This document shows positions 1-64,000 of a stretch of 64,000 nt of DNA, piece after piece (positions within the stretch are counted from its first letter, which is position 1; each line of letters begins with the position of its first letter). A program made the position numbers and the translations under genes. The notes under the pieces were generated by a model. That model was not told where the DNA came from, made no database searches, and saw nothing but the letters and a program-made list of their open reading frames with translations. This DNA comes from Eubacterium sp. AF36-5BH (GTDB lineage: Bacteria > Bacillota > Clostridia > Lachnospirales > Lachnospiraceae), in contig NZ_QTVG01000008.1 of the NCBI RefSeq assembly GCF_003460505.1, forward strand, positions 1-64,000. The letters are read 5' to 3'.

Positions 1-77
1 TTGTGTTATTTTGTGGTGATTTAATTATAATGGATTTGGGTGTCTATGCCTATTTTTTTATGTAAAAATATAAAGGC

Positions 78-107
78 TCTAAACTTTACCCCCAAGTAAA
101 GTTTAGA
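78..107. repeat. 12-bp perfect hairpin
   Basis: A perfect inverted repeat (TCTAAACTTTAC, loop CCCCAA, then the complement). No clear T-run follows on either strand, although the minus strand runs into CCTTTATATTTTT, so it could be a weak terminator for a minus-strand gene outside the decayed left end. No gene is seen in 1-250. Confidence 0.4.
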
Positions 108-252
108 ACCAAAATAGTTAAAGATTTAAAGAGAGAATTTGTAATAAAATATTTTTGTTCAATATTTGGTACTTTAAACGTTTCAACATCCCAAAAATGG
201 TTGAAAGAAAAATAGTGAATTTCAATATGTTAAATTTTGAAAAAAACAATAC

Positions 253-485
253 TTGATAATACTAAGTCATAGGCATTCTGGGAAAAGACTAACCGAAGCC
301 ATCTATACAGAGGTTGCTGCAAAGGTAGAGGCATCAGGGCACAATGGTCAAAACCATGGATTGCCACAACAAAAGACTCTGACTTTAGCCGTGAACTTCA
401 TAACATTCTTAATGAACAGTTTAATCCTGAGTGTCTAAACGCTGTCTGGTGTACTGACATTACCTACGCATTGCATATTGTATAA
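253..485 (+). pseudogene. IS3-family transposase (OrfB) relic
   Basis: No intact gene is present, but the frame read from about 324 gives a run of residues typical of the OrfB integrase core of IS3/IS150-type elements. It carries 'GIRAQWSKPWIATT' followed by 'NAVWCTDITYAL', where the Asp of 'TDITY' is the first acidic residue of the DDE triad. Upstream residues such as 'KRLTEAIY' fit the HTH-linker part in a different frame, so the copy is frameshifted. It stops right after the first catalytic block and both ends are missing. It is a dead insertion-sequence fragment and marks this end of the window as a recombination-prone accessory patch. Confidence 0.65.
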
Positions 486-682
486 TATGTACACCCAGTA
501 ATCTTTATTGATTTGAAAGTACTTACAGTTGTGTTCAAAGTTCTTACTATCAATGACAGCACCTTTTTTAAACATTGGTACAAATATGATAATATCTGAT
601 ACACAATTACATGATAATCATCTCTTACCATATTTTCTCCTTCCCACAAAAAAACATCCTGCCATTATCTGCAAGATGCTTT

Positions 683-892
683 CTATAACATATCAAGTAT
701 TGATTCACAAATTTTTCCTTCTTCTGTTGCCTCATAGTTTTCGTCAAATCCTTTTTCCTGTAAATGCTCTGATACTTTGTATTCTATCATCTCATAATCA
801 GAATCATTAAGATTATCAAAAAAATTGATAGGTATATTTATTTTTTTCAACTTCTCCTGTATCAGGATTTAATATTACTGTTGCTTCTGTTG
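683..892 (-). pseudogene. Frameshifted fragment of an unrecognised small protein
   Basis: Reading from the palindrome at 893, one frame gives 'TEATVILNPDTGEVEK'. After a seven-A run (complement of 841-847) a second frame continues with 'INIPINFFDNLNDSDYEM' and acidic residues to a TAG at 683. The two parts join naturally if one base of the A-run is ignored, so this is most likely one gene with a homopolymer indel. It has no start codon of its own: it begins exactly at the 36-bp palindrome, so the 5' part has been lost. The family is not recognised. The interval 486-682 shows nothing convincing. Confidence 0.4.
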
Positions 893-928
893 GTTGAACG
901 ATGCACCATTTTCTCCCTATCGTTCAAC
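893..928. repeat. 36-bp palindromic element, copy 1
   Basis: Ten-base arms GTTGAACGAT / ATCGTTCAAC enclose a 16-base centre (GCACCATTTTCTCCCT). Flanking bases extend the arms to 13 bp in this copy (TTGGTTGAACGAT / ATCGTTCAACCAA). A second copy at 1760-1795 has the same arms and 14 of the 16 centre bases. Both copies sit exactly where a reading frame is broken, which suggests an inserted mini-element or a recombination or excision scar rather than a terminator; no T-run follows. Confidence 0.7.
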
Positions 929-1102
929 CAAATAGACTCTTGGGAACCAATACACAATAAATTTTTCTATATGATCCTTTGTAATTTCTATCAATTGATA
1001 AATTTGCTCATGTAGAAACAAATATTTATACAATACATGAATATAATCTATATTTATCAAAGGCTTTGACTTATTATTTTGAGTTATTAACATATATTTC
1101 AT
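917..1102 (-). CDS. Small hypothetical protein coupled to Nudix gene (61 aa)
   Basis: The start codon overlaps the stop of the Nudix gene (ATGA), an arrangement typical of translational coupling. The product is 61 residues, rich in Ile/Tyr/Lys, with no recognised domain. Its last codons (…VER, stop) are supplied by the palindromic element, so the natural C-terminus has probably been replaced and this is likely a truncated gene. Coding status is uncertain. Confidence 0.3.
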   Translation of the reverse strand: MKYMLITQNNKSKPLINIDYIHVLYKYLFLHEQIYQLIEITKDHIEKFIVYWFPRVYLVER

Positions 1103-1543
1103 AAACCCCTTCCAATATTATCGTTTATATACTTATTTATATAATTACGATTCAATTCTTCCAATTGTCTACTCATACCTTTCACCAAATTGTAATCGTT
1201 CATTTCTTCATATGTAACCCATTCATAATCGCTATGTTCTTTTGAAAGCATCACATTATCTCCATTTGCTGTACATATATAAGTTAATCCTATTATCTCT
1301 GTGCATTCATCTTTAAAAGAATTCCATGCATTTAATAGTATTAACTTTTCAACTTCAAGACCTGTTTCCTCATTTATTTCTCTTTTTAAGGCTTGCATCG
1401 GAGATTCTCCAAATTCTAATCTACCTCCTGGGAATTCCCAATGATAATAATCTCCTCTTGCCTCTGTAGTACGTTTAATCAACAAAAACTTTCTTCCATA
1501 ACATACTAATGCTTTAACAGCTACATAAAAATTTTTTTTCCAT
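1099..1543 (-). pseudogene. Nudix hydrolase, frameshifted near the start
   Basis: The body encodes a Nudix hydrolase with an intact Nudix box: GGRLEFGESP followed by REINEETGLEV, matching GX5EX7REUXEEXGU. The family hydrolyses nucleoside diphosphates linked to a moiety X. A good start exists at ATG 1543-1541 behind a GGAAG ribosome site and reads 'MEKKF', but a T5/A8 run (1527-1539) then shifts the frame and a stop follows. Dropping one base restores 'FYVAVKALVCYGRKFLLIKR', the normal N-terminal strand of these enzymes. In the sequence as given, translation could only start at an internal TTG near 1485 with no ribosome site. Either a pseudogene or a homopolymer sequencing error. Confidence 0.65.
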
Positions 1544-1592
1544 CTATTTATCTTCCTTTCTTATATTGTACTTGTAGCATAATAGCTACCAC

Positions 1593-1757
1593 TTACATAC
1601 TTACAATTAAAGTACACAAATAATTTGAGTGAACCAAATCTTTCTTTGTTCCTAATTGATACTCTATTTCCATTTTTTCTCCTCTTACAAATGGACAATA
1701 TTCATCTGCGGAGTGCAAATCCCTATAAACTCTCCTACCTTCACATCCACCTGCACA
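1593..1757 (-). pseudogene. C-terminal stump of a radical-SAM/SPASM maturase
   Basis: A 54-residue frame starting immediately beside the palindromic element reads 'CAGGCEGRRVYRDL', then 'DEYCPF', then an acidic tail to a stop. The pattern CxGGCxGR…(D/E)xYCPF is typical of the auxiliary iron-sulphur (SPASM/twitch) end of peptide-modifying radical SAM enzymes. Everything upstream (the CX3CX2C core) is missing. On the other side of the palindrome a short frame starts at ATG 1813-1811 ('MNEEKFVER', stop) that may be the former N-terminus of the same or another gene. Recognition rests on the cysteine pattern only. Confidence 0.45.
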
Positions 1758-1759
1758 TA

Positions 1760-1795
1760 GTTGAACGATGCACCATTTTTGCCCTATCGTTCAAC
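1760..1795. repeat. 36-bp palindromic element, copy 2
   Basis: Same 10-bp arms as the copy at 893-928 with two differences in the centre (TTG instead of TCT near the middle). It lies between a start-like fragment ('MNEEKFVER') and the SPASM stump, i.e. at a break in a minus-strand gene. Confidence 0.7.
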
Positions 1796-2034
1796 AAATT
1801 TTTCTTCGTTCATATATTCTCTACACTTTCTTATTTATTTTGCACAATAATCTTTCGGTGAGTATATGTGCAAGACTGATTTTTAAGAAGTTGCAACTAT
1901 CTATGTGTAAATAATAAACCCTGCCCTATGGGCAAAGTCAAGCATTTTATCTAATAAAATAAAACTTCCTTTAAATACTCTTGAGCAATCATATCTCTAA
2001 AATCTAGTAAATAAGAAAATCTAGATATAAAAAT

Positions 2035-2080
2035 ACCTCCTAAGCAGATTTTGGTTATTTTACCTATCTACTTTGGAGGT
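2035..2080 (-). terminator. Hairpin downstream of amidase gene
   Basis: Arms ACCTCC-AAAGTAGAT and ATCTGCTTA-GGAGGT pair with small mismatches directly after the amidase stop codon. The minus strand continues ATTTTTATA, a modest T-rich tail. Probable Rho-independent terminator. The stretch 1861-2034 shows no gene. Confidence 0.6.
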
Positions 2081-2085
2081 TTCAT

Positions 2086-2913
2086 CTATTTATTCATGCC
2101 CTTTACAATTCCATCAGCAATCTTCTTCAATGCCTTACTGGAATGGTCGCTTTTCTTGTCGCCCACTTCCAAATCAACAGATGCTATTGTAGAATATGAT
2201 GTTTGAGTTAAATCAATTGCCATTGATCCACTTCCATATATTTTAACTCCTGATTTTTTCATTCCCCACACAAGATTTTGTCCCAACTTATTATGTTTTT
2301 TCCAATTTTTTGAAACCGGATACATATTTCTGTATGACTTAATGTTTGGAACACCGATATAAAATGCACCCTTGTTTGATGATGTGGAATCATAATGTAT
2401 AGCAATATGGTAATCTGCGTTATTATTTGCATACACAGTTCTTCCAATGTTGTCTATCTGAGCATCTTCACTTTCCCTTATCATCAAAACATTGTAACCT
2501 GCCTTTAAAAGTTTTTCTTTCACTGTCATTGCTACTTTCAAGGTTGCTTTTGATTCAGCTGTTCCATCATTTAATACTGTTCCACCACTGACTAACGCAG
2601 CTTTTGTGGCTCCTGCTGCAGTGCTTCCACCGGTTACTTTTGGACTTCCATCAGGATGGCACAAAGTCTTAACACTTTCACCACCTTTAGTTCCATGACC
2701 GGCATTTATACACACGGTTTTGTTTTTAGGTTTTGCTACATTCGAAAAATACAATGTTGTTGAATCTGTATGTATCTTTGAGAAACCTGCAAACTCCCAT
2801 TTAGAATTCCATACAATTCTTTCTGCGCATGCACTCCAGTTTGAGTAATACTGTTTCTTGCCCTTCTTGATGTATCCTCTCACTCTTACATAATAATTCT
2901 TTTTACTATTCAA
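2086..2913 (-). pseudogene. N-acetylmuramoyl-L-alanine amidase, N-terminally truncated
   Basis: The C-terminal two thirds form an Amidase_3 (LytC/CwlD-type) zinc amidase that cleaves the MurNAc-L-Ala bond of peptidoglycan. Visible motifs are 'INAGHGTKGG' (first Zn-His), the Glu in 'ESKATLKVAM', 'HIAIHYDS' (second His) and 'VDLEVGDK' (catalytic Glu). The N-terminus, 'KNYYVRVRGYIKKGKKQYYS', is the end of a lysine-rich fibronectin-III-like surface module. The frame stays open to 2982, giving a longer part of that module, but has no start with a ribosome site and no signal peptide; a stop at 2983-2985 cuts it from any exported precursor. The catalytic domain looks intact, so loss of the 5' end seems recent. 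Confidence 0.65.
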
Positions 2914-2982
2914 TACATTAATACCTTTGTTTCTGCTGACATTTTTTCTATATTTAACATTCTTATTTCCTGCGAATACTTT

Positions 2983-3111
2983 TCATAATAAAATAACATC
3001 CTATGAAGGTAACGATGTAAATAATAATAGTCATCCTTTGTCCAATTTGTCTGACTTTCATAGTAGATTTTCGTTTTCATTTTTGAACCACTCTTTATCA
3101 TATTATTTTTA
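2983..3111 (-). other. Decayed 5' region of the amidase gene
   Basis: Between the ppdK terminator and the open amidase frame no start codon with a ribosome site is seen. A 243-nt frame (2910-3152) exists but begins inside the ppdK terminator and has no family resemblance, so I read this stretch as degraded upstream sequence of the amidase gene. Confidence 0.35.
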
Positions 3112-3148
3112 CAAAAACTCCTGCACACCATTTCTGGTATACAGGAGT
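3112..3148 (-). terminator. Rho-independent terminator of ppdK
   Basis: Fourteen-base arms (ACTCCTGTATACCA / TGGTGTGCAGGAGT, with G-U pairs) around a GAAA loop, followed on the minus strand by TTTTTGT. It starts about 40 bases after the ppdK stop codon. Confidence 0.9.
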
Positions 3149-3190
3149 TCATTATTTTAAGTAATTATATTCTTTTCACTTGTCAGTGTA

Positions 3191-5818
3191 TTACTTGTTA
3201 GCGATAGCTGCCTGAGCTGCTGCTAATCTTGCGATAGGTACACGGAATGGTGAACATGATACATAATCAAGACCAATCTTATGACAGAATTCTACTGAAG
3301 ATGGATCTCCACCGTGTTCTCCACAGATACCTACGTGAAGGTTAGGGTTAACTGGCTTACCAAGCTTGATAGCTGTTTCCATTAACTTACCAACACCAAC
3401 CTGATCTAACTTAGCAAATGGATCGTTTTCGAAGATCTTAGCATCATAGTAAGCATCTAAGAACTTACCAGCATCATCTCTTGAGAATCCGTATGTCATC
3501 TGTGTTAAATCGTTTGTACCGAAGCAGAAGAAGTCTGCCTGCTTAGCGATTTCGTCAGCTGTTAATGCTGCTCTAGGGATTTCGATCATTGTACCAACCT
3601 GATATTCAAGTTCAGCACCTGCTGCTGCGATTTCTGCATCAGCTGTTGCTACTACGATATCCTTAACATATTTTAATTCCTTAGCATCACATGATAATGG
3701 AATCATGATTTCAGGCTTAACTGTCCAATCAGAATGTTTCTTCTGAACATTGATAGCTGCACGGATAACTGCCTTAGTCTGCATCTTAGCAATTTCAGGA
3801 TATGTAACTGCAAGACGAAGTCCTCTGTGTCCCATCATAGGGTTGAATTCGTGAAGTGAATCAATGATAGCCTTGATTTCTTCTACTGATTTGCCCTGAG
3901 CGTCTGCTAACTTCTTAATGTCAGCTTCTTCTGTAGGTACGAATTCATGAAGAGGTGGATCTAAGAATCTGATTGTTACTGGACATCCTTCAAGAGCTTC
4001 ATATAAAGCTTCGAAGTCTCCCTGCTGATATGGAAGAATCTTTTCAAGAGCTGCTTCTCTTTCTTCTACTGTATCAGAACAAATCATTTCTCTAAATGCA
4101 GCAATTCTGTCTTCTTCGAAGAACATATGCTCTGTACGGCAAAGACCGATACCTTCTGCACCAAGTTCTCTAGCTTTCTTAGCATCTGCTGGTGTATCAG
4201 CATTTGTTCTAACCTTAAGAGTTCTGTACTTGTCAGCCCATCCCATGATACGTCCAAATGTTCCAGCGATTGTAGCATCAACTGTTTCAATGATACCATC
4301 ATAAATATTACCTGTTGAACCATCGATTGAGATGTAATCTCCTTCATGGTATTCTTTTCCAGCTAATGTGAATTTCTTGTTTTCTTCATCCATTGTGATA
4401 TCTCCACAACCAGATACACAGCAAGTACCCATACCACGAGCAACTACGGCTGCGTGAGATGTCATACCACCACGAACTGTTAAGATTCCCTGTGAAGCCT
4501 TCATACCTGTAATGTCTTCTGGAGATGTTTCAAGACGAACTAAAACAACCTTTTCTCCTCTTGCATTCCAAGCTTCAGCATCATCTGCTGTAAATACAAC
4601 TTTACCACAAGCAGCACCAGGTGAAGCACCAAGTCCCTTACCAGCTGGTGTAGCAGCCTTAAGAGCAGCAGCATCAAACTGTGGATGAAGTAATGTATCT
4701 AAGTTTCTAGGATCGATCATAGCTACAGCTTCTTCTTCAGTTCTCATACCTTCATCAACAAGGTCACAAGCGATCTGTAAAGCAGCCTGAGCTGTTCTCT
4801 TACCATTTCTTGTCTGTAACATATATAATTTTCTATTTTCAACTGTGAATTCCATATCCTGCATATCTCTGTAATGGTTTTCAAGTGTTTCACAAACCTT
4901 TACAAATTCTTCGAATGCTTCTGGGAATTCCTGTTCCATCTGAGCGATTGGCATTGGTGTTCTAACACCGGCAACAACGTCTTCACCCTGAGCATTCTTT
5001 AAGAATTCACCCATAAGCTTCTTTTCACCAGTTGCTGGATCTCTTGTAAATGCAACACCTGTACCACAGTCATCACCCATGTTACCAAATGCCATTGACT
5101 GTACATTAACAGCTGTTCCCCATGAATAAGGGATATCGTTGTCACGACGGTAAACGTTAGCACGTGGGTTATCCCATGAACGGAATACGGCTTTAACAGC
5201 ACCCATTAACTGTTCCTTAGGATCATCTGGGAAGTCTTCGCCAATTTTTTCTTTATATTCTGCCTTGAACTGTCCAGCTAATTCCTGTAAATCTTCTGCT
5301 GTAAGTTCAACGTCCTGCTTAACACCTCTGTCAGCTTTCATTTTGTCGATAAGTTCTTCAAAGTATTTCTTACCAACTTCCATAACTACGTCTGAATACA
5401 TCTGAATGAATCTTCTGTAGCAGTCCCAAGCCCAACGAGCATTTCCTGATTTTTCAGCAATAGCTTCTACTACTGTCTCGTTAAGACCAAGGTTAAGGAT
5501 TGTATCCATCATACCTGGCATTGAAGCTCTAGCTCCTGAACGAACAGAAACAAGTAAAGGATTTTCCTTATCACCGAATTTCTTTCCTGTGATTTCTTCC
5601 ATCTTAACGATGTATTCGTTAATCTGTCCCTGAATTTCTTCATTGATTTCTCTGCCGTCCTCATAATACTGAGTACAAGCTTCTGTTGTGATTGTGAATC
5701 CCTGAGGTACTGGAAGTCCTAAGCTTGTCATTTCTGCAAGGTTAGCACCCTTACCACCAAGAAGTTCACGCATGTTAGCATTACCTTCGCTAAAAAGGTA
5801 TACCCATTTGTTTGCCAT
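3191..5818 (-). CDS. ppdK: Pyruvate, phosphate dikinase
   Basis: An 875-residue cytoplasmic PPDK, full length for the family, interconverting pyruvate + ATP + Pi and PEP + AMP + PPi. In clostridial anaerobes it is often the PPi-linked glycolytic or gluconeogenic step. The N-terminal ATP-grasp domain opens with 'GGKGANLAEMTSLGLPVPQG'. The central swivelling domain carries the phospho-accepting His of 'GGMTSHAAVVARGMG' (near residue 454), and the C-terminal PEP barrel has 'GICGEHGGDPSS' with the catalytic Cys (near 836). The start follows AGGAGGAAAGAAAC. It is monocistronic, with its own promoter about 165 bases upstream and a strong terminator. Confidence 0.97.
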   Translation of the reverse strand: MANKWVYLFSEGNANMRELLGGKGANLAEMTSLGLPVPQGFTITTEACTQYYEDGREINEEIQGQINEYIVKMEEITGKKFGDKENPLLVSVRSGARASMPGMMDTILNLGLNETVVEAIAEKSGNARWAWDCYRRFIQMYSDVVMEVGKKYFEELIDKMKADRGVKQDVELTAEDLQELAGQFKAEYKEKIGEDFPDDPKEQLMGAVKAVFRSWDNPRANVYRRDNDIPYSWGTAVNVQSMAFGNMGDDCGTGVAFTRDPATGEKKLMGEFLKNAQGEDVVAGVRTPMPIAQMEQEFPEAFEEFVKVCETLENHYRDMQDMEFTVENRKLYMLQTRNGKRTAQAALQIACDLVDEGMRTEEEAVAMIDPRNLDTLLHPQFDAAALKAATPAGKGLGASPGAACGKVVFTADDAEAWNARGEKVVLVRLETSPEDITGMKASQGILTVRGGMTSHAAVVARGMGTCCVSGCGDITMDEENKKFTLAGKEYHEGDYISIDGSTGNIYDGIIETVDATIAGTFGRIMGWADKYRTLKVRTNADTPADAKKARELGAEGIGLCRTEHMFFEEDRIAAFREMICSDTVEEREAALEKILPYQQGDFEALYEALEGCPVTIRFLDPPLHEFVPTEEADIKKLADAQGKSVEEIKAIIDSLHEFNPMMGHRGLRLAVTYPEIAKMQTKAVIRAAINVQKKHSDWTVKPEIMIPLSCDAKELKYVKDIVVATADAEIAAAGAELEYQVGTMIEIPRAALTADEIAKQADFFCFGTNDLTQMTYGFSRDDAGKFLDAYYDAKIFENDPFAKLDQVGVGKLMETAIKLGKPVNPNLHVGICGEHGGDPSSVEFCHKIGLDYVSCSPFRVPIARLAAAQAAIANK

Positions 5819-5981
5819 GTTTCTTTCCTCCTAATTAATTAGTATTTTATGTCATGAGTCCTATGGAATATGGCCATCATAAGTAACTCATACACTCTAT
5901 TTTTGATGCCGCCCAGTCTTTTTAATAATATTCCTGTGTAAATTTACAGGCTGAAAAAGGGCGCATTTGCACCTAAAGTTA

Positions 5982-6009
5982 ATTATAACATACGCACTTT
6001 TATAGTCAA
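5982..6009 (-). promoter_or_regulatory. ppdK promoter with long leader
   Basis: TTGACT (6009-6004), a 16-base spacer and TATAAT (5987-5982) on the minus strand. The transcript would carry a leader of about 155 bases before the ppdK start. This contains the near-palindrome CTGTAAATTTACACAG and a GC-rich CTGGGCGGC block but no riboswitch I can name. Confidence 0.75.
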
Positions 6010-6054
6010 TAAAAAATTCCACTTTTTTCCTTTGTTATAAGGGGTTTTTGCGTA

Positions 6055-7431
6055 TTATTTGTCGACTATAAATGTTGTAATTGAATGTGCAGGTACTTCA
6101 GTATTAATACCCTTACCATCCACTGCCACTGCAAGTCTGTGACGTTTGCTTAGTTCATTTTGAACTACAACAATAATCTGTCCGTTGGGATTCTTATACG
6201 CAACAGAATAAATTCCCTTGTCTGAATCATTTAAACAAAGTATTCTTTTTGCTCCCGGCTTAATATATTTTGAAAAATGTCCAATATAATAATATGAAAT
6301 ATTGTAAATAACTTCATTTGTTTCTGTATTTAACATAATTGGTGCTTCACAATAATTTCCTACATAGTTAGGACCACCCTTTTCGTCTAATACAAGATTC
6401 CAGTCAATCCAACCTTCTGTATAGTTATTGAAATCATTTATCATGTTGTGACCATAAATCTCACCATGTTTCCAAGCACCTATCCCTGCCTTAGAGCTTG
6501 TGTTTCCTGAATTGTTTACTAATTCAACACAACCTTCTGTAAAAATAAGATGCTGCTTAGGATATATTTCGTGTGCCATTGTAAGAATTTCAGATTTATC
6601 CGAGCCATACCAATGGTAAGCAATTCCCCAAATAATATCTTTTGCGTTCTTATATGCCAATGTTTCACGAACACGTCTAAACATTATGTCTCTGTTATGA
6701 TCTAAAATTACAATCTTAACTTTTTCTTCAAGACCTTCTTTTTTCAACTCTTCATACATATAGTCAACAGCAAGCATTGCTTCCTCTGTTGGATCATATT
6801 TACATGAAGCCCATATCTGTTTAGCCTCTGGTTCATTTTGAACACTGATTGTTAAAATATTAATTCCTCTGTCAAGCATTCCCTTAACATACTTAACCAT
6901 ATACTTAGCCCATGTTCCATAATACTTTCTTAAAAGTCTACCACCATGGTTCATGTCCTTATTGTTTTTCATAAATGCTGGTGGACTCCAAGGAGCACAG
7001 AGAATTCCAATGTCTTCTCCTGCCTCTTCGCTTGCCTGTTTTATGAAAGGAATTACATATTTGTCTTCTCTTTCCATATGGAAAGTTTTAAGTTCAACAT
7101 CTTCATCCTCTACGTATGTATATGGTTCTAATGAAAAGTCACATCCATTAATAGATGTTCTTCCTAAATTGTAAGCTAAACCTGTTTCCTTATTAAAATA
7201 TGCTTTTAAAATTTCTTTTCGTGCTTCTTCACTTGCGTTTTCCATAACGTACGCTGCCGCTTCTGTAAACGCTCCTCCAAATCCTAAATGTGTCTGAAAC
7301 TCCTGGCTACTGTCTACAACAACTGTATCCATTCTGAAACTAAAATAATCTCTTAATTCCTGTTCACCTAAGTTTCTCCATTTTACGTCATCACCTTGGA
7401 CTGTCTGAATCATTTTGATTGTTGGTTCCAT
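6055..7431 (-). CDS. GH30-family glycoside hydrolase
   Basis: A 458-residue protein matching the glucosylceramidase-like part of glycoside hydrolase family 30, a retaining (beta/alpha)8 barrel with a side beta-domain. The acid/base Glu is in 'ISVQNEPEA' (E200) and the nucleophile Glu in 'LIFTEGC' (E299). 'LGFGGAFTEAAA' and 'APWSPPAFMK' are further family signatures. There is no signal peptide, so it acts in the cytoplasm, probably on an imported beta-linked disaccharide or glucoside (substrate inferred only). The C-terminal beta-domain ends at 'VPAHSITTFIVDK', as in full-length members. The start ATG is preceded by GAGGTAGTTTA. It lies alone between ppdK and glyS. Confidence 0.9.
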   Translation of the reverse strand: MEPTIKMIQTVQGDDVKWRNLGEQELRDYFSFRMDTVVVDSSQEFQTHLGFGGAFTEAAAYVMENASEEARKEILKAYFNKETGLAYNLGRTSINGCDFSLEPYTYVEDEDVELKTFHMEREDKYVIPFIKQASEEAGEDIGILCAPWSPPAFMKNNKDMNHGGRLLRKYYGTWAKYMVKYVKGMLDRGINILTISVQNEPEAKQIWASCKYDPTEEAMLAVDYMYEELKKEGLEEKVKIVILDHNRDIMFRRVRETLAYKNAKDIIWGIAYHWYGSDKSEILTMAHEIYPKQHLIFTEGCVELVNNSGNTSSKAGIGAWKHGEIYGHNMINDFNNYTEGWIDWNLVLDEKGGPNYVGNYCEAPIMLNTETNEVIYNISYYYIGHFSKYIKPGAKRILCLNDSDKGIYSVAYKNPNGQIIVVVQNELSKRHRLAVAVDGKGINTEVPAHSITTFIVDK

Positions 7432-7804
7432 TAAACTACCTCATTTCGTAATAAAATGCATAACTTTCGGCATGTTATGCATTAGCATATTTTCATGTAT
7501 AGTAGGTAACTCCAAAGTATTCTTTCAATTTCCCTGTATTGATTAGATTGAGTAATTCTTCTAATCCTAATCGTGCGAATCGTTACAGTTTTGCACTATC
7601 ACAATCCTGTAAAAATTATAACATTTTACCCCTAAATGTATATTGTAATATTTATACAAATAATTTTTATTATTTTTATGAAAGTTGTATAAAATCGTTT
7701 CAATATGCTATTTTATGGGATTTTTGATTTTTCTCTTTATGTTGCTTCACACCTGTGTGATTAGCTTTTTGATATAACGCAAAATAAAAAAAGATTTCTT
7801 CACT
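7432..7804. other. Intergenic region upstream of the GH30 gene
   Basis: No gene is seen. On the minus strand a TATAAT lies at 7620-7615 with no good -35 box. Just inside it, at about 7568-7585, two ACGATT units (ACGATT-CGC-ACGATT) form a short direct repeat that could be a regulator site. The rest is AT-rich. Confidence 0.4.
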
Positions 7805-7877
7805 ACACAAAAACAGACAGCCATATCTTTACTGTTGATTTCAAAAAATCTTAAACAGTTTCGATATTAGCTGTCTG
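7805..7877 (-). terminator. Terminator of glyS operon
   Basis: Arms CAGACAGC…ATATC and GATAT…GCTGTCTG at the two ends of a roughly 64-base fold, followed on the minus strand by TTTTTGTG. It serves the transcript ending with glyS. The 150 bases between it and the glyS stop are very AT-rich with two copies of TATCTTTAATATTA. Confidence 0.75.
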
Positions 7878-8031
7878 CTTCTGCTAGTGTTATCTTTAAT
7901 ATTAATATCTTAAATATTTTTATCTTTAATATTAAACATCATCTAGTATTCTCTATCGTTTAATATTATTTAAGCTATTTATTTTTCAATATTTAAGATA
8001 TTTATCATTTACTTTCTTTATGACTTATTAT

Positions 8032-9429
8032 TTAAAATGCCATCTTTTCTTCAAAGTATGCTTTTAAATCTTCAATCTTAATTCTTTCCTGTTCCATTGT
8101 GTCACGGTCACGAACTGTAACCGCTCCATCTTCTTCTGAATCAAAGTCGTATGTTACGCAGAAAGGTGTACCGATTTCATCCTGACGACGATATCTCTTA
8201 CCGATAGCTCCTCTATCATCGTATTCACAGTTGTAATATTTGCTAAGTTCAGCAAATACTTTTTCTGCACCTTCATTTAATTTCTTTGATAATGGAAGAA
8301 CTCCAATCTTAACAGGTGCAATTGCAGGATGAAAATGAAGAACTGTACGTGTGTCAGGCTTTTCAGGTGTTCCAATTTCTTCTTCATCGTATGCTGCACA
8401 AAGGAATGCTAATGTTACTCTGTCTGCACCAAGTGATGGTTCAATAACGTATGGCACATATCTTTCATGCTTTTCATCATCAAAGTATGTTAAATCTTCT
8501 TTTGAAGTTTCCATGTGTCTTGATAAATCATAATCAGTTCTATCAGCAATACCCCAAAGTTCGCCCCAACCAAATGGGAATAAGAATTCAATATCAGTTG
8601 TTGCCTTTGAGTAGAATGATAATTCTTCTTTTTCATGGTCTCTTAATCTCATTTCGTCTTCCTTAATTCCAAGATTAAGTAACCAGTCACGACAGAAACC
8701 TCTCCAGTATTCAAACCATTCTAAATCTGTATCAGGTTCACAGAAGAATTCAAGTTCCATCTGTTCGAATTCTCTTGTTCTAAATGTAAAGTTACCCGGT
8801 GTGATTTCGTTTCTAAATGACTTACCAATCTGACCAATACCAAATGGAATTTTCTTTCTTGATGTTCTCTGTACATTCTTGAAGTTTACAAATATACCCT
8901 GAGCTGTTTCAGGTCTTAAATATACTGTATTCTTAGCATCTTCTGTAACACCCTGGAATGTTTTAAACATAAGGTTAAATTCTCTAATGTCTGTAAAATT
9001 ATGTTTTCCACATGATGGACAACAAATATTATTTTCATCAATGTATGAAGCCATCTGCTCATGTGACCATGCATCAACTGATTCTTCAATTTCAATTCCG
9101 TTGTCTGCCATGTAATCTTCAATTAACTTGTCTGCTCTAAAACGTTCGTGACATTCCTTACAATCCATTAATGGATCAGAGAAACTTCCTAAATGTCCTG
9201 ATGCTACCCATGTCTGTGAGTTCATAAGAATAGCACAATCAACACCAACGTTGTATGGATTTTCCTGTACGAATTTTTTCCACCAGGCTCTCTTTACGTT
9301 GTTTTTTAATTCAACACCAAGATTTCCATAATCCCAAGTATTAGCTAAACCTCCATAAATTTCTGAACCCGGATAAACAAATCCTCTACTCTTTGCCAAT
9401 GCTACAATCTTATCCATTGTCTTTTCCAT
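8032..9429 (-). CDS. glyS: Glycyl-tRNA synthetase (alpha2 type)
   Basis: A 465-residue homodimeric class II GlyRS charging tRNA-Gly. The N-terminus '[20 protein letters not shown]' is typical. Motif 2 is 'SFRNEITPG' with '[12 protein letters not shown]', and motif 3 is '[14 protein letters not shown]'. The C-terminal anticodon-binding domain begins near '[12 protein letters not shown]'. A small insertion has a CX2C…CX2C zinc-like pattern ('CKECHERF', '[10 protein letters not shown]'). A longer frame reaches 9468, but GGAGG lies eight bases before the ATG at 9429, which is chosen. It follows the lipoprotein gene by about 57 bases and ends the era-recO transcript. Confidence 0.96.
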
Positions 9430-9486
9430 TATAAAATCCTCCATTTTTATGTATTGTTTATAAGCCATTTAGCTTTACATTAACAT

Positions 9487-10116
9487 TTAATATACAATGT
9501 AACTCTTTTCCTTGTCAGAAGTTGTTACAATTCCATCTTCATCTACATTGCAATTTGAGCTAATGTATTTTACATCACTGCCAATTTCCACTTTGTATTT
9601 TGAATCTACTATTAGAATGTTGGCATTGCTCATTTTCTTGATTTCTTTTGCCTTTAATGTTTCCTTTTTGTCAGGAGAAGTAAATTCACCTTTTATTTTG
9701 CAGTCACCTCGCTCTTCAATTGTTCCTGCATAAAAAGTACCCTCTTCTGCTTTGTTGTAATTCTGTATATATGAATTAAAATCATACACCGTAGCTAATT
9801 TTAAAATCAAATAAGCTTCTTTATCTTCAACTTCAAACTTATCCACTGAAATAGCATCATCAACTGATGCTGTACTACTACTGTTGTATTTTTTCACTTC
9901 ATCATTAATGTATTTTTCAAGCGCATCTTTGTCATAGTCTTTGTCAGCGAACTTCTCTGTTACGCCGTAACTGACTGCGCCATCCTCATCAATGTAAATT
10001 GCATTAACGCCACTGTCTAACTTAATGTCCCCAACCTTTTTTCCACAGGCTGTAAAACTTAAAGCCATGGCAAGCACTAATGACAACGCACAAACCCTCT
10101 TTAAAATATATCTCAT
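9487..10116 (-). CDS. Putative lipoprotein
   Basis: A 209-residue protein with a short basic N-terminus, hydrophobic stretch and lipobox ('LSFTAC', Cys about residue 24), so it should be acylated and held on the outer face of the membrane. The mature part is acidic and lysine-rich, with no catalytic motif or named domain that I recognise. The start ATG at 10116 has AGGAGGGACATT upstream; a longer frame to 10140 lacks a ribosome site. It sits between recO and glyS and is probably co-transcribed with both. Confidence 0.8.
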   Translation of the reverse strand: MRYILKRVCALSLVLAMALSFTACGKKVGDIKLDSGVNAIYIDEDGAVSYGVTEKFADKDYDKDALEKYINDEVKKYNSSSTASVDDAISVDKFEVEDKEAYLILKLATVYDFNSYIQNYNKAEEGTFYAGTIEERGDCKIKGEFTSPDKKETLKAKEIKKMSNANILIVDSKYKVEIGSDVKYISSNCNVDEDGIVTTSDKEKSYIVY

Positions 10117-10177
10117 AATGTCCCTCCTGTATTTTTGCATACCTAAATAGTAATTTTAAACTTTATGAGAACTAATT

Positions 10178-10921
10178 TCAATATAAATTTTCCAGAAATT
10201 CTAAAGAATTAAATTTTTTATGAATTATCTTATTTATGTAGCTCTCAATTACCTGTTTTAGTTGCGCTAATACTTCTTCTTTTACATTAAATGAGAAAAG
10301 CTTATTTATTTTTGCTGTTACAATATACTGTAATGCATATACAGTTGACGGATTAAGAATCTTGTTTTTGCGTATTTTGCCATGGCAATTACTGCAAATT
10401 ACCGAATTGTGTTCCAAATCAAAGCAATCAAGATTTTCTGTGTTACCGCATTTTCCACAATTAAAAACATTTGGATACTCACCGTTAATAACCAACGTAC
10501 GCAATTCATATATACATCGAATCAGGTCAATGGGAATGGCTTTTTTGCTTAGCTGTTTCATTGCAATATACAAAAGCTCTAATGTATCTTTCGCCTCTAT
10601 GCCTTCTCTTCCATAATAGTCGGCAAGTTCTAAAAAATACATTCCCATATACATACTGTCAATATCATTCATGGAGTTGCTGAAATACTCATTAATTTTC
10701 ATTGCCGTAACTGTATATGCATTTCTCCCTCTATACAATGTAAACTCTCCAAAAGCCATTGGCTGACTGCCACCAAGAAATGGGCTTGTAGGCTTTCTTG
10801 CACCTCTTGCAAAAGCTGTTATTTTACCAAACTCTTTTGTGAGTATTACAAGTCTTTTATCGTATTCACTTATAGGTGTCGCTGAAATCACCATACCTAC
10901 CGCTGTTATTGTCTCTACCAT
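10178..10921 (-). CDS. recO: DNA repair protein RecO
   Basis: A 247-residue RecO, normal length. It anneals single strands and works with RecR in RecA loading during gap repair. The N-terminal OB fold is visible ('GMVISATPISEYDKRLVILT', 'ITAFARGARKPTSPFLGG'), followed by the helical domain and a four-cysteine zinc site ('CGKCGN' and 'CSNCHG', residues about 159-185). It overlaps the upstream yqzL-like gene by 56 bases. The order era - yqzL - recO is conserved in Firmicutes and supports the assignment. Confidence 0.95.
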   Translation of the reverse strand: MVETITAVGMVISATPISEYDKRLVILTKEFGKITAFARGARKPTSPFLGGSQPMAFGEFTLYRGRNAYTVTAMKINEYFSNSMNDIDSMYMGMYFLELADYYGREGIEAKDTLELLYIAMKQLSKKAIPIDLIRCIYELRTLVINGEYPNVFNCGKCGNTENLDCFDLEHNSVICSNCHGKIRKNKILNPSTVYALQYIVTAKINKLFSFNVKEEVLAQLKQVIESYINKIIHKKFNSLEFLENLY

Positions 10922-11051
10922 TTCTTTCGCCTTCTATTTTTGAAATAAAATTTTCTCTTGCTTTATTAATTTTTTTCTCTTTAGCATACTGTAAATAATC
11001 ATCTATTTTTCCTGTGGATTCAAACATTCTCCAACTCTCTAAATTATCCAT
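10866..11051 (-). CDS. YqzL-like small protein
   Basis: A 61-residue protein beginning 'MDNLESWRMFESTGKIDDYL', which resembles the short Bacillus YqzL ('W.VF..TG.ID.YL') encoded at the same place between era and recO. It has a strong ribosome site (GGGAGGATAAG). The C-terminal third is very hydrophilic and overlaps the start of recO by 56 bases in another frame. The function of the family is unknown to me. The call rests on the N-terminal motif and synteny. Confidence 0.65.
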   Translation of the reverse strand: MDNLESWRMFESTGKIDDYLQYAKEKKINKARENFISKIEGERNGRDNNSGRYGDFSDTYK

Positions 11052-11084
11052 CTTATCCTCCCTGTAAATAGTTGTATGATTATA

Positions 11085-11158
11085 GTGTCAAAAGATAGGA
11101 TTATGAGAGTGCTTTGCACATAACAATCCGTTTAATTATAATCACAGTGTTTTGACAC
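11085..11158. repeat. Long-range inverted repeat between era and yqzL
   Basis: Nine-base arms GTGTCAAAA (11085-11093) and TTTTGACAC (11150-11158) enclose a second hairpin made of GGATT/TATG and CATA/AATCC. TATAAT-like boxes lie inside and just outside. There is no T-run, so it is not a simple terminator. It could be an RNA processing or attenuation structure, or a small mobile repeat. Confidence 0.55.
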
Positions 11159-11211
11159 CCGCATCTATATAGTTAGGATTTACAATAGAAGATTTTGTAT
11201 GCATTATTTAA

Positions 11212-12114
11212 TTATCTTTCTTCCTTGTAGCCATAATTTTTCATTAGCAATTCGCTGTCACGCCAGTCTTTACGGACTTTTACCCAAAGTTGTAAATTTA
11301 CTTTCATGTCAAGCTGCTGTTCAATTTCGTATCTGGCATTTGTGCCGATTTTCTTTAGCATGCTGCCTTTTTTGCCAATAATAATTCCCTTGTGAGAATC
11401 TCTTTCGCAAACGATAGTTGCCTCAATATCATAAATGTCCTTGTGACGTCTTTTCTTCATTCGCTCAATTGTTACAGCTATACCATGTGGAATTTCTTCA
11501 TCTAATGCATGAAGGGCTTTTTCTCTTATAAGTTCGGCAACAATCTGTCTCATTGGTTGGTCTGTAACAGTATCTTCATCGTAATACATTGGTCCTTCAG
11601 GAAGATATTTAAAAATCTGCTCAATAACTGTATCCACATTATTTCCTTTAAGAGCTGATGCCGGAATAATTTCATCAAAATCCATTATCTTTCTGTAGGC
11701 ATCAATAAACTTAAGAATTTCTTCCTGCTTTACTGTATCTGTTTTGTTGATTACTAAAATAACAGGAACGTCAATGTTCTTTAACTGTTCTGCAATGTGC
11801 TGTTCACCTGCTCCAATAAAAGTATCAGGTTCAACTAACCACATAATTAAATCAACTTCTTTTAATGTTTTTTCTGCCACATTAACCATGTATTCACCAA
11901 GTTTATTTTTTGCCTTATGAATTCCCGGTGTGTCCAAGAAAACAATTTGCCCTTTATCACATGTATAAACTGTTTGAATTTTGTTTCTTGTTGTCTGTGG
12001 TTTCTTTGATGTAATTGCTATTTTTTGTCCAATGATTTGATTCATTAAAGTTGACTTACCTACATTTGGTCTACCAATTAATGCAACAAATCCTGATTTA
12101 AAATTCTTATCCAT
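11212..12114 (-). CDS. era: GTPase Era
   Basis: A 300-residue ribosome-assembly GTPase that binds 16S rRNA near its 3' end. The G1 loop 'GRPNVGKS' is at residues 14-21, 'DTPGIHKAKN' is G3, 'VINKTDTV' is G4, and the KH domain carries 'GIIIGKKGSMLKKIG'. Length is standard. It follows the M16C peptidase gene by nine bases and is in the same operon as yqzL, recO, the lipoprotein gene and glyS. Confidence 0.97.
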   Translation of the reverse strand: MDKNFKSGFVALIGRPNVGKSTLMNQIIGQKIAITSKKPQTTRNKIQTVYTCDKGQIVFLDTPGIHKAKNKLGEYMVNVAEKTLKEVDLIMWLVEPDTFIGAGEQHIAEQLKNIDVPVILVINKTDTVKQEEILKFIDAYRKIMDFDEIIPASALKGNNVDTVIEQIFKYLPEGPMYYDEDTVTDQPMRQIVAELIREKALHALDEEIPHGIAVTIERMKKRRHKDIYDIEATIVCERDSHKGIIIGKKGSMLKKIGTNARYEIEQQLDMKVNLQLWVKVRKDWRDSELLMKNYGYKEER

Positions 12115-12123
12115 TTGTACCTC

Positions 12124-15048
12124 TTATCCTAATTCCTTTACTTCTTTTAAAATTTCCTGGTCTCTTGTTATTGCAGTTTTTCCACCAACTACACAAATGT
12201 AATTTTTATCCAACGCCTTCTTAAATTTAGGTGCCAGACTTCTTATTTTTTCAACAGTTGTTGTAAGCACTGCTTTTCGTTCATTAACTAATGTTTCAAA
12301 TTTAACCTGTGCCATGTAGCTTGCAAATTCTCTTCCACTTCTGTCCGCCGCACTCATTGGGGTGTCTATGCCACTTATTGTACCGATAATATATTTTCTC
12401 ATTTCCCTTTCACTTGCCTGGAAATTCTCAATATAGTTGGGTGCATCTAAGTAAACATCACTTGTTCTCTTACAATTTGGATCTCTGTAAGATGTAAACA
12501 TAATGTCGCCTCCTCTGCTTACAGAGCAGCCACAACCATAAGCACCACCTAATACTCTAATGTTATTCCACAGGTATTCGCTACTCATAATGCTTGATAA
12601 AACCTGCATACTACCGTCGAATTGTTCATCTGTGCTGTCCTTGTAATTACCACAACGTGCCACATACTGAACCTGACCTGAAGTAGTGAAGCCTTCATTC
12701 TTTTCGTTCTTTTCAAAAGTCCAGCCGTCAAATGATTCTTTAAAGTCTACAGGCTCATTCATTTTCCGCTGAAGATTTGAAACTAAAGCTTTTACTTTTT
12801 CAAAGCTTTCCTTATTTCCTGCGTAGTTAATAGTTATGTTATCTTTTCTAAATACATATTTAACCGTATCAGAAATCTTCTTCGCTATTTCTTCCTTCTT
12901 ATTATCAAAATCATCTAGCAGTTCTTCAACAAACTTGTAAAAAGCAATGCCTGATAATAATTCCCTAATATATGACTCGCTGCCATAGTAAGACATGGTT
13001 CTCATTCTACTTGCAACATTACCTGACTGAATAATTGACTTATTTAGTCTTGACTTTGTTTCTTCTAAAATTTCTTTTAGACGTTTGTAATCATCAAATT
13101 TTGTTTTTGTAAGAACTTCTTCAATTATGTTTACTGCTTTCTCAAGGTTGTCGTAAAGGGCTTTTGTATGAACTTCCATCTGGTATTTTGATGTATTGTT
13201 ATAACTGTTTACATAAATTCCCGTTCCAAAACCTAAACCACCAAGATTCATATCAATGTCAGTATTTAAGTCTGTGTAAGTTCTTTCTGTATCCATGTAA
13301 CTTAAAACATATTTAAACAAACCTACATATGGAACATAATCAATTGGCAATTTTTCGAAATTAAATGTCACATCCAAATATCCAATACCATTAGTAAATA
13401 ATTCATTATATACTGCCGTAAACTCAGGCAACTTTTCTTCCTTGTAAATAAATGGTCTTGGACTTTCATTAATGTCTTCAATTTCCAGTAAAGGTATTGT
13501 CTCAAGTTCCTCCGGTGTTGAAGGTGTTTCCTGATAATTCTTTAATTCCTTTGTTTTAATAATTAACGCTTCAATCTCTTCATCTGTCATTGAGTCTTTT
13601 AAACTCTTAAGTTTTACTTCTAACTGCTTTTCTTTTTCCTCTGTTAAACCTTTTTTAGGTTCCATAATTACAGTTGAACGATGATTATTGTTAATCATGT
13701 ATTTTTCTATAATTTTTTCAAAATAATCTGTGTCAATTTTTTCTCTTAATAAATCAAAAATCCTGTTTGTTTCCAAACTTGCAAATGGATTTTCTTCATT
13801 ATAAATCCAGGCACCCATTAGATTAAGTCCCCAAATTAAGCCTTTTGGAAAACCTCCAAAATCTGCTTCTTTTTCTTTAAATTCCAAACTGTTAAGACCT
13901 GCACGTAAAGCATTTTTGCCAATACCGTTCTTAACAATTTCTTTTAATGAATTATTGATTATTTCATTAAATCTGTCACTGTCCTTTTGATTAGCATATT
14001 TAGCTGTAATTGTATAAATTGGCTGTAAAACATCATCCTCGTATGAGCCTGAAATATCTTTTCCAATTTTTGCATCAATTAAAGCCTGCTTAAGTGGGGC
14101 TCCCGGCATTTCCATTATTGCATATTCTAAAATCTGAAAAGCGATACTTAACTCTGTATCTAAGTTGTCGCCAATTACAAAGTTGGAAATTAAGACTGCA
14201 CTTTCATCTTCGTTCTCACTATCTGAAATTGCATATTCCTTTGTAACTGTTACCGGCTTATCAAAAGGCTTTTGATATTTTATTTCTGAATCAACTTCTA
14301 AATAATCGTATTTTGATAAATAATTTTCATCTATCCACTGTAATCTTTCAACTACATCCATATCTCCATACAAATAAATATAGCTGTTTGATGGATGATA
14401 ATATTTTCTATGGAAATCTAAATACTGTTCATATGTTAATTCAGGTATAAAATCAGGATCTCCACCTGACTCATTACTGTAGCCGTTGTCCGGGAATAAT
14501 GATTGAAGTGAAACTCTTGCACCTAAACCGTCAACTGATGAGAATACTCCCTTCATTTCATTATATACAACACCGTTTATTGTAATGTTATCATCTTTAT
14601 TTTCTAATTCGTAATGCCAGCCTTCCTGCTTAAAGATGTTTTCTTCCTTATAGATATTCGGATGAAAAACAGCATCCATGTAAACATGCATAAGATTGTT
14701 AAAATCTTTGTTGTTGTAACTTGCCACAGGATAAACTGTTTTGTCAGGATATGTCATTGCATTAAGGAATGTGTTAAGTGAACCTTTAACTAATTCCATA
14801 AATGGTTCCTTTACCGGAAAATCGTCTGAACCACATAAAACAGTATGTTCTATAATATGTGGAACTCCTGTGTCATCTGTTACCGGTGTTCTAAAACCAA
14901 TATTAAAAACTTTATTGTCATCATCGTTTGATAAGATAACAACTCTTGCACCTGTTTTTTTATGTTTTAGTAAGTATGCATTTGAATTAACTTCTTCAAT
15001 ATGCTTATTTATAATAATTTCGTATTGTTGTAAGTCTTTTACTTCCAT
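12124..15048 (-). CDS. M16C zinc peptidase (PreP/insulinase type)
   Basis: A 974-residue single-chain peptidase of the presequence-protease branch of M16, made of two pairs of homologous alpha/beta domains forming a closed chamber. The inverted zinc motif HXXEH is 'PHIIEHTVLCGS' (H64, E67, H68), followed by 'KGSLNTFLNAMTYPDKTVYP'. The M16C-associated region follows, and 'GGAYGCGCSVSRGG' near the C-terminus is the usual substrate-binding half. There is no signal peptide, so a cytoplasmic oligopeptidase role is likely. It is the first gene of the era operon. Confidence 0.93.
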   Translation of the reverse strand: MEVKDLQQYEIIINKHIEEVNSNAYLLKHKKTGARVVILSNDDDNKVFNIGFRTPVTDDTGVPHIIEHTVLCGSDDFPVKEPFMELVKGSLNTFLNAMTYPDKTVYPVASYNNKDFNNLMHVYMDAVFHPNIYKEENIFKQEGWHYELENKDDNITINGVVYNEMKGVFSSVDGLGARVSLQSLFPDNGYSNESGGDPDFIPELTYEQYLDFHRKYYHPSNSYIYLYGDMDVVERLQWIDENYLSKYDYLEVDSEIKYQKPFDKPVTVTKEYAISDSENEDESAVLISNFVIGDNLDTELSIAFQILEYAIMEMPGAPLKQALIDAKIGKDISGSYEDDVLQPIYTITAKYANQKDSDRFNEIINNSLKEIVKNGIGKNALRAGLNSLEFKEKEADFGGFPKGLIWGLNLMGAWIYNEENPFASLETNRIFDLLREKIDTDYFEKIIEKYMINNNHRSTVIMEPKKGLTEEKEKQLEVKLKSLKDSMTDEEIEALIIKTKELKNYQETPSTPEELETIPLLEIEDINESPRPFIYKEEKLPEFTAVYNELFTNGIGYLDVTFNFEKLPIDYVPYVGLFKYVLSYMDTERTYTDLNTDIDMNLGGLGFGTGIYVNSYNNTSKYQMEVHTKALYDNLEKAVNIIEEVLTKTKFDDYKRLKEILEETKSRLNKSIIQSGNVASRMRTMSYYGSESYIRELLSGIAFYKFVEELLDDFDNKKEEIAKKISDTVKYVFRKDNITINYAGNKESFEKVKALVSNLQRKMNEPVDFKESFDGWTFEKNEKNEGFTTSGQVQYVARCGNYKDSTDEQFDGSMQVLSSIMSSEYLWNNIRVLGGAYGCGCSVSRGGDIMFTSYRDPNCKRTSDVYLDAPNYIENFQASEREMRKYIIGTISGIDTPMSAADRSGREFASYMAQVKFETLVNERKAVLTTTVEKIRSLAPKFKKALDKNYICVVGGKTAITRDQEILKEVKELG

Positions 15049-15117
15049 TGTCTACCTCTCTTTGTCAAAAATCTCTAGTGTATATACTAACATATTTTTT
15101 ATTTTCTATCCATTATA

Positions 15118-15168
15118 TATAAAAAATCTCTCCATACAGATTGGTTGTCTTCTGTACCAAGAGATTTT
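15118..15168 (-). terminator. Terminator of bioY-DUF1284 operon
   Basis: Seventeen-base arms AAATCTCTTGGTACAGA / TCTGTATGGAGAGATTT, then TTTATATATAA on the minus strand, directly after the DUF1284 stop codon. Confidence 0.85.
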
Positions 15169-15175
15169 CTTAATA

Positions 15176-15574
15176 TTATTTATTTTTGTTGTAAGAATCA
15201 CATATATCTGACCATCGACATACTCCGCAAACTGCCCGTAACTTATTAACATCAATAATGCACTTGTGAACCATCTCTGTTAATTGGTTCCATGTAAGGT
15301 CACCTTTTTGTTTTTTCAGTTCATCCTCTATTGCTTCGTATGTGCGTCTATCATTACCTGAAACTGATTTTTCCTGAGTACATATTCCATTTTCATTATT
15401 AGGACAGTTTTCGCATATATCATCTGCCCCTTCTGTTAGTTCAACATAAGGATTCTTACTTAACATTTCATTATGAATTTTTGTCATATTTTCCACAAAT
15501 CCATTGCTATACCCTTTTCCTTCAAAAAACTGAAGGCATAATAAATGGTGTGGTCTAATTGAATATCTGCACAT
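15176..15574 (-). CDS. DUF1284 cysteine-rich protein
   Basis: A 132-residue protein whose start 'MCRYSIRPHHLLCLQFFEGKG' is the DUF1284 signature. Seven further cysteines occur in pairs ('ICENCPNNENGICTQ', 'CGVCRWSDIC') and could hold an iron-sulphur cluster or zinc; this is inference. The ATG at 15574 is chosen over a longer frame to 15595, because the shared family N-terminus begins there. It overlaps the end of bioY by 20 bases, so the two are coupled. Confidence 0.8.
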   Translation of the reverse strand: MCRYSIRPHHLLCLQFFEGKGYSNGFVENMTKIHNEMLSKNPYVELTEGADDICENCPNNENGICTQEKSVSGNDRRTYEAIEDELKKQKGDLTWNQLTEMVHKCIIDVNKLRAVCGVCRWSDICDSYNKNK

Positions 15575-16118
15575 ATTTCTTAACTCTGTTTGCAATAATT
15601 GTTGCTACAACTATTTTTGCAATATCTGGAATAATGTATGGAATAACACAGTATGTTAAAGCAACTGCTACTGTATTATTTGTTACAACCATAAACCAAA
15701 CTGTTCCTATTGCAAAACATGCTACATCGCCTAATACCATTGCAACTACTGTAATAACAAGTTTAACAACTTCGCTTTTTCCATTTGCTAAATTCATTAA
15801 TAAACCAATAATAATTGCTGTTAAAATAAAGCCTACGATGAAGCCGCCTGTTGGACCTGCGATTACTGATGGGCCGCCTGTTAGTCCTGCAAATACAGGT
15901 ACACCAATTATTCCAAGCAAAATATAAACCACAACTGCTATTGTGCCTCTCTTAGTGCCAAGTAAAGCTGCTGTTACAAAAACTGCAAAAGTCTGTAAAG
16001 TAAATGGAACAGGACCTGCAGACACGCTAATCCATGAACAAATTGCCATTATTGCTGTAAATACAGCTATTAGTACCATATCCTGAACTGATAAAAATTT
16101 CTTCTGTGTGTTACTCAT
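15555..16118 (-). CDS. bioY: Biotin transporter BioY (ECF S component)
   Basis: A 187-residue membrane protein with six hydrophobic segments. The BioY signature 'VPFTLQTFAVFVTAALLG' is in the first third, with 'GLTGGPSVIAGPTGGFIVGF' in the middle. It binds biotin and is energised by a shared ECF ATPase module, not encoded here. The ribosome site TAGGAGGAAATT precedes the ATG. It is divergent from birA, with a BirA-type operator over its promoter, so it should be repressed when biotin is plentiful. Confidence 0.95.
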   Translation of the reverse strand: MSNTQKKFLSVQDMVLIAVFTAIMAICSWISVSAGPVPFTLQTFAVFVTAALLGTKRGTIAVVVYILLGIIGVPVFAGLTGGPSVIAGPTGGFIVGFILTAIIIGLLMNLANGKSEVVKLVITVVAMVLGDVACFAIGTVWFMVVTNNTVAVALTYCVIPYIIPDIAKIVVATIIANRVKKYVQIFN

Positions 16119-16159
16119 AATTTCCTCCTAAATACATAACATTTTTTTGCGACTAAGTC

Positions 16160-16213
16160 ATTGTAAGTCAGTTTCTTTTGATTGTCAACCTATTTTGTTA
16201 TTTGGGTGACGTT
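16160..16213 (-). promoter_or_regulatory. bioY promoter overlapped by BirA-type operator
   Basis: On the minus strand TTGACA (16188-16183), a 17-base spacer and TACAAT (16165-16160). The operator reads TTGTCAACC (16182-16190), 14 bases, then GGTGACGTT (16205-16213). It follows the TTGTNAACC-N14-GGTTNACAA pattern of BirA sites, with two deviations in the second half, and covers the -35 box. Confidence 0.8.
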
Positions 16214-16227
16214 TCTTCTCTGTTATG

Positions 16228-16256
16228 TTGAAGCCCCCAAAAAATAATGTTATACT
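16228..16256 (+). promoter_or_regulatory. birA promoter and leader with small uORF
   Basis: TTGAAG (16228-16233), 17 bases, TATACT (16251-16256). The leader of about 110 bases contains a 13-codon reading frame (16279-16320). No strong ribosome site is seen directly before the birA ATG, so birA translation may be weak or linked to the leader. Confidence 0.7.
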
Positions 16257-16369
16257 TGTTTCTAGTTCTTATTAATTTATGGAAGGAGCATGTGTGCCTA
16301 TTAAACCGGCAATGAACTAAAGGATTAAACAGCAATGCAAATGGTTAAATAGCAGCACACGAAAATATT

Positions 16370-17347
16370 ATGAGTGTAAAAGATGAAGTTCTAAAAGAAC
16401 TTGAAAATAACAAAGGTGACTATATTTCAGGTGGCCAACTTGCTGACAATCTGGGTGTCAGCCGTAATTCTGTCTGGAAGGCAATTAAAGCATTGGAAAA
16501 ATCAGGTTACGAAATCAATGCCATACCAAACAAGGGTTATTGCCTTGCAGAAAAAAATGATATTTTATCTTCATACAGTATTAAACAACATTTAAAAAAT
16601 CCCCATTTGGATATATCTGTTTTTTCTTCTGTTACATCCACTAATACCATTTTAAAGGAAATGGCTGAACAGGGTGCAAAAGAAGGTACTGTTATTATTG
16701 CTGAAGAACAAACTGCCGGTCGTGGAAGAACCGGAAAACAATTCTATTCTCCTAAGGGTACCGGAATTTATATAAGTATTCTTCTTCGACCTGATATACC
16801 CGCAGAGGAATCATTATTTTTAACTACATCTGCTGCCGTTGCCACAGCTAGGGCTATTGAAGATGTAAGTGACAAACGTGCCCTTATTAAATGGGTTAAC
16901 GACATTTACCTTGAAGATAAAAAAACCTGTGGAATTCTTACTGAAGGTGCCTTTAACGTGGAGACCGGAAAACTTGATTATGCCATAGTTGGAATCGGTA
17001 TAAACGTTTGCATTCCTGATGGTGGTTTTCCTGACAACATTAAGGATATTGCCACTGCAATTTTTGACAAACAAACAGATTCCATTAACAAACGTAGTAT
17101 TTTGATTGCCAATCTCCTTGACTATTTTATGGAATATTACAAGGATTTCAAATCAAAATCCTATGTAAAAGAATATATTGAACGTTCAATGATTATCGGT
17201 AAAACTATTACCGTAATTGAAGGTTCTAAAACTTCCGTTGCCAAAGCAATTGATATTGACAAAAACTGCCGTCTTAAAGTTCAATTTGAAGACGGTACTA
17301 CTAAATGGCTGTCATCCGGAGAAGTCAGCACAAAAATTCATAAATAA
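16370..17347 (+). CDS. birA: Bifunctional biotin operon repressor / biotin-protein ligase
   Basis: A 325-residue BirA of the bifunctional type. A winged-helix DNA-binding domain lies in residues 1-65 ('GGQLADNLGVSRNSVWKAIKAL'), and the ligase core has 'AGRGRTGKQFYSPKGTGIYIS' and 'IKWVNDIYL'. The C-terminal SH3-like domain ends at 'WLSSGEVS'. It activates biotin to biotinyl-AMP, transfers it to carboxylase carrier domains, and the adenylate-bound dimer represses the biotin regulon. The divergent operator at 16182-16213 fits autoregulation of the bioY side. Confidence 0.95.
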   Translation: MSVKDEVLKELENNKGDYISGGQLADNLGVSRNSVWKAIKALEKSGYEINAIPNKGYCLAEKNDILSSYSIKQHLKNPHLDISVFSSVTSTNTILKEMAEQGAKEGTVIIAEEQTAGRGRTGKQFYSPKGTGIYISILLRPDIPAEESLFLTTSAAVATARAIEDVSDKRALIKWVNDIYLEDKKTCGILTEGAFNVETGKLDYAIVGIGINVCIPDGGFPDNIKDIATAIFDKQTDSINKRSILIANLLDYFMEYYKDFKSKSYVKEYIERSMIIGKTITVIEGSKTSVAKAIDIDKNCRLKVQFEDGTTKWLSSGEVSTKIHK

Positions 17348-17464
17348 ATATTTGTAGATGGTATTTTTGCATACCACAACTGCACATTATTTATTACGTT
17401 TTCTAAAAAGAACTATTTGATATTATTTTTTGATATTATTTTTTATATAATATTGTTCATATTT

Positions 17465-17833
17465 TTATTCATAAATGGCGCATTTTCTTACGGAAACTGT
17501 GCCATTTTTTCCTGTTAAATATTCAAACTTTTCCAGAACATACACGTCTAACAAGCCTTCTTTGTAATCCACTCCCATAACCTTTACTGATATGTCGCCT
17601 TTTGCCTTTAATGATATGCAAACATTTTGAACAAAATTTGCAATCATGTCTTTATCTGATTTTATTATTTTCTGTTCCTTAATCTGGCTATCTTTTACAG
17701 TTTGTTTAACTGCTGCTGCAACAACTCTCTCCAACTCATCTTTTCTGTCCTGCTTACTTTCAACTGAAAGAATTGTAAGAGCCGTAATTAAAATAACCAC
17801 TATAAATCCTGATACAATAACTGTCTGTTTCAT
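17465..17833 (-). CDS. Small membrane-anchored protein of the Tad-like locus
   Basis: 122 residues: one N-terminal hydrophobic helix (residues about 5-25), then a charged helical part and a C-terminal beta-rich part. The layout resembles TadE/pseudopilin-type minor subunits, but no family motif is certain. Its ATG overlaps the stop of the large surface protein (ATGA), so it is the last gene of the Tad-like operon. Between it and birA (17348-17464) there is only AT-rich sequence with two copies of TTTGATATTATTTT and no clear terminator. Confidence 0.65.
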   Translation of the reverse strand: MKQTVIVSGFIVVILITALTILSVESKQDRKDELERVVAAAVKQTVKDSQIKEQKIIKSDKDMIANFVQNVCISLKAKGDISVKVMGVDYKEGLLDVYVLEKFEYLTGKNGTVSVRKCAIYE

Positions 17834-20529
17834 AGTCCTAATTTTCCTTTTATTATACTTGTTAAATTCTCACTGTTTTTGTAATTGTTTTCCTTTACCT
17901 TGTCTCTAATATTGTTTCTTTTGCTATCAGAAATTTCTATATAATACTTTGCCTGACTGCTATTTGTTCTTTTTATAGAATCTTGCAACTTGCCACTTAA
18001 GCTTCTACTCCATTTGGAATTAGCATCTAAAGTTCCAATATATTTTTCAGATATAAAGCGTACTCTCTGCCCACTTAAATCTGTATTTAACACATAGACT
18101 TTCATTGTTCCATAGGCTGTCACTTTTTTATCTGCCGAATTAGTTACAATCTTAATTGTATATTCTTTTATTTCATTAGTATTCAGGTAATTTTCTGCCT
18201 GTATGTCATTGCCTGTAACCAAGGCTGTATCCATATTTCTTTCTTTAATACTTACTACTTTTAAAACATATTTATAACCTGTATGTAAGTCATCATCTAC
18301 TTTTACTTTCTTTAAAATCTCGTCTTTATTTAAAACTATCTTTTGACCGACCACATAATAACGGTCTGTGGTAGTAATGTATATTTCGTTCACAGTTATT
18401 TTTTCCCATATTGCATGTAATGTTAAATCTGCATTTCCACTATAAATACTTCCCGGACTATACTTTATTCCGTTACCATTTTCACTTGTGTTCCAATGTT
18501 TTTGTGTATTTAATTCATAACCTGCTCTTTCAACATTTTTTGTACTAAGATTAATATTTTCATTCCAGTATTTGTGCTGACTATTAGGCATCCCCGTCAC
18601 TATATCCTGACAGTTTTTTTCATACCTTATGGAATACTGCCGGCTTATAATAATCCAATTGTCCTCATAGCCACTTACTTCGTCTGTAGGACGTAATATT
18701 TTAGAACTACCATTACTTGTGCAGGTATATTTTTCTTCTCCATTTGCATAATATAATTCATCACTCCCCTTTTTATTTCCATAACCTACTTTTATGATTT
18801 TTGTACCGGGAGCTTCTTCTTCCGAATTAATTTTTGCAATAAAGCCACTTTTTCTACTTAAACTGCCCGTAATTTCCACATACTTATTTTTCTTTAAATA
18901 TACATTGTTATTATCATTAAAATAAATACTTCCTTTGATTTTTAACAAACCATTTACATATATTCCCTGACCGTTATTGCCTGTTTTGTTTCCGTATATT
19001 TCACCGCTTTTAAAAGTCACATCACCATTATTTATATGAATTCCACCACCACTTTTTACCCCTTCATTATTAGACAACGTGTTTTTTGAGAAAATGACTT
19101 TGTTAGCAACTACAAGACCACCGCCTTTTCCTTGTGCGTAATTATTATCAATAACAGAATCTGTTATTTCTACATAGTCATTGTCGATACCTACTAACTT
19201 GCTTGGAAAATTAATGGCTCCGCCATCATTTACACTTTCATTTTGAGAAATATTTGTATTTTTAATTATTATTTTTGAAGAACCTGAGCTTCCACCATTT
19301 CCACAGGATATGCCGCCACCATTATCCTTAGTTAAGTTATTAGAAATTGTTCCACCATAGATTTTTGTTTCTCCGCCGGCATTCTTTCCACTACCACCGT
19401 TGCACCTGATTGCTCCGCCATTACCTTTGGCATTGTTTGAACTTATTAAAGGACCTTTTCCATTTTTTCCAATAGTTAAATTTGCCCCATATCCTGAAAA
19501 TATGGCTCCACCTGATAAACCTGCACTATTCTGTTTTATTGTGCCGTTCTCAACTGTACAATTTGAACTACCACTTACAAATATTGCTCCGCCCTCTTCT
19601 TCTGCTACACAATTAGATATTGTTCCACCATTAATTTTGATGGTACAACCATCCATGCCAAAAATGCCACCGCCTTCTGTATATGATTTGCACTGATTAA
19701 TTACAGCATTATTATTTATTGTTACACTTCCTTTCTTCACTCCAATGGCCCCGCCGTCAGAACCTTCACAGTTTTCAATAGTTCCATTTAAAATTAAAGT
19801 TCCAAAAGTGCAAATTGCAGAACCGCCGTCCTCTTCCTTATTATTCATTACATTTTTCACTACGCAATTACTGTTTATTGTTGCTTTAGTTCCGCTTTTT
19901 AAATAAAGCCAGCCTGAGCTTCTCTTTTTAGTAGAAAAATTACTTTTGTTTCCACCTAAAGTTAAAGTCTTACTTTTTATGGCCGTAACACCCATGTCTA
20001 TCTCGGCAGTTCCACTTAAAGTCATACAATATTTAGGATACTCGCCTCCATTTATTGATTTTTCTCCATCTGATGTTCTTTTTAATGTTACATTGCTATC
20101 ATAGGCATAAATTTTAAATTTCCCCTTACTAATTGCTATGTTCCTTGTTATTGTTATTGATTTTTTTACACCCACGTAAACCCATGACTTTGTAAATTTT
20201 GTAAGCAATACATCTCTTAGTTCATCCTCAATTGATACAATATACGGATCTTTTGCCGTACCTGAACCAGCTAAAGCATACACACTATTAAAGAAAAATG
20301 CTGTACTAAAGCCTAAAGCCAAAATAGTCACTATACTAATTTTGATACCAGTCATTTTCATACAGTTTATTATATATTTTTTTAAATTCGCCTTTTTGTT
20401 TTCTATTATTTCTAATAGATCCACCTTTATTCTTTTTAACAAATTCATTCCCCAATTTATATTTACATTTCGATTTTTTCTTTTATCTTTTCTTTTACTT
20501 TTTCTTTGTTTTTCAACTTTATCTGGCAT
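17830..20529 (-). CDS. Large beta-helix surface protein with InlB-type repeat
   Basis: An 899-residue exported protein. A very basic N-terminal tail of about 60 residues is followed by a hydrophobic helix ('IVTILALGFSTAFFF…YALA'). Residues about 130-560 hold many short repeats of the 'GGAI…G…I.NC…' type, expected to form a right-handed beta-helix. 'AGYELNTQKHWNTSENGNG' ending 'LTLHAIWEKI' is an InlB/Listeria-Bacteroides repeat, and the last 200 residues are an unrecognised helical tail. ATG 20529 is chosen over the TTG nine bases earlier. It overlaps the upstream minor subunit gene by 11 bases. Likely the adhesin displayed or exported by the Tad-like system (inference from operon position). 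Confidence 0.75.
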   Translation of the reverse strand: MPDKVEKQRKSKRKDKRKNRNVNINWGMNLLKRIKVDLLEIIENKKANLKKYIINCMKMTGIKISIVTILALGFSTAFFFNSVYALAGSGTAKDPYIVSIEDELRDVLLTKFTKSWVYVGVKKSITITRNIAISKGKFKIYAYDSNVTLKRTSDGEKSINGGEYPKYCMTLSGTAEIDMGVTAIKSKTLTLGGNKSNFSTKKRSSGWLYLKSGTKATINSNCVVKNVMNNKEEDGGSAICTFGTLILNGTIENCEGSDGGAIGVKKGSVTINNNAVINQCKSYTEGGGIFGMDGCTIKINGGTISNCVAEEEGGAIFVSGSSNCTVENGTIKQNSAGLSGGAIFSGYGANLTIGKNGKGPLISSNNAKGNGGAIRCNGGSGKNAGGETKIYGGTISNNLTKDNGGGISCGNGGSSGSSKIIIKNTNISQNESVNDGGAINFPSKLVGIDNDYVEITDSVIDNNYAQGKGGGLVVANKVIFSKNTLSNNEGVKSGGGIHINNGDVTFKSGEIYGNKTGNNGQGIYVNGLLKIKGSIYFNDNNNVYLKKNKYVEITGSLSRKSGFIAKINSEEEAPGTKIIKVGYGNKKGSDELYYANGEEKYTCTSNGSSKILRPTDEVSGYEDNWIIISRQYSIRYEKNCQDIVTGMPNSQHKYWNENINLSTKNVERAGYELNTQKHWNTSENGNGIKYSPGSIYSGNADLTLHAIWEKITVNEIYITTTDRYYVVGQKIVLNKDEILKKVKVDDDLHTGYKYVLKVVSIKERNMDTALVTGNDIQAENYLNTNEIKEYTIKIVTNSADKKVTAYGTMKVYVLNTDLSGQRVRFISEKYIGTLDANSKWSRSLSGKLQDSIKRTNSSQAKYYIEISDSKRNNIRDKVKENNYKNSENLTSIIKGKLGL

Positions 20530-20863
20530 ACCCCTCAATCACCCCCTGCTTGCTTAAGCCATTACCAAACAGGCTAAACACCGGCATTGTAATGCTGTAT
20601 TTTAATATTACAAGTCTGCTTGGCTGTTCATTGTAAATAGTCAAATCTTCTATCTCCAAAGTGTATCCTTTTTCGCCTGCCTCACTTTTACACTGGCTTA
20701 TAACCTGGTCATTACAGTTACTATCCTCTATTCTATTTACAGCCACATTATAAAAATCTCTTGCATTAGATACCTGATTGTTGCTGCTAATAAAAGAGGC
20801 AAACAATATGCACCCTAAAGTTATTGCAATTACAATCGAAAACATTTCTATTGCTACTCTCAT
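20519..20863 (-). CDS. TadE/pseudopilin-like protein
   Basis: 114 residues with an N-terminal hydrophobic helix ('FSIVIAITLGCILFASFI'), then 'QVSNARDFYNVAVNRIEDSN', a helix-and-strand arrangement typical of TadE-like or pseudopilin minor subunits. There are two cysteines in the outer part. It is preceded by GAGTGAAAT and separated from the upstream gene by only three bases. Function inferred from layout and neighbours. Confidence 0.65.
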   Translation of the reverse strand: MRVAIEMFSIVIAITLGCILFASFISSNNQVSNARDFYNVAVNRIEDSNCNDQVISQCKSEAGEKGYTLEIEDLTIYNEQPSRLVILKYSITMPVFSLFGNGLSKQGVIEGYAR

Positions 20864-20866
20864 ATT

Positions 20867-21271
20867 TCACTCCACTATTACGTTTATGTATTTTGTGCAT
20901 GCAAGTCCATTGTCTGACTTAACAACACATTTCAGTTTATAAATTCCCTTTTTTTTAAAATCTATATTTCCGTATACTTTGATTTTGTTTGATATGTCTT
21001 TTCCTGTATAATCTTTTGCTTTAATATATTTTGAATAATCAAATTCCTTACTTAAATACTCAAGATATATAACCTCCTGGCCTTCAATAACAGGATATTT
21101 GTCTTTACTTTCTTTTAAAAATTTTTCATTGCTTTGACTTTTTTCATTTTTGTATTCAGGTGTTATTTGGTTCCATTTGTTTTTACATAACCCACAGGTT
21201 ATTACAACAACCATAATTCCAATTAGACCATATAAAATTATTTCTCCATGCTCGCTTAAAAAATTCTCCAT
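20867..21271 (-). CDS. LSEHG-motif membrane protein with Ig-like outer domain
   Basis: 134 residues starting 'MENFLSEHGEIILYGLIGIM', a short N-terminus before a single transmembrane helix. The outer part ends in a beta-rich domain ('YSKYIKAKDYTGKDISNKIK', 'KGIYKLKCVVKSDNG') that resembles bacterial Ig-like/cadherin-type folds (DUF5011-like). The first residues repeat the motif seen in the 46- and 34-residue neighbours, so it looks like a pilin-type helix fused to a display domain. Confidence 0.6.
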   Translation of the reverse strand: MENFLSEHGEIILYGLIGIMVVVITCGLCKNKWNQITPEYKNEKSQSNEKFLKESKDKYPVIEGQEVIYLEYLSKEFDYSKYIKAKDYTGKDISNKIKVYGNIDFKKKGIYKLKCVVKSDNGLACTKYINVIVE

Positions 21272-21403
21272 ACCTAATCACCTTGCACCTTATACTTTTT
21301 AATAATCATCCTTTGTTTTTTTAAAAAACAACACTTTATATTTCTCCCTAACTAATAACATCTTTTATTTCCTTATCTTCTATCTTCTTAAAATGCTAAT
21401 ATA

Positions 21404-21544
21404 TTACTTTCCAATAACAGAATTTATCTCATATTCATCCATATTTCCTACTGCTGCCATGGCTGCCAAAATCAAAATAATAAGTAATACCGATATAATT
21501 CCGCTAATTAATGTTTGTCCATGTTCTGATAAAAATTCTTCCAT
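21404..21544 (-). CDS. Mini-pilin-like peptide (46 aa)
   Basis: A 46-residue product starting 'MEEFLSEHGQTLISGIIS' with one hydrophobic helix and an acidic tail. It has the same 'FLSEHG' start as the 134-residue neighbour. The ribosome site GGGAGAAAAGG lies upstream. Size and a single helix recall Flp-type major pilins, but there is no Flp processing motif and no prepilin peptidase gene nearby. Confidence 0.65.
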   Translation of the reverse strand: MEEFLSEHGQTLISGIISVLLIILILAAMAAVGNMDEYEINSVIGK

Positions 21545-21590
21545 ATAACCTTTTCTCCCTTCTCCTATTTTTCAAATATCTTTAACAAAA

Positions 21591-21695
21591 CTATCCTGTT
21601 ACTTTTTCTAATATTTCGTAAAATCCTGTTATTATAATCACAAATAAAACTCCATATATTATGCATTGACCTGCCTCTGATAATAATATTTTCAT
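21591..21695 (-). CDS. Mini-pilin-like peptide (34 aa)
   Basis: A 34-residue product 'MKILLSEAGQCIIYGVLF…' consisting of a short N-terminus and one helix, preceded by AAGGTGGTGAGCAA. 'LLSEAGQ' corresponds to 'FLSEHGQ' of the next gene. It sits between the TadB/C-like gene and the 46-residue gene in the same operon. Confidence 0.55.
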   Translation of the reverse strand: MKILLSEAGQCIIYGVLFVIIITGFYEILEKVTG

Positions 21696-21719
21696 TTGCT
21701 CACCACCTTCCTTAACACC

Positions 21720-23033
21720 TTAACCATTGATAACATTTGCCACTGACGAGGTAAACACAATAATCATTAAAATCATGTCAATCATAATTTTCACTACGCC
21801 AACTGTCATTGGAACTGCTGTAAACATTGTTGCCGCTCCTATTTTGTCATTATTCTTCATCTGTTCACCCTGTTGTGTAAGCTTATTGTTCCTGTCAATA
21901 ATCGAATTAATCTGTTTATCCGACTGCTCTTTTCCTAACTGATTCATTGAATAAAACATTTTAAGAGATGATTTAATATCCTCCAATTCCAGTTCCCGTA
22001 AAAAGTTATCATAAGGCTCAATCCCTACCGGATATTGCTCAAAATCTATTAGTAGTTTTCTAACTGGTCTTTTTAAAACAAAAGGCAAATTACCGTAAGA
22101 ATTTTCTATTGCCGATTGCACTGTCTCATTCTGTAAATTAATTGCCACTTCTCTTATCCAGTCCGGAAAAACCTTCTTGATTTCATTTTCCAAAGTTTTC
22201 TTTGCTTTTTTGTATGTAAGTCTTTCCATAATACTTAATTTTTCTTTGTCATAGTACGCCTTCTCAACTAAAATATAATATTTTACAACCATATTATCCT
22301 GCAGAGATTGTTTCTCCTTTATCCAGTCAAAATTTAATTTTTTCATAATAAGCAAATAAGAAAATAGCATCAATAAAATTACAACAGTTGAACAAATTTG
22401 ATAAACAATATGATTAGTATATCTGTATTCTGCCGGAATTAAATATGCCATAAAACCACAGGTTATTAGCGTTGAAAAAATGGATATTATTACATTCCTT
22501 TTTACCCTGTTTACATTTTTTATAAATAGAGATGTTCTATCCCCCCACTCTTTTATATCTTCTAAAAGAATGTCTAAATAATTTTCATATTCACCGCCAT
22601 GCTGTTCTATTTTAATCAGAAATTCATGTAGGGACCTTAATCGTTTACAATCATATTCCCGTCTTATAATCTCTAAGGATTCTTCATATATTTTGTCAGT
22701 CATTTTTGAATCTATGTTTACTATAACTTCCTCAATGATTTCTTTCATTCTATTTGAACTTACCTTCTGCGCATCTGACAGGGCAAGTCGTATTTTCGGT
22801 TGTTTCTTAAAGGAATAAATCATCTGTTCCATGTAAAGAAGCACATCATGGAATTTTCTTAAATAACCTTCCCTTTTTCTTTCTTCTTTTTGAAAAAAGA
22901 AATTAAATGCTATGGCTGCCAACAGACAAACAGCTATACCCAAAGGATCTAGTTTATAGACTAAACACACAATAATTACTACTGCCAGAATCTTCGCCGA
23001 ATCCTTTATTATCTGCAATATTTTTTCTTTCAC
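21720..23033 (-). CDS. TadB/TadC-like type II secretion F-domain protein
   Basis: 437 residues with two hydrophobic segments near the N-terminus, two in the middle ('VIISIFSTLITCGFMAYLIP', 'CSTVVILLMLFSYLLIM') and two at the C-terminal end. The cytosolic helical part 'LRSLHEFLIKIEQHGGEYEN' fits the T2SF fold of the platform protein of Tad pili. Canonical Tad loci have two such proteins, TadB and TadC. Here there is one long protein, so it may do both jobs. It follows the ATPase gene by 16 bases. Confidence 0.75.
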   Translation of the reverse strand: MKEKILQIIKDSAKILAVVIIVCLVYKLDPLGIAVCLLAAIAFNFFFQKEERKREGYLRKFHDVLLYMEQMIYSFKKQPKIRLALSDAQKVSSNRMKEIIEEVIVNIDSKMTDKIYEESLEIIRREYDCKRLRSLHEFLIKIEQHGGEYENYLDILLEDIKEWGDRTSLFIKNVNRVKRNVIISIFSTLITCGFMAYLIPAEYRYTNHIVYQICSTVVILLMLFSYLLIMKKLNFDWIKEKQSLQDNMVVKYYILVEKAYYDKEKLSIMERLTYKKAKKTLENEIKKVFPDWIREVAINLQNETVQSAIENSYGNLPFVLKRPVRKLLIDFEQYPVGIEPYDNFLRELELEDIKSSLKMFYSMNQLGKEQSDKQINSIIDRNNKLTQQGEQMKNNDKIGAATMFTAVPMTVGVVKIMIDMILMIIVFTSSVANVING

Positions 23034-23049
23034 TCATTTCCTCCCTTTT

Positions 23050-24057
23050 CTATCTTATAAATGGATTATCAATACCTTGTAATTTAAACTTTCGCAATAT
23101 ATCTTCCGGTATATCCTTAGTTAAAATTTTTCCATCCTCATATATCATAACTTTTTCATTTTTTTCGTTATGTCTTGATAAGCACATAACCTGTGCTATG
23201 TGTCTTGTTATTTTTTCTCCCTGTTTAACATTTGAATGTAACACTACACCAATATCTATGAAAGAATACACATCATTCTCATTTATGTTTTCTCCCATAT
23301 TTCTTAATCGGTCAGGAATTTTACCGGCATCATCAAGATGAATTGTTGTTAAACAGTGAACTCCTGCTGATATATTTTCTAAAAGATATTTAACTTCTTT
23401 TCCTCTTGCCTCAGCCAGTAAAACCCAAGTTGGCAACTGTCTCTTGCTTGCCTTCAATGCCTCTGCATAACCAAAGTTTTCACTTACTTTTATTTCAACA
23501 CAATCTTTATCCGGATTTATTGCCGCATATCTAAGCTCCAAATTATCTTCTATCGTGTAAACTCTTTCATATGCCGGTATATAACCTGTTAAATATTTTA
23601 TGTATTCTGTTTTTCCCACTCCCGGAAGCCCTCCTACAATCACTGTACAATGAGCTTTTATTGCATTCTCCATAAATGCGTCAATCTCCTCTGTGCAATA
23701 TTCTTCCGAAATTAATCTGTCCTTATTAATTCTTCTTATTGCCGGAGTTTTTCTAATACTAATACTTATTCCTGTATTCGTCACAGAGTCGTGTAGTATG
23801 GATATTCTTAAATTCTCTGTTTCCGCTTCTAATAAAGGGTTATTTTGATTAAACTGAACATTCATTAGGTTGCTTATTCGTGTATAAAACTGTTTTATAA
23901 AAATATCATCTAATTTGAAATTGTTAACTTTATATCTTCCTTTTTCCAAATGATTAATCCATAATTCCCTACTCCAATTAATGTCCGTTATATTATCGTC
24001 TAATATATATTTTAATAAATCGCCAAAGGCTCTATCCGGTAATGACAGTTTTCTCAT
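23050..24057 (-). CDS. CpaF/TadA-type secretion ATPase
   Basis: A 335-residue hexameric ATPase of the VirB11/CpaF family, shorter than usual CpaF because the N-terminal extension is reduced. Walker A is 'GGLPGVGKTEY' (residues 142-152). The Asp/Glu-box region 'YTIEDNLELRY', the Walker B equivalent 'PTWVLLAEARGKEV' and the His-box 'VHCLTTIHLDD' are all present, so it should be active. It powers assembly of the fibre or secretion through the TadB/C-like platform. Confidence 0.9.
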   Translation of the reverse strand: MRKLSLPDRAFGDLLKYILDDNITDINWSRELWINHLEKGRYKVNNFKLDDIFIKQFYTRISNLMNVQFNQNNPLLEAETENLRISILHDSVTNTGISISIRKTPAIRRINKDRLISEEYCTEEIDAFMENAIKAHCTVIVGGLPGVGKTEYIKYLTGYIPAYERVYTIEDNLELRYAAINPDKDCVEIKVSENFGYAEALKASKRQLPTWVLLAEARGKEVKYLLENISAGVHCLTTIHLDDAGKIPDRLRNMGENINENDVYSFIDIGVVLHSNVKQGEKITRHIAQVMCLSRHNEKNEKVMIYEDGKILTKDIPEDILRKFKLQGIDNPFIR

Positions 24058-24107
24058 CTTTCTACTCCTGACCTCTTAATATTAATTGTTACACAAATGC
24101 TATTTCT

Positions 24108-24290
24108 TTAATTTCCCGAAGGAATCTTCCCAGCTACTGAACCAAATGTTACAGATGATGAGTAGCTCTCTACAACGTCCTTCACTGCATTACTGATAAT
24201 CGGTCCTATTACATAGGCAACACCAACTAACAGTAGAATACAAACTGCGATAAAAATCGTTTTTCCGTGTTCTTGTAGGAATACATCCAT
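24108..24290 (-). CDS. Mini-pilin-like peptide (60 aa), first gene of Tad operon
   Basis: 60 residues starting 'MDVFLQEHGKTIFIAVCILL', one hydrophobic helix, then 'NAVKDVVESYSSSVTFGSVAG'. The C-terminal part resembles the tail of Flp pilins. It has a strong ribosome site (AAGGAGGTAGATATAT) and first position behind the promoter, consistent with a highly made major subunit. The N-terminal 'FLQEHG' is shared with the other small proteins of the locus. Confidence 0.7.
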   Translation of the reverse strand: MDVFLQEHGKTIFIAVCILLLVGVAYVIGPIISNAVKDVVESYSSSVTFGSVAGKIPSGN

Positions 24291-24337
24291 ATATATCTAC
24301 CTCCTTTTTTATTCCAAATAAATTGCCCTTAGGGGAT

Positions 24338-24373
24338 TGATTTTTATAATAGACTAACCAGCTATAAAAATCA
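24338..24373 (-). promoter_or_regulatory. Leader hairpin of Tad-like operon
   Basis: A perfect 11-bp stem, TGATTTTTATA / TATAAAAATCA, with a 14-base loop in the untranslated leader between the promoter and the first mini-pilin gene. Possibly an mRNA stability or attenuation element; there is no T-run after it. Confidence 0.5.
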
Positions 24374-24430
24374 CATTTTCCTTGCTTTGTTTCATCATAT
24401 ACACTACGTTGCTATTTATTCGGTGTTTGT

Positions 24431-24459
24431 ATATTATCACGTTTTATTTATATAGTCAA
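24431..24459 (-). promoter_or_regulatory. Promoter of Tad-like operon
   Basis: TTGACT (24459-24454), exactly 17 bases, TAATAT (24436-24431) on the minus strand. It is the only good promoter seen for the nine-gene block ending at 17465. Confidence 0.75.
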
Positions 24460-24551
24460 CATATTTTTATGTTTCTTTTTTTCTAAACGCACTTAATTTA
24501 GAACAAAACCAATCACTGGCGTAATTCTTTGCCCCCGCTATGCCTCCGTTC

Positions 24552-24640
24552 ACAACTATTTTCTTCTCGCACCAGGGTGCCTCCCTAGTGGACATTCATT
24601 TATGTAATAAGAATTTATGAAGGAATTTCTTATTACACAA
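24552..24640. repeat. About 90-bp double-hairpin repeat, copy A
   Basis: Shares with 36752-36840 the blocks ACAACTATTTTCTT, GCACCAGGGTGC, TCCCTAGTGGA and a TAATAAGAA…TTTCTTATTA hairpin in the same order. The first hairpin pairs CACCAGGG with CCCTAGTG. Both copies lie next to the terminator of a minus-strand gene, between that gene and a gene or promoter reading away. Confidence 0.75.
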
Positions 24641-24694
24641 AAAAACTGTGCATCAGCTAGTTACATAATTCTTTCACTAACTAATACACAGTTT
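24639..24694 (-). terminator. Terminator of the CobL/CbiT-like gene
   Basis: Arms AAACTGTGTATTAGTTAG and CTAGCTGATGCACAGTTT followed by TTTTTGTG on the minus strand, 30 bases after the stop codon. Confidence 0.85.
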
Positions 24695-24724
24695 TTATAA
24701 TTTTATATTTTATTATTTTGTAAT

Positions 24725-25630
24725 TTATTTTTCACCTGTAATAATCCATGGTGATGGTTGTGCCACAAATATGCTGTTCTTGTCTGTTTTTGATACTGTT
24801 ATCTGCATTACCTCAGTTACATTAATTCCATGTTTTTCAAGGATGTATTTAATGTCTGATAAAATATCCAACTCCAATGTGTAGAACATTAATTTAATGT
24901 TAGGATTAATTGCAAGCAAACTTATAATATCATCCTCAATATGTTCTTTAGTTGCAACAATAAAAGCAATTCTTGGTGTTGGCAGATTCTTTAATGTTTC
25001 CTCTTTCAAATCAGAGATAATCTCAATGTTATGTACACCAAATTTGTCCACATTTTCTTCCATTGTTCTGTATGAACCTGCATCTCTTTCATCAGCAATA
25101 ATAACGCCTTCATAAGCAACCATTGAGGATTCGATAGCTATACTTTCTGAATTTACCATTAACGCTACATCACTTACGTCTAATTCCAACTTATTCATAA
25201 TTACTGAACGGATTTCGTGACCAACGTATTTTACAGTTCCCATTGAAAAATTATCATTCTTCATACCGAAAATCATTGATTCTCTTGTATTTTCATTAAC
25301 TATAAAAATAACTGTTGGGCCTGAAATTCCATCATCCATTAAGTCGCTTACCTTACAGTGTTTCATTTCTGATGGTTCATAGCCTGTACCATAGTACATT
25401 TCATAATCACCATATCCTGCTTCCCAACATTTATATAACATATTGCTGTGTGTTTCATCTGCAAAAATTAAAATCATTTTGTGTGTAGCGATTGTTGCCA
25501 AAATGTTACGTCTTTTTCCACATGTGTTTAACATTTTAATTTTTTCAGGACTAACTTCCTTCAAATCAGCTACATACTCCATCCACTTCAACATTTGGGA
25601 TGTTGTAAATTGTACTTTGTTATTTTCCAT
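24725..25630 (-). CDS. CobL/CbiT-like protein with eroded methyltransferase site
   Basis: 301 residues. The C-terminal half follows the order of precorrin-8W decarboxylase/methyltransferases (CbiT, or the C-terminal half of CobL): 'VNSESIAIESSMVAYEG' in place of the glycine-rich SAM loop, then 'VIIADERDAGSYRTMEENVD', 'LPTPRIAFIVAT' and 'VTEVMQITVSKTDKNS' ending 'PWIITGEK'. The N-terminal half could be a relic of the CbiE-like half. The usual D-x-G-x-G-S loop is not recognisable, so SAM binding is doubtful. No other cobalamin genes are nearby. ATG 25630 with AGAGGAACATA is chosen over a longer frame to 25672. A structural or regulatory role rather than corrin synthesis is likely (inference). 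Confidence 0.6.
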   Translation of the reverse strand: MENNKVQFTTSQMLKWMEYVADLKEVSPEKIKMLNTCGKRRNILATIATHKMILIFADETHSNMLYKCWEAGYGDYEMYYGTGYEPSEMKHCKVSDLMDDGISGPTVIFIVNENTRESMIFGMKNDNFSMGTVKYVGHEIRSVIMNKLELDVSDVALMVNSESIAIESSMVAYEGVIIADERDAGSYRTMEENVDKFGVHNIEIISDLKEETLKNLPTPRIAFIVATKEHIEDDIISLLAINPNIKLMFYTLELDILSDIKYILEKHGINVTEVMQITVSKTDKNSIFVAQPSPWIITGEK

Positions 25631-25683
25631 TATGTTCCTCTTTCTATTGCCTTGTCTTTTATGTAATTTCATTTAACCATCAA

Positions 25684-25722
25684 CATGCAACTCTTTCTCA
25701 TTTTTCGAAGAAGAGTTGCATG
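25684..25722. terminator. Hairpin between fucO and the CobL-like gene
   Basis: A perfect 12-bp stem CATGCAACTCTT / AAGAGTTGCATG about 90 bases downstream of fucO. The tail is not T-rich, so termination efficiency is unclear. Confidence 0.5.
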
Positions 25723-25812
25723 TAATGCTTCCTGTTCACTCACTACCTTATGGTAGAAATTATATTTACTTCTGCCCTCTATACTATTAAGGTCCAATAA
25801 TGAGTCGCGAAA

Positions 25813-26961
25813 TTATAATAATGACTTATATAATTCCTTAATTTCTTCTACAGATGTATCTCTTGGATTGCCCGGTCTGCATGCATCATCATAAGCTGAC
25901 TGTGCTAAGAAATCTAAATCTTTTGGATCTACAATTTCCTTTAAGTCTACTGGAATTCCTACATCCTTTGATAACTGTTTTACAGCATCAATTGCTGCTT
26001 TTCTGTATTCTTCAACAGACATTTTTTCAGTTCCTTCAACGCCCATTGCTGCTGCAATATATTTATACTTGTCGCCTGTAGCTTCTGCATTATATTCCAT
26101 TACAGTTGGCAAAATAATGGCATTTGCAACACCATGTGGTGTATCATAAACAGCGCCTAAAGGATGTGCCATTGAATGAACTATTCCTAAACCTACATTT
26201 GAAAATCCCATACCGGCAACGTACTGACCAAGAGCCATACCTTCTCTTCCTTCAGGTGTGTTTTCTACTGCCCCTCTTAAACTCTTTGATATAATTTCAA
26301 TTGCCTTAAGATGCATCATGTCGGTCATTTCCCAAGCAGCCTTTGTTGTAAAGCCTTCAATTGCATGTGTTAATGCGTCCATTCCTGTAGCTGCTGTAAG
26401 TCCTTTTGGCATTGATGACATCATGTCCGGATCAATAAACGCAACAACCGGTATGTCGTGTGGGTCTACACAAACCATCTTTCTATTCTTTTCAGTATCA
26501 GTGATTACATAATTAATTGTAACTTCTGCTGCTGTTCCTGCTGTTGTTGGTACCGCAAAAGTAGGTACAGCCGGCTTAGTTGTAGGTGCCACGCCCTCTA
26601 AGCTTACAACATCTGCAAAATCAGGGTTATTAATAATAATTCCTATAGCTTTTGCTGTGTCCATTGATGAACCGCCACCAATGGCAATTATGTAATCCGC
26701 ACCTGATTTCTTAAATGCTTCAACACCTGTTTTTACATTTTCAACTGTTGGGTTTGGCTTGATGTTAGAATAAACTTCGTATGCTAAATTTGCTCCTTCC
26801 AAAACATCTAAAACCTTCTTTGTTACACCAAACTTAATTAAGTCCGGGTCTGAACAAACAAATGCTTTTGCAAAGCCTCTTCCTTTTGCTTCTGTAGCTA
26901 TCTCGCCAATAGCTCCTGCTCCGTGATAAGATGTTTCATTTAAAATAATTCTATTTACCAT
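25813..26961 (-). CDS. fucO: Lactaldehyde reductase (iron-containing alcohol dehydrogenase)
   Basis: A 382-residue group III alcohol dehydrogenase very close to FucO over its whole length, reducing L-lactaldehyde to 1,2-propanediol with NADH in fucose/rhamnose fermentation. 'IGGGSSMDTAKAIG' is the nucleotide-binding loop, 'PTTAGTAAEVT' follows, and metal ligands lie in 'ATGMDALTHAIEG' and 'GIVHSMAHPLGA…TPHGVAN'. Ribosome site GGAAAGGAGTATAT. Divergent from nth. No fucose isomerase or aldolase gene is in the window. Confidence 0.92.
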   Translation of the reverse strand: MVNRIILNETSYHGAGAIGEIATEAKGRGFAKAFVCSDPDLIKFGVTKKVLDVLEGANLAYEVYSNIKPNPTVENVKTGVEAFKKSGADYIIAIGGGSSMDTAKAIGIIINNPDFADVVSLEGVAPTTKPAVPTFAVPTTAGTAAEVTINYVITDTEKNRKMVCVDPHDIPVVAFIDPDMMSSMPKGLTAATGMDALTHAIEGFTTKAAWEMTDMMHLKAIEIISKSLRGAVENTPEGREGMALGQYVAGMGFSNVGLGIVHSMAHPLGAVYDTPHGVANAIILPTVMEYNAEATGDKYKYIAAAMGVEGTEKMSVEEYRKAAIDAVKQLSKDVGIPVDLKEIVDPKDLDFLAQSAYDDACRPGNPRDTSVEEIKELYKSLL

Positions 26962-27137
26962 ATATACTCCTTTCCGTGACTAAAAATCACTATGGTACGT
27001 TCTTTTTTATAAATATAATTATAACACTCTTTTTAAATAAAAAAACTAAAAATACTGTGAAATATTTATTAAAGCTATGGTATAATTCAATGTACAAAAA
27101 CAAGATTTATATATTTATTTTCACAAAGGATTTTATT

Positions 27138-27770
27138 ATGAAAAAAAAAGATTTAGCTTTAGAAGTTATTAAAAGATTAGAAAAAGAATACCCTGATGCT
27201 GATTGCACTCTTGATTACAACGATGCCTGGAAGCTGTTAATTAGCGTTAGACTAGCTGCACAATGCACCGATGAACGTGTCAACAAAATCGTGCCGGCTC
27301 TTTACGAAAAATATCCAACTATTGAAGCCGTTGCCGATGCACCCGTTGAAGAGATAGAAAAAATAGTTAGACCTTGTGGTCTTGGCAAAAGTAAAGCAAG
27401 AGATATTAGTCTTTGCATGAAAATGCTAAAAGATGAATTTGACTGCAAAGTGCCTGACAATATGAAGGATCTTTTAAAATTACCAGGTGTAGGAAGAAAA
27501 AGTGCTAACTTAATTATGGGGGATGTTTTTGGAGAACCTGCAATCGTTACAGACACACACTGCATTAGATTATGTAATAGAATTGGACTTGTAAATGGAA
27601 TTAAAGAACCTAAAAAAGTAGAAATGGAACTATGGAAGATTATTCCTCCTGAAAAAGGAAGTGATTTTTGCCACAGACTTGTTTACCACGGAAGAGAAGT
27701 CTGTACAGCTAGAACAACACCTCATTGCGAAAGATGTTGCCTTGAAGATATTTGTAAGAAAAACATATAA
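27138..27770 (+). CDS. nth: Endonuclease III
   Basis: A 210-residue base-excision-repair glycosylase/AP lyase. The helix-hairpin-helix 'LLKLPGVGRKSANLI' carries the catalytic Lys, 'IVTDTHCIRLCNRIG' the catalytic Asp, and the C-terminal CX6CX2CX5C cluster is 'CTARTTPHCERCCLEDIC'. ATG 27138 (AAAGGATTTTATT upstream) gives a normal N-terminus; the frame is open to 26976 but that adds a non-family tail. An extended -10 box (TGGTATAAT) lies near 27082. Confidence 0.96.
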   Translation: MKKKDLALEVIKRLEKEYPDADCTLDYNDAWKLLISVRLAAQCTDERVNKIVPALYEKYPTIEAVADAPVEEIEKIVRPCGLGKSKARDISLCMKMLKDEFDCKVPDNMKDLLKLPGVGRKSANLIMGDVFGEPAIVTDTHCIRLCNRIGLVNGIKEPKKVEMELWKIIPPEKGSDFCHRLVYHGREVCTARTTPHCERCCLEDICKKNI

Positions 27771-27797
27771 TTTATTATTTGTTAATTAAGATTAACA

Positions 27798-27848
27798 TAA
27801 AAAGGAATGCCCTTTTAACCTTATGGTTTTAGGACATTCCCTTTTTTA
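27798..27848. terminator. Bidirectional terminator between nth and the large esterase gene
   Basis: AAAAAGGAATG…CCTTTT, inner AACC/GGTT, AGGACATTCCCTTTTTT: A-run before and T-run after, so it can serve both convergent genes. Confidence 0.9.
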
Positions 27849-27861
27849 TATATAAAGGAGT

Positions 27862-30800
27862 CTACTTTACAATAATTACAATCTTTGCTTTTTTCTTATT
27901 ATAAGTCTTTGCTGTAACTACTGTCTTTCCTTTCTTAATAGCAGTAATTCTTCCCTTCTTGTCAATCTTAACAATCTTCTTGTTCTGAACTTTGAAGGTT
28001 ACTTTACCTGCACTATTTTTAGAAAGTTTCACTTTAAGTTTCTTCTTTTTGCCCTTTTTGATTTCAATTGACTGAGCCTTAAACTTAACGTATTTTGGTG
28101 CTTTCTTCACAGTAATATTGCAAATTGCTGTTGCTCCTTCATCTGTATATGCAATGATAATAACTTTGCCCTTCTTCTTAGCCTTAACTACGCCCTTGGC
28201 ATTTACTGTTGCTATCTTTGCATTGCTTGACTTAAACATAACCTTTGACTTCTTGCCGGTAAGTTTAACTTTAATCTTAAACTTCTCTTTCTTTCCAAGT
28301 TTTTTCTTAGTTACATTTAACTTGATTTTCTGTGAAACGCCCTGCTGCTTTGCAGTAGTTGTTTCCTGCTGATTACTAGCTGTTGTAGTCTGATTGCCTG
28401 TTGTCTGCTGACTACCTGTTGTAGTCTGATTACTTGTTGTCTGCTGACTAGCTGTTGTTGTCTGATTGCTTGTTGTCTGCTGACTACCTGTTGTTGTCTG
28501 ATTACTTATTGTCTGCTGACTACCTGTTGTTGTCTGATTGCTTGTTGTCTGCTGACTAGCTGTTGTAGTCTGGTTGCTTGTTGTCTGCTGACCACCTGTT
28601 GTTTCCTGGTTGCTTGTTGTCTGCTGACCACTTGTTGTCTTTTCAGCCTTTACAAGATTTGTAATTGCCTGTTCAATAGCCTTAACAGCATCGTCCATTT
28701 CTTCCTGAGTACATGTATTAGGAAGATTTTTTGCAAAAGTAATTGTGTTCTGAAGATTTGCCCAGCTTTCCTGAGTATAATCACTTTGAACTAAATTATT
28801 TACCTTTTCGTTAACCTTGTTTAACTCAGTTTTATTAACACTATATGTAGGGTCATCTTCTAAAATAATGTCATCATAATATGCCTTGAAGTCGCCCTTG
28901 TTTCCAGTATATGAAAGTGCAATACCTACAATCTTTCTTCCATTCATACTTGATGCAGGCATTTCGTAAGTGCAATCTGTCCACTTTCCAACTGTTAATG
29001 TCTGTGAAGGTTTTGCAATAATCTTAGAATTGTCATCACATAACAATACTACTCTTGTGTTCTTGCCAGCTTCATTTGCCGCATAAACTGAATATGAAAG
29101 TTTTAAGCCCTTCTGCATATTAATCTTTGTTTCAGACATTCTGTATAAATAATTTGCATTATCCTTACTAGCATTACCACCAATTGTTACCATGTAATCA
29201 CCTGTTTTTGCAAGTGTATTTTTCTCAATAGTAGTTGTTGCTGTTACGCCATCATTTTCTAGCTGTGTATCATTTTTGAAACATGGATCTACTGCATAGT
29301 CTCCATTATACTTGCTGTTTTCTGCCGGACATTTTACATACTTACTTTCAAAACTATTTCTGTAGTAAATTGGTCCTTCTGACTGTGGTACAGGATTTTC
29401 CTTAACAGCTTCTCTTTCTCCCTTAACCATCTTGATAGATTCTCCAACTGTTCTTAACTGGAAGTCCTGTGAACACCAATATCCATCACAACTTGCAGTT
29501 ACGAACCATTGATCCTTAGGAATATCAAAATAATCACTGGCATTCTTAGCAATAGCTGTACCTTCGTCATATTCATCAAACATTGCTATATAGAATGATG
29601 GGATTCCCATTTGTTTAAGTTTGTATGCCTGATACCAGAAGTTCTGTCCCGCATTTCTTGGCATTGCATTTGGCTTATCGTTTGGATCTCCATGCCATAA
29701 TGCCCATGAGAATCCTGAGAATAGTACAGGATAATAATCTACATTATTAGCCTTACACCAAGCCCAATGTTTCTCAATAAATGAAGAATATAAACTATCT
29801 ATTGATTCTTTTGTACTAATGTTAGATCCAACCATCCAAGGTGAAATCATGTCAACCTGTTTAAAGATATTTTCATATTTTGCCATTGTTGCTGTATTTG
29901 TACTCCAATCTCTTCCAACACCAAAGATTACATAACATCCCCTCTTATGGAAGAAATCAATCATTTCCTGATAATCAACAACTCTGTCAGGTCTTCCTGA
30001 TACTGCAGTTCCCCATAAGCAAACTACAGGTTTTCCATCAACTGTTGCATAAGCATCTGAATTAGTCATTTGAAGCTGTTTTTCAATATTGTATACCCAG
30101 TCAAATTTAATATCCTCTACCCAGCTACTAATTGTTGTGTCATCTGTTTTATCTTTAATCTGGTCACCACCACTAATATCATACATAATGTAGAACAGAC
30201 TGTTATTATTTTCAGCGGCTGTTTTCATCTTGTATAATAAAGTATCCTGTGGATCATTATATAATGTACGACCCTTAATTGTTCCTGCAAATCTCTGAAT
30301 TGCAGCACCATCAATTCCGTACTGATTCATCCATTTGAAATGTGTGTTAATTACATTTTCATTTGTTGAATCATATAACTTAGTTGGTTCTCCACTTCCA
30401 AGATTATCAAAACCTGTCTGTGCTAATGCACTTTCATCATAATCCTTTACATATGGGAAGTAGTCGATTGAAATATGGTCTTTTCTTGGCCAGCTTGTTC
30501 CATCTTCCTCTGCCTTACCATAATCATAATGTCCCCAACTTGTTTTCTGTGTTCCTGTTCCGAACCATGCCTGATATCCTGCGAAACTCTTTCCTGTAAA
30601 TTCAGCATGTTCTGTTTTTCCTCTTCTGTTAGTAATTGCTTCAGTATCAGGATTTACTGATTTCTTAATTACTTCGACCTTTGAAATATATGTTCCGGCT
30701 TGTCCGTTACCATATATTCTAAAATCATATGTATTAAACTGCGCATGTCTAAATGAAGCATCACTTAAGCAAATTGTAGTTGTAACCCATTTATTAGTAC

Positions 30801-33800
30801 CACCACGCATAACTGATGCTGTTTTGAATTTAGTGTCACTTGTTTCAGCTGCTAATGTACCATCATATAAAGTATTGTACTGCATTCCGAAATATGCATT
30901 AGTATTATCGAAATATGTTATTCTAATCATTAAGTTACTGTCATTTTCTGTAACTACATTACTATCAACAGCAAAGTGAATATATTTGTACTGACCTAAA
31001 TTAACACATTTCTTACCATCTTTTTCAATAAACCAATCTGTATAATTACTATTAGTTTTTAATTCACCACATTTCATATTGATGCCTGATGGTGTATCGC
31101 TGTCAAAATTGTATGATGCAACAGGTTCATCACTTTCTTCTACATCTGTAGAAACCTTCTTTATTAAACCAAATGAAATATCATCTACATTAACACTACC
31201 CTTACCGGATGTTTCAAAAACAAACTTCATATCTGTAATATTATTCCAAATATCAGATGTGTTTGTTACTTTAGTATTTCCATCCATTAATGTTGTCATG
31301 TCAAATGTAACTTCATTGAATGATTTATTATTTGCTAAAGTAACTTTGTTGTTCTGTATTTGCTGTCCTGCTTCAGGCACAACAGTATATGTTTTGTTTC
31401 CACTTACTATTGTTAATGCAACTGATTTGGCAGTATTAGTCTGATTGCTAATTTTTGCACTTATAGTTTTAAAGTTACCATAAGAAATCTTTTCGCTTTC
31501 ATATGTAACAATTGGTCCAACTGAAGATGTTCCTGCTCCAGTGTAAGCTAACTTAACTGATGCCTTTCCTTCTGCCTTATTTGTTGAATCATATGAATAG
31601 GTTCCATTGGTTGTCTTCCATGCAGGTCTATAGCCTAAACATCTGTTATCATCGTCATCATTATTAACTTTTACGTTAGTTGGATCGTATACCCACTCAT
31701 CTTCATCAGCATAAATCCAGTCATTTGCTGTAAAATATGTAATGCCTTTTGCCGGATTTAAAGTTGTATCAACTTCTTCAATTGTTTTTGTTCTAAATGG
31801 TGATGCTGGAATTCCTGCACTATTCATTAAGTTAGCATTGCAATTAAAGTTATTAAAAGCATATATTACTTCTTTTGGATTTTCTACACGGTCACTATAC
31901 ACTTTTACCCTGTTCTTACTAACAATTTCAGCCTTAGCATTTACATAAATTCCATCACTTCCTGCAATTGTGAATCCATGTAATGTATTTCCTGAATTTT
32001 TAATTATAGACAAACCTTTTCCTACACAATTAAATGTAATATAAATTGCATTACCTTTAATTTCTTTTGCCTTGTATACCGGTGCCGTGTAAACATCTCC
32101 ACCCTTATAAACCATATTCATTGCAGCCTTAGCAAATCTTTCACCAACAGGTGTTTTTGTACGTGGGTGAATTGGGTCTGAAGACACTTTGTTTTTAACA
32201 TGATACAATGGGCAATCATAAATTGTAAGCATTGCCATATTGTTCTTTATGTTTTCTTTAAATGCTCTTTCCATTGCACTAGCTAAGTATCCTAAATGTT
32301 CTGTACCTGTATTATAATGATGTGGTGCTACCTGTGTGAATATAAATGGCATTGAATTATTTTCAAATCCAAATTTTTCACTCCAGCTCTTCTTTAATAA
32401 AGACAATTCTCTATCGTAAATTTCTGATCTACCACTATTACTTTCTCCCTGATACCAAATTGCACCTGCAATGCTGTAATTTGTTATAGGTCCAATTTTC
32501 TGGTTGTAAAGTGTTGACATTGTTCCTGCTGTATCTGACCAGAAATCCTCTTCATAGTAAAGTCCTCTCTTTTCTAATTCCTTTACTAATGTTGCATCTC
32601 CCTGAATTGCCTCTCTTGGAAGCCATCCTTCTATTACAGTACCACCAATTGGTGTATTTAAAACAGCAACAGGTACATTTAACTGAGACTGTAATTTCTT
32701 TGCAAAAGCATAAGCTACGGCTGATGTTTTATTTACAGCATCCTTATCATTTCCGCTTCCCCAGTATGCACCTTGAACGTCATATGTTGGATCATATAGC
32801 TGAGTTCCTGTCTGTCCATATGGGTATGTAGGCTCTAGGAATATACGGATATTGTCATTTGTAGCATTTGCTAAAATGTTTTCGCTATCCATATCACTTC
32901 CTACATTCAATGCCATATTTGACTGACCACATGCTAACCAAACTTCTCCAATTAATATATTATTAATAGTTTTTACTGAATCCCCATTATCAAGGATTTC
33001 CATTTTATATTTAGTATAACTTCCTGCCTGCTTGTCTAATTTTGTTTTCCAGGATCCGTCAGTTCCTACTTTAACTTCTTTGCTTGTTACAGCTGTACCA
33101 TCTGCTTTTGAAATCTTAACAGTAATCGTGTTACCAGGTTTTGCTGTACCCCAAACTGATATATCCTTATTCTGCTGTAACATCATTCCATCACTGAAAA
33201 TAGAAGGTACAGTACATATATTTGTGCTATCAACAATTTTAACATTGCTAATCTTCATATTAATTTCATCAGAAATAAATGTATGTGCAAAGAAAACTCT
33301 CATATAGTTTATCTTTGATAAATCTATCTCACCATCTTTACCATTTTCATAACTTGAGAAGTCAACAGTATATGTAGCTTTTCCATTCTTCCAAGCCACT
33401 TTTCTAATGTACCACTGAACCATGTCCTTGTCGGCGCTTCCACTACTTGATAACTGGATGAAAGCATAACCACCATTATCCATTAATGGTGCTACATTTC
33501 CAGGATCTGTTGTATTTGATAATTCCGCATCGAACTTTAATTGTAATTTTGCAGGATTGTGCTTTGATGCATCAATAGGTGTATCAAGTTTCTTCTCTGC
33601 TATAACAGTAGTATCCTTCTTTGTAGTTATATCGCATGTAAAAGGAATGCTTCCTACATTATATGTTGTGTCCCAATTTTTAACTTCCGGTGTTTCTTCT
33701 TTTTGTGCAGCTCTTGATGTATCAACAATACATACGTCCTTTAATCTGAATGACTGGTATCCTGTATCGCCTGCAAGATATGCCAAACAAAGTCTGAACC

Positions 33801-34320
33801 ATGTAATTTTTGACTTATCAAACGATGCTTTCTTTGTTCCTGTTGAAAATGGAATCAATACATCGTTCCATTCTCCCGGAACTAAATCCTTGCCATCTGC
33901 TCGTTTTAAGCCTTTTACCTTCAAATTTAAATAACTTTCAGTATTTAGTTGTGCATTAGCCAACTCTAAGAATCCTAGGCCGTTACCCTCCTTGAAAATA
34001 TCTAATGGGGCTCTTATTCCTTCAATTTGTTTAACGTAAACTTTCATGCTTAATGCAAGTTTACTGTCATCTACACTGGATAAATCTATGTTTAAATTTC
34101 TAGTATATACCTGATAAGTCACTGTGCCATTTGTATTTTCACTTCTAGGCACTTGGATTTTTTCGTATATTGTAGATAAAACATAGTTATCTGTAATATC
34201 TTTTGCTGCAACATCTGTGCAGAATCTGCTTGTATCAAAAATCAGTGTGGTTGCAATAATTGCCAAAACCATTGAAGCTAAAACTACTAATTTCGATACC
34301 ATAGTATTTAACTTTTTCAT
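27862..34320 (-). CDS. Giant secreted esterase / GH99-like multidomain protein
   Basis: 2152 residues from ATG 34320 (GGAGGGAAAA upstream; the frame is open to 34443 without a ribosome site). Order: signal peptide (1-30), two beta-sandwich carbohydrate-binding-like regions (to about 390), and a SGNH sialate O-acetylesterase-type domain with 'GQSNM' (Ser near 465), 'WYQGESN' (near 626) and 'SDPIHP' (near 715). Further binding modules follow, then a GH71/99-like barrel (about 1245-1640; 'GYQAWFGTG', 'FYIAMFDEYDEG'), another binding module, a FIVAR helix bundle, a Thr/Gln-rich tandem-repeat linker (about 1890-1995) and two lysine-rich Ig-like Big_2 domains. It probably deacetylates and hydrolyses a plant or host glycan at the cell wall. 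No LPXTG is seen; the basic Ig-like end may bind the wall. Confidence 0.85.
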   Translation of the reverse strand: MKKLNTMVSKLVVLASMVLAIIATTLIFDTSRFCTDVAAKDITDNYVLSTIYEKIQVPRSENTNGTVTYQVYTRNLNIDLSSVDDSKLALSMKVYVKQIEGIRAPLDIFKEGNGLGFLELANAQLNTESYLNLKVKGLKRADGKDLVPGEWNDVLIPFSTGTKKASFDKSKITWFRLCLAYLAGDTGYQSFRLKDVCIVDTSRAAQKEETPEVKNWDTTYNVGSIPFTCDITTKKDTTVIAEKKLDTPIDASKHNPAKLQLKFDAELSNTTDPGNVAPLMDNGGYAFIQLSSSGSADKDMVQWYIRKVAWKNGKATYTVDFSSYENGKDGEIDLSKINYMRVFFAHTFISDEINMKISNVKIVDSTNICTVPSIFSDGMMLQQNKDISVWGTAKPGNTITVKISKADGTAVTSKEVKVGTDGSWKTKLDKQAGSYTKYKMEILDNGDSVKTINNILIGEVWLACGQSNMALNVGSDMDSENILANATNDNIRIFLEPTYPYGQTGTQLYDPTYDVQGAYWGSGNDKDAVNKTSAVAYAFAKKLQSQLNVPVAVLNTPIGGTVIEGWLPREAIQGDATLVKELEKRGLYYEEDFWSDTAGTMSTLYNQKIGPITNYSIAGAIWYQGESNSGRSEIYDRELSLLKKSWSEKFGFENNSMPFIFTQVAPHHYNTGTEHLGYLASAMERAFKENIKNNMAMLTIYDCPLYHVKNKVSSDPIHPRTKTPVGERFAKAAMNMVYKGGDVYTAPVYKAKEIKGNAIYITFNCVGKGLSIIKNSGNTLHGFTIAGSDGIYVNAKAEIVSKNRVKVYSDRVENPKEVIYAFNNFNCNANLMNSAGIPASPFRTKTIEEVDTTLNPAKGITYFTANDWIYADEDEWVYDPTNVKVNNDDDDNRCLGYRPAWKTTNGTYSYDSTNKAEGKASVKLAYTGAGTSSVGPIVTYESEKISYGNFKTISAKISNQTNTAKSVALTIVSGNKTYTVVPEAGQQIQNNKVTLANNKSFNEVTFDMTTLMDGNTKVTNTSDIWNNITDMKFVFETSGKGSVNVDDISFGLIKKVSTDVEESDEPVASYNFDSDTPSGINMKCGELKTNSNYTDWFIEKDGKKCVNLGQYKYIHFAVDSNVVTENDSNLMIRITYFDNTNAYFGMQYNTLYDGTLAAETSDTKFKTASVMRGGTNKWVTTTICLSDASFRHAQFNTYDFRIYGNGQAGTYISKVEVIKKSVNPDTEAITNRRGKTEHAEFTGKSFAGYQAWFGTGTQKTSWGHYDYGKAEEDGTSWPRKDHISIDYFPYVKDYDESALAQTGFDNLGSGEPTKLYDSTNENVINTHFKWMNQYGIDGAAIQRFAGTIKGRTLYNDPQDTLLYKMKTAAENNNSLFYIMYDISGGDQIKDKTDDTTISSWVEDIKFDWVYNIEKQLQMTNSDAYATVDGKPVVCLWGTAVSGRPDRVVDYQEMIDFFHKRGCYVIFGVGRDWSTNTATMAKYENIFKQVDMISPWMVGSNISTKESIDSLYSSFIEKHWAWCKANNVDYYPVLFSGFSWALWHGDPNDKPNAMPRNAGQNFWYQAYKLKQMGIPSFYIAMFDEYDEGTAIAKNASDYFDIPKDQWFVTASCDGYWCSQDFQLRTVGESIKMVKGEREAVKENPVPQSEGPIYYRNSFESKYVKCPAENSKYNGDYAVDPCFKNDTQLENDGVTATTTIEKNTLAKTGDYMVTIGGNASKDNANYLYRMSETKINMQKGLKLSYSVYAANEAGKNTRVVLLCDDNSKIIAKPSQTLTVGKWTDCTYEMPASSMNGRKIVGIALSYTGNKGDFKAYYDDIILEDDPTYSVNKTELNKVNEKVNNLVQSDYTQESWANLQNTITFAKNLPNTCTQEEMDDAVKAIEQAITNLVKAEKTTSGQQTTSNQETTGGQQTTSNQTTTASQQTTSNQTTTGSQQTISNQTTTGSQQTTSNQTTTASQQTTSNQTTTGSQQTTGNQTTTASNQQETTTAKQQGVSQKIKLNVTKKKLGKKEKFKIKVKLTGKKSKVMFKSSNAKIATVNAKGVVKAKKKGKVIIIAYTDEGATAICNITVKKAPKYVKFKAQSIEIKKGKKKKLKVKLSKNSAGKVTFKVQNKKIVKIDKKGRITAIKKGKTVVTAKTYNKKKAKIVIIVK
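28343..28645 (-). repeat. 36-bp coding tandem repeat (Thr/Gln-rich linker)
   Basis: About eight units of a 12-residue repeat of the form SNQTTT(A/G)SQQTT inside the large esterase gene. The units differ by only a few bases, so the number probably varies between strains by slippage. Confidence 0.9.
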
Positions 34321-34560
34321 TTTTCCCTCCTTCTTTTTTATGATTGTTAAATTACTAGATTGTATATTTTTTCTACACATTTGGCGATTTGTACATCCGT
34401 TTTGTTTCATCAAAGAAACATATGTCAACTTTTGTAACAACATGTATTTTAATATACAATATAATATTTTAGTTTAATAAAGCGTTAAATTATAATACAT
34501 TTTTCATTATATTCTTATATAATTTTTTGTATGAAATGCTGTTTTATATCAAATTTTATA

Positions 34561-34578
34561 TAGAAAACGTTTTCCATA
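34561..34578. promoter_or_regulatory. LacI/CcpA-type operator
   Basis: GAAAACGTTTTC is a perfect palindrome with central CG, typical of LacI-family or catabolite (cre) sites. It lies in the shared upstream region (34321-34678) of the divergent esterase/GH99 and GH43 genes, suggesting joint sugar control. Confidence 0.6.
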
Positions 34579-34678
34579 TAGAATTTTGTATTGTTCAATT
34601 TTTTTATTCAACTTATACTTAACGAGTTGTTAAATATTATTATTTTGTCGATTACAATCGGCAGGTTAGGAGGGAGAA

Positions 34679-36700
34679 ATGAAAAAACAACTTTTGAGTA
34701 TTGCACTATCTTTAACGCTTATTGTGCAAACTTTTCCAGCCTTAGGTAGTACAACTATTCAGGGCAATAACACTTTTAATGCTATCAGCACTAATTTAAC
34801 AAACGAAACTGAATACAAGGCCGGTAATCCAATCATTACAAATATTTTTACCGCTGATCCATCCGCTCATGTTTGGGAAGAGAATGGTAGAATTTACATT
34901 TACGCTTCGCACGATATGATGCCGGCAAAAGGTTGTGGAAACATGGATAAATATCATGTTTATTCTTCCGACAACATGGTTACATGGAAGGACGAAGGAG
35001 AAATTCTTTCAGCTGCTGACGTATCATGGGGACGTAGCAAAGGTGGTTTAATGTGGGCTCCTGATACTGCACATGTCGATGACACATACTACTTCTATTT
35101 TCCACATCCAACTGGAAACGATGATTGGAACAGCACTTGGAGAATTGGTGTAGCGACAAGCAAAAAACCTACTTTAGATTTTACATGCAAAGATGACGGA
35201 TATGTAAAAATGAAAGACGGCAGTCCTTATGTAACAAAAATTGATCCTTGTATTTTTAAGGATGATGACGGTTCATACTATCTTTATACCGGTGGTGGTT
35301 CTAAATGCTATGTTGCCAAGTTATGTAGCGATATGCAGACCTTAGCAGAAGATCCTGTAGAAATTGATGAAACTCTTGAAGATTTCCATGAAGGAATGTG
35401 AGTATTTAAAAGAAATGGAATTTATTATGCAATGTATGCTGACAATACATCAGGCCATAACTTAATGAGATATTCTACTTCAAATTCACCTTATGGACCT
35501 TTTAAAGATGGTGGTGTTATTTTAGATGCAACAAGTTGTGACACTACACACGGTTCTATTGTTGAATACAAAAATCATTGGTATATGTTCTATCACAATT
35601 CTGATCTTTCAGGACGTGGTAACTTACGATCTGTTTGTGTAGATGAAGTATTTTTCAATGAAGATGGTTCTATTCAAAAAGTAAATCAGACAAAAGATGG
35701 CGTATCTGCTGTTGGTCCTATTGTTCCTAATGAATACGAATCTTTACATAAGACATATGACAAATCAGAATTTGTAGAGAAAACTGATTACGGGCTTACA
35801 AATGTTGAAGTTAAAAACGCCAACTTTAATGGTAAAACCATTTCAGGTTTTCACATTGACAATGCCACTGCAAACACTGGTTATTTTTTAAGATTCGATC
35901 CTACTACAACTTGGAACGATTACACTGGTGTTGCAACATGTATAGTTGACTTAAATCCTGGAACAAACAATACAATTAAACTTACAGGCAGCATGGGCGG
36001 TGTTAATATTAACGGATTCTCTGTATCACTCCTAGATCAGACAATTCCTGAAACTACTACAACTGCACCTGCCACAACAGTTCCACCTACTACAACACCT
36101 ACTACAGCACCTACTATTACACCAAAGGCTACAACTGAGAACCCTGGCACTTCTCAAACTACATCAGCCACTGAAAGTAGTTCATTGGAATCAGTTACAT
36201 CTACCAGTAGTAATGTAACTTCAGATGTAGTTACATCCAGTGATGAAAATGCTTCTTCAGACGTTGCTACATCCGTTGATGAGAATGCTTCTTCAGACGT
36301 AGTTACATCTAGTAGTGAAAATGTTTCCTCAGACATAGCTACATCTGATAATGAAAGCGTTTATTCAAATGTGACTACTAAGACTGATAAAGCTACCTCG
36401 AAAATTGTTGTAAAGAAATCAAAGGTTAAGAAAGCTGTTAAAAAACGTAAAGCTGCAAAAATTAAAATTACTTTAAAGAAGGTTTTCAAAGCTAAATATC
36501 TTGTTAAGGTATCTACTTCTAAAAAGTTTTCAAAGAAAAAAACTGTAACTAAAATTGTCAAAAAAGCTTCTTTTGTTTTCAAAAACAAAAGGTTTCGCAA
36601 TAAGAAAAAGTTATACGTTAAAGTTAGAGCCTTAAAAAAAGTCGATAACACTATAATTTACAGCAAATGGTCTAAACCAAAGAAAATAAAGCTTAAATAA
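34679..36700 (+). pseudogene. GH43 glycosidase interrupted by one in-frame TGA
   Basis: A 674-codon frame with a single stop at codon 241 (TGA 35399-35401). Before it: signal peptide, then a GH43 five-bladed propeller with the base Asp in 'IFTADPSAHVW' (D60), the pKa-modulating Asp in 'KIDPCIFKDDDG', and the acid Glu in 'DFHEGM' (E238). After it the same frame continues 'VFKRNGIYYAMYADN'. The family has Trp at the stop position, so TGG to TGA is the simple explanation. A CBM6-like domain, Thr/Pro linker, acidic 'SSDVVTSSDENA' repeats and a lysine-rich FN3-like C-terminus follow. The second part has no ribosome site of its own. Nonsense mutation, sequencing error or readthrough are the options. 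Confidence 0.85.
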
Positions 36701-36751
36701 CAAGAAAGAATGTTGTTTGCGACATTCTCCGCAACCAGTGCGTGTTGTCAT

Positions 36752-36840
36752 ACAACTATTTTCTTTTTGCACCAGGGTGCATCCCTAGTGGATTGTTTTT
36801 TATATAATAAGAAATTACGAAAGAATTTCTTATTATATAA
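36752..36840. repeat. About 90-bp double-hairpin repeat, copy B
   Basis: Second copy of the element at 24552-24640. Here the first hairpin (CACCAGGG / CCCTAGTG) is followed by TTGTTTTTTA on the plus strand, so it can end the GH43 transcript. The second stem, TAATAAGAAATT / AATTTCTTATTA, is perfect in this copy. Confidence 0.75.
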
Positions 36841-36878
36841 AAAAACAGATTACAGAGTAACTTCTCCATAATCCGTTT
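36838..36878 (-). terminator. Terminator downstream of the NSS transporter gene
   Basis: AACGGATTATGGAG / CTCTGTAATCTGTT arms followed by TTTTTTTATA on the minus strand. Confidence 0.8.
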
Positions 36879-36943
36879 TAACTTATCTATTTATTTTTTT
36901 TTACCTATAAATTTATTGTTTTAAATCTGCCTGTATATTACTT

Positions 36944-38317
36944 TTAACCTACAAACTTATCGTAAATTCCAATTGCAAATATAAAAATAATTATTAAAGG
37001 CAATACATATGTTAAATAAGCTCTCATCCAATTATGTATTTTTACACCTTTTCCTGTATTTGCTTCTTCCTTGAAATTGTTCCAGCCCCAGCCTGATTTT
37101 CCTGTACAGAATAAAAGGAATACTAATGAACCAAGTGGAAGTAAAATATTACTTACTAGGAAATCTTCCAAATCAAGTATTGCTCCACCAAAAACATCTA
37201 ACCATTTCCACTGCCATACGTTGTATCCAAGTACACATGGAAGTGATAATAAAGTAATAACGATAAAGTTTATAAAACTTGATTTCTTTCTGCTCCAGTG
37301 TGTAAGCTCGCTTACGCATGCAATAATATTTTCAAATACAGCAAGCACTGTTGAAAATGCTGCGAATGTCATAAATACAAAGAACAAGCTTCCCCACATT
37401 CTTCCTAATGGAATATTATTAAAAATATTTGGAAGTGTGATAAAAACCAAACTTGGTCCCTGAGTTGGATTAACATTAAATGTGTAACAAGCCGGGAAAA
37501 TTATTAAGCCCGATGTAAGTGCCACAAATGTATCAAGACAGGCAATGTTAACTGACTCCCCTAACAATGAATGGTCTTTTCCAATATAGCTTCCAAAAAT
37601 TGCCATGGCACCAATACCTACACTTAAAGTGAAGAATGCCTGATTCATTGCCGAAACAACGGTGTTCATAATTCCTGCTTCTTTCATTCTTCCAAAATCT
37701 GGAATTAAGTAAAAGCTTAACCCTTCTTTTGCCCCATCCATAAAGAAACTATTTACAGCAAGCACTACCATAATTAAAAGTAATGCCACCATCATAACCT
37801 TTGTTACTTTTTCAAGTCCGTTCTGTAAGCCTCTTGAACAGATAAAAACTCCAACTGCTACAACAATTACCATGCACACACCCATGGTTACAGGTTGTCC
37901 TAACATTTCATTAAATACATTTCCAACCTGCTTTGAATCTAAACCTTCAAATTTTCCTGTAGCTGTTAAATAAAAATAATATAGCATCCAACCTGCAACT
38001 GTTGTGTAAAACATCATAAGTGCATAGTTACCAAATAACGCTATATATCCATGTATGTGCCATTTTGTTTTTGGCTTTTCCAATGCTTTGTAAGCTCTTA
38101 CCGGTGTTTTCTGGCTGGCTCTACCTATGGCAAATTCCATTGTCATAATAGGAAGACCAAGTAAAACTAAAAATATTAAATATATTAATACAAAAGCTCC
38201 ACCTCCACCTTGTCCTGCAACATAAGCGAATTTCCATACATTACCAATACCAATGGCACACCCTGCTGAGATTAGCAAGAATCCCAATCGTGATTTTAAT
38301 TTTTCTCTTTCCTGCAT
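36944..38317 (-). CDS. Sodium-dependent NSS/SNF-family transporter
   Basis: A 457-residue integral membrane protein of the neurotransmitter:sodium symporter family (LeuT fold) with about 11-12 helices. The N-terminal signature 'RLGFLLISAGCAIGIGNVWKFAY' (TM1 with the unwound G-x-G) and 'GGGAFVLIYLIFLVLLGLPIM' (TM2) are clear. It probably takes up an amino acid with Na+; the substrate cannot be told from sequence. Monocistronic, with the terminator at 36838-36878. Confidence 0.92.
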   Translation of the reverse strand: MQEREKLKSRLGFLLISAGCAIGIGNVWKFAYVAGQGGGGAFVLIYLIFLVLLGLPIMTMEFAIGRASQKTPVRAYKALEKPKTKWHIHGYIALFGNYALMMFYTTVAGWMLYYFYLTATGKFEGLDSKQVGNVFNEMLGQPVTMGVCMVIVVAVGVFICSRGLQNGLEKVTKVMMVALLLIMVVLAVNSFFMDGAKEGLSFYLIPDFGRMKEAGIMNTVVSAMNQAFFTLSVGIGAMAIFGSYIGKDHSLLGESVNIACLDTFVALTSGLIIFPACYTFNVNPTQGPSLVFITLPNIFNNIPLGRMWGSLFFVFMTFAAFSTVLAVFENIIACVSELTHWSRKKSSFINFIVITLLSLPCVLGYNVWQWKWLDVFGGAILDLEDFLVSNILLPLGSLVFLLFCTGKSGWGWNNFKEEANTGKGVKIHNWMRAYLTYVLPLIIIFIFAIGIYDKFVG

Positions 38318-38394
38318 CTTTTGTCCCTGTTTTAACAGTAACTGTTAAATTGCCACAAGGGCATCCTTTCTTTGAAATTTTCTATTAATTATAT

Positions 38395-38430
38395 GAAAAA
38401 AATCCTCTAGCGCAAAAAAGCGCCAAAGGA
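38395..38430 (-). terminator. Terminator of the copper-chaperone gene
   Basis: TCCTTTGGCGC / GCGCTAGAGGA around a T6 loop, followed by TTTTTTTC on the minus strand. Confidence 0.85.
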
Positions 38431-38473
38431 CATTTTAACATTAATATTAATTTCTGTCATTATTTTTTAACTC

Positions 38474-38731
38474 TTAATTTCTGTGGAATAATGAAAAACC
38501 TTTCTTTTCATATTCTTCTGTATTAATAGATGTCATTGTGTAACCAGTATCAGCAACAACCTGCTTTAACTTATCTTCGTCTAACTGACCTTCTGAAATA
38601 ATTTCTGTAGTCTTATTTGCATGTGAAGAATTAACCTTCTTTACCTTGAAATTATTTCTAATTGCATCATTCATGTGGCTTTCACACATGCCACACATCA
38701 TACCATCTATTCCTAATGTTGTCTTAATCAT
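38474..38731 (-). CDS. CopZ-like heavy-metal-associated protein
   Basis: 85 residues with one HMA ferredoxin-like domain. The metal loop is 'DGMMCGMCESHMNDAI' (C13, C16), the CXXC copper(I) site with an extra Met, and an 18-residue tail follows. It should carry copper to an exporter or a regulator. Ribosome site TAGGAGGTTATT. The promoter is overlapped by a CsoR-type operator, so expression should rise with copper. No copper ATPase or csoR gene is in the window. Confidence 0.9.
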   Translation of the reverse strand: MIKTTLGIDGMMCGMCESHMNDAIRNNFKVKKVNSSHANKTTEIISEGQLDEDKLKQVVADTGYTMTSINTEEYEKKGFSLFHRN

Positions 38732-38762
38732 AATAACCTCCTAAACATTCTTTATGTAGGAA

Positions 38763-38791
38763 ATTATATACCCCCTATGGGTATATGTCAA
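38763..38791 (-). promoter_or_regulatory. Promoter whose 17-bp spacer is a CsoR-type operator
   Basis: TTGACA (38791-38786), a 17-base spacer TATACCCATAGGGGGTA, then TATAAT (38768-38763). The spacer matches the TACCC-N2-GGGGGTA pattern of CsoR-family operators, so bound repressor would fill the space between the promoter boxes. Confidence 0.85.
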
Positions 38792-38794
38792 ATG

Positions 38795-39562
38795 TTATTT
38801 GCCTTGTTTTCTTTTTTGTTGTTTTGCAACAATTTTCAGCAAAATACATTCCGGCAACAGCTTCTGTCCTGTAACGGCAAGCTTCATTTTTAAGGATGGC
38901 ACTATTATTGTCTTTCTATACTTCATTCCCATTAAAGCTTCCTTAACACAATAATCTGCTGTAATTCCCTTTAATGCAAAAACTACATCTGCATTGTCAT
39001 TAAACTCTGTGTCAACAGGTCCCGGACAAAGAGCGCCAACATATATATTGCTTTTTCTTTCCTTTAATTCCTGTGCCACTGCTTTGGTAAGGCTAACTAC
39101 ATACGCCTTTGTTGCATAATAAGTAGCCATGTAAGGGCCTGCCGGAAGAAGTCCTGCTGATGATGCCACATTCAAAATTCTTCCATGTCCCTGCTTAAGC
39201 ATTTTCTTAAGGACTTTCTTAAATAAAATATGCATTGCTTTAATATTTACATTAATCATTGAAAGTTCTTTTTCAAGTTTTGTGTCACTGAAGTTTCCAC
39301 AGTCACCGAATCCGGCATTATTAATAAATACATAAATATCTTCATCTGTTATTTCTTCAAGCAATTCATAGCAGCCTGATTCTTTTGACAAATCTGCCGG
39401 AATTATTCTACATGGAACACTAAGACTTTCGCTTAACTGTTCTAATCGCTCCACTCTTCTTCCTGTTAAAATAAGTCTGTAGCCCATATTCGCAAATCTC
39501 TTTGCAAACTCCATTCCAATACCTGATGTTGCACCTGTTATAAGGGCTGTTTTAATTTTCAT
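38795..39562 (-). CDS. Short-chain dehydrogenase/reductase
   Basis: A 255-residue classical SDR. The Rossmann motif 'ALITGATSGIGMEFA' is at residues 5-19, 'NNAGFGD' is in the middle, and the catalytic Tyr-Lys is in 'YYATKAYV' after the Ser of 'NVASSAGLL'. 'GRRVERLE' indicates NADP(H) preference. The C-terminal part is typical of the YqjQ/DltE-like branch; the substrate is unknown. It has no operon partner: the copper gene downstream has its own promoter, and 39563-39755 upstream is AT-rich without a gene. Confidence 0.85.
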   Translation of the reverse strand: MKIKTALITGATSGIGMEFAKRFANMGYRLILTGRRVERLEQLSESLSVPCRIIPADLSKESGCYELLEEITDEDIYVFINNAGFGDCGNFSDTKLEKELSMINVNIKAMHILFKKVLKKMLKQGHGRILNVASSAGLLPAGPYMATYYATKAYVVSLTKAVAQELKERKSNIYVGALCPGPVDTEFNDNADVVFALKGITADYCVKEALMGMKYRKTIIVPSLKMKLAVTGQKLLPECILLKIVAKQQKRKQGK

Positions 39563-39755
39563 AAAATTTACCTTCTTTCTGTTATTTAAGTTTTCTACTA
39601 AAATAATTATTGTTCCTCTTCTCTAAGAATTATTTTTCATCTTATTTAAGAATTATTTTCTATCTTCAATAATAAATATTTTTCCTCTACTTAAATAATT
39701 TACCACATTTCGTCTAAGATAACACCCTATGAATAATTTTTTATTCTGAAATATG

Positions 39756-40002
39756 TTATTTCTTTTCATCTAACAACATTACGCCTTGTTTTGGATTTGT
39801 TTTTATTGCCCCTACAATTGGATGTGGCACATATAACTCCTCTAAATAATCAACGTCCTCTTTTGTTAATTTTACATCTAATACACCTACTGCATCATCA
39901 ATATAACTTTTCTTCATTACACCCATAATAGGTGAGGCTACGCCTTTTGCCCAATGCCATGCCAACGCTACCCTGTGACATTTTGCAGTTATATTTTTCT
40001 GC
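39756..40002 (-). pseudogene. Aldo/keto reductase C-terminal relic
   Basis: The last 80 or so residues of an aldo/keto reductase: 'YNCKMSQ', then, after a one-base insertion in the run complementary to 39971-39973, 'ALAWHWAKGVASPIMGVMKK' and 'VGVLDVKLTKEDVDYLEELY', ending 'PHPIVGAI'. The N-terminal barrel with the catalytic Tyr is missing. It is fused directly to a fragment of an MMPL transporter. Confidence 0.75.
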
Positions 40003-40436
40003 TGTGCTTCTAATCTTTTTTACAAGATTAAAAGTTTTCTCACCTTCATATTCAGCATCAACTGAAATAACCATTCTTGTATATTTGTCTGAACATAACT
40101 TTGAATAAATTTCCTTATCTAAGTAACTTTCAGGTATTTCTGTTCCCACTGTATCAACATAGGATATAATGCTTTTTCTATCTTCGCCGTATCTGCTCCC
40201 GTTTTTGTTTTCTCATTAAAAATCTTTGATGCCCCATAACTAAAGCTGTTCGAATTTGATGCTAAAAATGATGGCACAATTACAATGACGAATATTACGA
40301 AAACAGGTATCATTACTTTTCTTACAACATTTCCGAAACCTTTAAATGATGGCACAAATGGTCTGTATTCAAATTTATCAAGCCACTTATAAGTAGCCAA
40401 AATAAGACATGGCATAATTTGTGCAAATACGGACAA
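39988..40436 (-). pseudogene. MMPL/RND-type transporter relic
   Basis: Two blocks in different frames fit an MMPL-family transporter. One (40436 to about 40150) has a membrane segment and 'NSFSYGASKIFNEKTKTGAD'. The other (about 40165-40002) has 'SIISYVDTVGTEIPESYLDK' and 'DKYTRMVISVDAEYEGEKTF'. Between them about 25 residues and the frame are lost, and the rest of the gene on both sides is gone. The right block ends at 'TAEKYN', where the aldo/keto reductase relic begins. Confidence 0.7.
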
Positions 40437-40663
40437 ATATTGTTAGAGATACAGAAGCAAAATACACTGCTAAAATAACCGACCATTTTAGGTTTTTCTT
40501 ATGCAATTTTTATACTGAAGCATTGGCTGGTATGTTAATTAACTTATTTCAGAATCCAAACAAATGCGACCAAACAGAATTGTTTGAGTATTTTTCAGTT
40601 ATTTTGTATAACTCACTACCAGCTGTAATTTGTTCCCAAAATACTGAGAAGAGTGATATATAA
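40421..40663 (+). pseudogene. TetR-family regulator C-terminal relic
   Basis: An 80-residue frame resembling the ligand-binding end of TetR regulators ('HFRFFLCNFYTEALAGMLIN', 'FEYFSVIL'), without the HTH domain. It is divergent from the MMPL relic, the usual arrangement of a TetR gene and the efflux gene it controls. The match is by general pattern, so confidence is limited. Confidence 0.45.
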
Positions 40664-40682
40664 GATTTTTTTCTGCACAATA

Positions 40683-40730
40683 AAAGAGGTAATTACAATT
40701 TTCATAATCAAATCATAATTACCTCTTTTT
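40683..40730. terminator. Bidirectional terminator
   Basis: AAAGAGGTAATTA / TAATTACCTCTTT arms with A-run before and T-run after, between the TetR relic (plus) and the surface-protein fragment (minus). Confidence 0.85.
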
Positions 40731-40767
40731 GCAATATTTAACTTATATAATTAAATACTTTTTATAT

Positions 40768-41135
40768 TTATTTTTCTCTAACCCAAACTCTTCTCTTAGG
40801 GCTCCATGGACCATATTTCTTTCCCACTTTTGCACGAACAGAAATACCATAGTATTTATCACCTTTTAACTTTTTGGATACATAAGATGTTTTCTTAATT
40901 GTTTTTACTTTACCACCAATTTTAACCTGATATTTCTTTGCGCCTGCAACTTTTTTGAATTTTACTCTAACTTTCTGACTTTTCAATCCTTTAGTTTCTG
41001 TTACATTAACACCATTAACTGGTTTCTTTTTAATAGTAAGTGAAATTTTTTCCGGACTTGGGCAATTATGCCAATCAAAGTAAGAATAAAATGACATCTC
41101 TGCAACTACTCTGTACTTTCCCGGTTTAACAATTT
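40768..41135 (-). pseudogene. Surface-protein C-terminal fragment (FN3-like)
   Basis: The frame is open from the ogt-like stop region to 40768. It gives 'WNIKIVKPGKYRVVAEM', then a lysine-rich FN3-like domain ('KVRVKFKKVAGAKKYQVKIG', 'YYGISVRAKVGKKYGPWSP'). The same kind of domain ends the GH43 protein and starts the truncated amidase. There is no signal peptide, and the only ATG (41097) has no ribosome site. It looks like the tail of an extracellular protein whose 5' part was deleted. Confidence 0.6.
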
Positions 41136-41756
41136 TTATATTCCATACTTGGACAAATCCACTTTTCCATCCACAACTTCAACGCCATCCTTAATAAGCC
41201 GTCTAGCCTGCTCATCTTTTCCGCCAAAGGCAAAAGCTCCCGAAAGTTCTCCTTTTGAATTAACCACCCTAAAGCAAGGTATGTCTTCCGGGTCTGGATT
41301 CTTGTGTAGTGCGTTGCCAACAGCTCTTGCCATTTTCGGTTCTCCTGCCATCTCGGCAATTCTGCCGTAACTTGCTACATGACCCTTCGGTATCTTTTTT
41401 ACAGCTTCATATATTCTCTTGGTTGGACTGTCAGTGATAATATCGTAACTTTCAGCTATCATTCTTTTTACTTCTTTATCAGGTACACTTCCATCTAAAA
41501 TTATAGTATTCCAATGTTCCTTGTTCTGATGGTAACCGGGGATTACGGATTCATAAGTCTGCCTCCAAAAATCTCTCCACTGGGGGTCTACTTTTACATT
41601 TAAATTTACAAAGCCATCTTTCTCGTACACCCAAAGGAATGCCTTTTTGCTGCCTTTAACTCTTATAAGTTGCCAATTAGTGTCTTTGAAAGGTGTGTCT
41701 AAATATGTGTTTTCAAATGTTAAACCAAAATCTGTTGCCTGTTTTCTTGTTTTCAT
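41136..41756 (-). CDS. MmcQ/YjbR domain fused to alkylguanine transferase-like domain
   Basis: 206 residues. Residues 1-105 are an MmcQ/YjbR-type (DUF419) double-wing fold ('FLWVYEKDGFVNLNVKVDP', 'HWNTIILDG'). Residues 115-200 are an O6-alkylguanine-DNA alkyltransferase core ('ASYGRIAEMAGEPKMARAVG', 'IPCFRVVNSKGELSGAFAFG'). The acceptor Cys is present (C161), but the usual PCHR reads PCFR, so the His that normally activates the cysteine is replaced by Phe. It may be a weak transferase or an alkyl-damage sensor. RBS AAAGAGGTGCAACC. Confidence 0.85.
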   Translation of the reverse strand: MKTRKQATDFGLTFENTYLDTPFKDTNWQLIRVKGSKKAFLWVYEKDGFVNLNVKVDPQWRDFWRQTYESVIPGYHQNKEHWNTIILDGSVPDKEVKRMIAESYDIITDSPTKRIYEAVKKIPKGHVASYGRIAEMAGEPKMARAVGNALHKNPDPEDIPCFRVVNSKGELSGAFAFGGKDEQARRLIKDGVEVVDGKVDLSKYGI

Positions 41757-41805
41757 GGTTGCACCTCTTTTTTATAAACCTTTCTTGAAGTTGCTCTGTT
41801 TTTTA

Positions 41806-42069
41806 TTAATCTAAATCCTCTTTTTTTATAGGTCTTTTAGAATCAAACAAAGCTACATAATACTCTGTGTCTCCTCCTGTTATCTTGGCGCTTCTTAGAA
41901 AGTTTATACCATCTTTCCAATATGCATCTTCTCCAACATATTCAATGACATCATCCGAATTAACAGTATATGATTTTATACTTGCTCCATCTTTATTTTC
42001 TGAAACTTTAAATCTATTTTTCAGTAATTTATATTTTGAAGCTTTCTTTACAGAAGTTTCTCTGTCCAC
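41806..42069 (-). CDS. Hypothetical protein (87 aa)
   Basis: A GTG-started frame overlapping the end of the ArsC-like gene by 22 bases. The product is basic at the start and mixed later ('SYTVNSDDVIEYVGEDAYWK', 'YYVALFDSKRPIKKED'). There is no recognised domain or membrane segment. It could be translated by coupling to the ArsC-like gene or be a decayed remnant. Confidence 0.4.
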   Translation of the reverse strand: MDRETSVKKASKYKLLKNRFKVSENKDGASIKSYTVNSDDVIEYVGEDAYWKDGINFLRSAKITGGDTEYYVALFDSKRPIKKEDLD

Positions 42070-42398
42070 TCTACTTCTCTAAATCCAGTCAATACCTGAC
42101 CTTCACCCACAACTAACGGACGTTTTACTAACATACCATTTGTCGACAATAACTGTATTTGTTCATCCTCGCTCATTGTTGGTAGCTTATCTTTAAGATG
42201 CATTTCTTTATAAAGCATCCCACTTGTGTTGAAAAATTTCTTTAATGGCAATCCACTTTCGGTGTACCATTTTTTCAATTCATCATAAGAAGGATTCTCT
42301 TCTACAATATGACGTTCTGTATATTCTATACCATGCTCATCAAGCCACTTTTTAGCCTTCTTACATGTTGAACATTTTGGGTAACAAATAAATAACAT
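42048..42398 (-). CDS. ArsC/Spx-family reductase-like protein
   Basis: 116 residues from ATG 42398 (longer to 42452 without a good ribosome site). Thioredoxin-like ArsC fold: 'FICYPKCSTCKKAKKWLDEH' with CXXC at the N-terminal loop, 'FNTSGMLYKEM' in the middle and 'LVKRPLVVGEGQVLTGFREV' near the end, as in the YffB/Spx group rather than true arsenate reductases. No ars genes are nearby. It follows the Nudix gene closely. Confidence 0.85.
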   Translation of the reverse strand: MLFICYPKCSTCKKAKKWLDEHGIEYTERHIVEENPSYDELKKWYTESGLPLKKFFNTSGMLYKEMHLKDKLPTMSEDEQIQLLSTNGMLVKRPLVVGEGQVLTGFREVEWTEKLL

Positions 42399-42430
42399 TT
42401 TCTTCACCATCCTTTTCATTATTTTGTTTA

Positions 42431-42883
42431 CTATTTTAGTTCGTGTTTCCATTGACCATTTTCCACAGTGTAATGGAACTCACTAATATCATCTTCCAGA
42501 AAAACTTTCAGCATATCATCCATATCCATTGCAAGATTTCCTTTTTTCATCTCCTCCAGTGGAATCCATTTTACTTCTCCTTCCTCAGAAGATTTTAGCT
42601 CTCCACTAAACTTATTTGTCTTATAAAAAACAACTATGTATCTGCTGCCATCTTTTTCCATCCAGTCCTTTATCCCACAAATTCGTGGATTTTCTATTTT
42701 CAAACCTGTTTCTTCGTATACTTCACGTATGACCGAATCCACAAAAGATTCGCCCTTTTCAATATGACCACCCGGAAATGTTAAGCCTCCCCAATCGTTG
42801 TCAACTTTATCCTGTACAAGCACATTGCCGTCGTCATCATACACCATACACATGTTGGTAAGCGTTACCTGCTCCGTTCTCAT
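42431..42883 (-). CDS. Nudix hydrolase (8-oxo-dGTPase type)
   Basis: 150 residues with an intact Nudix box: GGHIEKGESF followed by REVYEETGLKI. The N-terminal 'TLTNMCMVYDDDGNVLVQDK' and the C-terminal 'WIPLEEMKKGNLAMDMDDML' are typical of MutT/YtkD-like enzymes that clean oxidised nucleotides. It is between a GNAT gene (20 bases upstream) and the ArsC-like gene (overlapping frames), so a small operon of housekeeping enzymes. Confidence 0.88.
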   Translation of the reverse strand: MRTEQVTLTNMCMVYDDDGNVLVQDKVDNDWGGLTFPGGHIEKGESFVDSVIREVYEETGLKIENPRICGIKDWMEKDGSRYIVVFYKTNKFSGELKSSEEGEVKWIPLEEMKKGNLAMDMDDMLKVFLEDDISEFHYTVENGQWKHELK

Positions 42884-42903
42884 TTGCTACTCCTGTTCTT
42901 TTG

Positions 42904-43374
42904 TTATAATTTTTTCAATTCTTTTCTCATTATGTTATCTTCGATTTCAACATATCCATGCTTTGGATAAAAAGCCCATGCTTCAAACCATTGTTCCTTC
43001 GATTTACCTAAGTGTACAATGGTTGCAATTTTTCCTTTTTTAATTGCATAAGCCTCAGCAGTGGATAAAAGTTCTGTACCTATCCCTTTATGTTTTTGAT
43101 TATATTTAATAAACAAACGATGAATATAACATTCGATTTCATTCTCCATTATGCTTACGCCAACACTTCCGATTACTCTGTCATGTTCGTCTATTGCAAG
43201 CCAAAACATTCCACCTTTGTCTGTATAATTTTTTTGGATATCCAGTAAATCTTCATTAAGTCCCGGCACTCTTCCTAAAGCATTTTTTGCTTCAAGAATC
43301 ATAAAAATAAGGTCATCTCTATACTTATCTTGATATGGAATTATCTTCATTATTATTTTAGCTTTATCCAGCAT
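42904..43374 (-). CDS. GNAT-family N-acetyltransferase
   Basis: 156 residues. The acetyl-CoA loop is 'NQKHKGIGTELLSTAEAYA' (Q/RxxGxG/A), preceded by 'IECYIHRLFIKY' (beta-4) and followed by 'AWAFYPKHGYVEIEDNIM'. Substrate unknown. The start at 43374 is preceded by GAGAGGACGCTA. First gene of the GNAT-Nudix-ArsC set. Confidence 0.88.
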   Translation of the reverse strand: MLDKAKIIMKIIPYQDKYRDDLIFMILEAKNALGRVPGLNEDLLDIQKNYTDKGGMFWLAIDEHDRVIGSVGVSIMENEIECYIHRLFIKYNQKHKGIGTELLSTAEAYAIKKGKIATIVHLGKSKEQWFEAWAFYPKHGYVEIEDNIMRKELKKL

Positions 43375-43673
43375 TAGCGTCCTCTCTTATTGCTATTTAT
43401 AATCTTATTGTAACATTCATATGGGTGAATTAAGCCACACATACTCTTTTAAAACAGTATAACATAAAGTAATATAATGGCTGTTATTTTTCTTCAATTT
43501 CAAGTAAATTTAATAATAATTTTCTATTCCCATTGTTCAATAGATTTTATCCATTGCGATATCTACATAGTAGATAAATTTATATCTGCTCTGTAACAAT
43601 CACTATTCTTTTTTGTTTCCATCTTGACAATTGTAAAATAAACTGCTATCATTTAATTAAGAAATGGGTTTTC
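43375..43673. other. Gene-free stretch
   Basis: AT-rich. A short minus-strand frame starting 'METKKNSDCYRADINL' ends after about 20 codons and may be a gene relic. No strong terminator or promoter is evident apart from a TATACT box near 43460 for the GNAT gene. Confidence 0.35.
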
Positions 43674-44228
43674 TCACTGAGTAAGGTCTTGTGACTGGAA
43701 AAGGTTGCTCGTTTCTTTTTTTATATTCATAATATCGTATAAATATTTCTTTCCATCTCTAGCATGACGCACTAACATCGCCACATGAAATACATTAAAT
43801 CTCAATATCTCACCATCTTCACCAAATACAGGTAATGCGAATCTTGATTCATACCTATACCAACCATATTTTGCATCGTTATTATGTTTTTTCTTTTTAT
43901 TTGGAAAATATTTTAATCCCGATGAAATTTTAATTAATTCGGGAATACCTTGTACTGCATTGGCTTTAGCCTTAGCATTTGCACCCTTTAAAATATTAGT
44001 ATATTCTGAATGTGCATACTCATCTGGCAAATCTGCTCCTATATAAACCACTTCGTTAGTAGCTACTATTGTGTACAATTCCCCAACATATCTCATCAAA
44101 TATTTTTCAACATCTTTCCAACTAATGGATTTTTTCCCCTTAAAAACAATATCATTAATTATAACAATGTTATTTCCATTTAAATCTTTAACAATAGATA
44201 CATTTCTTGAATTTTGTTTTTCTTCCAT
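43674..44228 (-). CDS. Hypothetical protein of a two-gene accessory module
   Basis: 184 residues, not recognised. Features are an Ile-rich N-terminal sheet ('NNIVIINDIVFKGKKSISW'), 'YAHSEYTNILKGANAKAKAN', a basic patch 'PNKKKKHNN' and 'YESRFALPVFGEDGEILRFN', then 'VAMLVRHARDGKKYLYDIMN'. The last region suggests a compact alpha/beta enzyme or nuclease-like fold, but no catalytic motif can be named. It is three bases downstream of the HTH gene and must be co-transcribed with it. Confidence 0.6.
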   Translation of the reverse strand: MEEKQNSRNVSIVKDLNGNNIVIINDIVFKGKKSISWKDVEKYLMRYVGELYTIVATNEVVYIGADLPDEYAHSEYTNILKGANAKAKANAVQGIPELIKISSGLKYFPNKKKKHNNDAKYGWYRYESRFALPVFGEDGEILRFNVFHVAMLVRHARDGKKYLYDIMNIKKETSNLFQSQDLTQ

Positions 44229-44231
44229 AAG

Positions 44232-44510
44232 CTATTTGTTCTCCTTCACACTTTTTAATTCATCATAATAAGCTTTATACCGATATGCAGTTCTCCTACT
44301 AATATCGCCTTCTTCTACAATTTCGTTAATAGTCATACCACTCTCATATTTACCGGCAAAATCATTATAAGCAGCCATCCATGCCTCGTTATGTTTCTTT
44401 CTTCCACCGTAATTTCTGTTTCTATAATATTCCAATTCCGACAACAACTTCTTGTTCTCTTCTTCCAGTTCCTTAATGCGTTCTAATGCTTCCTCCAATG
44501 TTTTTATCAT
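44232..44510 (-). CDS. Coiled-coil HTH protein, probable autoregulator
   Basis: 92 residues: an N-terminal leucine-rich coiled coil ('LERIKELEEENKKLLSELEY'), then a resolvase/homeodomain-like HTH ('GMTINEIVEEGDISRRTAYR'). First gene of a pair with the 184-residue protein. Two near-identical 20-bp sites surround its promoter (44536-44600), which suggests it represses itself, as antitoxin-type or phage regulators do. Confidence 0.7.
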   Translation of the reverse strand: MIKTLEEALERIKELEEENKKLLSELEYYRNRNYGGRKKHNEAWMAAYNDFAGKYESGMTINEIVEEGDISRRTAYRYKAYYDELKSVKENK

Positions 44511-44535
44511 GACTACCTCCTATTAGTTTATTTTG

Positions 44536-44600
44536 TGCCACTTTGATATTTGTCACAAAAATAACATTTATTTTATTTAGTGTCAATTTGATTTTTGACA
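44536..44600 (-). promoter_or_regulatory. Promoter flanked by two 20-bp operator-like repeats
   Basis: Minus strand: TTGACA (44586-44581), 17 bases, TATTTT (44563-44558). TGTCAAAAATCAAATTGACA covers the -35 box and TGACAAATATCAAAGTGGCA lies just after the -10 box. The two agree at 16 of 20 positions and each is an imperfect palindrome. Confidence 0.75.
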
Positions 44601-44617
44601 TTTTTTTTAAGTATTTC

Positions 44618-44665
44618 AAAAAGAAAACAACCATTCATTTTCAACCTTTTTTGAAAACGAATGGT
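44618..44665 (-). terminator. Terminator of the 502-residue acidic protein gene
   Basis: ACCATTCGTTTTCAA / TTGAAAATGAATGGT followed by TGTTTTCTTTTTG on the minus strand. Confidence 0.85.
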
Positions 44666-44717
44666 CGCCCAAATCACTTACTAAATCTATATTTTTCTTT
44701 TATGTGCTCTAACATTT

Positions 44718-46226
44718 TTACATATTAAGTCTTTTTATCATTCTTTCAATCATCTCTCTCCCTGTAACAGTTTTTCGATTTTGAAAACTACCTATCCATT
44801 CTTTTAAATTATTCACATATTCATACATTACTTCAACGTATGACTCGTATACAGCATTCGGAAAATCCGCCTCTGCGTCATAAATAATACTTTCATATGC
44901 ATCAACTAAACTTTCACATGCGCTATCAATATAAAAACTATAATCGTCTTCATACCCTTCACAATATTCGCATTTTTCAAATAATTCCTTAATACCAAGT
45001 ACTTCTTTTTCCTCTTCATCGAACGATTTTTCAATAGCTTCTGCAAATGCTTTTTGACATTTTTTTTGGATTTGTTCTTCCCAACTTTCGTCTGGTTTAT
45101 TAACTGAAGTCTTTAAATCATCAATTTTTCTTTCAACGTACCCTTTCGTATTGCCTGTACAATAGACATCCGCAAATGCCTCACAAGATTCAAAAAATAC
45201 ATTTTTCAAGAATGCTGCAATTGAAAATGTTAATTCTTTATAGCATATTTCTGTGGTATCTATTAATTCTTTTTTTACGTTCTCATATAATCTTTTAACC
45301 TCAAATACTGCTCTTGACAGTTCCTCCTTACATGCAGCTTTTGCTTTCGCTTTTATGTAATAACCCGAATCATTGTAATCATCAGCCTCACACTCAATAG
45401 AACCGTCATATTCATATAAGCCTTCTTCTTCGTTTTCAAACGCTTCATCTACAAACTCTTCTAAAATTTCACTTATGTTATCCACAAATTCGCTTATCTC
45501 ATCCAAATCAATATTACTTAATGCTTGACTATCATTCGATTTTTCTTGGCATTCCGATTCTGAATCAAAAATATCATTAAAGATATCAAATTTACTATCC
45601 GCCTTGTTTTCTTTGTTCTCTGCTATTACTGACAAATTCTTTTCTTCTGCGCCTACTATCTTCCTATATTTCTCATCAAATTGACAATTTACAAATGAAA
45701 TGGATTTTGATTCAAAATCAACAGGCTGTTTTGCCTCTATCACAACCTCAACTCCATCAATAATTCCAATATACTTTGTATTACCTTTAGATATCGGCAT
45801 TGGAAATCTTTTACCACACAAATAAATTTCTTTTGCGTTCTCATCAAGTAAATCGTATAAATCGTCCTGATCAAAAGCTACATAGTCAACATTCTTTGCA
45901 TATTTCATAGCATCAGGATATTCCTTAAGCAGCTCTAATTTACGCTTTCTTTCTTCAGCCATACCTTCTTCTTCAGATGTATTTTCATCATATTTTACAT
46001 CTAAAACTTCACAAATTTTCTTTTCAACATCCTCTTCGTTTGGATTAATTGCTGCGATTTCTTCTGCAATAGTATTTTCATACCTGTCCTGAAGCCATGT
46101 TACAAGCCTTCCATCATTAAAGTATTCCAATACTCTTGATAATGAAAAATTATCACGTAATTCTTCCATACTTCTTACTTCAACACCATCTTCCATTTCT
46201 AATGGAAATCTAACTTTTTTTGCCAT
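44718..46226 (-). CDS. Acidic protein with conserved N-terminal 'VRFPLEM' domain
   Basis: 502 residues from ATG 46226 (GGAGGAATAAAT upstream; the frame is open to 46307). The N-terminal 100 residues, 'MAKKVRFPLEMEDGVEVRSM…VLEYFNDGRLVTWLQDRY', are a domain I know from several Clostridia proteins of varied architecture. The rest is strongly acidic, largely helical, Glu/Asp/Ala-rich, with scattered cysteines ('CEYCEGYEDDYSFYIDSAC'). There is no signal peptide or membrane segment. Function unknown; the acidity would fit an immunity, inhibitor or scaffold role (speculative). Confidence 0.6.
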   Translation of the reverse strand: MAKKVRFPLEMEDGVEVRSMEELRDNFSLSRVLEYFNDGRLVTWLQDRYENTIAEEIAAINPNEEDVEKKICEVLDVKYDENTSEEEGMAEERKRKLELLKEYPDAMKYAKNVDYVAFDQDDLYDLLDENAKEIYLCGKRFPMPISKGNTKYIGIIDGVEVVIEAKQPVDFESKSISFVNCQFDEKYRKIVGAEEKNLSVIAENKENKADSKFDIFNDIFDSESECQEKSNDSQALSNIDLDEISEFVDNISEILEEFVDEAFENEEEGLYEYDGSIECEADDYNDSGYYIKAKAKAACKEELSRAVFEVKRLYENVKKELIDTTEICYKELTFSIAAFLKNVFFESCEAFADVYCTGNTKGYVERKIDDLKTSVNKPDESWEEQIQKKCQKAFAEAIEKSFDEEEKEVLGIKELFEKCEYCEGYEDDYSFYIDSACESLVDAYESIIYDAEADFPNAVYESYVEVMYEYVNNLKEWIGSFQNRKTVTGREMIERMIKRLNM

Positions 46227-46325
46227 ATTTATTCCTCCGTATCTTTGACACAAATCATTAACTTTTACATTTTCATTGTAGTTTGACACAAGGACATAAT
46301 ATGTCATTGCACTATTTTTCTCAAA

Positions 46326-46559
46326 AATTAGTATGTTGATTGTACATTTCGTCTGTTAAATCTTCTCCTTCTTCAACACCCCCACCTGCCCTTTCAATCA
46401 ATGTTGCTTTTCCAAAATCATCATCACGTTCTGCTCTTACAAAAAAAATTGTTCTTTTTCATCATAAACAATTGCTCTAGCTATATTTCTATCATGATTA
46501 ATATAAGCAAGTTTCCATTCTGTATCCTGCAAATTTATTTTTAATTCAGTGTTTTGCAT
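46326..46559 (-). pseudogene. Nudix-like gene, frameshifted and truncated
   Basis: ATG 46559 opens 'MQNTELKINLQDTEWKLAYI', which runs to a stop after an eight-base homopolymer (46441-46448). One base out of the run gives 'FVRAERDDDFGKATLIERAG', then 'GGVEEGEDLTDEM', the first half of a Nudix box. The REXXEEXGU half is missing and the frame ends soon after. A second Nudix gene in the window broken at a homopolymer. Confidence 0.6.
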
Positions 46560-46639
46560 TGCTATCTCCTCATTTCATCTAGCATTAATCTAATTTTTTA
46601 TCCTGCACCCATCTACATCTATTTTTTCCATAATTACCA

Positions 46640-46930
46640 CTATTGGAAATTATTATTTTTCTTATCTGCAATTGTAATCACATTTGCCAAAATCAAAACG
46701 ATAGCATACACACACAATATTACAAGCGTTGATGGCATAACATCCATTAACGCTGTCCAGTCTTTTTTATTAACCCAATTTAATGCCATTTTGTACTGAA
46801 CCAAAAGTGTAGCTATCACAAATGCTAACGAGCAGACTGCTGATAATACCGCCCTATCATTTTCTTTAATTTTTAATATCCAACCACCAATACAAAATAT
46901 AATGCTGATTGCTCCACAAATAATCCACAT
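46640..46930 (-). CDS. Small membrane protein (96 aa)
   Basis: 96 residues with three hydrophobic helices (about 1-20, 28-48, 65-88) and a short basic tail. No family recognised. The region between it and the palindrome at 47100 (46931-47099) shows no gene. Confidence 0.5.
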   Translation of the reverse strand: MWIICGAISIIFCIGGWILKIKENDRAVLSAVCSLAFVIATLLVQYKMALNWVNKKDWTALMDVMPSTLVILCVYAIVLILANVITIADKKNNNFQ

Positions 46931-47099
46931 ATTTCATTCTCAGTATATCGAAATGACTCATTAATCATTTATTAATATACCTTCTCCTCCTTGTACTTTC
47001 ATCCCCAGTAAAGTGACTTTTCTCATCTCTTACAATCACCATTCCACATATCATTATTTCTTGAAAATGATTTATAAAATTGCCTCTCTATCTTTCTGC

Positions 47100-47141
47100 A
47101 TCCATCGGTAGCTCCCACCTAAGTGGGAGCTACCGATGGAT
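47100..47141. repeat. Perfect 19-bp inverted repeat
   Basis: ATCCATCGGTAGCTCCCAC, loop CTAA, then the exact complement. The stem is GC-rich in a very AT-rich setting and has no T-run on either side, so it is not an ordinary terminator. It lies downstream of the cysteine-rich peptide gene, with 47142-47351 between them free of genes. Confidence 0.85.
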
Positions 47142-47351
47142 TTCCAAATCCACCACATCTAAATCAATTTTACCAATCAATCACCAGATTGACCACACCT
47201 GTAAATCAGATTTTATATTATATAAATAATCAACGGAAAATATCTATTAATTTTTAATATAATCTATTTTTCCTTACAATGATTTAATAGTGTTTTCCTT
47301 TGACTTAATTATCCTTCAAATCCACGAAACTCCTTTATTTATCGGCTAAGT

Positions 47352-47462
47352 TTAACCACCGTCTCCACATGTGTGGTCCCCAAGTAAAGAACACATATTA
47401 GTAGGGGCGTCACAGGATAAAGAACAAACATTTTTTACTTCTAGTTCTTCCAGATTACTCAT
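47352..47462 (-). CDS. Cysteine-rich 36-residue peptide
   Basis: A short frame with a strong ribosome site (AGGAGGACTGGAT) 28 bases after the recombinase stop. The product starts 'MSNLEELEVKNVCSLSC' and ends 'CSLLGDHTCGDGG': an acidic leader-like first third, then four cysteines (C13, C17, C24, C32) in a Ser/Gly/Asp-rich stretch. This is the layout of many ribosomal peptide precursors, but there is no modification enzyme directly beside it. Confidence 0.55.
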   Translation of the reverse strand: MSNLEELEVKNVCSLSCDAPTNMCSLLGDHTCGDGG

Positions 47463-47490
47463 ATCCAGTCCTCCTAGTTAAATGTTTATT

Positions 47491-49137
47491 TTATTTACAT
47501 GTTACCTCAACATCGCTCATTCCTTTCAGAACAAATGTTAGTTTATATGGTTCTATTGTACCATCATCGAGCACCGTGCCTACTATAACTTTTTTTACAA
47601 TGCTCTCAAAAACAACTCTGTCAAATTCATCAAATACTTTTGCATCTTTTATATTATTACGAATTTCACACATTCGGTTTTTAATAGTTTTTTGATTCAA
47701 ATTATTATCTGTTAGCATTCTCTTTTCATTTTTTAACTTTGAAATATTGTATGACAACTCTTCATATTTTTTATTGTAGGCTTCTTCATTAATTTTATCA
47801 TCCAACATCATATCGGTCAATTTATTACGTTTATCCTCTTGCTTTGCCAACGATTTATCTATGCGTTTTAACTTATTTACACAGTCATCACTGTTTAAAG
47901 ATTCTTCAATAGTTGCCAACAAATTGTCTAATACATCATCAAAATTATCTGCCATTAAACTCATCATCTCTAAAAAAGAATTTTCTATTATTGACTCATC
48001 AATTGCCCTACTATGCTCACACGCTGCTATTCCATTTCTTATTTGATTTGAACATTTCCATACTGGTTTTAATGTACTTCTTGATTGATGATGTATTCTT
48101 CTTGTATAAATTTCTCCACAAAAACCACATTCGCACATACTACTGAGAGCATACATTTTATTATTTCTTATACGTATTACAGGGTCATTATTTACCGCAC
48201 TTCTGTATCTACCTTTTCTTATTTCCTGTGCTCTATCCCAAACCTCTCTTGATACTATAGGCTCATGATGATTCTCAATATAAAATTTGTCTTCTTCACC
48301 TCTGTTTTCCAGACGTCTTTTTGAGATTGGATCAACAGTATATGTCTTTCCTAATAACAAATCTCCTTTATACTTTTCATTTTTTATTATTCCTATTACA
48401 CCACTATCAGTCCATTTACAAACTCCTTTTTTATTCAATCTACATTGTCTTTTTAGTTCTTTGGCAATTGATATTCCTCCCATACCTGACAAATATAAAT
48501 CAAATATAAGCCGCACTGTTTCAGCTTCCTCTTCATTAACTGTAATAGACTTGTCTTCTTTATGATAATCATATCCAAGGCAACCATTAAATCCCATTAA
48601 TTCTCCACGCCTCATCTTCATCTTGACTCCCATTTTTACATTAGCCGATAAGGATTCCACCTCATTCTGAGCAAGCGTTGATAATAAAGCTAATTGCATC
48701 TCGCTTTCCATCGTTGAAGTATTTATATTTTCTTTTTCAAAAATAACTGTGACGCCTTTACTTTTAAGCATTCTAACATATTGTATGGTATCAACTAAAT
48801 TTCTTGAAAATCTTGATATTGATTTTGTAAGTATAATATCTATTTTTCCATTCATACAATCGTTAATCATTCTCAAAAAATCATCTCGTTTTTTTGTTTT
48901 AGTTCCTGTAATTCCCTCATCAGCATAAATGCCAACTAAAATCCATTCTTTACTTTGAGATATTTTTTCTTGATAATATTGCTTTTGTGACGTAAAACTA
49001 TTTAGCTGTTCTTCATCATCTGTGCTTACCCTAACATAAGCCGCCACTCTTTTCCTATTAAATTCAAGTGCGTTTCCTTCAAATTTTCTATCTCTAATAA
49101 CAGGTTCATCACTTGCTTTAATAACCTTGACATCCAT
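47491..49137 (-). CDS. Large serine recombinase
   Basis: A 548-residue site-specific recombinase of the TndX/phage-integrase type. The N-terminal catalytic domain has 'AAYVRVSTDDEEQ' (nucleophile S38), 'GITGTKTKKRDDFLRMI' and 'KSISRFSRNLVD'. A recombinase domain follows, then a zinc ribbon ('CECGFCGEIYTRR', 'WKCSNQIRNGIAAC') and a coiled-coil region. All catalytic residues seem present, so it may integrate and excise the 47-52 kb element. Attachment sites could not be identified by eye. Confidence 0.93.
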   Translation of the reverse strand: MDVKVIKASDEPVIRDRKFEGNALEFNRKRVAAYVRVSTDDEEQLNSFTSQKQYYQEKISQSKEWILVGIYADEGITGTKTKKRDDFLRMINDCMNGKIDIILTKSISRFSRNLVDTIQYVRMLKSKGVTVIFEKENINTSTMESEMQLALLSTLAQNEVESLSANVKMGVKMKMRRGELMGFNGCLGYDYHKEDKSITVNEEEAETVRLIFDLYLSGMGGISIAKELKRQCRLNKKGVCKWTDSGVIGIIKNEKYKGDLLLGKTYTVDPISKRRLENRGEEDKFYIENHHEPIVSREVWDRAQEIRKGRYRSAVNNDPVIRIRNNKMYALSSMCECGFCGEIYTRRIHHQSRSTLKPVWKCSNQIRNGIAACEHSRAIDESIIENSFLEMMSLMADNFDDVLDNLLATIEESLNSDDCVNKLKRIDKSLAKQEDKRNKLTDMMLDDKINEEAYNKKYEELSYNISKLKNEKRMLTDNNLNQKTIKNRMCEIRNNIKDAKVFDEFDRVVFESIVKKVIVGTVLDDGTIEPYKLTFVLKGMSDVEVTCK

Positions 49138-49202
49138 TTTTGTGATCTCCTTTTTGTAATTTTCTTAAGTATATATATAAACTTAAATATGAACAAACCT
49201 AC

Positions 49203-49232
49203 AGAAAAGCCAACATAAAATGTCGGCTCTTC
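49203..49232 (-). terminator. Terminator after the MazF/SHOCT genes
   Basis: AGCCGACATTTTATGTTGGCT forms a stem followed by TTTCTGT on the minus strand, immediately after the 51-residue gene. Confidence 0.75.
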
Positions 49233-49233
49233 T

Positions 49234-49389
49234 TTAAAAACTTACTATGTCATACTCATTCATCAGTTTTCTCTTAATTCTTGAATATTCATCCATTGAA
49301 ATGTATTCTTTTCTCATTATCCATCCTAAAACAGCCAGTTTTTTTGTTAACTCTAGTTCTTTTGATTTTTCATTATGTTGAATCTCCAT
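49234..49389 (-). CDS. SHOCT-like small protein (51 aa)
   Basis: 51 residues, 'LTKKLAVLGWIMRKEYISMD' followed by 'EYSRIKRKLM'. It matches the SHOCT-type pattern (hydrophobic helix, Y/F-I-[ST]-x-x-E-[YF]-x-x-x-K) found at protein ends or as tiny stand-alone genes on mobile elements. Its ATG overlaps the mazF stop codon by one base (TAATG), so it is translationally coupled. Confidence 0.65.
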   Translation of the reverse strand: MEIQHNEKSKELELTKKLAVLGWIMRKEYISMDEYSRIKRKLMNEYDIVSF

Positions 49390-49754
49390 TACATATCAAC
49401 TCCAAGCTGTTTTATTATTGCGTCATTCACCTTTTTCATGACTTCTGATGTTTTTGGAATATGCCCAACTTTACTTATTATTTTCTTTTTTGCCACAACT
49501 GTAATTTGTTCTACTAACAATAATGATTCTTCTTCAAAGTATCCTTTCACATCCTTTGGTGTAACCAATATATGTGTTATAAATTTTTTCTTTGGCACTC
49601 TGCTTGTGCAAGGACAAACTGACAATGTATTTGAGTATTTATTATTTTTATTATTGCTTACTACTACACACGGACGAACACCTGACTGTATCGAAGTTTT
49701 CGGATGTTGACCTAAATCCACATATATAACATCTCCTCTAATAATTTGCTTCAT
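49389..49754 (-). CDS. MazF/PemK-family toxin
   Basis: A 121-residue sequence-specific mRNA interferase fold. 'RGDVIYVDLGQHPKTSIQSG' has the N-terminal strands, and 'VRPCVVVSNN' and the Ser/Thr of 'VCPCTSR' are the family hallmarks. The usual MazE antitoxin is absent. Its partner by position is the degraded resolvase-like protein upstream (overlap of 4 bases) or the XRE protein, so toxin control may be unconventional. Confidence 0.85.
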   Translation of the reverse strand: MKQIIRGDVIYVDLGQHPKTSIQSGVRPCVVVSNNKNNKYSNTLSVCPCTSRVPKKKFITHILVTPKDVKGYFEEESLLLVEQITVVAKKKIISKVGHIPKTSEVMKKVNDAIIKQLGVDM

Positions 49755-50131
49755 ACCTTTTCCCTCCTCTTAAGCTGTAAATTTAATTTTCCTTCGTCAA
49801 CTGTTATTATCTGCCCTCCTGCCTGAATAACTTTTCCTATTTTCTGATAGGCATCTTCTATATTTTGTGAAATTGCTGCCATATTGCATACTAAAATTCC
49901 GTCTGCTTTTTCGTTCTGTATTTCTCTTACCATTTTATTAAAGTGCGTATTTACAACACTGCATCCCATAATGTTTTTGTGCATAATTTTAATAATTCTC
50001 AAGTTATGTGCTTTAGCATATTCACTAATGTAACTAAGCTGTTTTTCTTCTTTCCAATCCACATTTTTATCTGTTGCATTCGTCACAGATAAGTATGCAA
50101 TCACATTTATACTTTTCTTTCTTTTACTCAT
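49751..50131 (-). CDS. Catalytically degraded resolvase-like protein A
   Basis: 126 residues with the fold of a serine-recombinase N-terminal domain: 'INVIAYLSVTNATDKNVDWK' in place of 'IAxYxRVSxxxQ', then 'EEKQLSYISEYAKAHNLRII' and 'KADGILVCNMAAISQNIED'. The Arg-Val-Ser block reads Ser-Val-Thr and the later Arg pair is missing, so strand cleavage is unlikely. No DNA-binding part is present. It overlaps mazF by 4 bases. It may be a protein-protein partner of the intact recombinase or the antitoxin (inference). Confidence 0.65.
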   Translation of the reverse strand: MSKRKKSINVIAYLSVTNATDKNVDWKEEKQLSYISEYAKAHNLRIIKIMHKNIMGCSVVNTHFNKMVREIQNEKADGILVCNMAAISQNIEDAYQKIGKVIQAGGQIITVDEGKLNLQLKRREKV

Positions 50132-50143
50132 TGTTTTCTCCTT

Positions 50144-50464
50144 TTAATTTGGTATTTCCTTTATCATTTGTACAAACTGCTGACTGAAATATGTCCTCAT
50201 TTCCGGTGAGAGTTTTCTTAATTCTTCATCAACAGATATGTTTCCCTGTTTATTTTGTATAGCAAGAATTGTATTTGCATCCGTATCTAATTCCGTTACC
50301 AATGCATATAACAAATCTATGCTAATTCTTCTGGTTCCCTCTTCCACTTGCGTAATATGAGAAACACTTTTTCCAACAGCTTCGCTAAGCTCATCTATTG
50401 TCATATTCTTATCTCTTCTTAACTGTCGGATAATAGAGCCGACGTTCCAACCTTCATATTTCAC
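50144..50464 (-). CDS. XRE-family regulator (106 aa)
   Basis: N-terminal lambda-repressor-type HTH ('IIRQLRRDKNMTIDELSEAV', 'KSVSHITQVEEGTRRISIDL') and an acidic C-terminal helix pair. The start codon is GTG inside a GTGA overlap with the upstream 43-residue gene. It sits between two resolvase-like genes in one operon. Confidence 0.85.
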   Translation of the reverse strand: MKYEGWNVGSIIRQLRRDKNMTIDELSEAVGKSVSHITQVEEGTRRISIDLLYALVTELDTDANTILAIQNKQGNISVDEELRKLSPEMRTYFSQQFVQMIKEIPN

Positions 50465-50592
50465 TTTACCTTCTCCTCTATGTACTCATCCGCTTCCTGC
50501 TCTGTCGGACAGGCAACTACTCGCCTGCCCGATGAGTCATAAACAACAACCTCTGAGGGATAAATTACTTTCTGATATTCCTTAACATTCAT
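50461..50592 (-). CDS. Small hypothetical protein (43 aa)
   Basis: 'MNVKEYQKVIYPSEVVVYDS' then 'GRRVVACPTEQEADEYIEEK': a short beta-hairpin-like core and an acidic helix. It is tightly packed between the second resolvase-like gene (11-base overlap) and the XRE gene (4-base overlap), which is the main support for it being real. Confidence 0.6.
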   Translation of the reverse strand: MNVKEYQKVIYPSEVVVYDSSGRRVVACPTEQEADEYIEEKVK

Positions 50593-50953
50593 AATCGTAA
50601 TTGACTGTTGCAAAACATCCCTCATCAAAAAGATAAACTCCTATTTCGTTTTCTTTCATTACTGAAAGAAATGCTTCTTTTTCAATAGGATCATCACTTA
50701 TGTCATTTAATGTTCTTAACACAATAAGGTTAATATTCTTATTTGCCATTTCATCTAAAAACTGATTAATAGTTTTTCTCTGAACTCCTGTTTCACCACT
50801 TGCATCTAAAAACCAGTAATTCACATTTAGGAGTCTTTTCTTACATTCATATCCGATGCGTTTTGTAACATCAATTACTGTATTAAAATCCTTCTGTGAT
50901 TTGATAAATATCACTCCATTTGCAACTTCTTTTCCATCAAAAATTTTCCACAT
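50582..50953 (-). CDS. Catalytically degraded resolvase-like protein B
   Basis: 123 residues. The second half, 'NKNINLIVLRTLNDISDDPI' followed by 'FLSVMKENEIGVYLFDEG', matches the 'IDxIxxxxxDRxSRD…L…GVxLxxxxE' part of serine recombinases, but the Arg residues are lost and the first half lacks 'YxRVS'. First gene of the operon ending with mazF and the SHOCT gene. A second, diverged copy of the same idea as the 126-residue protein. Confidence 0.6.
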   Translation of the reverse strand: MWKIFDGKEVANGVIFIKSQKDFNTVIDVTKRIGYECKKRLLNVNYWFLDASGETGVQRKTINQFLDEMANKNINLIVLRTLNDISDDPIEKEAFLSVMKENEIGVYLFDEGCFATVNYDYEC

Positions 50954-51056
50954 AAATCTATATACCTACTTTCATATTATTTGACTAATCAATGTGCACG
51001 TTTCTTAATCACAATTAAACTTTACAACTTTTAAATTCTTATTTTTATGAGGTTTC

Positions 51057-51075
51057 ATACGTAGTAACTACGTAT
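51057..51075. promoter_or_regulatory. Palindromic operator-like site
   Basis: ATACGTAGT-T-ACTACGTAT read on the minus strand (perfect 9-bp arms), followed to the right by a related ATACGCAT-like half (51079-51084). It lies between the XRE gene (51088-51384) and the operon starting at 50953, a likely binding site for that XRE protein. Confidence 0.55.
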
Positions 51076-51087
51076 CATATGCGTAGT

Positions 51088-51384
51088 TTATATATTTTCC
51101 AGAATTCCTTTTAATATTTTCATTGCTAATTCTTTCTTTTCTTCTGGAACATCAGTTAATAATTCACTACTCTTCCTTCCTATTATTAGATAATCTAATG
51201 TTGTATCCAAAATAGATGCCATTTCTACAAAGGTCTCTATGGTTGTGCTATGATTTCCCAATTCTATTCCACTGTAGGTTCTATGGGATATATTTAGCTC
51301 TTCGGCAAAGCTCTCCTGTGTATAACCTTTTGCCTTTCTTAATTCTTTGATTCTTTTTCCGCTTTCTTTTACGTTATAGTTCAT
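51088..51384 (-). CDS. XRE-family regulator (98 aa)
   Basis: Typical repressor HTH: 'IKELRKAKGYTQESFAEELN', 'ISHRTYSGIELGNHSTTIET', then a short helical tail. GGAAAGGAGAAAGAAATA precedes the ATG. Placed downstream of the SOS promoter and structured RNA and upstream of the mazF operon, it is the probable master repressor of the element. Confidence 0.88.
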   Translation of the reverse strand: MNYNVKESGKRIKELRKAKGYTQESFAEELNISHRTYSGIELGNHSTTIETFVEMASILDTTLDYLIIGRKSSELLTDVPEEKKELAMKILKGILENI

Positions 51385-51469
51385 TATTTCTTTCTCCTTT
51401 CCTGGCAGATACCAGTTCAGGTAGAAAAAAACTAATTACTAATCATTTATCTGAAGTTCAGTTACGTAC

Positions 51470-51590
51470 AAAAAAAGACGCAAAGAGAAAGTCAGTTAAT
51501 AAACTGATATCTTTCCCCTGCGTCTCTGGTGCTCCTACGGTCACATATATATGTTTAACCGCATGCCCTTATCAGGTGGGCCTTATTATT
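51470..51590 (-). ncRNA. Candidate structured RNA or attenuator
   Basis: Three consecutive stem-loops on the minus strand: GCCC-N9-GGGC (51581-51565), CGGTTAA…GTGACCG with an inner ACATATATATGT (51561-51538), and a compound terminator hairpin GACGCA…GAAAG…CAGTT / AACTG…CTTTC…TGCGTC ending in TTTTTTTG (51524-51470). It lies between the Com-like gene and the XRE gene. It could be an independent small RNA, an attenuator, or the 3' end of the Com-like transcript. I cannot match it to a known RNA family. Confidence 0.5.
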
Positions 51591-51595
51591 CAATT

Positions 51596-51772
51596 TTATA
51601 TATATATTTGTCCATGTAAAGAACATTTTTTTAAATATTTTTCAGTACATTTTTTAAATCTTAGAACTCTTCCACAACGATTACATTTAATTGCAATAGA
51701 TAATTCGCCAGATGAATAATCAAATAATCTCTTTTTGCATTTCACACAACGTATCTGAATCATATTCTTCAA
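51596..51772 (-). CDS. Com-like zinc-finger protein
   Basis: 58 residues from TTG 51772 (GGAGGTG upstream), or 55 from ATG 51763. Two CXXC pairs, 'IRCVKCKKRL' and 'IKCNRCGRVLRF', with a short strand between match the Com family (phage Mu translational activator type). These small RNA- or DNA-binding zinc ribbons are common on mobile elements. It is the first gene behind the LexA-boxed promoter. Confidence 0.7.
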   Translation of the reverse strand: MKNMIQIRCVKCKKRLFDYSSGELSIAIKCNRCGRVLRFKKCTEKYLKKCSLHGQIYI

Positions 51773-51911
51773 TCACTAACACCTCCATTTTAGAGGTTAT
51801 AATCATACAACAACTTATCATACCACAACCTCTCATTAGAATGTCAGTCAAAAGGGAACGTCAAACTGAACATTTATACAATTTAGCTAATTTATAGTAG
51901 CGATATAATAT

Positions 51912-51940
51912 ATTATAAGAACATACGTTCGATTAGTCAA
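51912..51940 (-). promoter_or_regulatory. SOS promoter: LexA box in the spacer
   Basis: Minus strand TTGACT (51940-51935), 17 bases, TATAAT (51917-51912). The spacer contains GAACGTATGTTC (51930-51919), a full match to the Firmicutes LexA/DinR consensus GAAC-N4-GTTC. Repressor binding would block the promoter until DNA damage. Confidence 0.8.
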
Positions 51941-52147
51941 GGAATTATTTTTCTAAAAATCATAAAATACTTTATAAGATAAGAATCAAATAAGACGGTG
52001 AATGATACCCACCAAAATGATTTTGAGTTAGTTTTCTAAAGATAAATATCATAATAAATATTCCGGTTGTCATGTCCCTACTGTCCGATGAAAAGAAATC
52101 AATAAAGTTATGTGATTGGGAGATGAAATCTTATCACTTTCAACTCA

Positions 52148-52300
52148 TTAATAAAGCCGCACCACAAAGTTTCTCGGTTCTTGACTATTTCGTTGAACCT
52201 TATTAATATCACCTAAGTCGATTATTTGAGGTTTACGTGTTCTCTCTTGAACACCGGTTTCCAAATCTCCAAAATTAGGGATTTCTGATGCAGGAATATT
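52148..52300 (-). pseudogene. C-terminal relic next to the element boundary
   Basis: A 50-residue frame, 'NIPASEIPNFGDLETGVQER' followed by 'KPQIIDLGDINKVQ', that begins right at the end of the glycosyltransferase gene without a ribosome site and ends in TAA at 52148. It reads like the tail of a longer protein that was cut here. Family unknown. The rest of 51941-52147 shows no gene. Confidence 0.35.
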
Positions 52301-52303
52301 CAA

Positions 52304-53206
52304 TCATAATCTAGATAGTTTTGTAAATAAACGTTTATCTTTATATGATATCTTAGTGTTTTTTCTATATTCTGATTTAACCTCCCTATAGAATAATCCA
52401 ATATTTCTTGATGCCTTTTTACAGTAATCCTCATCAGCTATACATATTACATTGTAGTAATACCATAAAATATGATATAAATACCATTTTTCTAATTCTT
52501 CTTTTTCTTCTTTTTCCTTAAAAATAGAGCCACTTGATTTGATTCCATCAATACAACATTTGATGAGTTCATAATAGTAATCCCTCGCTGCATTAGCCAT
52601 TATACTATCATCTCTACATCTGTAATTATATAATCCTTTATGATATACAACGCTCTTGTCTGCCTTCGCAACAAGTTTAGGTAATGTATATAAATCTTCA
52701 TGAATTTTTCCCACAGGAAATTCAATATCATCAAACAATTCTCTCTTAAATAATTTCCCCCAAACTTCAAAACATGACGTATACAGCATATGTAAAAGCA
52801 TCTTATGTGAATTACCAATTATCACCTCTCCACTCTCAAAATGATGTCCAGATTTGACAATCGCTGTAATATCAGCATTATCCTCTTCCATCAACCACAC
52901 TAAAATTTCTAATGTTTTTTCATCAATCCAGTCATCTCCATCTACAAACATAATATATTCACCAGTAGATTTTTTTATTGCACAATTTCTAGCTGCAGAT
53001 AAACCTTGATTTTCTTGATGTATAACAATTACTTGTTCATATTTATTCGAATACTCATCACATATGTTAACGCTTTTATCTGTTGAGCCATCGTCAACAA
53101 GTATTATCTCAATATTTTTATATGTTTGCTTTATCAAAGAATCAATACATTTGGTAACATAACACTCGATGTTGTATACAGGCACAATTATTGACACTTT
53201 CTTCAT
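52304..53206 (-). CDS. GT2 family glycosyltransferase
   Basis: A 300-residue GT-A-fold transferase. 'VSIIVPVYNIECYVTKCIDS' and 'ILVDDGSTD' bind the nucleotide sugar, 'FVDGDDWID' is the DXD metal site, and 'GKIHEDLYTLPKLV' carries the ED acceptor-site motif. The C-terminus ends at 'KDKRLFTKLSRL', a little shorter than common relatives, and it abuts a relic of another gene, so the last residues may be lost. Last gene of the natural-product operon; it would add a sugar to the product or to a surface glycan. Confidence 0.88.
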   Translation of the reverse strand: MKKVSIIVPVYNIECYVTKCIDSLIKQTYKNIEIILVDDGSTDKSVNICDEYSNKYEQVIVIHQENQGLSAARNCAIKKSTGEYIMFVDGDDWIDEKTLEILVWLMEEDNADITAIVKSGHHFESGEVIIGNSHKMLLHMLYTSCFEVWGKLFKRELFDDIEFPVGKIHEDLYTLPKLVAKADKSVVYHKGLYNYRCRDDSIMANAARDYYYELIKCCIDGIKSSGSIFKEKEEKEELEKWYLYHILWYYYNVICIADEDYCKKASRNIGLFYREVKSEYRKNTKISYKDKRLFTKLSRL

Positions 53207-53231
53207 AAATCACCACTTTCTATTGATATAT

Positions 53232-54284
53232 TCATACATTATAATTATCAAAAAAGTCATTTAACGCTCTTAAACTGATTTCTAATTGCTGAAACAAACC
53301 CTTAACTTTCTCAACAATCAATTTGCCATGCTTTTTTTCTTTTTTTACATTATATTTCATAAAAAGAGTTCTTAATATAACAGTTTTGTGTGCCAAATCA
53401 CTGAATTCATTATAAATCCTTTTTATTTCTTCGTTACTAGATATATACTGATTATCAATCATATATTCAATTCTGGCACACATTACATCGTTAAATATAT
53501 ATATCAAATGTATCGTTTTATAATCGAGCCTAGAACCTTCACTTATACAATACTTCAAATATTCCACAATACGCTCTAAACACTCAATTCCATATACTAC
53601 TTCTTCACAAACTGTAAATAAATCAGATTCATCATTAATTGTATTCTCTTTCGAATTCAAAAAGTCAGAAATCATATTACGTGTTCTGTCAAAATCAAAG
53701 GTATATTTTTCATTTCTAGAATACTGCAATAATAGAACATTCACCATATCTACACTATCTCGTTCCCTTATATATCCCATATTTGCATCAAATGCCATCC
53801 TAAAATCTAAATATGGAATTTCCTTAACAGAATAAATATGCTTAAAAAAATCTGCTGCAAGAACAACTTTCTTTTCTTCGTTATACCCCATTACAAATAT
53901 CTCATGTGAACTATGAATTTTCGTTTCACTTTCAAGCCACCAGGAATCTATGTAGTAGGTGTCAACCTCGGTAAAAATATATTTTTTTGCTCTAATGCTA
54001 TCTTTTATAATCTCAATAATGTTATCTGTTTTATATAATTCAATTATTTCGTTTTTCAACATAGGACACTGTTCATAGTACTCTGAGTTCATATCATACT
54101 TAAAATCTCCCATGTAACCTTTTACATATTTGTTTGCATATATCCATAATGAAATGTAATTATTATATAACCAAATCTTATCGTCATTAACAGCTTTAAG
54201 AATACCATTTATGGCAGTATTCAAAGGATACGTCTTATATTTTGGTATTGTAAACGGTAAACTTATTGAATTATTATCACACAT
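53232..54284 (-). CDS. BtrH-like protein lacking the catalytic cysteine
   Basis: 350 residues with the same overall layout as the BtrH-like protein encoded at 58503-59558. 'IHSSHEIFVMGYNEEKKVVL' followed by 'AADFF' matches the His and Asp strand region (H127, D145), and a long helical C-terminal half follows. The N-terminal position that holds 'ELTCFHKPW' in the paralogue reads 'KYKTYPLNTAI', with no cysteine. It may bind acyl-carrier protein or product without catalysis. Ribosome site AAGGGGAATAGCAT. It follows the ABC genes by 15 bases. Assignment by layout and motif, not by strong identity. Confidence 0.55.
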   Translation of the reverse strand: MCDNNSISLPFTIPKYKTYPLNTAINGILKAVNDDKIWLYNNYISLWIYANKYVKGYMGDFKYDMNSEYYEQCPMLKNEIIELYKTDNIIEIIKDSIRAKKYIFTEVDTYYIDSWWLESETKIHSSHEIFVMGYNEEKKVVLAADFFKHIYSVKEIPYLDFRMAFDANMGYIRERDSVDMVNVLLLQYSRNEKYTFDFDRTRNMISDFLNSKENTINDESDLFTVCEEVVYGIECLERIVEYLKYCISEGSRLDYKTIHLIYIFNDVMCARIEYMIDNQYISSNEEIKRIYNEFSDLAHKTVILRTLFMKYNVKKEKKHGKLIVEKVKGLFQQLEISLRALNDFFDNYNV

Positions 54285-54299
54285 ATGCTATTCCCCTTT

Positions 54300-56090
54300 T
54301 TATTTGTAATATTTTGCTTGCGTATTGTACATTTTATAATAAAGTCCTGAAGTGTTATTAATTAACTCTTCATGACTCCCTTCCTCAATAATTGCTCCTC
54401 CACTAAACACTATTATCCTGTCGCAGAATTTACATGAAGACAATCTATGAGAAATATATATCGCAGTTTTTTTATTTACTAATTTGTCAAAATTATTATA
54501 AACTTCATATTCTGATATGGGATCAAGTGCAGCCGTTGGCTCATCCAATATTACTATTGGAGCATTTTTATACAGTGCCCTCGCAATTGCAAGTTTTTGA
54601 GCCTGTCCGCCTGAAGGCTCAACACCATCTTCAACAAACATTTTATATATATACGTATTGTCCTTGTTTTCAAGCTTATTAATCCACTCATCAACTCCGG
54701 CTAATTTGTATATTTCACTTAAATCTTCGTTCCTCTCTTTAAATACTGTAACATTGTCTTTTATATTAAATGCAAATAATCTATAATCCTGAAATACTAC
54801 TGATAGCATATTCATATATTCTGCTGCATTGTATTCTCTGGCTTCTTTCCCATTAATAATTATTTTACCTTCATAGTTATCATATAATCGACACAAAAGC
54901 TTAATAAACGTTGTCTTGCCTTCTCCGTTTTGCCCAACAATTGCAAGATGCTCTCCAGAATTTATTTTTAAGGATATGTTTTTTAAAATATATCTTTCAG
55001 TGTTTGGATATTTAAAACTAACATTATCAAACTCAATATCACATCTGCTAGGAGCATCTGTATTACAATCCACATGAATCAATTCTTCATTTTTTGATTT
55101 TACACTCTCAACAAAATCAATGTAATACTTTAATATTGATGATGTATAATTCATCCCCAAATAGGAATCTACTATTCCACTAATGGCATCTCCAAATTTT
55201 GAAGTGGCCTGGAATAAACTTGAAAACTCACCAATTGAAATCACTTTATTAAATATATTAACTGCTAACAATATATAAATTGAAGTATTACATATGGCAC
55301 GAAATACATTATTAATATTCCAAAAATTAACAAACTTTATATTGTATTTTTTGTTAGTGTTATATAACTTATCTACATATCCATCATATTTCTTTTCAAA
55401 TAATTCAGATGCATCATATAAACGTATATCCTTAGCATATCTGCTTTCAAGTAATTCAGTATTAAAATATGTACTTCCTCTTTCAAGATTTCCCATTTCA
55501 GAAAAGAGATTTTTTCTTACCTTATTAACCTTAGCGGTTGTATATGAATTCACAATAAATGAAATAATAACAGGAATCATCAATAATGGAATTCTAGTAC
55601 AAACTAATGTAACAACACCCAGCGCAACAATAAAATTCGAAGCTATCCCAGCTAAAGAATTAATTAACCCATTTACCTGTCCGGTTTCATTTAATGCCCT
55701 TTCTGCGTTTTTTATAACATCCAAAACCTCGGTATCTTCAGTATATTTAAACTTCATATTGACACAATTCATGCACAAATCTGTTTTGAAAATCCTATCA
55801 AATTTTTCCCCTATTCTGGCAATATTTTCTCCAACATATTTTATCATGGTCGCAATAATAAAATTGCCAATACAAATAAACGCTACCCAAAATACTATCC
55901 AACTTATATTTCTCTTTGAACCATCAACAATTTCATCAATCAAATACTGTGTTCCTATAATTGAAATAAATGGCGAAACTGAATTGACAATTATATTCAT
56001 TAGTAAAAACAGATAATATTTTTTGTCATTTTGCCATGCAAATTTACCAAAGAACTTAAAACAACGAATATTTTCTTTACTATTTTTCAT
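54300..56090 (-). CDS. ABC exporter, permease-ATPase (second subunit)
   Basis: 596 residues from ATG 56090 (GGAGGACAATACG). Six N-terminal membrane helices and a C-terminal nucleotide-binding domain: Walker A 'GQNGEGKTTFIKLL', signature 'PSGGQAQKLAIARAL', Walker B 'APIVILDEPTAALDP', H-loop 'YISHRLSS'. The signature starts with P instead of L, a mild degeneration often seen in one half of heterodimeric exporters. No C39 peptidase domain. It overlaps the first ABC gene by 11 bases; the two very likely form a heterodimer exporting the product. Confidence 0.93.
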   Translation of the reverse strand: MKNSKENIRCFKFFGKFAWQNDKKYYLFLLMNIIVNSVSPFISIIGTQYLIDEIVDGSKRNISWIVFWVAFICIGNFIIATMIKYVGENIARIGEKFDRIFKTDLCMNCVNMKFKYTEDTEVLDVIKNAERALNETGQVNGLINSLAGIASNFIVALGVVTLVCTRIPLLMIPVIISFIVNSYTTAKVNKVRKNLFSEMGNLERGSTYFNTELLESRYAKDIRLYDASELFEKKYDGYVDKLYNTNKKYNIKFVNFWNINNVFRAICNTSIYILLAVNIFNKVISIGEFSSLFQATSKFGDAISGIVDSYLGMNYTSSILKYYIDFVESVKSKNEELIHVDCNTDAPSRCDIEFDNVSFKYPNTERYILKNISLKINSGEHLAIVGQNGEGKTTFIKLLCRLYDNYEGKIIINGKEAREYNAAEYMNMLSVVFQDYRLFAFNIKDNVTVFKERNEDLSEIYKLAGVDEWINKLENKDNTYIYKMFVEDGVEPSGGQAQKLAIARALYKNAPIVILDEPTAALDPISEYEVYNNFDKLVNKKTAIYISHRLSSCKFCDRIIVFSGGAIIEEGSHEELINNTSGLYYKMYNTQAKYYK

Positions 56091-57918
56091 CGTATTGTCC
56101 TCCATCCATTTCATTTTTGTCTTTATAATATTGTGACTGCACTTCATACATATAAGCGTATTTTCCATTATTTGCAATTAATTCATCATGTGTACCTTCT
56201 TCCACAATCTCTCCACCGTCAAACATCGCTATCTTGTCGCAGAATCTTGTACTTCCCAACCTATGAGAAATAAAAATAGCTGTTTTTCCTTGAATCATAT
56301 TATCGAATTCGCGATACATTTTATCTTCTGCAAGTGCATCTAAAGCTGCCGTAGGTTCATCTAAAATAATAACTTCTCCACCTTTGTACATTGCTCTAGC
56401 CATTGCTAGTCTTTGTTTTTCTCCTCCTGACAAATCAATTCCTTCTTTATCAAAAATTTTTAGCAAATTAGAATACAAATCTTTATCGTAACAATCTATT
56501 TTGGATTTTAATCCACTCTGTTCAAGCACCTTTCTTACTTTGTCCATATCTGTATTCTTTTCTTCTTCAAAAGATATGTTTTCATAAATTGGCATTGCAA
56601 AGCACTCTACATTTTGAAATACCGGAGAGAATAATTTGAAATATTCTTCTCGATTATATTCTTTTATATCTACACCATTTAAGAGAATTCTTCCCTGAGT
56701 AGGTTCATACAGTTTCATAATCAGTTTAATTAAAGTTGTTTTTCCCGCACCATTCACACCAACTATGGCAAGTTTTTCTCCGTCACTAATTTTTAAATTA
56801 ATATTTTTCAATGCATAAATATCATGCCCCGGATATTTAAAACTCACATTCTGGAACTCAAAGGAATATTTGCCGTCATGAAAACTATGATTTTTCTCTT
56901 TATCAACAACGTTCTTTTTACTTTCTTCCCAGTTTAAAAAATTTCTGTAATCATTAATCAAAAGACAATTACCTCTGATGTTCGAGAAAATCCAGTTTAC
57001 ATATCCCACTGAATCATGAAAAGTGATTACCAAACCAACATATAGAATGAAATCTGATATCTGATAATTTCCTTGTATAACATTGTATACAAGCCATATG
57101 TACATAAGAGTTTTCTGCATTAATAATACCAATTCCATATCTACGCTGCATATAATCCATCTATTATGATGTTTTTTATTTAATTTGTTAAATATATCGT
57201 TAGTACTATTTAATTCTCTACCAAAAATATCTGACATACTAAATATTCTAATATCCTTAGCAAAATCAAAGTTTTTGGTAACTCCTTCTAAATATGTCAT
57301 CTTACGCCATACCGGAGCCATTTTATCAGTAAACTTTTCTTTATCAAGTCTGGTAAAAAATGCTAATATTTTTGCAATGCCAAAAGAGATTATTATAAAG
57401 AATATCATCACAAAGACATTTTGAATTCCAATCAATGTTGCAGATATTATCATTAAAGCACCTTGTGCAATAAAGTTTCTACTTTCAAATAATACACCAA
57501 AAAAGCCTCTTCCCCTATACAATGCAGTTTTGGCTTTTTGTGCAAAATCTAAAAACTCTGGTGACTCCATATTTTTGAAATCAGTATGAAATATTTTACT
57601 CATTCGAAGTTTTTCAAGATACCCTTCTGTTATACGATACTCATAATCAAATGCATTATTACTTATCGTACTAATAATGTTAAAAATCAATATTACTGTA
57701 CAAACAATAATTATATTGAAAATAATTTTATTCAACTCGAGATTTTGTTCAATAAAAGATAACACCAATTTGGGGGAATATGCCCACATTAACTTTGTAA
57801 CTATGTTTGCCATTGGTTTAATTAATATAACAGCCAACAGTTTTTTATTGCTCTTCTTTGCGATTTGAAGTGCATACATAAAATTATTCAAAAAACCATA
57901 CGTTTTTTCTTTTTCCAT
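56080..57918 (-). CDS. ABC exporter, permease-ATPase (first subunit)
   Basis: 612 residues from ATG 57918 (GAGGAGAACA). Six membrane helices; Walker A 'GVNGAGKTTLIKLI', intact signature 'LSGGEKQRLAMARAM', Walker B 'VIILDEPTAALDA', H-loop 'FISHRLGS'. The canonical half of the pair. No peptidase domain, so any leader must be removed by another enzyme. Confidence 0.93.
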   Translation of the reverse strand: MEKEKTYGFLNNFMYALQIAKKSNKKLLAVILIKPMANIVTKLMWAYSPKLVLSFIEQNLELNKIIFNIIIVCTVILIFNIISTISNNAFDYEYRITEGYLEKLRMSKIFHTDFKNMESPEFLDFAQKAKTALYRGRGFFGVLFESRNFIAQGALMIISATLIGIQNVFVMIFFIIISFGIAKILAFFTRLDKEKFTDKMAPVWRKMTYLEGVTKNFDFAKDIRIFSMSDIFGRELNSTNDIFNKLNKKHHNRWIICSVDMELVLLMQKTLMYIWLVYNVIQGNYQISDFILYVGLVITFHDSVGYVNWIFSNIRGNCLLINDYRNFLNWEESKKNVVDKEKNHSFHDGKYSFEFQNVSFKYPGHDIYALKNINLKISDGEKLAIVGVNGAGKTTLIKLIMKLYEPTQGRILLNGVDIKEYNREEYFKLFSPVFQNVECFAMPIYENISFEEEKNTDMDKVRKVLEQSGLKSKIDCYDKDLYSNLLKIFDKEGIDLSGGEKQRLAMARAMYKGGEVIILDEPTAALDALAEDKMYREFDNMIQGKTAIFISHRLGSTRFCDKIAMFDGGEIVEEGTHDELIANNGKYAYMYEVQSQYYKDKNEMDGGQYDEK

Positions 57919-57966
57919 TGTTCTCCTCACTAGCTATCTTCAGATTTTTTTATAAATAGTTTTCTA

Positions 57967-58212
57967 TCAATTCTTAATTTTTATTATGTTTTCTACGTAA
58001 TTTACAAAATCCCCTACAGTTTTGTAATTTGAAGTAAGCATATTTTCATCATCAAATTCTATTCCAAAATTATCTTCGATTTCTACAATAATTGTGATAA
58101 AATTTAATGACTCTATTTCGATTTCTTTAAAAGTAGTGTCTAATCCAATATTATCCGTCAGTTCCCCTACTTCAATCATTAATTTAACAATCTCTTGCTC
58201 AATATTATTCAT
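57967..58212 (-). CDS. Acyl/peptidyl carrier protein (second)
   Basis: An 81-residue four-helix carrier protein. The phosphopantetheine Ser is in 'EIESLNFIT' (S35; the usual DSL reads ESL). 'EIEDNFGIEFDDEN' is the typical acidic helix II/III. Stand-alone, not part of a megasynthase. It sits between the BtrH-like and ABC genes. No phosphopantetheinyl transferase is in the window, so the housekeeping enzyme would have to activate it. Confidence 0.85.
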   Translation of the reverse strand: MNNIEQEIVKLMIEVGELTDNIGLDTTFKEIEIESLNFITIIVEIEDNFGIEFDDENMLTSNYKTVGDFVNYVENIIKIKN

Positions 58213-58502
58213 AGTTGTCTCCTTTTTTTACTAAAAACACTATTTTCAATTATGTTTTTTCTTCATCTATTAATTCATTATTTTTCTTTACTAGATGTAT
58301 TCTAGTTTTGTCGTTGTATCTTTCTAACTGTTTCAATTAAAGAACAAAAAAACATCCTGACAAACATTTTTTCTTCTTAACCATTTCAATAAACTCTTTA
58401 TAATCGTAATTTTTGAGATTTGATTATAACTCATTATATTTAAAAATATTTTTCCCATTTAACAATGTGTAGATTTCAAAAAATAATTTATTTTTTTATC
58501 CT
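58213..58502 (-). other. Gap inside the natural-product operon
   Basis: About 290 AT-rich bases between the BtrH-like and second carrier-protein genes, much longer than the other gaps in the operon. A minus-strand frame ending 'EMVKKKKCLSGCFFVL' is seen without a ribosome site. It may be a gene relic, or the gap may hold an internal promoter. Nothing firmer can be supported. Confidence 0.3.
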
Positions 58503-59558
58503 TTACTCATCTGGGCTAACGTCTATATACTTAATATTTTCAATAAGTTTAACTACCTTTTCAAACAATTCTTCATCTCGTTTTCTGCATTTACAAAAGT
58601 CTTCTTCAAGCTTTGTTAAACCATCACTTTTCCTTGCAAACTTATATAAAACAGACATTTTCAATTTTTCCCACTTGGCATAATCATCTTTTCTGGATGC
58701 CAAAAGACTTGCGATTTCATCCTTGTCTATATTTGCTTCTTTTAATAATATAAACAGCATATCATAATATACTTCTTTAAAGTTAAGTACTTTTGCATAA
58801 ATTCTTGAGTAATTCGCAATATTTTCATTTTTCCTGTGAATAATATCGGTTTCTGGATATGACAAAATTCCTTTATTTTCTTTTGCCATTAACAATTCTT
58901 CTCTATGAATTTTCAATGCTTCTTCATAATTATATGTATATTTGTTTTCAGTAATATATTCCATATCCCAATAATATGGAAACTCTTCTTTCTTAAGAAT
59001 AGAGTTAAAAATTGCTTCTGCAATTTTATAAACACAATCAAAAGTTAATGCAAAATTCTTATACACCCCATCAATACCACCATCAATCTGCATATTGTCT
59101 AGAACATAAAATACCTCTTTATCAATATCAAATCCTTTAATAATAAGAAAATGAACATGGTTGCGAACTTTATATTCTTCATAATATGGTAATTCTATAA
59201 GATCAACTGGTACAAGTATTCGGTGATCATTTTCTAGATTACTACAAATATTTTTTATAAACTCATTCTGGCTCTTGTACACATTTTTATTTACTTTCAC
59301 ACCAAATCTAGGTTCTAGAATTTCTTTGACAAACTTATAGTAATTATTATTAAAGTTTCCGTTAAAATCATACCATTTAAAATAATAATTATAATCAAAA
59401 TTCTCATAAAAAATCGATGTTAATAAATATAAATTAAAATATTCTTTTTTTATAGAACCATACAAAATTGCCCATGGTTTATGAAAACAGGTTAATTCCC
59501 TTGGACTATAATTATCATCATTAGGTACTATTTTTTTTTGAACAAACTTATTAACCAT
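58503..59558 (-). CDS. BtrH-like Cys-His-Asp acyltransferase
   Basis: 351 residues resembling the N-terminal domain of the butirosin protein BtrH, which transfers an acyl group from a carrier protein to an amine. A plausible triad is C24 in 'ELTCFHKPWAILYG', H134 or H136 in 'VRNHVHFLIIKGFD', and D154 in 'FYVLDNMQIDGG', in the order and spacing of papain-like folds. The C-terminal half is helical. In this operon it would take the aminoacyl group loaded on the carrier protein by the neighbouring ligase and attach it to a peptide or small molecule. Family assignment is by motif pattern and context. Confidence 0.65.
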   Translation of the reverse strand: MVNKFVQKKIVPNDDNYSPRELTCFHKPWAILYGSIKKEYFNLYLLTSIFYENFDYNYYFKWYDFNGNFNNNYYKFVKEILEPRFGVKVNKNVYKSQNEFIKNICSNLENDHRILVPVDLIELPYYEEYKVRNHVHFLIIKGFDIDKEVFYVLDNMQIDGGIDGVYKNFALTFDCVYKIAEAIFNSILKKEEFPYYWDMEYITENKYTYNYEEALKIHREELLMAKENKGILSYPETDIIHRKNENIANYSRIYAKVLNFKEVYYDMLFILLKEANIDKDEIASLLASRKDDYAKWEKLKMSVLYKFARKSDGLTKLEEDFCKCRKRDEELFEKVVKLIENIKYIDVSPDE

Positions 59559-59597
59559 AATTATCTTTGCATTATCTCCTTACTAACAACTGCCATT

Positions 59598-60728
59598 TTA
59601 GTTTTTATATTCTTTTCTTATTAATTCTGGCCAGTTATTTGAATCTTCCCCATACTGGGATAAAAACGAAAGCACAAAACGTTCTAAACCAAATCCTATA
59701 CATCCTGTAACCGTATCTTTGTCTTTTATTTTAATATTAAAAGGATATGTAAACGCTGTTCCATGCAGATTAAATGATGCCACAGACATATACTTATCAA
59801 CATCATACGAAACTTGCAATTCATACTTGCTCTTATCGAGTTGTTGAATTTTTTTAAATTTTTGCATTTTAGGCAATATGAATGAATCCGTTGCAACTAT
59901 TATTTTGGAATCTACATTTACATATTTAATAAATTCTTTTATTTTACCTATCATTTTCTCCATAGAATTATTTATGAAGTCATTGTCCCCAATAAATACT
60001 ATCTCTCTGACATGATAGTCTCTCATTCTTCCAAACTGAGAGAAATTAAATCTTCCCTCATTTCTAAAAACATTTTGCACAAATGTTACGACAGTATCCT
60101 TCTCAAGTATCCTATTCTTATATTCTTCATACACATGAAAACATGCAGATGGAGATAAAGCATACTGTGGATTGTTAATCACACTCTTATAATCATAAAA
60201 GTTAATACTATCAATTTTTCCTAGGCTCTTCAAATTTTCTACTGCTGAGCAGCAGAAAATAGAGTACTGTGGAGATCTTTTCAAATATCCTGTTTTCTTG
60301 TAGCTTGAAACTGGAAGCATTACAGGATAAATCTTCTTAACAAAATCAGTTTTCTCATTACTAAATGCATCTTCAGCTATCTTCTCAAATACGGAATTAA
60401 AATAATTGAATAAAAATAGAGACTGATCACTGAATGAAATCATTCCATCATCAAAATAATGCACTGAAGAAAAGTCATTTTCATACTTAATAACATCAAT
60501 CCTATTTTCAAATTCTTTCTGTTCTAAAGAACTGTTTGGAATATACTTATTAGCTAAGCTTATTATGTCATTAGTTAACTCACTTTCGTTTGTGTCATCT
60601 GAAACATTCAAAATCAACTTACAATTCTCAAATCGGACTCCTTCTATATTTTCAGAAACAAAACCAACTATTTTTTTAAATTCACTCAAAATAACTTTAT
60701 CATCAAGTTCTATCTCTATCTTTTTCAT
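59598..60728 (-). CDS. Amino acid:[carrier protein] ligase (class II aaRS-like)
   Basis: 376 residues homologous to the catalytic core of atypical SerRS but without a tRNA-binding arm, i.e. the amino acid:[carrier protein] ligase family. Motif 2 is 'FRNEGRFNFSQFGRMRDYHV' (221-240) and motif 3 is 'GFGLERFVLSFL' (345-356). The family's active-site zinc ligands fit C196 ('SPSACFHVY'), E242 ('HVREIVFIG') and C343 ('TVTGCIGFG'), with the expected spacing. It should adenylate a small amino acid (Gly or Ala in known members) and load it on the phosphopantetheine of the carrier protein encoded immediately upstream. The N-terminal 90 residues are extra. Confidence 0.85.
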   Translation of the reverse strand: MKKIEIELDDKVILSEFKKIVGFVSENIEGVRFENCKLILNVSDDTNESELTNDIISLANKYIPNSSLEQKEFENRIDVIKYENDFSSVHYFDDGMISFSDQSLFLFNYFNSVFEKIAEDAFSNEKTDFVKKIYPVMLPVSSYKKTGYLKRSPQYSIFCCSAVENLKSLGKIDSINFYDYKSVINNPQYALSPSACFHVYEEYKNRILEKDTVVTFVQNVFRNEGRFNFSQFGRMRDYHVREIVFIGDNDFINNSMEKMIGKIKEFIKYVNVDSKIIVATDSFILPKMQKFKKIQQLDKSKYELQVSYDVDKYMSVASFNLHGTAFTYPFNIKIKDKDTVTGCIGFGLERFVLSFLSQYGEDSNNWPELIRKEYKN

Positions 60729-60761
60729 CTGCTATATCACCATCCATGCATATAAAAATAA

Positions 60762-61010
60762 TTAACTATTTTTTGCTTTTGTTACTACTTCAATCAAGGT
60801 CTTTACATCTTTACAACTTCTAATATCAGCAAGATAATCATCCAAATCAATCTCAAATTTATCCTCTAATTCCAATACAAGCGATACAATACCCAATGAA
60901 TCAATACCAATTTCCCTTGAAATAAGAGTATTCTCATCAACTACTATTCCTGATACTATTTCCGAAATGATAGTTTCTATACATTCAATTACACCTTCTT
61001 TTATATCCAC
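60762..61010 (-). CDS. Acyl/aminoacyl carrier protein (first)
   Basis: 82 residues, GTG start behind GGAGGGAGAATGCT. The phosphopantetheine Ser is in 'EIGIDSLGIVSLV' (S38), with the acidic recognition helix 'LELEDKFEIDLDD'. Its gene directly precedes that of the amino acid:[carrier protein] ligase, so it is the most likely acceptor of the activated amino acid. Confidence 0.92.
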   Translation of the reverse strand: MDIKEGVIECIETIISEIVSGIVVDENTLISREIGIDSLGIVSLVLELEDKFEIDLDDYLADIRSCKDVKTLIEVVTKAKNS

Positions 61011-61024
61011 AGCATTCTCCCTCC

Positions 61025-61954
61025 TTATTCCTCTTTTAGTAGTCTGACAGACACTTCATCTATTCCACCCATTAATATTCCTTTATAATGTTTCTCCATA
61101 AAATAATTAATAAAATCTACTCTATTTTTGTACAGTCCTTCATCATCGAATGACGGAACATATAGTAGTTGACCATCAATATTAACAAATACCTCTGAAC
61201 AATCCAATTCTCTTGCTAAATCTTCATATATCTGCATTGAAACTTTGTAATCATATTCCGTATTCTGATGTATTTCATTATTAACTTTATCTAACTGAAT
61301 AATATATAATTCAATTTCATTATTATCATTAAGTAGCACTAACCCGTCCTTCATATGCATTTGTTCAGGACTAAGCACTTTCTTTTGATCATAACCATTG
61401 TCTTTTTCATCAGTCCCGAATATTTCATCACATAATTTTATGTCATACTGCTTTAATGTGCTTTTTCTTATCTTTATTCCTGTCTTATATGTACCTACTA
61501 CCTTGCACTTCTTTCCATCATAAGCTACTACTGTAGAACCGTTTGATAAAAATGCTGCTTTCTTTGCTAGACAAAGGTGCATTGATGTTGCTGTCTTTCC
61601 GCTTCCACTGCTTCCAAACAATAACAAAACTCTATTATCTACTACAACACTTGAAGCATGTAGAATATACATCCCTTTTTCTTGAAGATCACGTTTAATC
61701 AAAACATTCAAAATAACAATAACTGCATTATAAACATCATCATCTATTTTTTTTACTGAAAGAGTTAATCTGTTATTTGCCTTATCCCAATCGACCTCAG
61801 CTGTGTCTGCAATTTTAATTACAAACTCCTTGCTATAATCTTTGTCTGAATTCTTTTCTAAATTATAATAAGCGGGCACTACCCTTTCTATTTCAAACTC
61901 ACACTCACATATCATTTTTACTCTTGTTGTTTTCCAACTAATAATATTGTTCAC
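61025..61954 (-). CDS. HprK-like P-loop protein 1
   Basis: 309 residues, GTG start (GGAGGTAAAACAA). 'MYILHASSVVVDNRVLLLFG' then the P-loop 'GSSGSGKTATS' (114-124) and 'AAFLSNGSTVVAYD' follow the HPr kinase/phosphorylase and PEPCK-like pattern found in several peptide natural-product loci, without the HPr-specific signature or N-terminal DRTGG domain. It may phosphorylate a peptide or small substrate, or be an ATP-binding scaffold. It overlaps the radical SAM gene by 17 bases. Confidence 0.75.
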   Translation of the reverse strand: MNNIISWKTTRVKMICECEFEIERVVPAYYNLEKNSDKDYSKEFVIKIADTAEVDWDKANNRLTLSVKKIDDDVYNAVIVILNVLIKRDLQEKGMYILHASSVVVDNRVLLLFGSSGSGKTATSMHLCLAKKAAFLSNGSTVVAYDGKKCKVVGTYKTGIKIRKSTLKQYDIKLCDEIFGTDEKDNGYDQKKVLSPEQMHMKDGLVLLNDNNEIELYIIQLDKVNNEIHQNTEYDYKVSMQIYEDLARELDCSEVFVNIDGQLLYVPSFDDEGLYKNRVDFINYFMEKHYKGILMGGIDEVSVRLLKEE

Positions 61955-62816
61955 TTGTTTTACCTCCGTTCCGTACTGCTAGCTTACATTTTTCACACAA
62001 TTCTATACTTTTTTTATTTCTATCATAGATTTGTTTTCTAACTTTTGCATATTCTTCACTATTCCAAATTTCTGAAATAGTGTTTGTGGTAATACTACCT
62101 AAAACCACTTCTGACCTCCAGTCCTGACAGCAAATTACAACTCTGCCGTCACTCAATATATGCATTCTTTCTAAAGGTCTGTTTTGTTCACATCCACATA
62201 TTCCAGAATCACTGCAAACATTATTCTTATAAAAGGAATTATTACCAGCTCTGTCCAAATATCCCCAACGGTTAAATGTAATTCCATTATCTTTACAATA
62301 TTTTTCCATCAACTCATATTCTTCTTTATCAACCAAATCATGTTCTATCATCGTTATACTCATATTAGGAATAATCTCTTTTAATCCTGAATTCATAAGC
62401 ATATTAAGTTTTTGCCATGATTCATCATACTTTAATCCAGGCATCATCTGCTCATATGATTGTTTGTAATAACCAAAAAAACTAATTCTAAAATCATATA
62501 TTTCTAATTCTTTTAATTTATTAATACTTTCTTCTGTAATACATGAAATATTAGTGGATATCTCTATTTTGCAATTAGGACATTTTCGATTGATTTTCTT
62601 AATCTTTTCTAAGAATCCCGGATCAAGAAATGGTTCATTATTTAAATATGGAATTAACAGCATATCCTTTTGCCCAACTTCTGAAATCAACTTATCGAAC
62701 AAGCTATCACTCATATATGTCTTAGTATTTGATATCTCTCTATAAGGACAAATAACACAATTCGCATTACAATAATTATGTAATTGAAATTCTATTACAC
62801 TTGGAAAATCTTTCAT
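61938..62816 (-). CDS. Radical SAM/SPASM enzyme
   Basis: 292 residues from ATG 62816. The CX3CX2C cluster is 'CNANCVICPY' (C16, C20, C23). SAM-barrel features 'YLNNEPFLDP' and 'IEISTNISCIT' follow. The C-terminal SPASM-type region has 'CGCEQNRPLERMHILSDGRV', 'VICCQDW' and 'SIELCEKCKLA', enough cysteines for an auxiliary cluster. Similar enzymes modify peptides or small molecules. It lies between two HprK-like genes with overlapping ends, so the three products probably act together. There is no separate RRE domain gene. Confidence 0.9.
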   Translation of the reverse strand: MKDFPSVIEFQLHNYCNANCVICPYREISNTKTYMSDSLFDKLISEVGQKDMLLIPYLNNEPFLDPGFLEKIKKINRKCPNCKIEISTNISCITEESINKLKELEIYDFRISFFGYYKQSYEQMMPGLKYDESWQKLNMLMNSGLKEIIPNMSITMIEHDLVDKEEYELMEKYCKDNGITFNRWGYLDRAGNNSFYKNNVCSDSGICGCEQNRPLERMHILSDGRVVICCQDWRSEVVLGSITTNTISEIWNSEEYAKVRKQIYDRNKKSIELCEKCKLAVRNGGKTSEQYY

Positions 62817-62824
62817 TTTATATA

Positions 62825-63772
62825 TCAACTCCCCAATACATATTTCTCTATATCATTACCCTGCCCACGAATCCATTCAATATTGAAATTTTTACCAGTG
62901 CAAATCTGTTCGAGCAATTTGAATAAATACTCTGAATCTTTCTTTTTAAAGAAAAATGATGAATCTATAAATAGATTAGAAATTGTCTTTCTGTCTTCAT
63001 GTATTGCAACAACTGATTTACCACGAATATACTGTACAAGTTCCTTGTAGACCTCAATCTGTAAAGCAGAATCTACTTTGTTTGATACCTCAAGTTCTTT
63101 TGTCTTTCCCATTCCAACAAAATAAATTTTAACTTTATTACATCTCAATGTATTTTTACTCAAGTCTACAAAGTCCGCTGTCCCCTTAACATATTTATTA
63201 AAAATACATTCATTAGTGTTAGTCAGTTTTCTGTATAAATTTCTATCCAGATTATACAAAACATGCGATCTGAATGTTATCTGACTACCATAATCCGAAT
63301 AAACAACTGTAGCAGTATTATCATCATTTATTTTTAATTCTATATAATCGTTTGCTACAAGTTTTATATCATCATGTTTCATTGCAAGCAGATATGCCAT
63401 ACTTGTCTTTCCAGAACCTTTTCCTCCAGAAAAAATTATCACTTCATCTCCCTTGACAACAGCTGAAGCATGTAAGCTTACAATATTTTCTCTCAAGTTT
63501 CTTTTTTGGTACAGAAGGAATATAATCGACTGAAGAATTGTCGAAGACAACAGTTCTTCCTCCTTTCCAAGCAAAACTATTTTATCTTCTCCATATCTAA
63601 CTTCATTTATTTCTGCTTCAACAAATTCAATACTGAAATCAATCATTCCGCACCAATTATCCAGCACTTCTATTTTTCCCTTACCTAAAACTGATTTTCC
63701 TTCCATTTTTTTTATAGTATCATTTTTTCCATTATATTTTATTATCATATTTCTATATTTAATATATTTCAT
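62825..63772 (-). CDS. HprK-like P-loop protein 2
   Basis: 315 residues from ATG 63772. It shares with protein 1 the block 'IVSLHASAVVKGDEVIIFSG' and P-loop 'GGKGSGKTSMA' (116-126), then 'LVANDYIELKI' and 'SQITFRSHVLYNLD'. The conserved 'LHAS.VV' before the P-loop is the family hallmark. A hairpin GCCTTT-GGCAG-AAAGGC lies just upstream of the start. It follows the putative precursor gene by about 130 bases. Confidence 0.75.
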   Translation of the reverse strand: MKYIKYRNMIIKYNGKNDTIKKMEGKSVLGKGKIEVLDNWCGMIDFSIEFVEAEINEVRYGEDKIVLLGKEEELLSSTILQSIIFLLYQKRNLRENIVSLHASAVVKGDEVIIFSGGKGSGKTSMAYLLAMKHDDIKLVANDYIELKINDDNTATVVYSDYGSQITFRSHVLYNLDRNLYRKLTNTNECIFNKYVKGTADFVDLSKNTLRCNKVKIYFVGMGKTKELEVSNKVDSALQIEVYKELVQYIRGKSVVAIHEDRKTISNLFIDSSFFFKKKDSEYLFKLLEQICTGKNFNIEWIRGQGNDIEKYVLGS

Positions 63773-63901
63773 CCTAATTTTTTGCCTTTCTGCCAAAGGC
63801 ATTCACATGTTATGAAACATATGGACAACCTTCGCTTTTTTATTTTCTATTATCGTTTCCTTCCGATGCTATTTTTAAGACTAACACAGTAAATAACATG
63901 T

Positions 63902-64000
63902 TTAGTTGAATGGCGTAGCTGTATAGCTGTGACCTCGCATACTTATATGTTGTCGTTCATCCGTTAAAGCATCACTGAATGGTGCATAACTGTAGCCTGA
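63902..64000 (-). CDS. C-terminus of a small protein, candidate precursor peptide (partial)
   Basis: The minus frame open from the window edge gives 32 residues and a stop. It contains 'GYSYAPFSD', a charged spacer 'LTDERQHISM', and 'RGHSYTATPFN' at the very end. The two blocks follow a common G-(Y/H)-S-Y-(x)-A-(x)-P-F-(S/N) plan, i.e. two core-like repeats, as in precursors of ribosomal peptides. It is encoded directly upstream of the HprK/radical SAM genes on the same strand. The start lies beyond the window, so length and ribosome site are unknown. Confidence 0.5.
   Translation of the reverse strand, partial: SGYSYAPFSDALTDERQHISMRGHSYTATPFN

What the first reader, a model, noticed from the sequence alone, without database searches (positions are those of the whole stretch)
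52304..64000. Undescribed natural-product operon mixing radical SAM, HprK-like, carrier-protein and BtrH-like enzymes
Seen: at least eleven same-strand genes encode two HprK-like P-loop proteins, a radical SAM/SPASM enzyme, two stand-alone carrier proteins, an amino acid:[carrier protein] ligase, two BtrH-like proteins, a pair of ABC exporters and a GT2 enzyme, many with overlapping ends. Known: butirosin uses BtrH to move an acyl group from a carrier protein to an amine, and amino acid:[carrier protein] ligases load Gly/Ala on carrier proteins. Inference: the locus makes an aminoacylated, radically modified and perhaps phosphorylated and glycosylated peptide without NRPS modules. I know of no described cluster with this set.
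Basis: partly seen in the sequence, partly recalled or inferred. Interest (0 to 1): 0.93.

Follow-up and report, generated by a model that had tools for sequence, protein, structure and literature searches.

The report
Gut-bacterium carrier-protein amide-assembly gene cluster
A run of eleven genes in an uncultured Clostridia-type bacterium looks like a small-molecule assembly line that loads an amino acid onto a tiny carrier protein and joins it to something else without the usual giant enzymes; the central steps recur in other bacteria, but the product is unknown and the cluster is cut off by the end of the window.

Summary
The eleven genes are real. The centre is well supported: an amino acid:[carrier protein] ligase (LIG) with its metal-site residues intact, an adjacent carrier protein (CP1), and a papain-fold transferase (BH1) whose predicted structure matches CtaG, AziU3/U2 and CcbD over nearly its full length, with an invariant Cys/His/Asp set. 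The centre recurs: among 14 LIG-bearing genomes, BtrH_N lies near LIG in 11 (8 above cut-off), NTP_transf_5 in 10, CYTH in 7. Aminoacylation without NRPS modules therefore has good anatomical support, but the mode has precedents (closthioamide, lincosamides, butirosin). Corrections: both HprK-like proteins lack the first Asp of the HKDD motif and K2 lacks both, so phosphorylation is doubtful; the second BtrH-like protein lacks the Cys; BH1 lacks a C-terminal domain of about 190 residues that most relatives have; CP2's relatives elsewhere are mostly parts of larger proteins, at least one an adenylation-carrier didomain. K1, K2 and the radical SAM gene are variable accessories. The cluster runs off the window at 64000, where an unidentified ORF end could be a precursor peptide. 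Verdict: new variant of a known kind; product unknown.

The parts
63902..64000 (-). C-terminal end (32 aa) of an ORF cut by the window edge, 99 bp upstream of K1; identity unknown, possible precursor peptide
   Evidence: no homologue found
62825..63802 (-). K1: HprK-like P-loop protein, 325 aa; motif H-K-N-D instead of H-K-D-D
   Evidence: TIGR04352 E 0.016; motif alignment
61938..62828 (-). Radical SAM/SPASM protein, 296 aa, CNANCVIC cluster motif
61025..61954 (-). K2: HprK-like P-loop protein, 309 aa; motif H-K-N-G (neither Asp)
   Evidence: TIGR04355 E 7e-7; motif alignment; its only whole-genome matches in 14 genomes lie near LIG in G006 and G003
60762..61010 (-). CP1: stand-alone carrier protein, 82 aa, Ser in DSL motif
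   Evidence: PF00550 2.6e-5; a relative lies within 0.6 kb of LIG in 11 of 17 loci
59598..60728 (-). LIG: amino acid:[carrier protein] ligase, 376 aa
58503..59558 (-). BH1: papain-fold (BtrH/CtaG/CcbD-type) transferase, 351 aa; Cys24, His136, Asp154 invariant
58213..58502 (-). 290-bp gap where most relatives encode a further ~190-residue C-terminal domain of BH1; no remnant of that domain found
57967..58212 (-). CP2: second stand-alone carrier protein, 81 aa; resembles the carrier part of larger proteins in related loci
   Evidence: PF00550 1.3e-10
56080..57930 (-). ABC1: MsbA-type ABC exporter half
   Evidence: 35% identical relative upstream of LIG in L006
54300..56177 (-). ABC2: MsbA-type ABC exporter half (start codon uncertain)
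   Evidence: 40% identical relative upstream of LIG in L006
53232..54284 (-). BH2: remote BtrH-like protein without the catalytic Cys; keeps a His and an Asp at the matching columns
   Evidence: BtrH_N E 0.014; alignment; BLAST relatives in L003 (7e-10) and L007 (2e-6), not seen by phmmer
52304..53206 (-). GT2 glycosyltransferase, 300 aa
   Evidence: PF00535 1e-41

Best explanation
A cluster for a secreted small molecule assembled on stand-alone carrier proteins, without NRPS condensation modules in the stretch seen. LIG adenylates an amino acid (a small one such as Gly, Ala or Ser, by analogy) and loads it on the phosphopantetheine of CP1. BH1, a papain-fold acyltransferase with a Cys-His-Asp site, takes the aminoacyl group onto its Cys and passes it to an amine: either an amine carried on CP2 (as proposed for CtaG) or an amino sugar or similar acceptor (as CcbD and BtrH do). 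BH2, Cys-less, is a non-catalytic partner. The radical SAM enzyme and GT2 tailor the product, the HprK-like proteins K1 and K2 act in an unknown way (K2 probably not as a kinase), and the ABC1/ABC2 pair exports it. SHOWN by computation: gene content, families, active-site residues, predicted fold of BH1, recurrence of the LIG-carrier-BtrH core. INFERRED: every reaction, the substrate, the order of steps, the export.
Against: No loading or transfer was measured. CP2 has no loading enzyme in the window, and no PPTase was found there (tblastn with one to three relatives of each). BH1 lacks a domain that 13 of 16 relatives have, so the cluster may be decaying. LIG has an N-terminal domain of about 95 residues absent from Bll0957 and its top Foldseek hits are methanogen-type SerRS, so charging of a tRNA is not excluded. 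The acceptor is unknown. NTP_transf_5 and CYTH, common in related loci, were not found in the window, though the upstream part is cut off. K1 and the radical SAM protein found no relative in the 28 loci then held.
Confidence: 0.6

Rival explanations
1. A ribosomal peptide (RiPP) pathway: the ORF cut at 64000 is the precursor, the radical SAM enzyme and HprK-like proteins modify it, LIG/CP1/BH1 aminoacylate it, and the MsbA-type pair exports it, as in the linear polyphosphorylated peptide (LPP) or paeninodin families.
For: An ORF end lies 99 bp upstream of K1. HprK-like kinase, NTP transferase and MsbA-like exporter are core genes of LPP clusters (PMC13381572, section 6), and NTP_transf_5 is common beside LIG.
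Against: No homologue of the edge peptide (one search with exact-word limits) and no similar short ORF beyond chance in the fetched loci. No RRE/PqqD or leader peptidase match among the eleven genes (Pfam; NCBIfam for ten of them). K1 lacks the first and K2 both Asp of HKDD. HprK_rel_B matches lie near LIG in only 3 of 14 genomes.
Confidence: 0.17
2. Cell-surface modification rather than a diffusible product: an amino acid is put on the amino group of a surface sugar or lipid-linked intermediate that GT2 and the MsbA-type proteins build and flip.
For: [quoted passage not shown] A GT2 gene and MsbA-type exporters are present. CcbD and BtrH act on amino sugar acceptors.
Against: No polysaccharide polymerase or lipid-carrier gene family was matched among the eleven; several related loci carry Sfp-type PPTase-like and adenylation-carrier-like ORFs as secondary-metabolite clusters do (read by eye; Pfam for one didomain).
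Confidence: 0.15
3. A decaying or non-functional cluster: truncated BH1, orphan CP2 and a K2 without catalytic Asp are remnants.
For: Missing BH1 domain with no remnant, also missing in a near-identical 351-aa protein from another record, P0121; no loading enzyme for CP2 found in the window; K2 H-K-N-G; a recombinase-rich stretch abuts the cluster (names read by eye).
Against: The other ten ORFs are open over family-typical lengths and LIG active-site residues are kept; BH1 without the extra domain is still a full CtaG/CcbD-like fold; LIG proteins that round to 100% identity stand for dozens of public contigs.
Confidence: 0.08

Closest known systems
Closthioamide pathway (CtaE/CtaH carriers, CtaG transferase)
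   Different: Loading here is by a class II aaRS-like ligase; radical SAM, HprK-like and GT2 genes are present; no thioamide synthetase (CtaC) type match among the eleven genes.
Lincosamide condensing enzyme CcbD/LmbD and butirosin BtrH
   Different: Acceptor here unknown; loading enzyme and neighbours differ.
Amino acid:[carrier protein] ligase operons of Bradyrhizobium/Agrobacterium type (Bll0957)
   Same: LIG-type enzyme with a small carrier protein; metal-site residues conserved. A Rhizobium ligase match is annotated together with a DUF1839 protein, a family classed as papain-like (PMC10318531, passages); that this is the partner predicted in 2010 is my inference.
   Different: LIG is only about 20-25% identical to those; extra N-terminal domain; the papain-fold neighbour here is BtrH_N-type; different neighbourhood.
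Paeninodin-type lasso peptides and linear polyphosphorylated peptides
   Same: HprK-like protein and MsbA-type exporter; NTP_transf_5 in related loci.
   Different: No precursor, RRE or leader peptidase identified; Asp residues of the HKDD motif missing in K1 (first) and K2 (both).

Membership tests
Amino acid:[carrier protein] ligase | Class II aaRS core related to Bll0957 | tested here: met
   (PRK07080 score 107 is below that model's strict cut-off of 357)
Amino acid:[carrier protein] ligase | Metal-binding Cys/Glu/Cys of the active site (ligand identity recalled: C131, E176, C279) | tested here: met
   Align to C196, E242, C343 with one chain-numbering offset of 20; invariant in 30 sequences
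Amino acid:[carrier protein] ligase | No tRNA-binding domain | tested here: inconclusive
   N-terminal ~95 residues not aligned to Bll0957; Foldseek ranks methanogen-type SerRS first
Amino acid:[carrier protein] ligase | Loads an amino acid on a carrier protein | not testable with these tools
   needs an in vitro loading assay
BtrH/CtaG/CcbD papain-fold transferase (BH1) | Papain-like fold with C-terminal helical part | tested here: met
BtrH/CtaG/CcbD papain-fold transferase (BH1) | Catalytic Cys-His-Asp/Glu | tested here: met
   C24, H136, D154 invariant in 14 sequences; agreement with CtaG judged by spacing only, not by superposed coordinates
BtrH/CtaG/CcbD papain-fold transferase (BH2) | Catalytic Cys | tested here: not met
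   profile match also below cut-off
HprK-like kinase (K1) | His, P-loop Lys and Asp-Asp (HKDD) | tested here: not met
   H-K-N-D in K1; controls L034, L036, L037 read H-K-D-D
HprK-like kinase (K2) | His, P-loop Lys and Asp-Asp (HKDD) | tested here: not met
   H-K-N-G in K2
Paeninodin/LPP RiPP cluster | Precursor peptide, RRE, leader peptidase | tested here: inconclusive
   no match among the eleven genes, edge ORF unidentified; cluster is cut at 64000
Paeninodin/LPP RiPP cluster | MsbA-like exporter | tested here: met
   (best NCBIfam match for both ABC proteins, below its strict cut-off)
NRPS-independent thiotemplated pathway (closthioamide type) | Stand-alone carrier proteins plus papain-fold transferase, no condensation modules | tested here: met
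   for 52304-64000 only

The most novel reading that the evidence does not exclude
A new class of NRPS-module-free pathways in Clostridia and Paenibacillus in which an aaRS-like ligase, a carrier protein and a papain-fold amide synthase build an aminoacyl conjugate, and phosphate or nucleotide chemistry is applied to that small-molecule or carrier-bound intermediate. The chemistry would come from NTP_transf_5, CYTH and HprK-like proteins with Asp replaced by Asn, and in single loci CTP synthase, NDK and thymidylate-kinase-like proteins. The product would be a nucleotidylated or phosphorylated aminoacyl compound, and the HprK-like proteins would have a function other than protein Ser phosphorylation.
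Probability: 0.2. Interest if true: 0.8.

Novelty: new variant of a known kind. Interest (0 to 1): 0.58.

Why it matters
Amino acid:[carrier protein] ligases have been known since 2010, yet the passages seen here name no natural product made with one. This cluster and its relatives place such a ligase beside its carrier and a papain-fold amide synthase, which makes the reaction directly testable with three small proteins. The recurring NTP_transf_5/CYTH neighbours and the Asp-to-Asn HprK-like variants add an open question about phosphate chemistry on carrier-bound or small-molecule intermediates.

Tried and rejected
Rejected: 'genes never co-occur'. Rejected as unproven: active Ser kinases. 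Considered and kept low: RiPP, surface glycan modification, decay.

Led nowhere: LIG in IMG/VR, 11 pattern stretches, none a relative. Edge peptide search, no candidate. K1 and K2 against solved structures, nothing useful. BH1 profile against solved structures by sequence, nothing. K1, the radical SAM protein and BH2 by phmmer against the 28 loci then held: nothing at E <= 1; K2 matched one. Radical SAM protein in 397 genomes at E <= 1e-25, none (no positive control, so it shows nothing). Promoter and terminator scans gave no more than shuffles, so operon ends are not defined. LIG is rare: 7 of 397 genomes of G001's family. The plasmid search found 71 records, every one under 60% identical and none covering 80% of the query. 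The ten paper searches that ran listed no title or abstract start describing this gene set; several lists were cut (for example 10 of 548), the last search required five of six terms and found nothing, and the library lacks most subscription journals. Absence of any family from fold-search lists is not used as evidence.

Limits of counts: the 14-genome set was chosen because it carries LIG; the genomes of L012 (near-identical to L010) and L014 were not in it. LIG positions of G004 and G012 were not entered, so those genomes count as misses. The 'expected' values assume uniform placement. Of the 11 genomes with BtrH_N near LIG, 8 have such a match above the Pfam cut-off (the ninth genome above it, G010, has it on another contig). 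CYTH is found in 11 of 14 control genomes, so for it only the position counts. A CxxxCxxC pattern was found in 9 of 15 loci L001-L017 tested; L007 was dropped as a likely non-radical-SAM protein, leaving 8, and only three proteins in two of these loci were confirmed by Pfam. Twenty-eight neighbour proteins of related loci were scanned with Pfam (9, 9, 10); other neighbour names were read by eye. The lasso-type label of L034 and L037 was read by eye from their neighbours.
Full report
WHAT IS THERE. Eleven minus-strand genes fill 52304-63802. Read in gene order they are K1 (HprK-like), a radical SAM/SPASM protein, K2 (HprK-like), CP1 (carrier), LIG (aa:[carrier protein] ligase), BH1 (BtrH_N), CP2 (carrier), ABC1 and ABC2 (MsbA-type), BH2 (remote BtrH-like) and a GT2 glycosyltransferase. 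Junctions are tight (gaps of 14-39 bp, or overlaps of 4, 17 and 98 bp) except 290 bp after BH1. The longest ORF in 100 Markov shuffles of the stretch was 168 aa against 625 aa observed. Another ORF ends at 63902 and is cut by the window edge. The stretch has G+C of 0.26-0.31, against 0.30-0.40 in the rest of the window. No genome is held for the window. Its Era protein is 81% identical to that of two genomes among 200 drawn from the family of G001, and G001 is titled a Lachnospiraceae MAG, so a Lachnospiraceae-like host is likely.

THE LIGASE AND CARRIER. LIG matches Bll0957 by sequence (4.7e-15) and by predicted fold (model pLDDT 86; TM-score 0.75-0.77 of the target for the best-ranked chains), although methanogen-type SerRS structures rank first in Foldseek and LIG has an extra N-terminal domain of about 95 residues. 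The Bll0957 residues that I recall as metal ligands align to C196, E242 and C343, all invariant among 30 aligned sequences. A CP1 relative lies within 0.6 kb of LIG in 11 of 17 loci. LIG is uncommon: 7 of 397 genomes of one family.

RECURRENCE. In 14 LIG-bearing genomes, matches within 20 kb of LIG are: BtrH_N in 11 genomes (8 above the Pfam cut-off), NTP_transf_5 in 10, CYTH in 7, HprK_rel_B in 3, against 0.2-0.3 expected matches per family by uniform placement. NTP_transf_5 is absent from 12 of 14 control genomes; CYTH is present in 11 of 14 controls, so for CYTH only the position counts. In five loci (L002, L003, L005, L006, L007) CP2 matches a protein of about 550-600 aa; Pfam confirms an adenylation-carrier didomain in the one tested, L002. 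The closest cluster overall is in G006 (L006, L029): LIG, carrier, BtrH_N genes, an ABC pair 35-40% identical to ABC1/ABC2, three radical SAM-like genes (by motif), a K2-like gene 13 kb from LIG, CTP synthase, a decarboxylase and CYTH. L001 adds PNP, PPDK_N, NDK and a sub-threshold thymidylate-kinase match. Thus the LIG-carrier-BtrH core is shared, and the radical SAM and HprK-like genes are accessories; K1 and the radical SAM protein of the window found no relative by phmmer in 28 loci.

THE HPRK-LIKE PROTEINS. Lasso-tailoring kinases share an essential His-Lys-Asp-Asp set (PMC9266682, passages seen). Aligned with a housekeeping HPr kinase (L036) and two lasso-type kinases (L034, L037), which read D-D, K1 reads N-D and K2 N-G. 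Three kinases from other loci (L002, L031, L035) read N-D, and L029 reads D-D. L035 is a G003 locus with NTP_transf_5 and no LIG seen in the 6 kb fetched. An N-D subgroup therefore exists, and 'phosphorylated' cannot be assumed.

HOW IT PROBABLY WORKS. LIG loads an amino acid on CP1; BH1 moves it through Cys24 to an amine, either on CP2 or free; radical SAM and GT2 tailor; the ABC pair exports. Only the anatomy is shown. The acceptor, the loader of CP2 and the order of steps are unknown.

WHAT IS KNOWN. Stand-alone carriers with a papain-fold transferase are known from closthioamide; the carrier-to-amine step from lincosamides and butirosin. A 2010 note predicted that aa:CP-ligase neighbourhoods ligate an amino acid to a cell-surface sugar derivative through a linked uncharacterized ORF (PMC2922099, note added in proof, passage seen). 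SpI peptidase, RRE, HprK-like kinase, NTP transferase and MsbA-like exporter define the LPP family of 2026 (PMC13381572, section 6 read). No title or abstract start listed by the searches describes this combination. I rate it a new variant of a known kind.

Noticed in passing
window 47491-51384: Recombinase-rich stretch just downstream of the cluster: a large serine recombinase-like ORF, a MazF/PemK-like ORF, two short resolvase-like ORFs and HTH proteins (names read by eye).
   Followed up: no
L035 (G003:C65:13000-19000): A second cluster type with an N-D HprK-like protein, a small P-loop kinase-like protein and NTP_transf_5, with no LIG seen in the 6 kb fetched.
   Followed up: partly
L009 (G001:C30): The genome of L001 holds a second, different LIG cluster with BtrH_N-type proteins and an adenylate-forming-enzyme-like ORF.
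   Followed up: partly
L030 (G006:C30:58000-72000): Next to the L006 cluster: adenylation-like proteins, two small carrier proteins, BtrH-like proteins and a second MsbA-type pair (read by eye).
   Followed up: no
L017/L022/L028 (G014:C18): The LIG gene is split into two overlapping ORF pieces, with a stop inside one of the two matches, in this assembly.
   Followed up: no
window 27862-34443: A 2193-aa predicted multidomain protein with a Thr/Gln-rich linker near its end.
   Followed up: no
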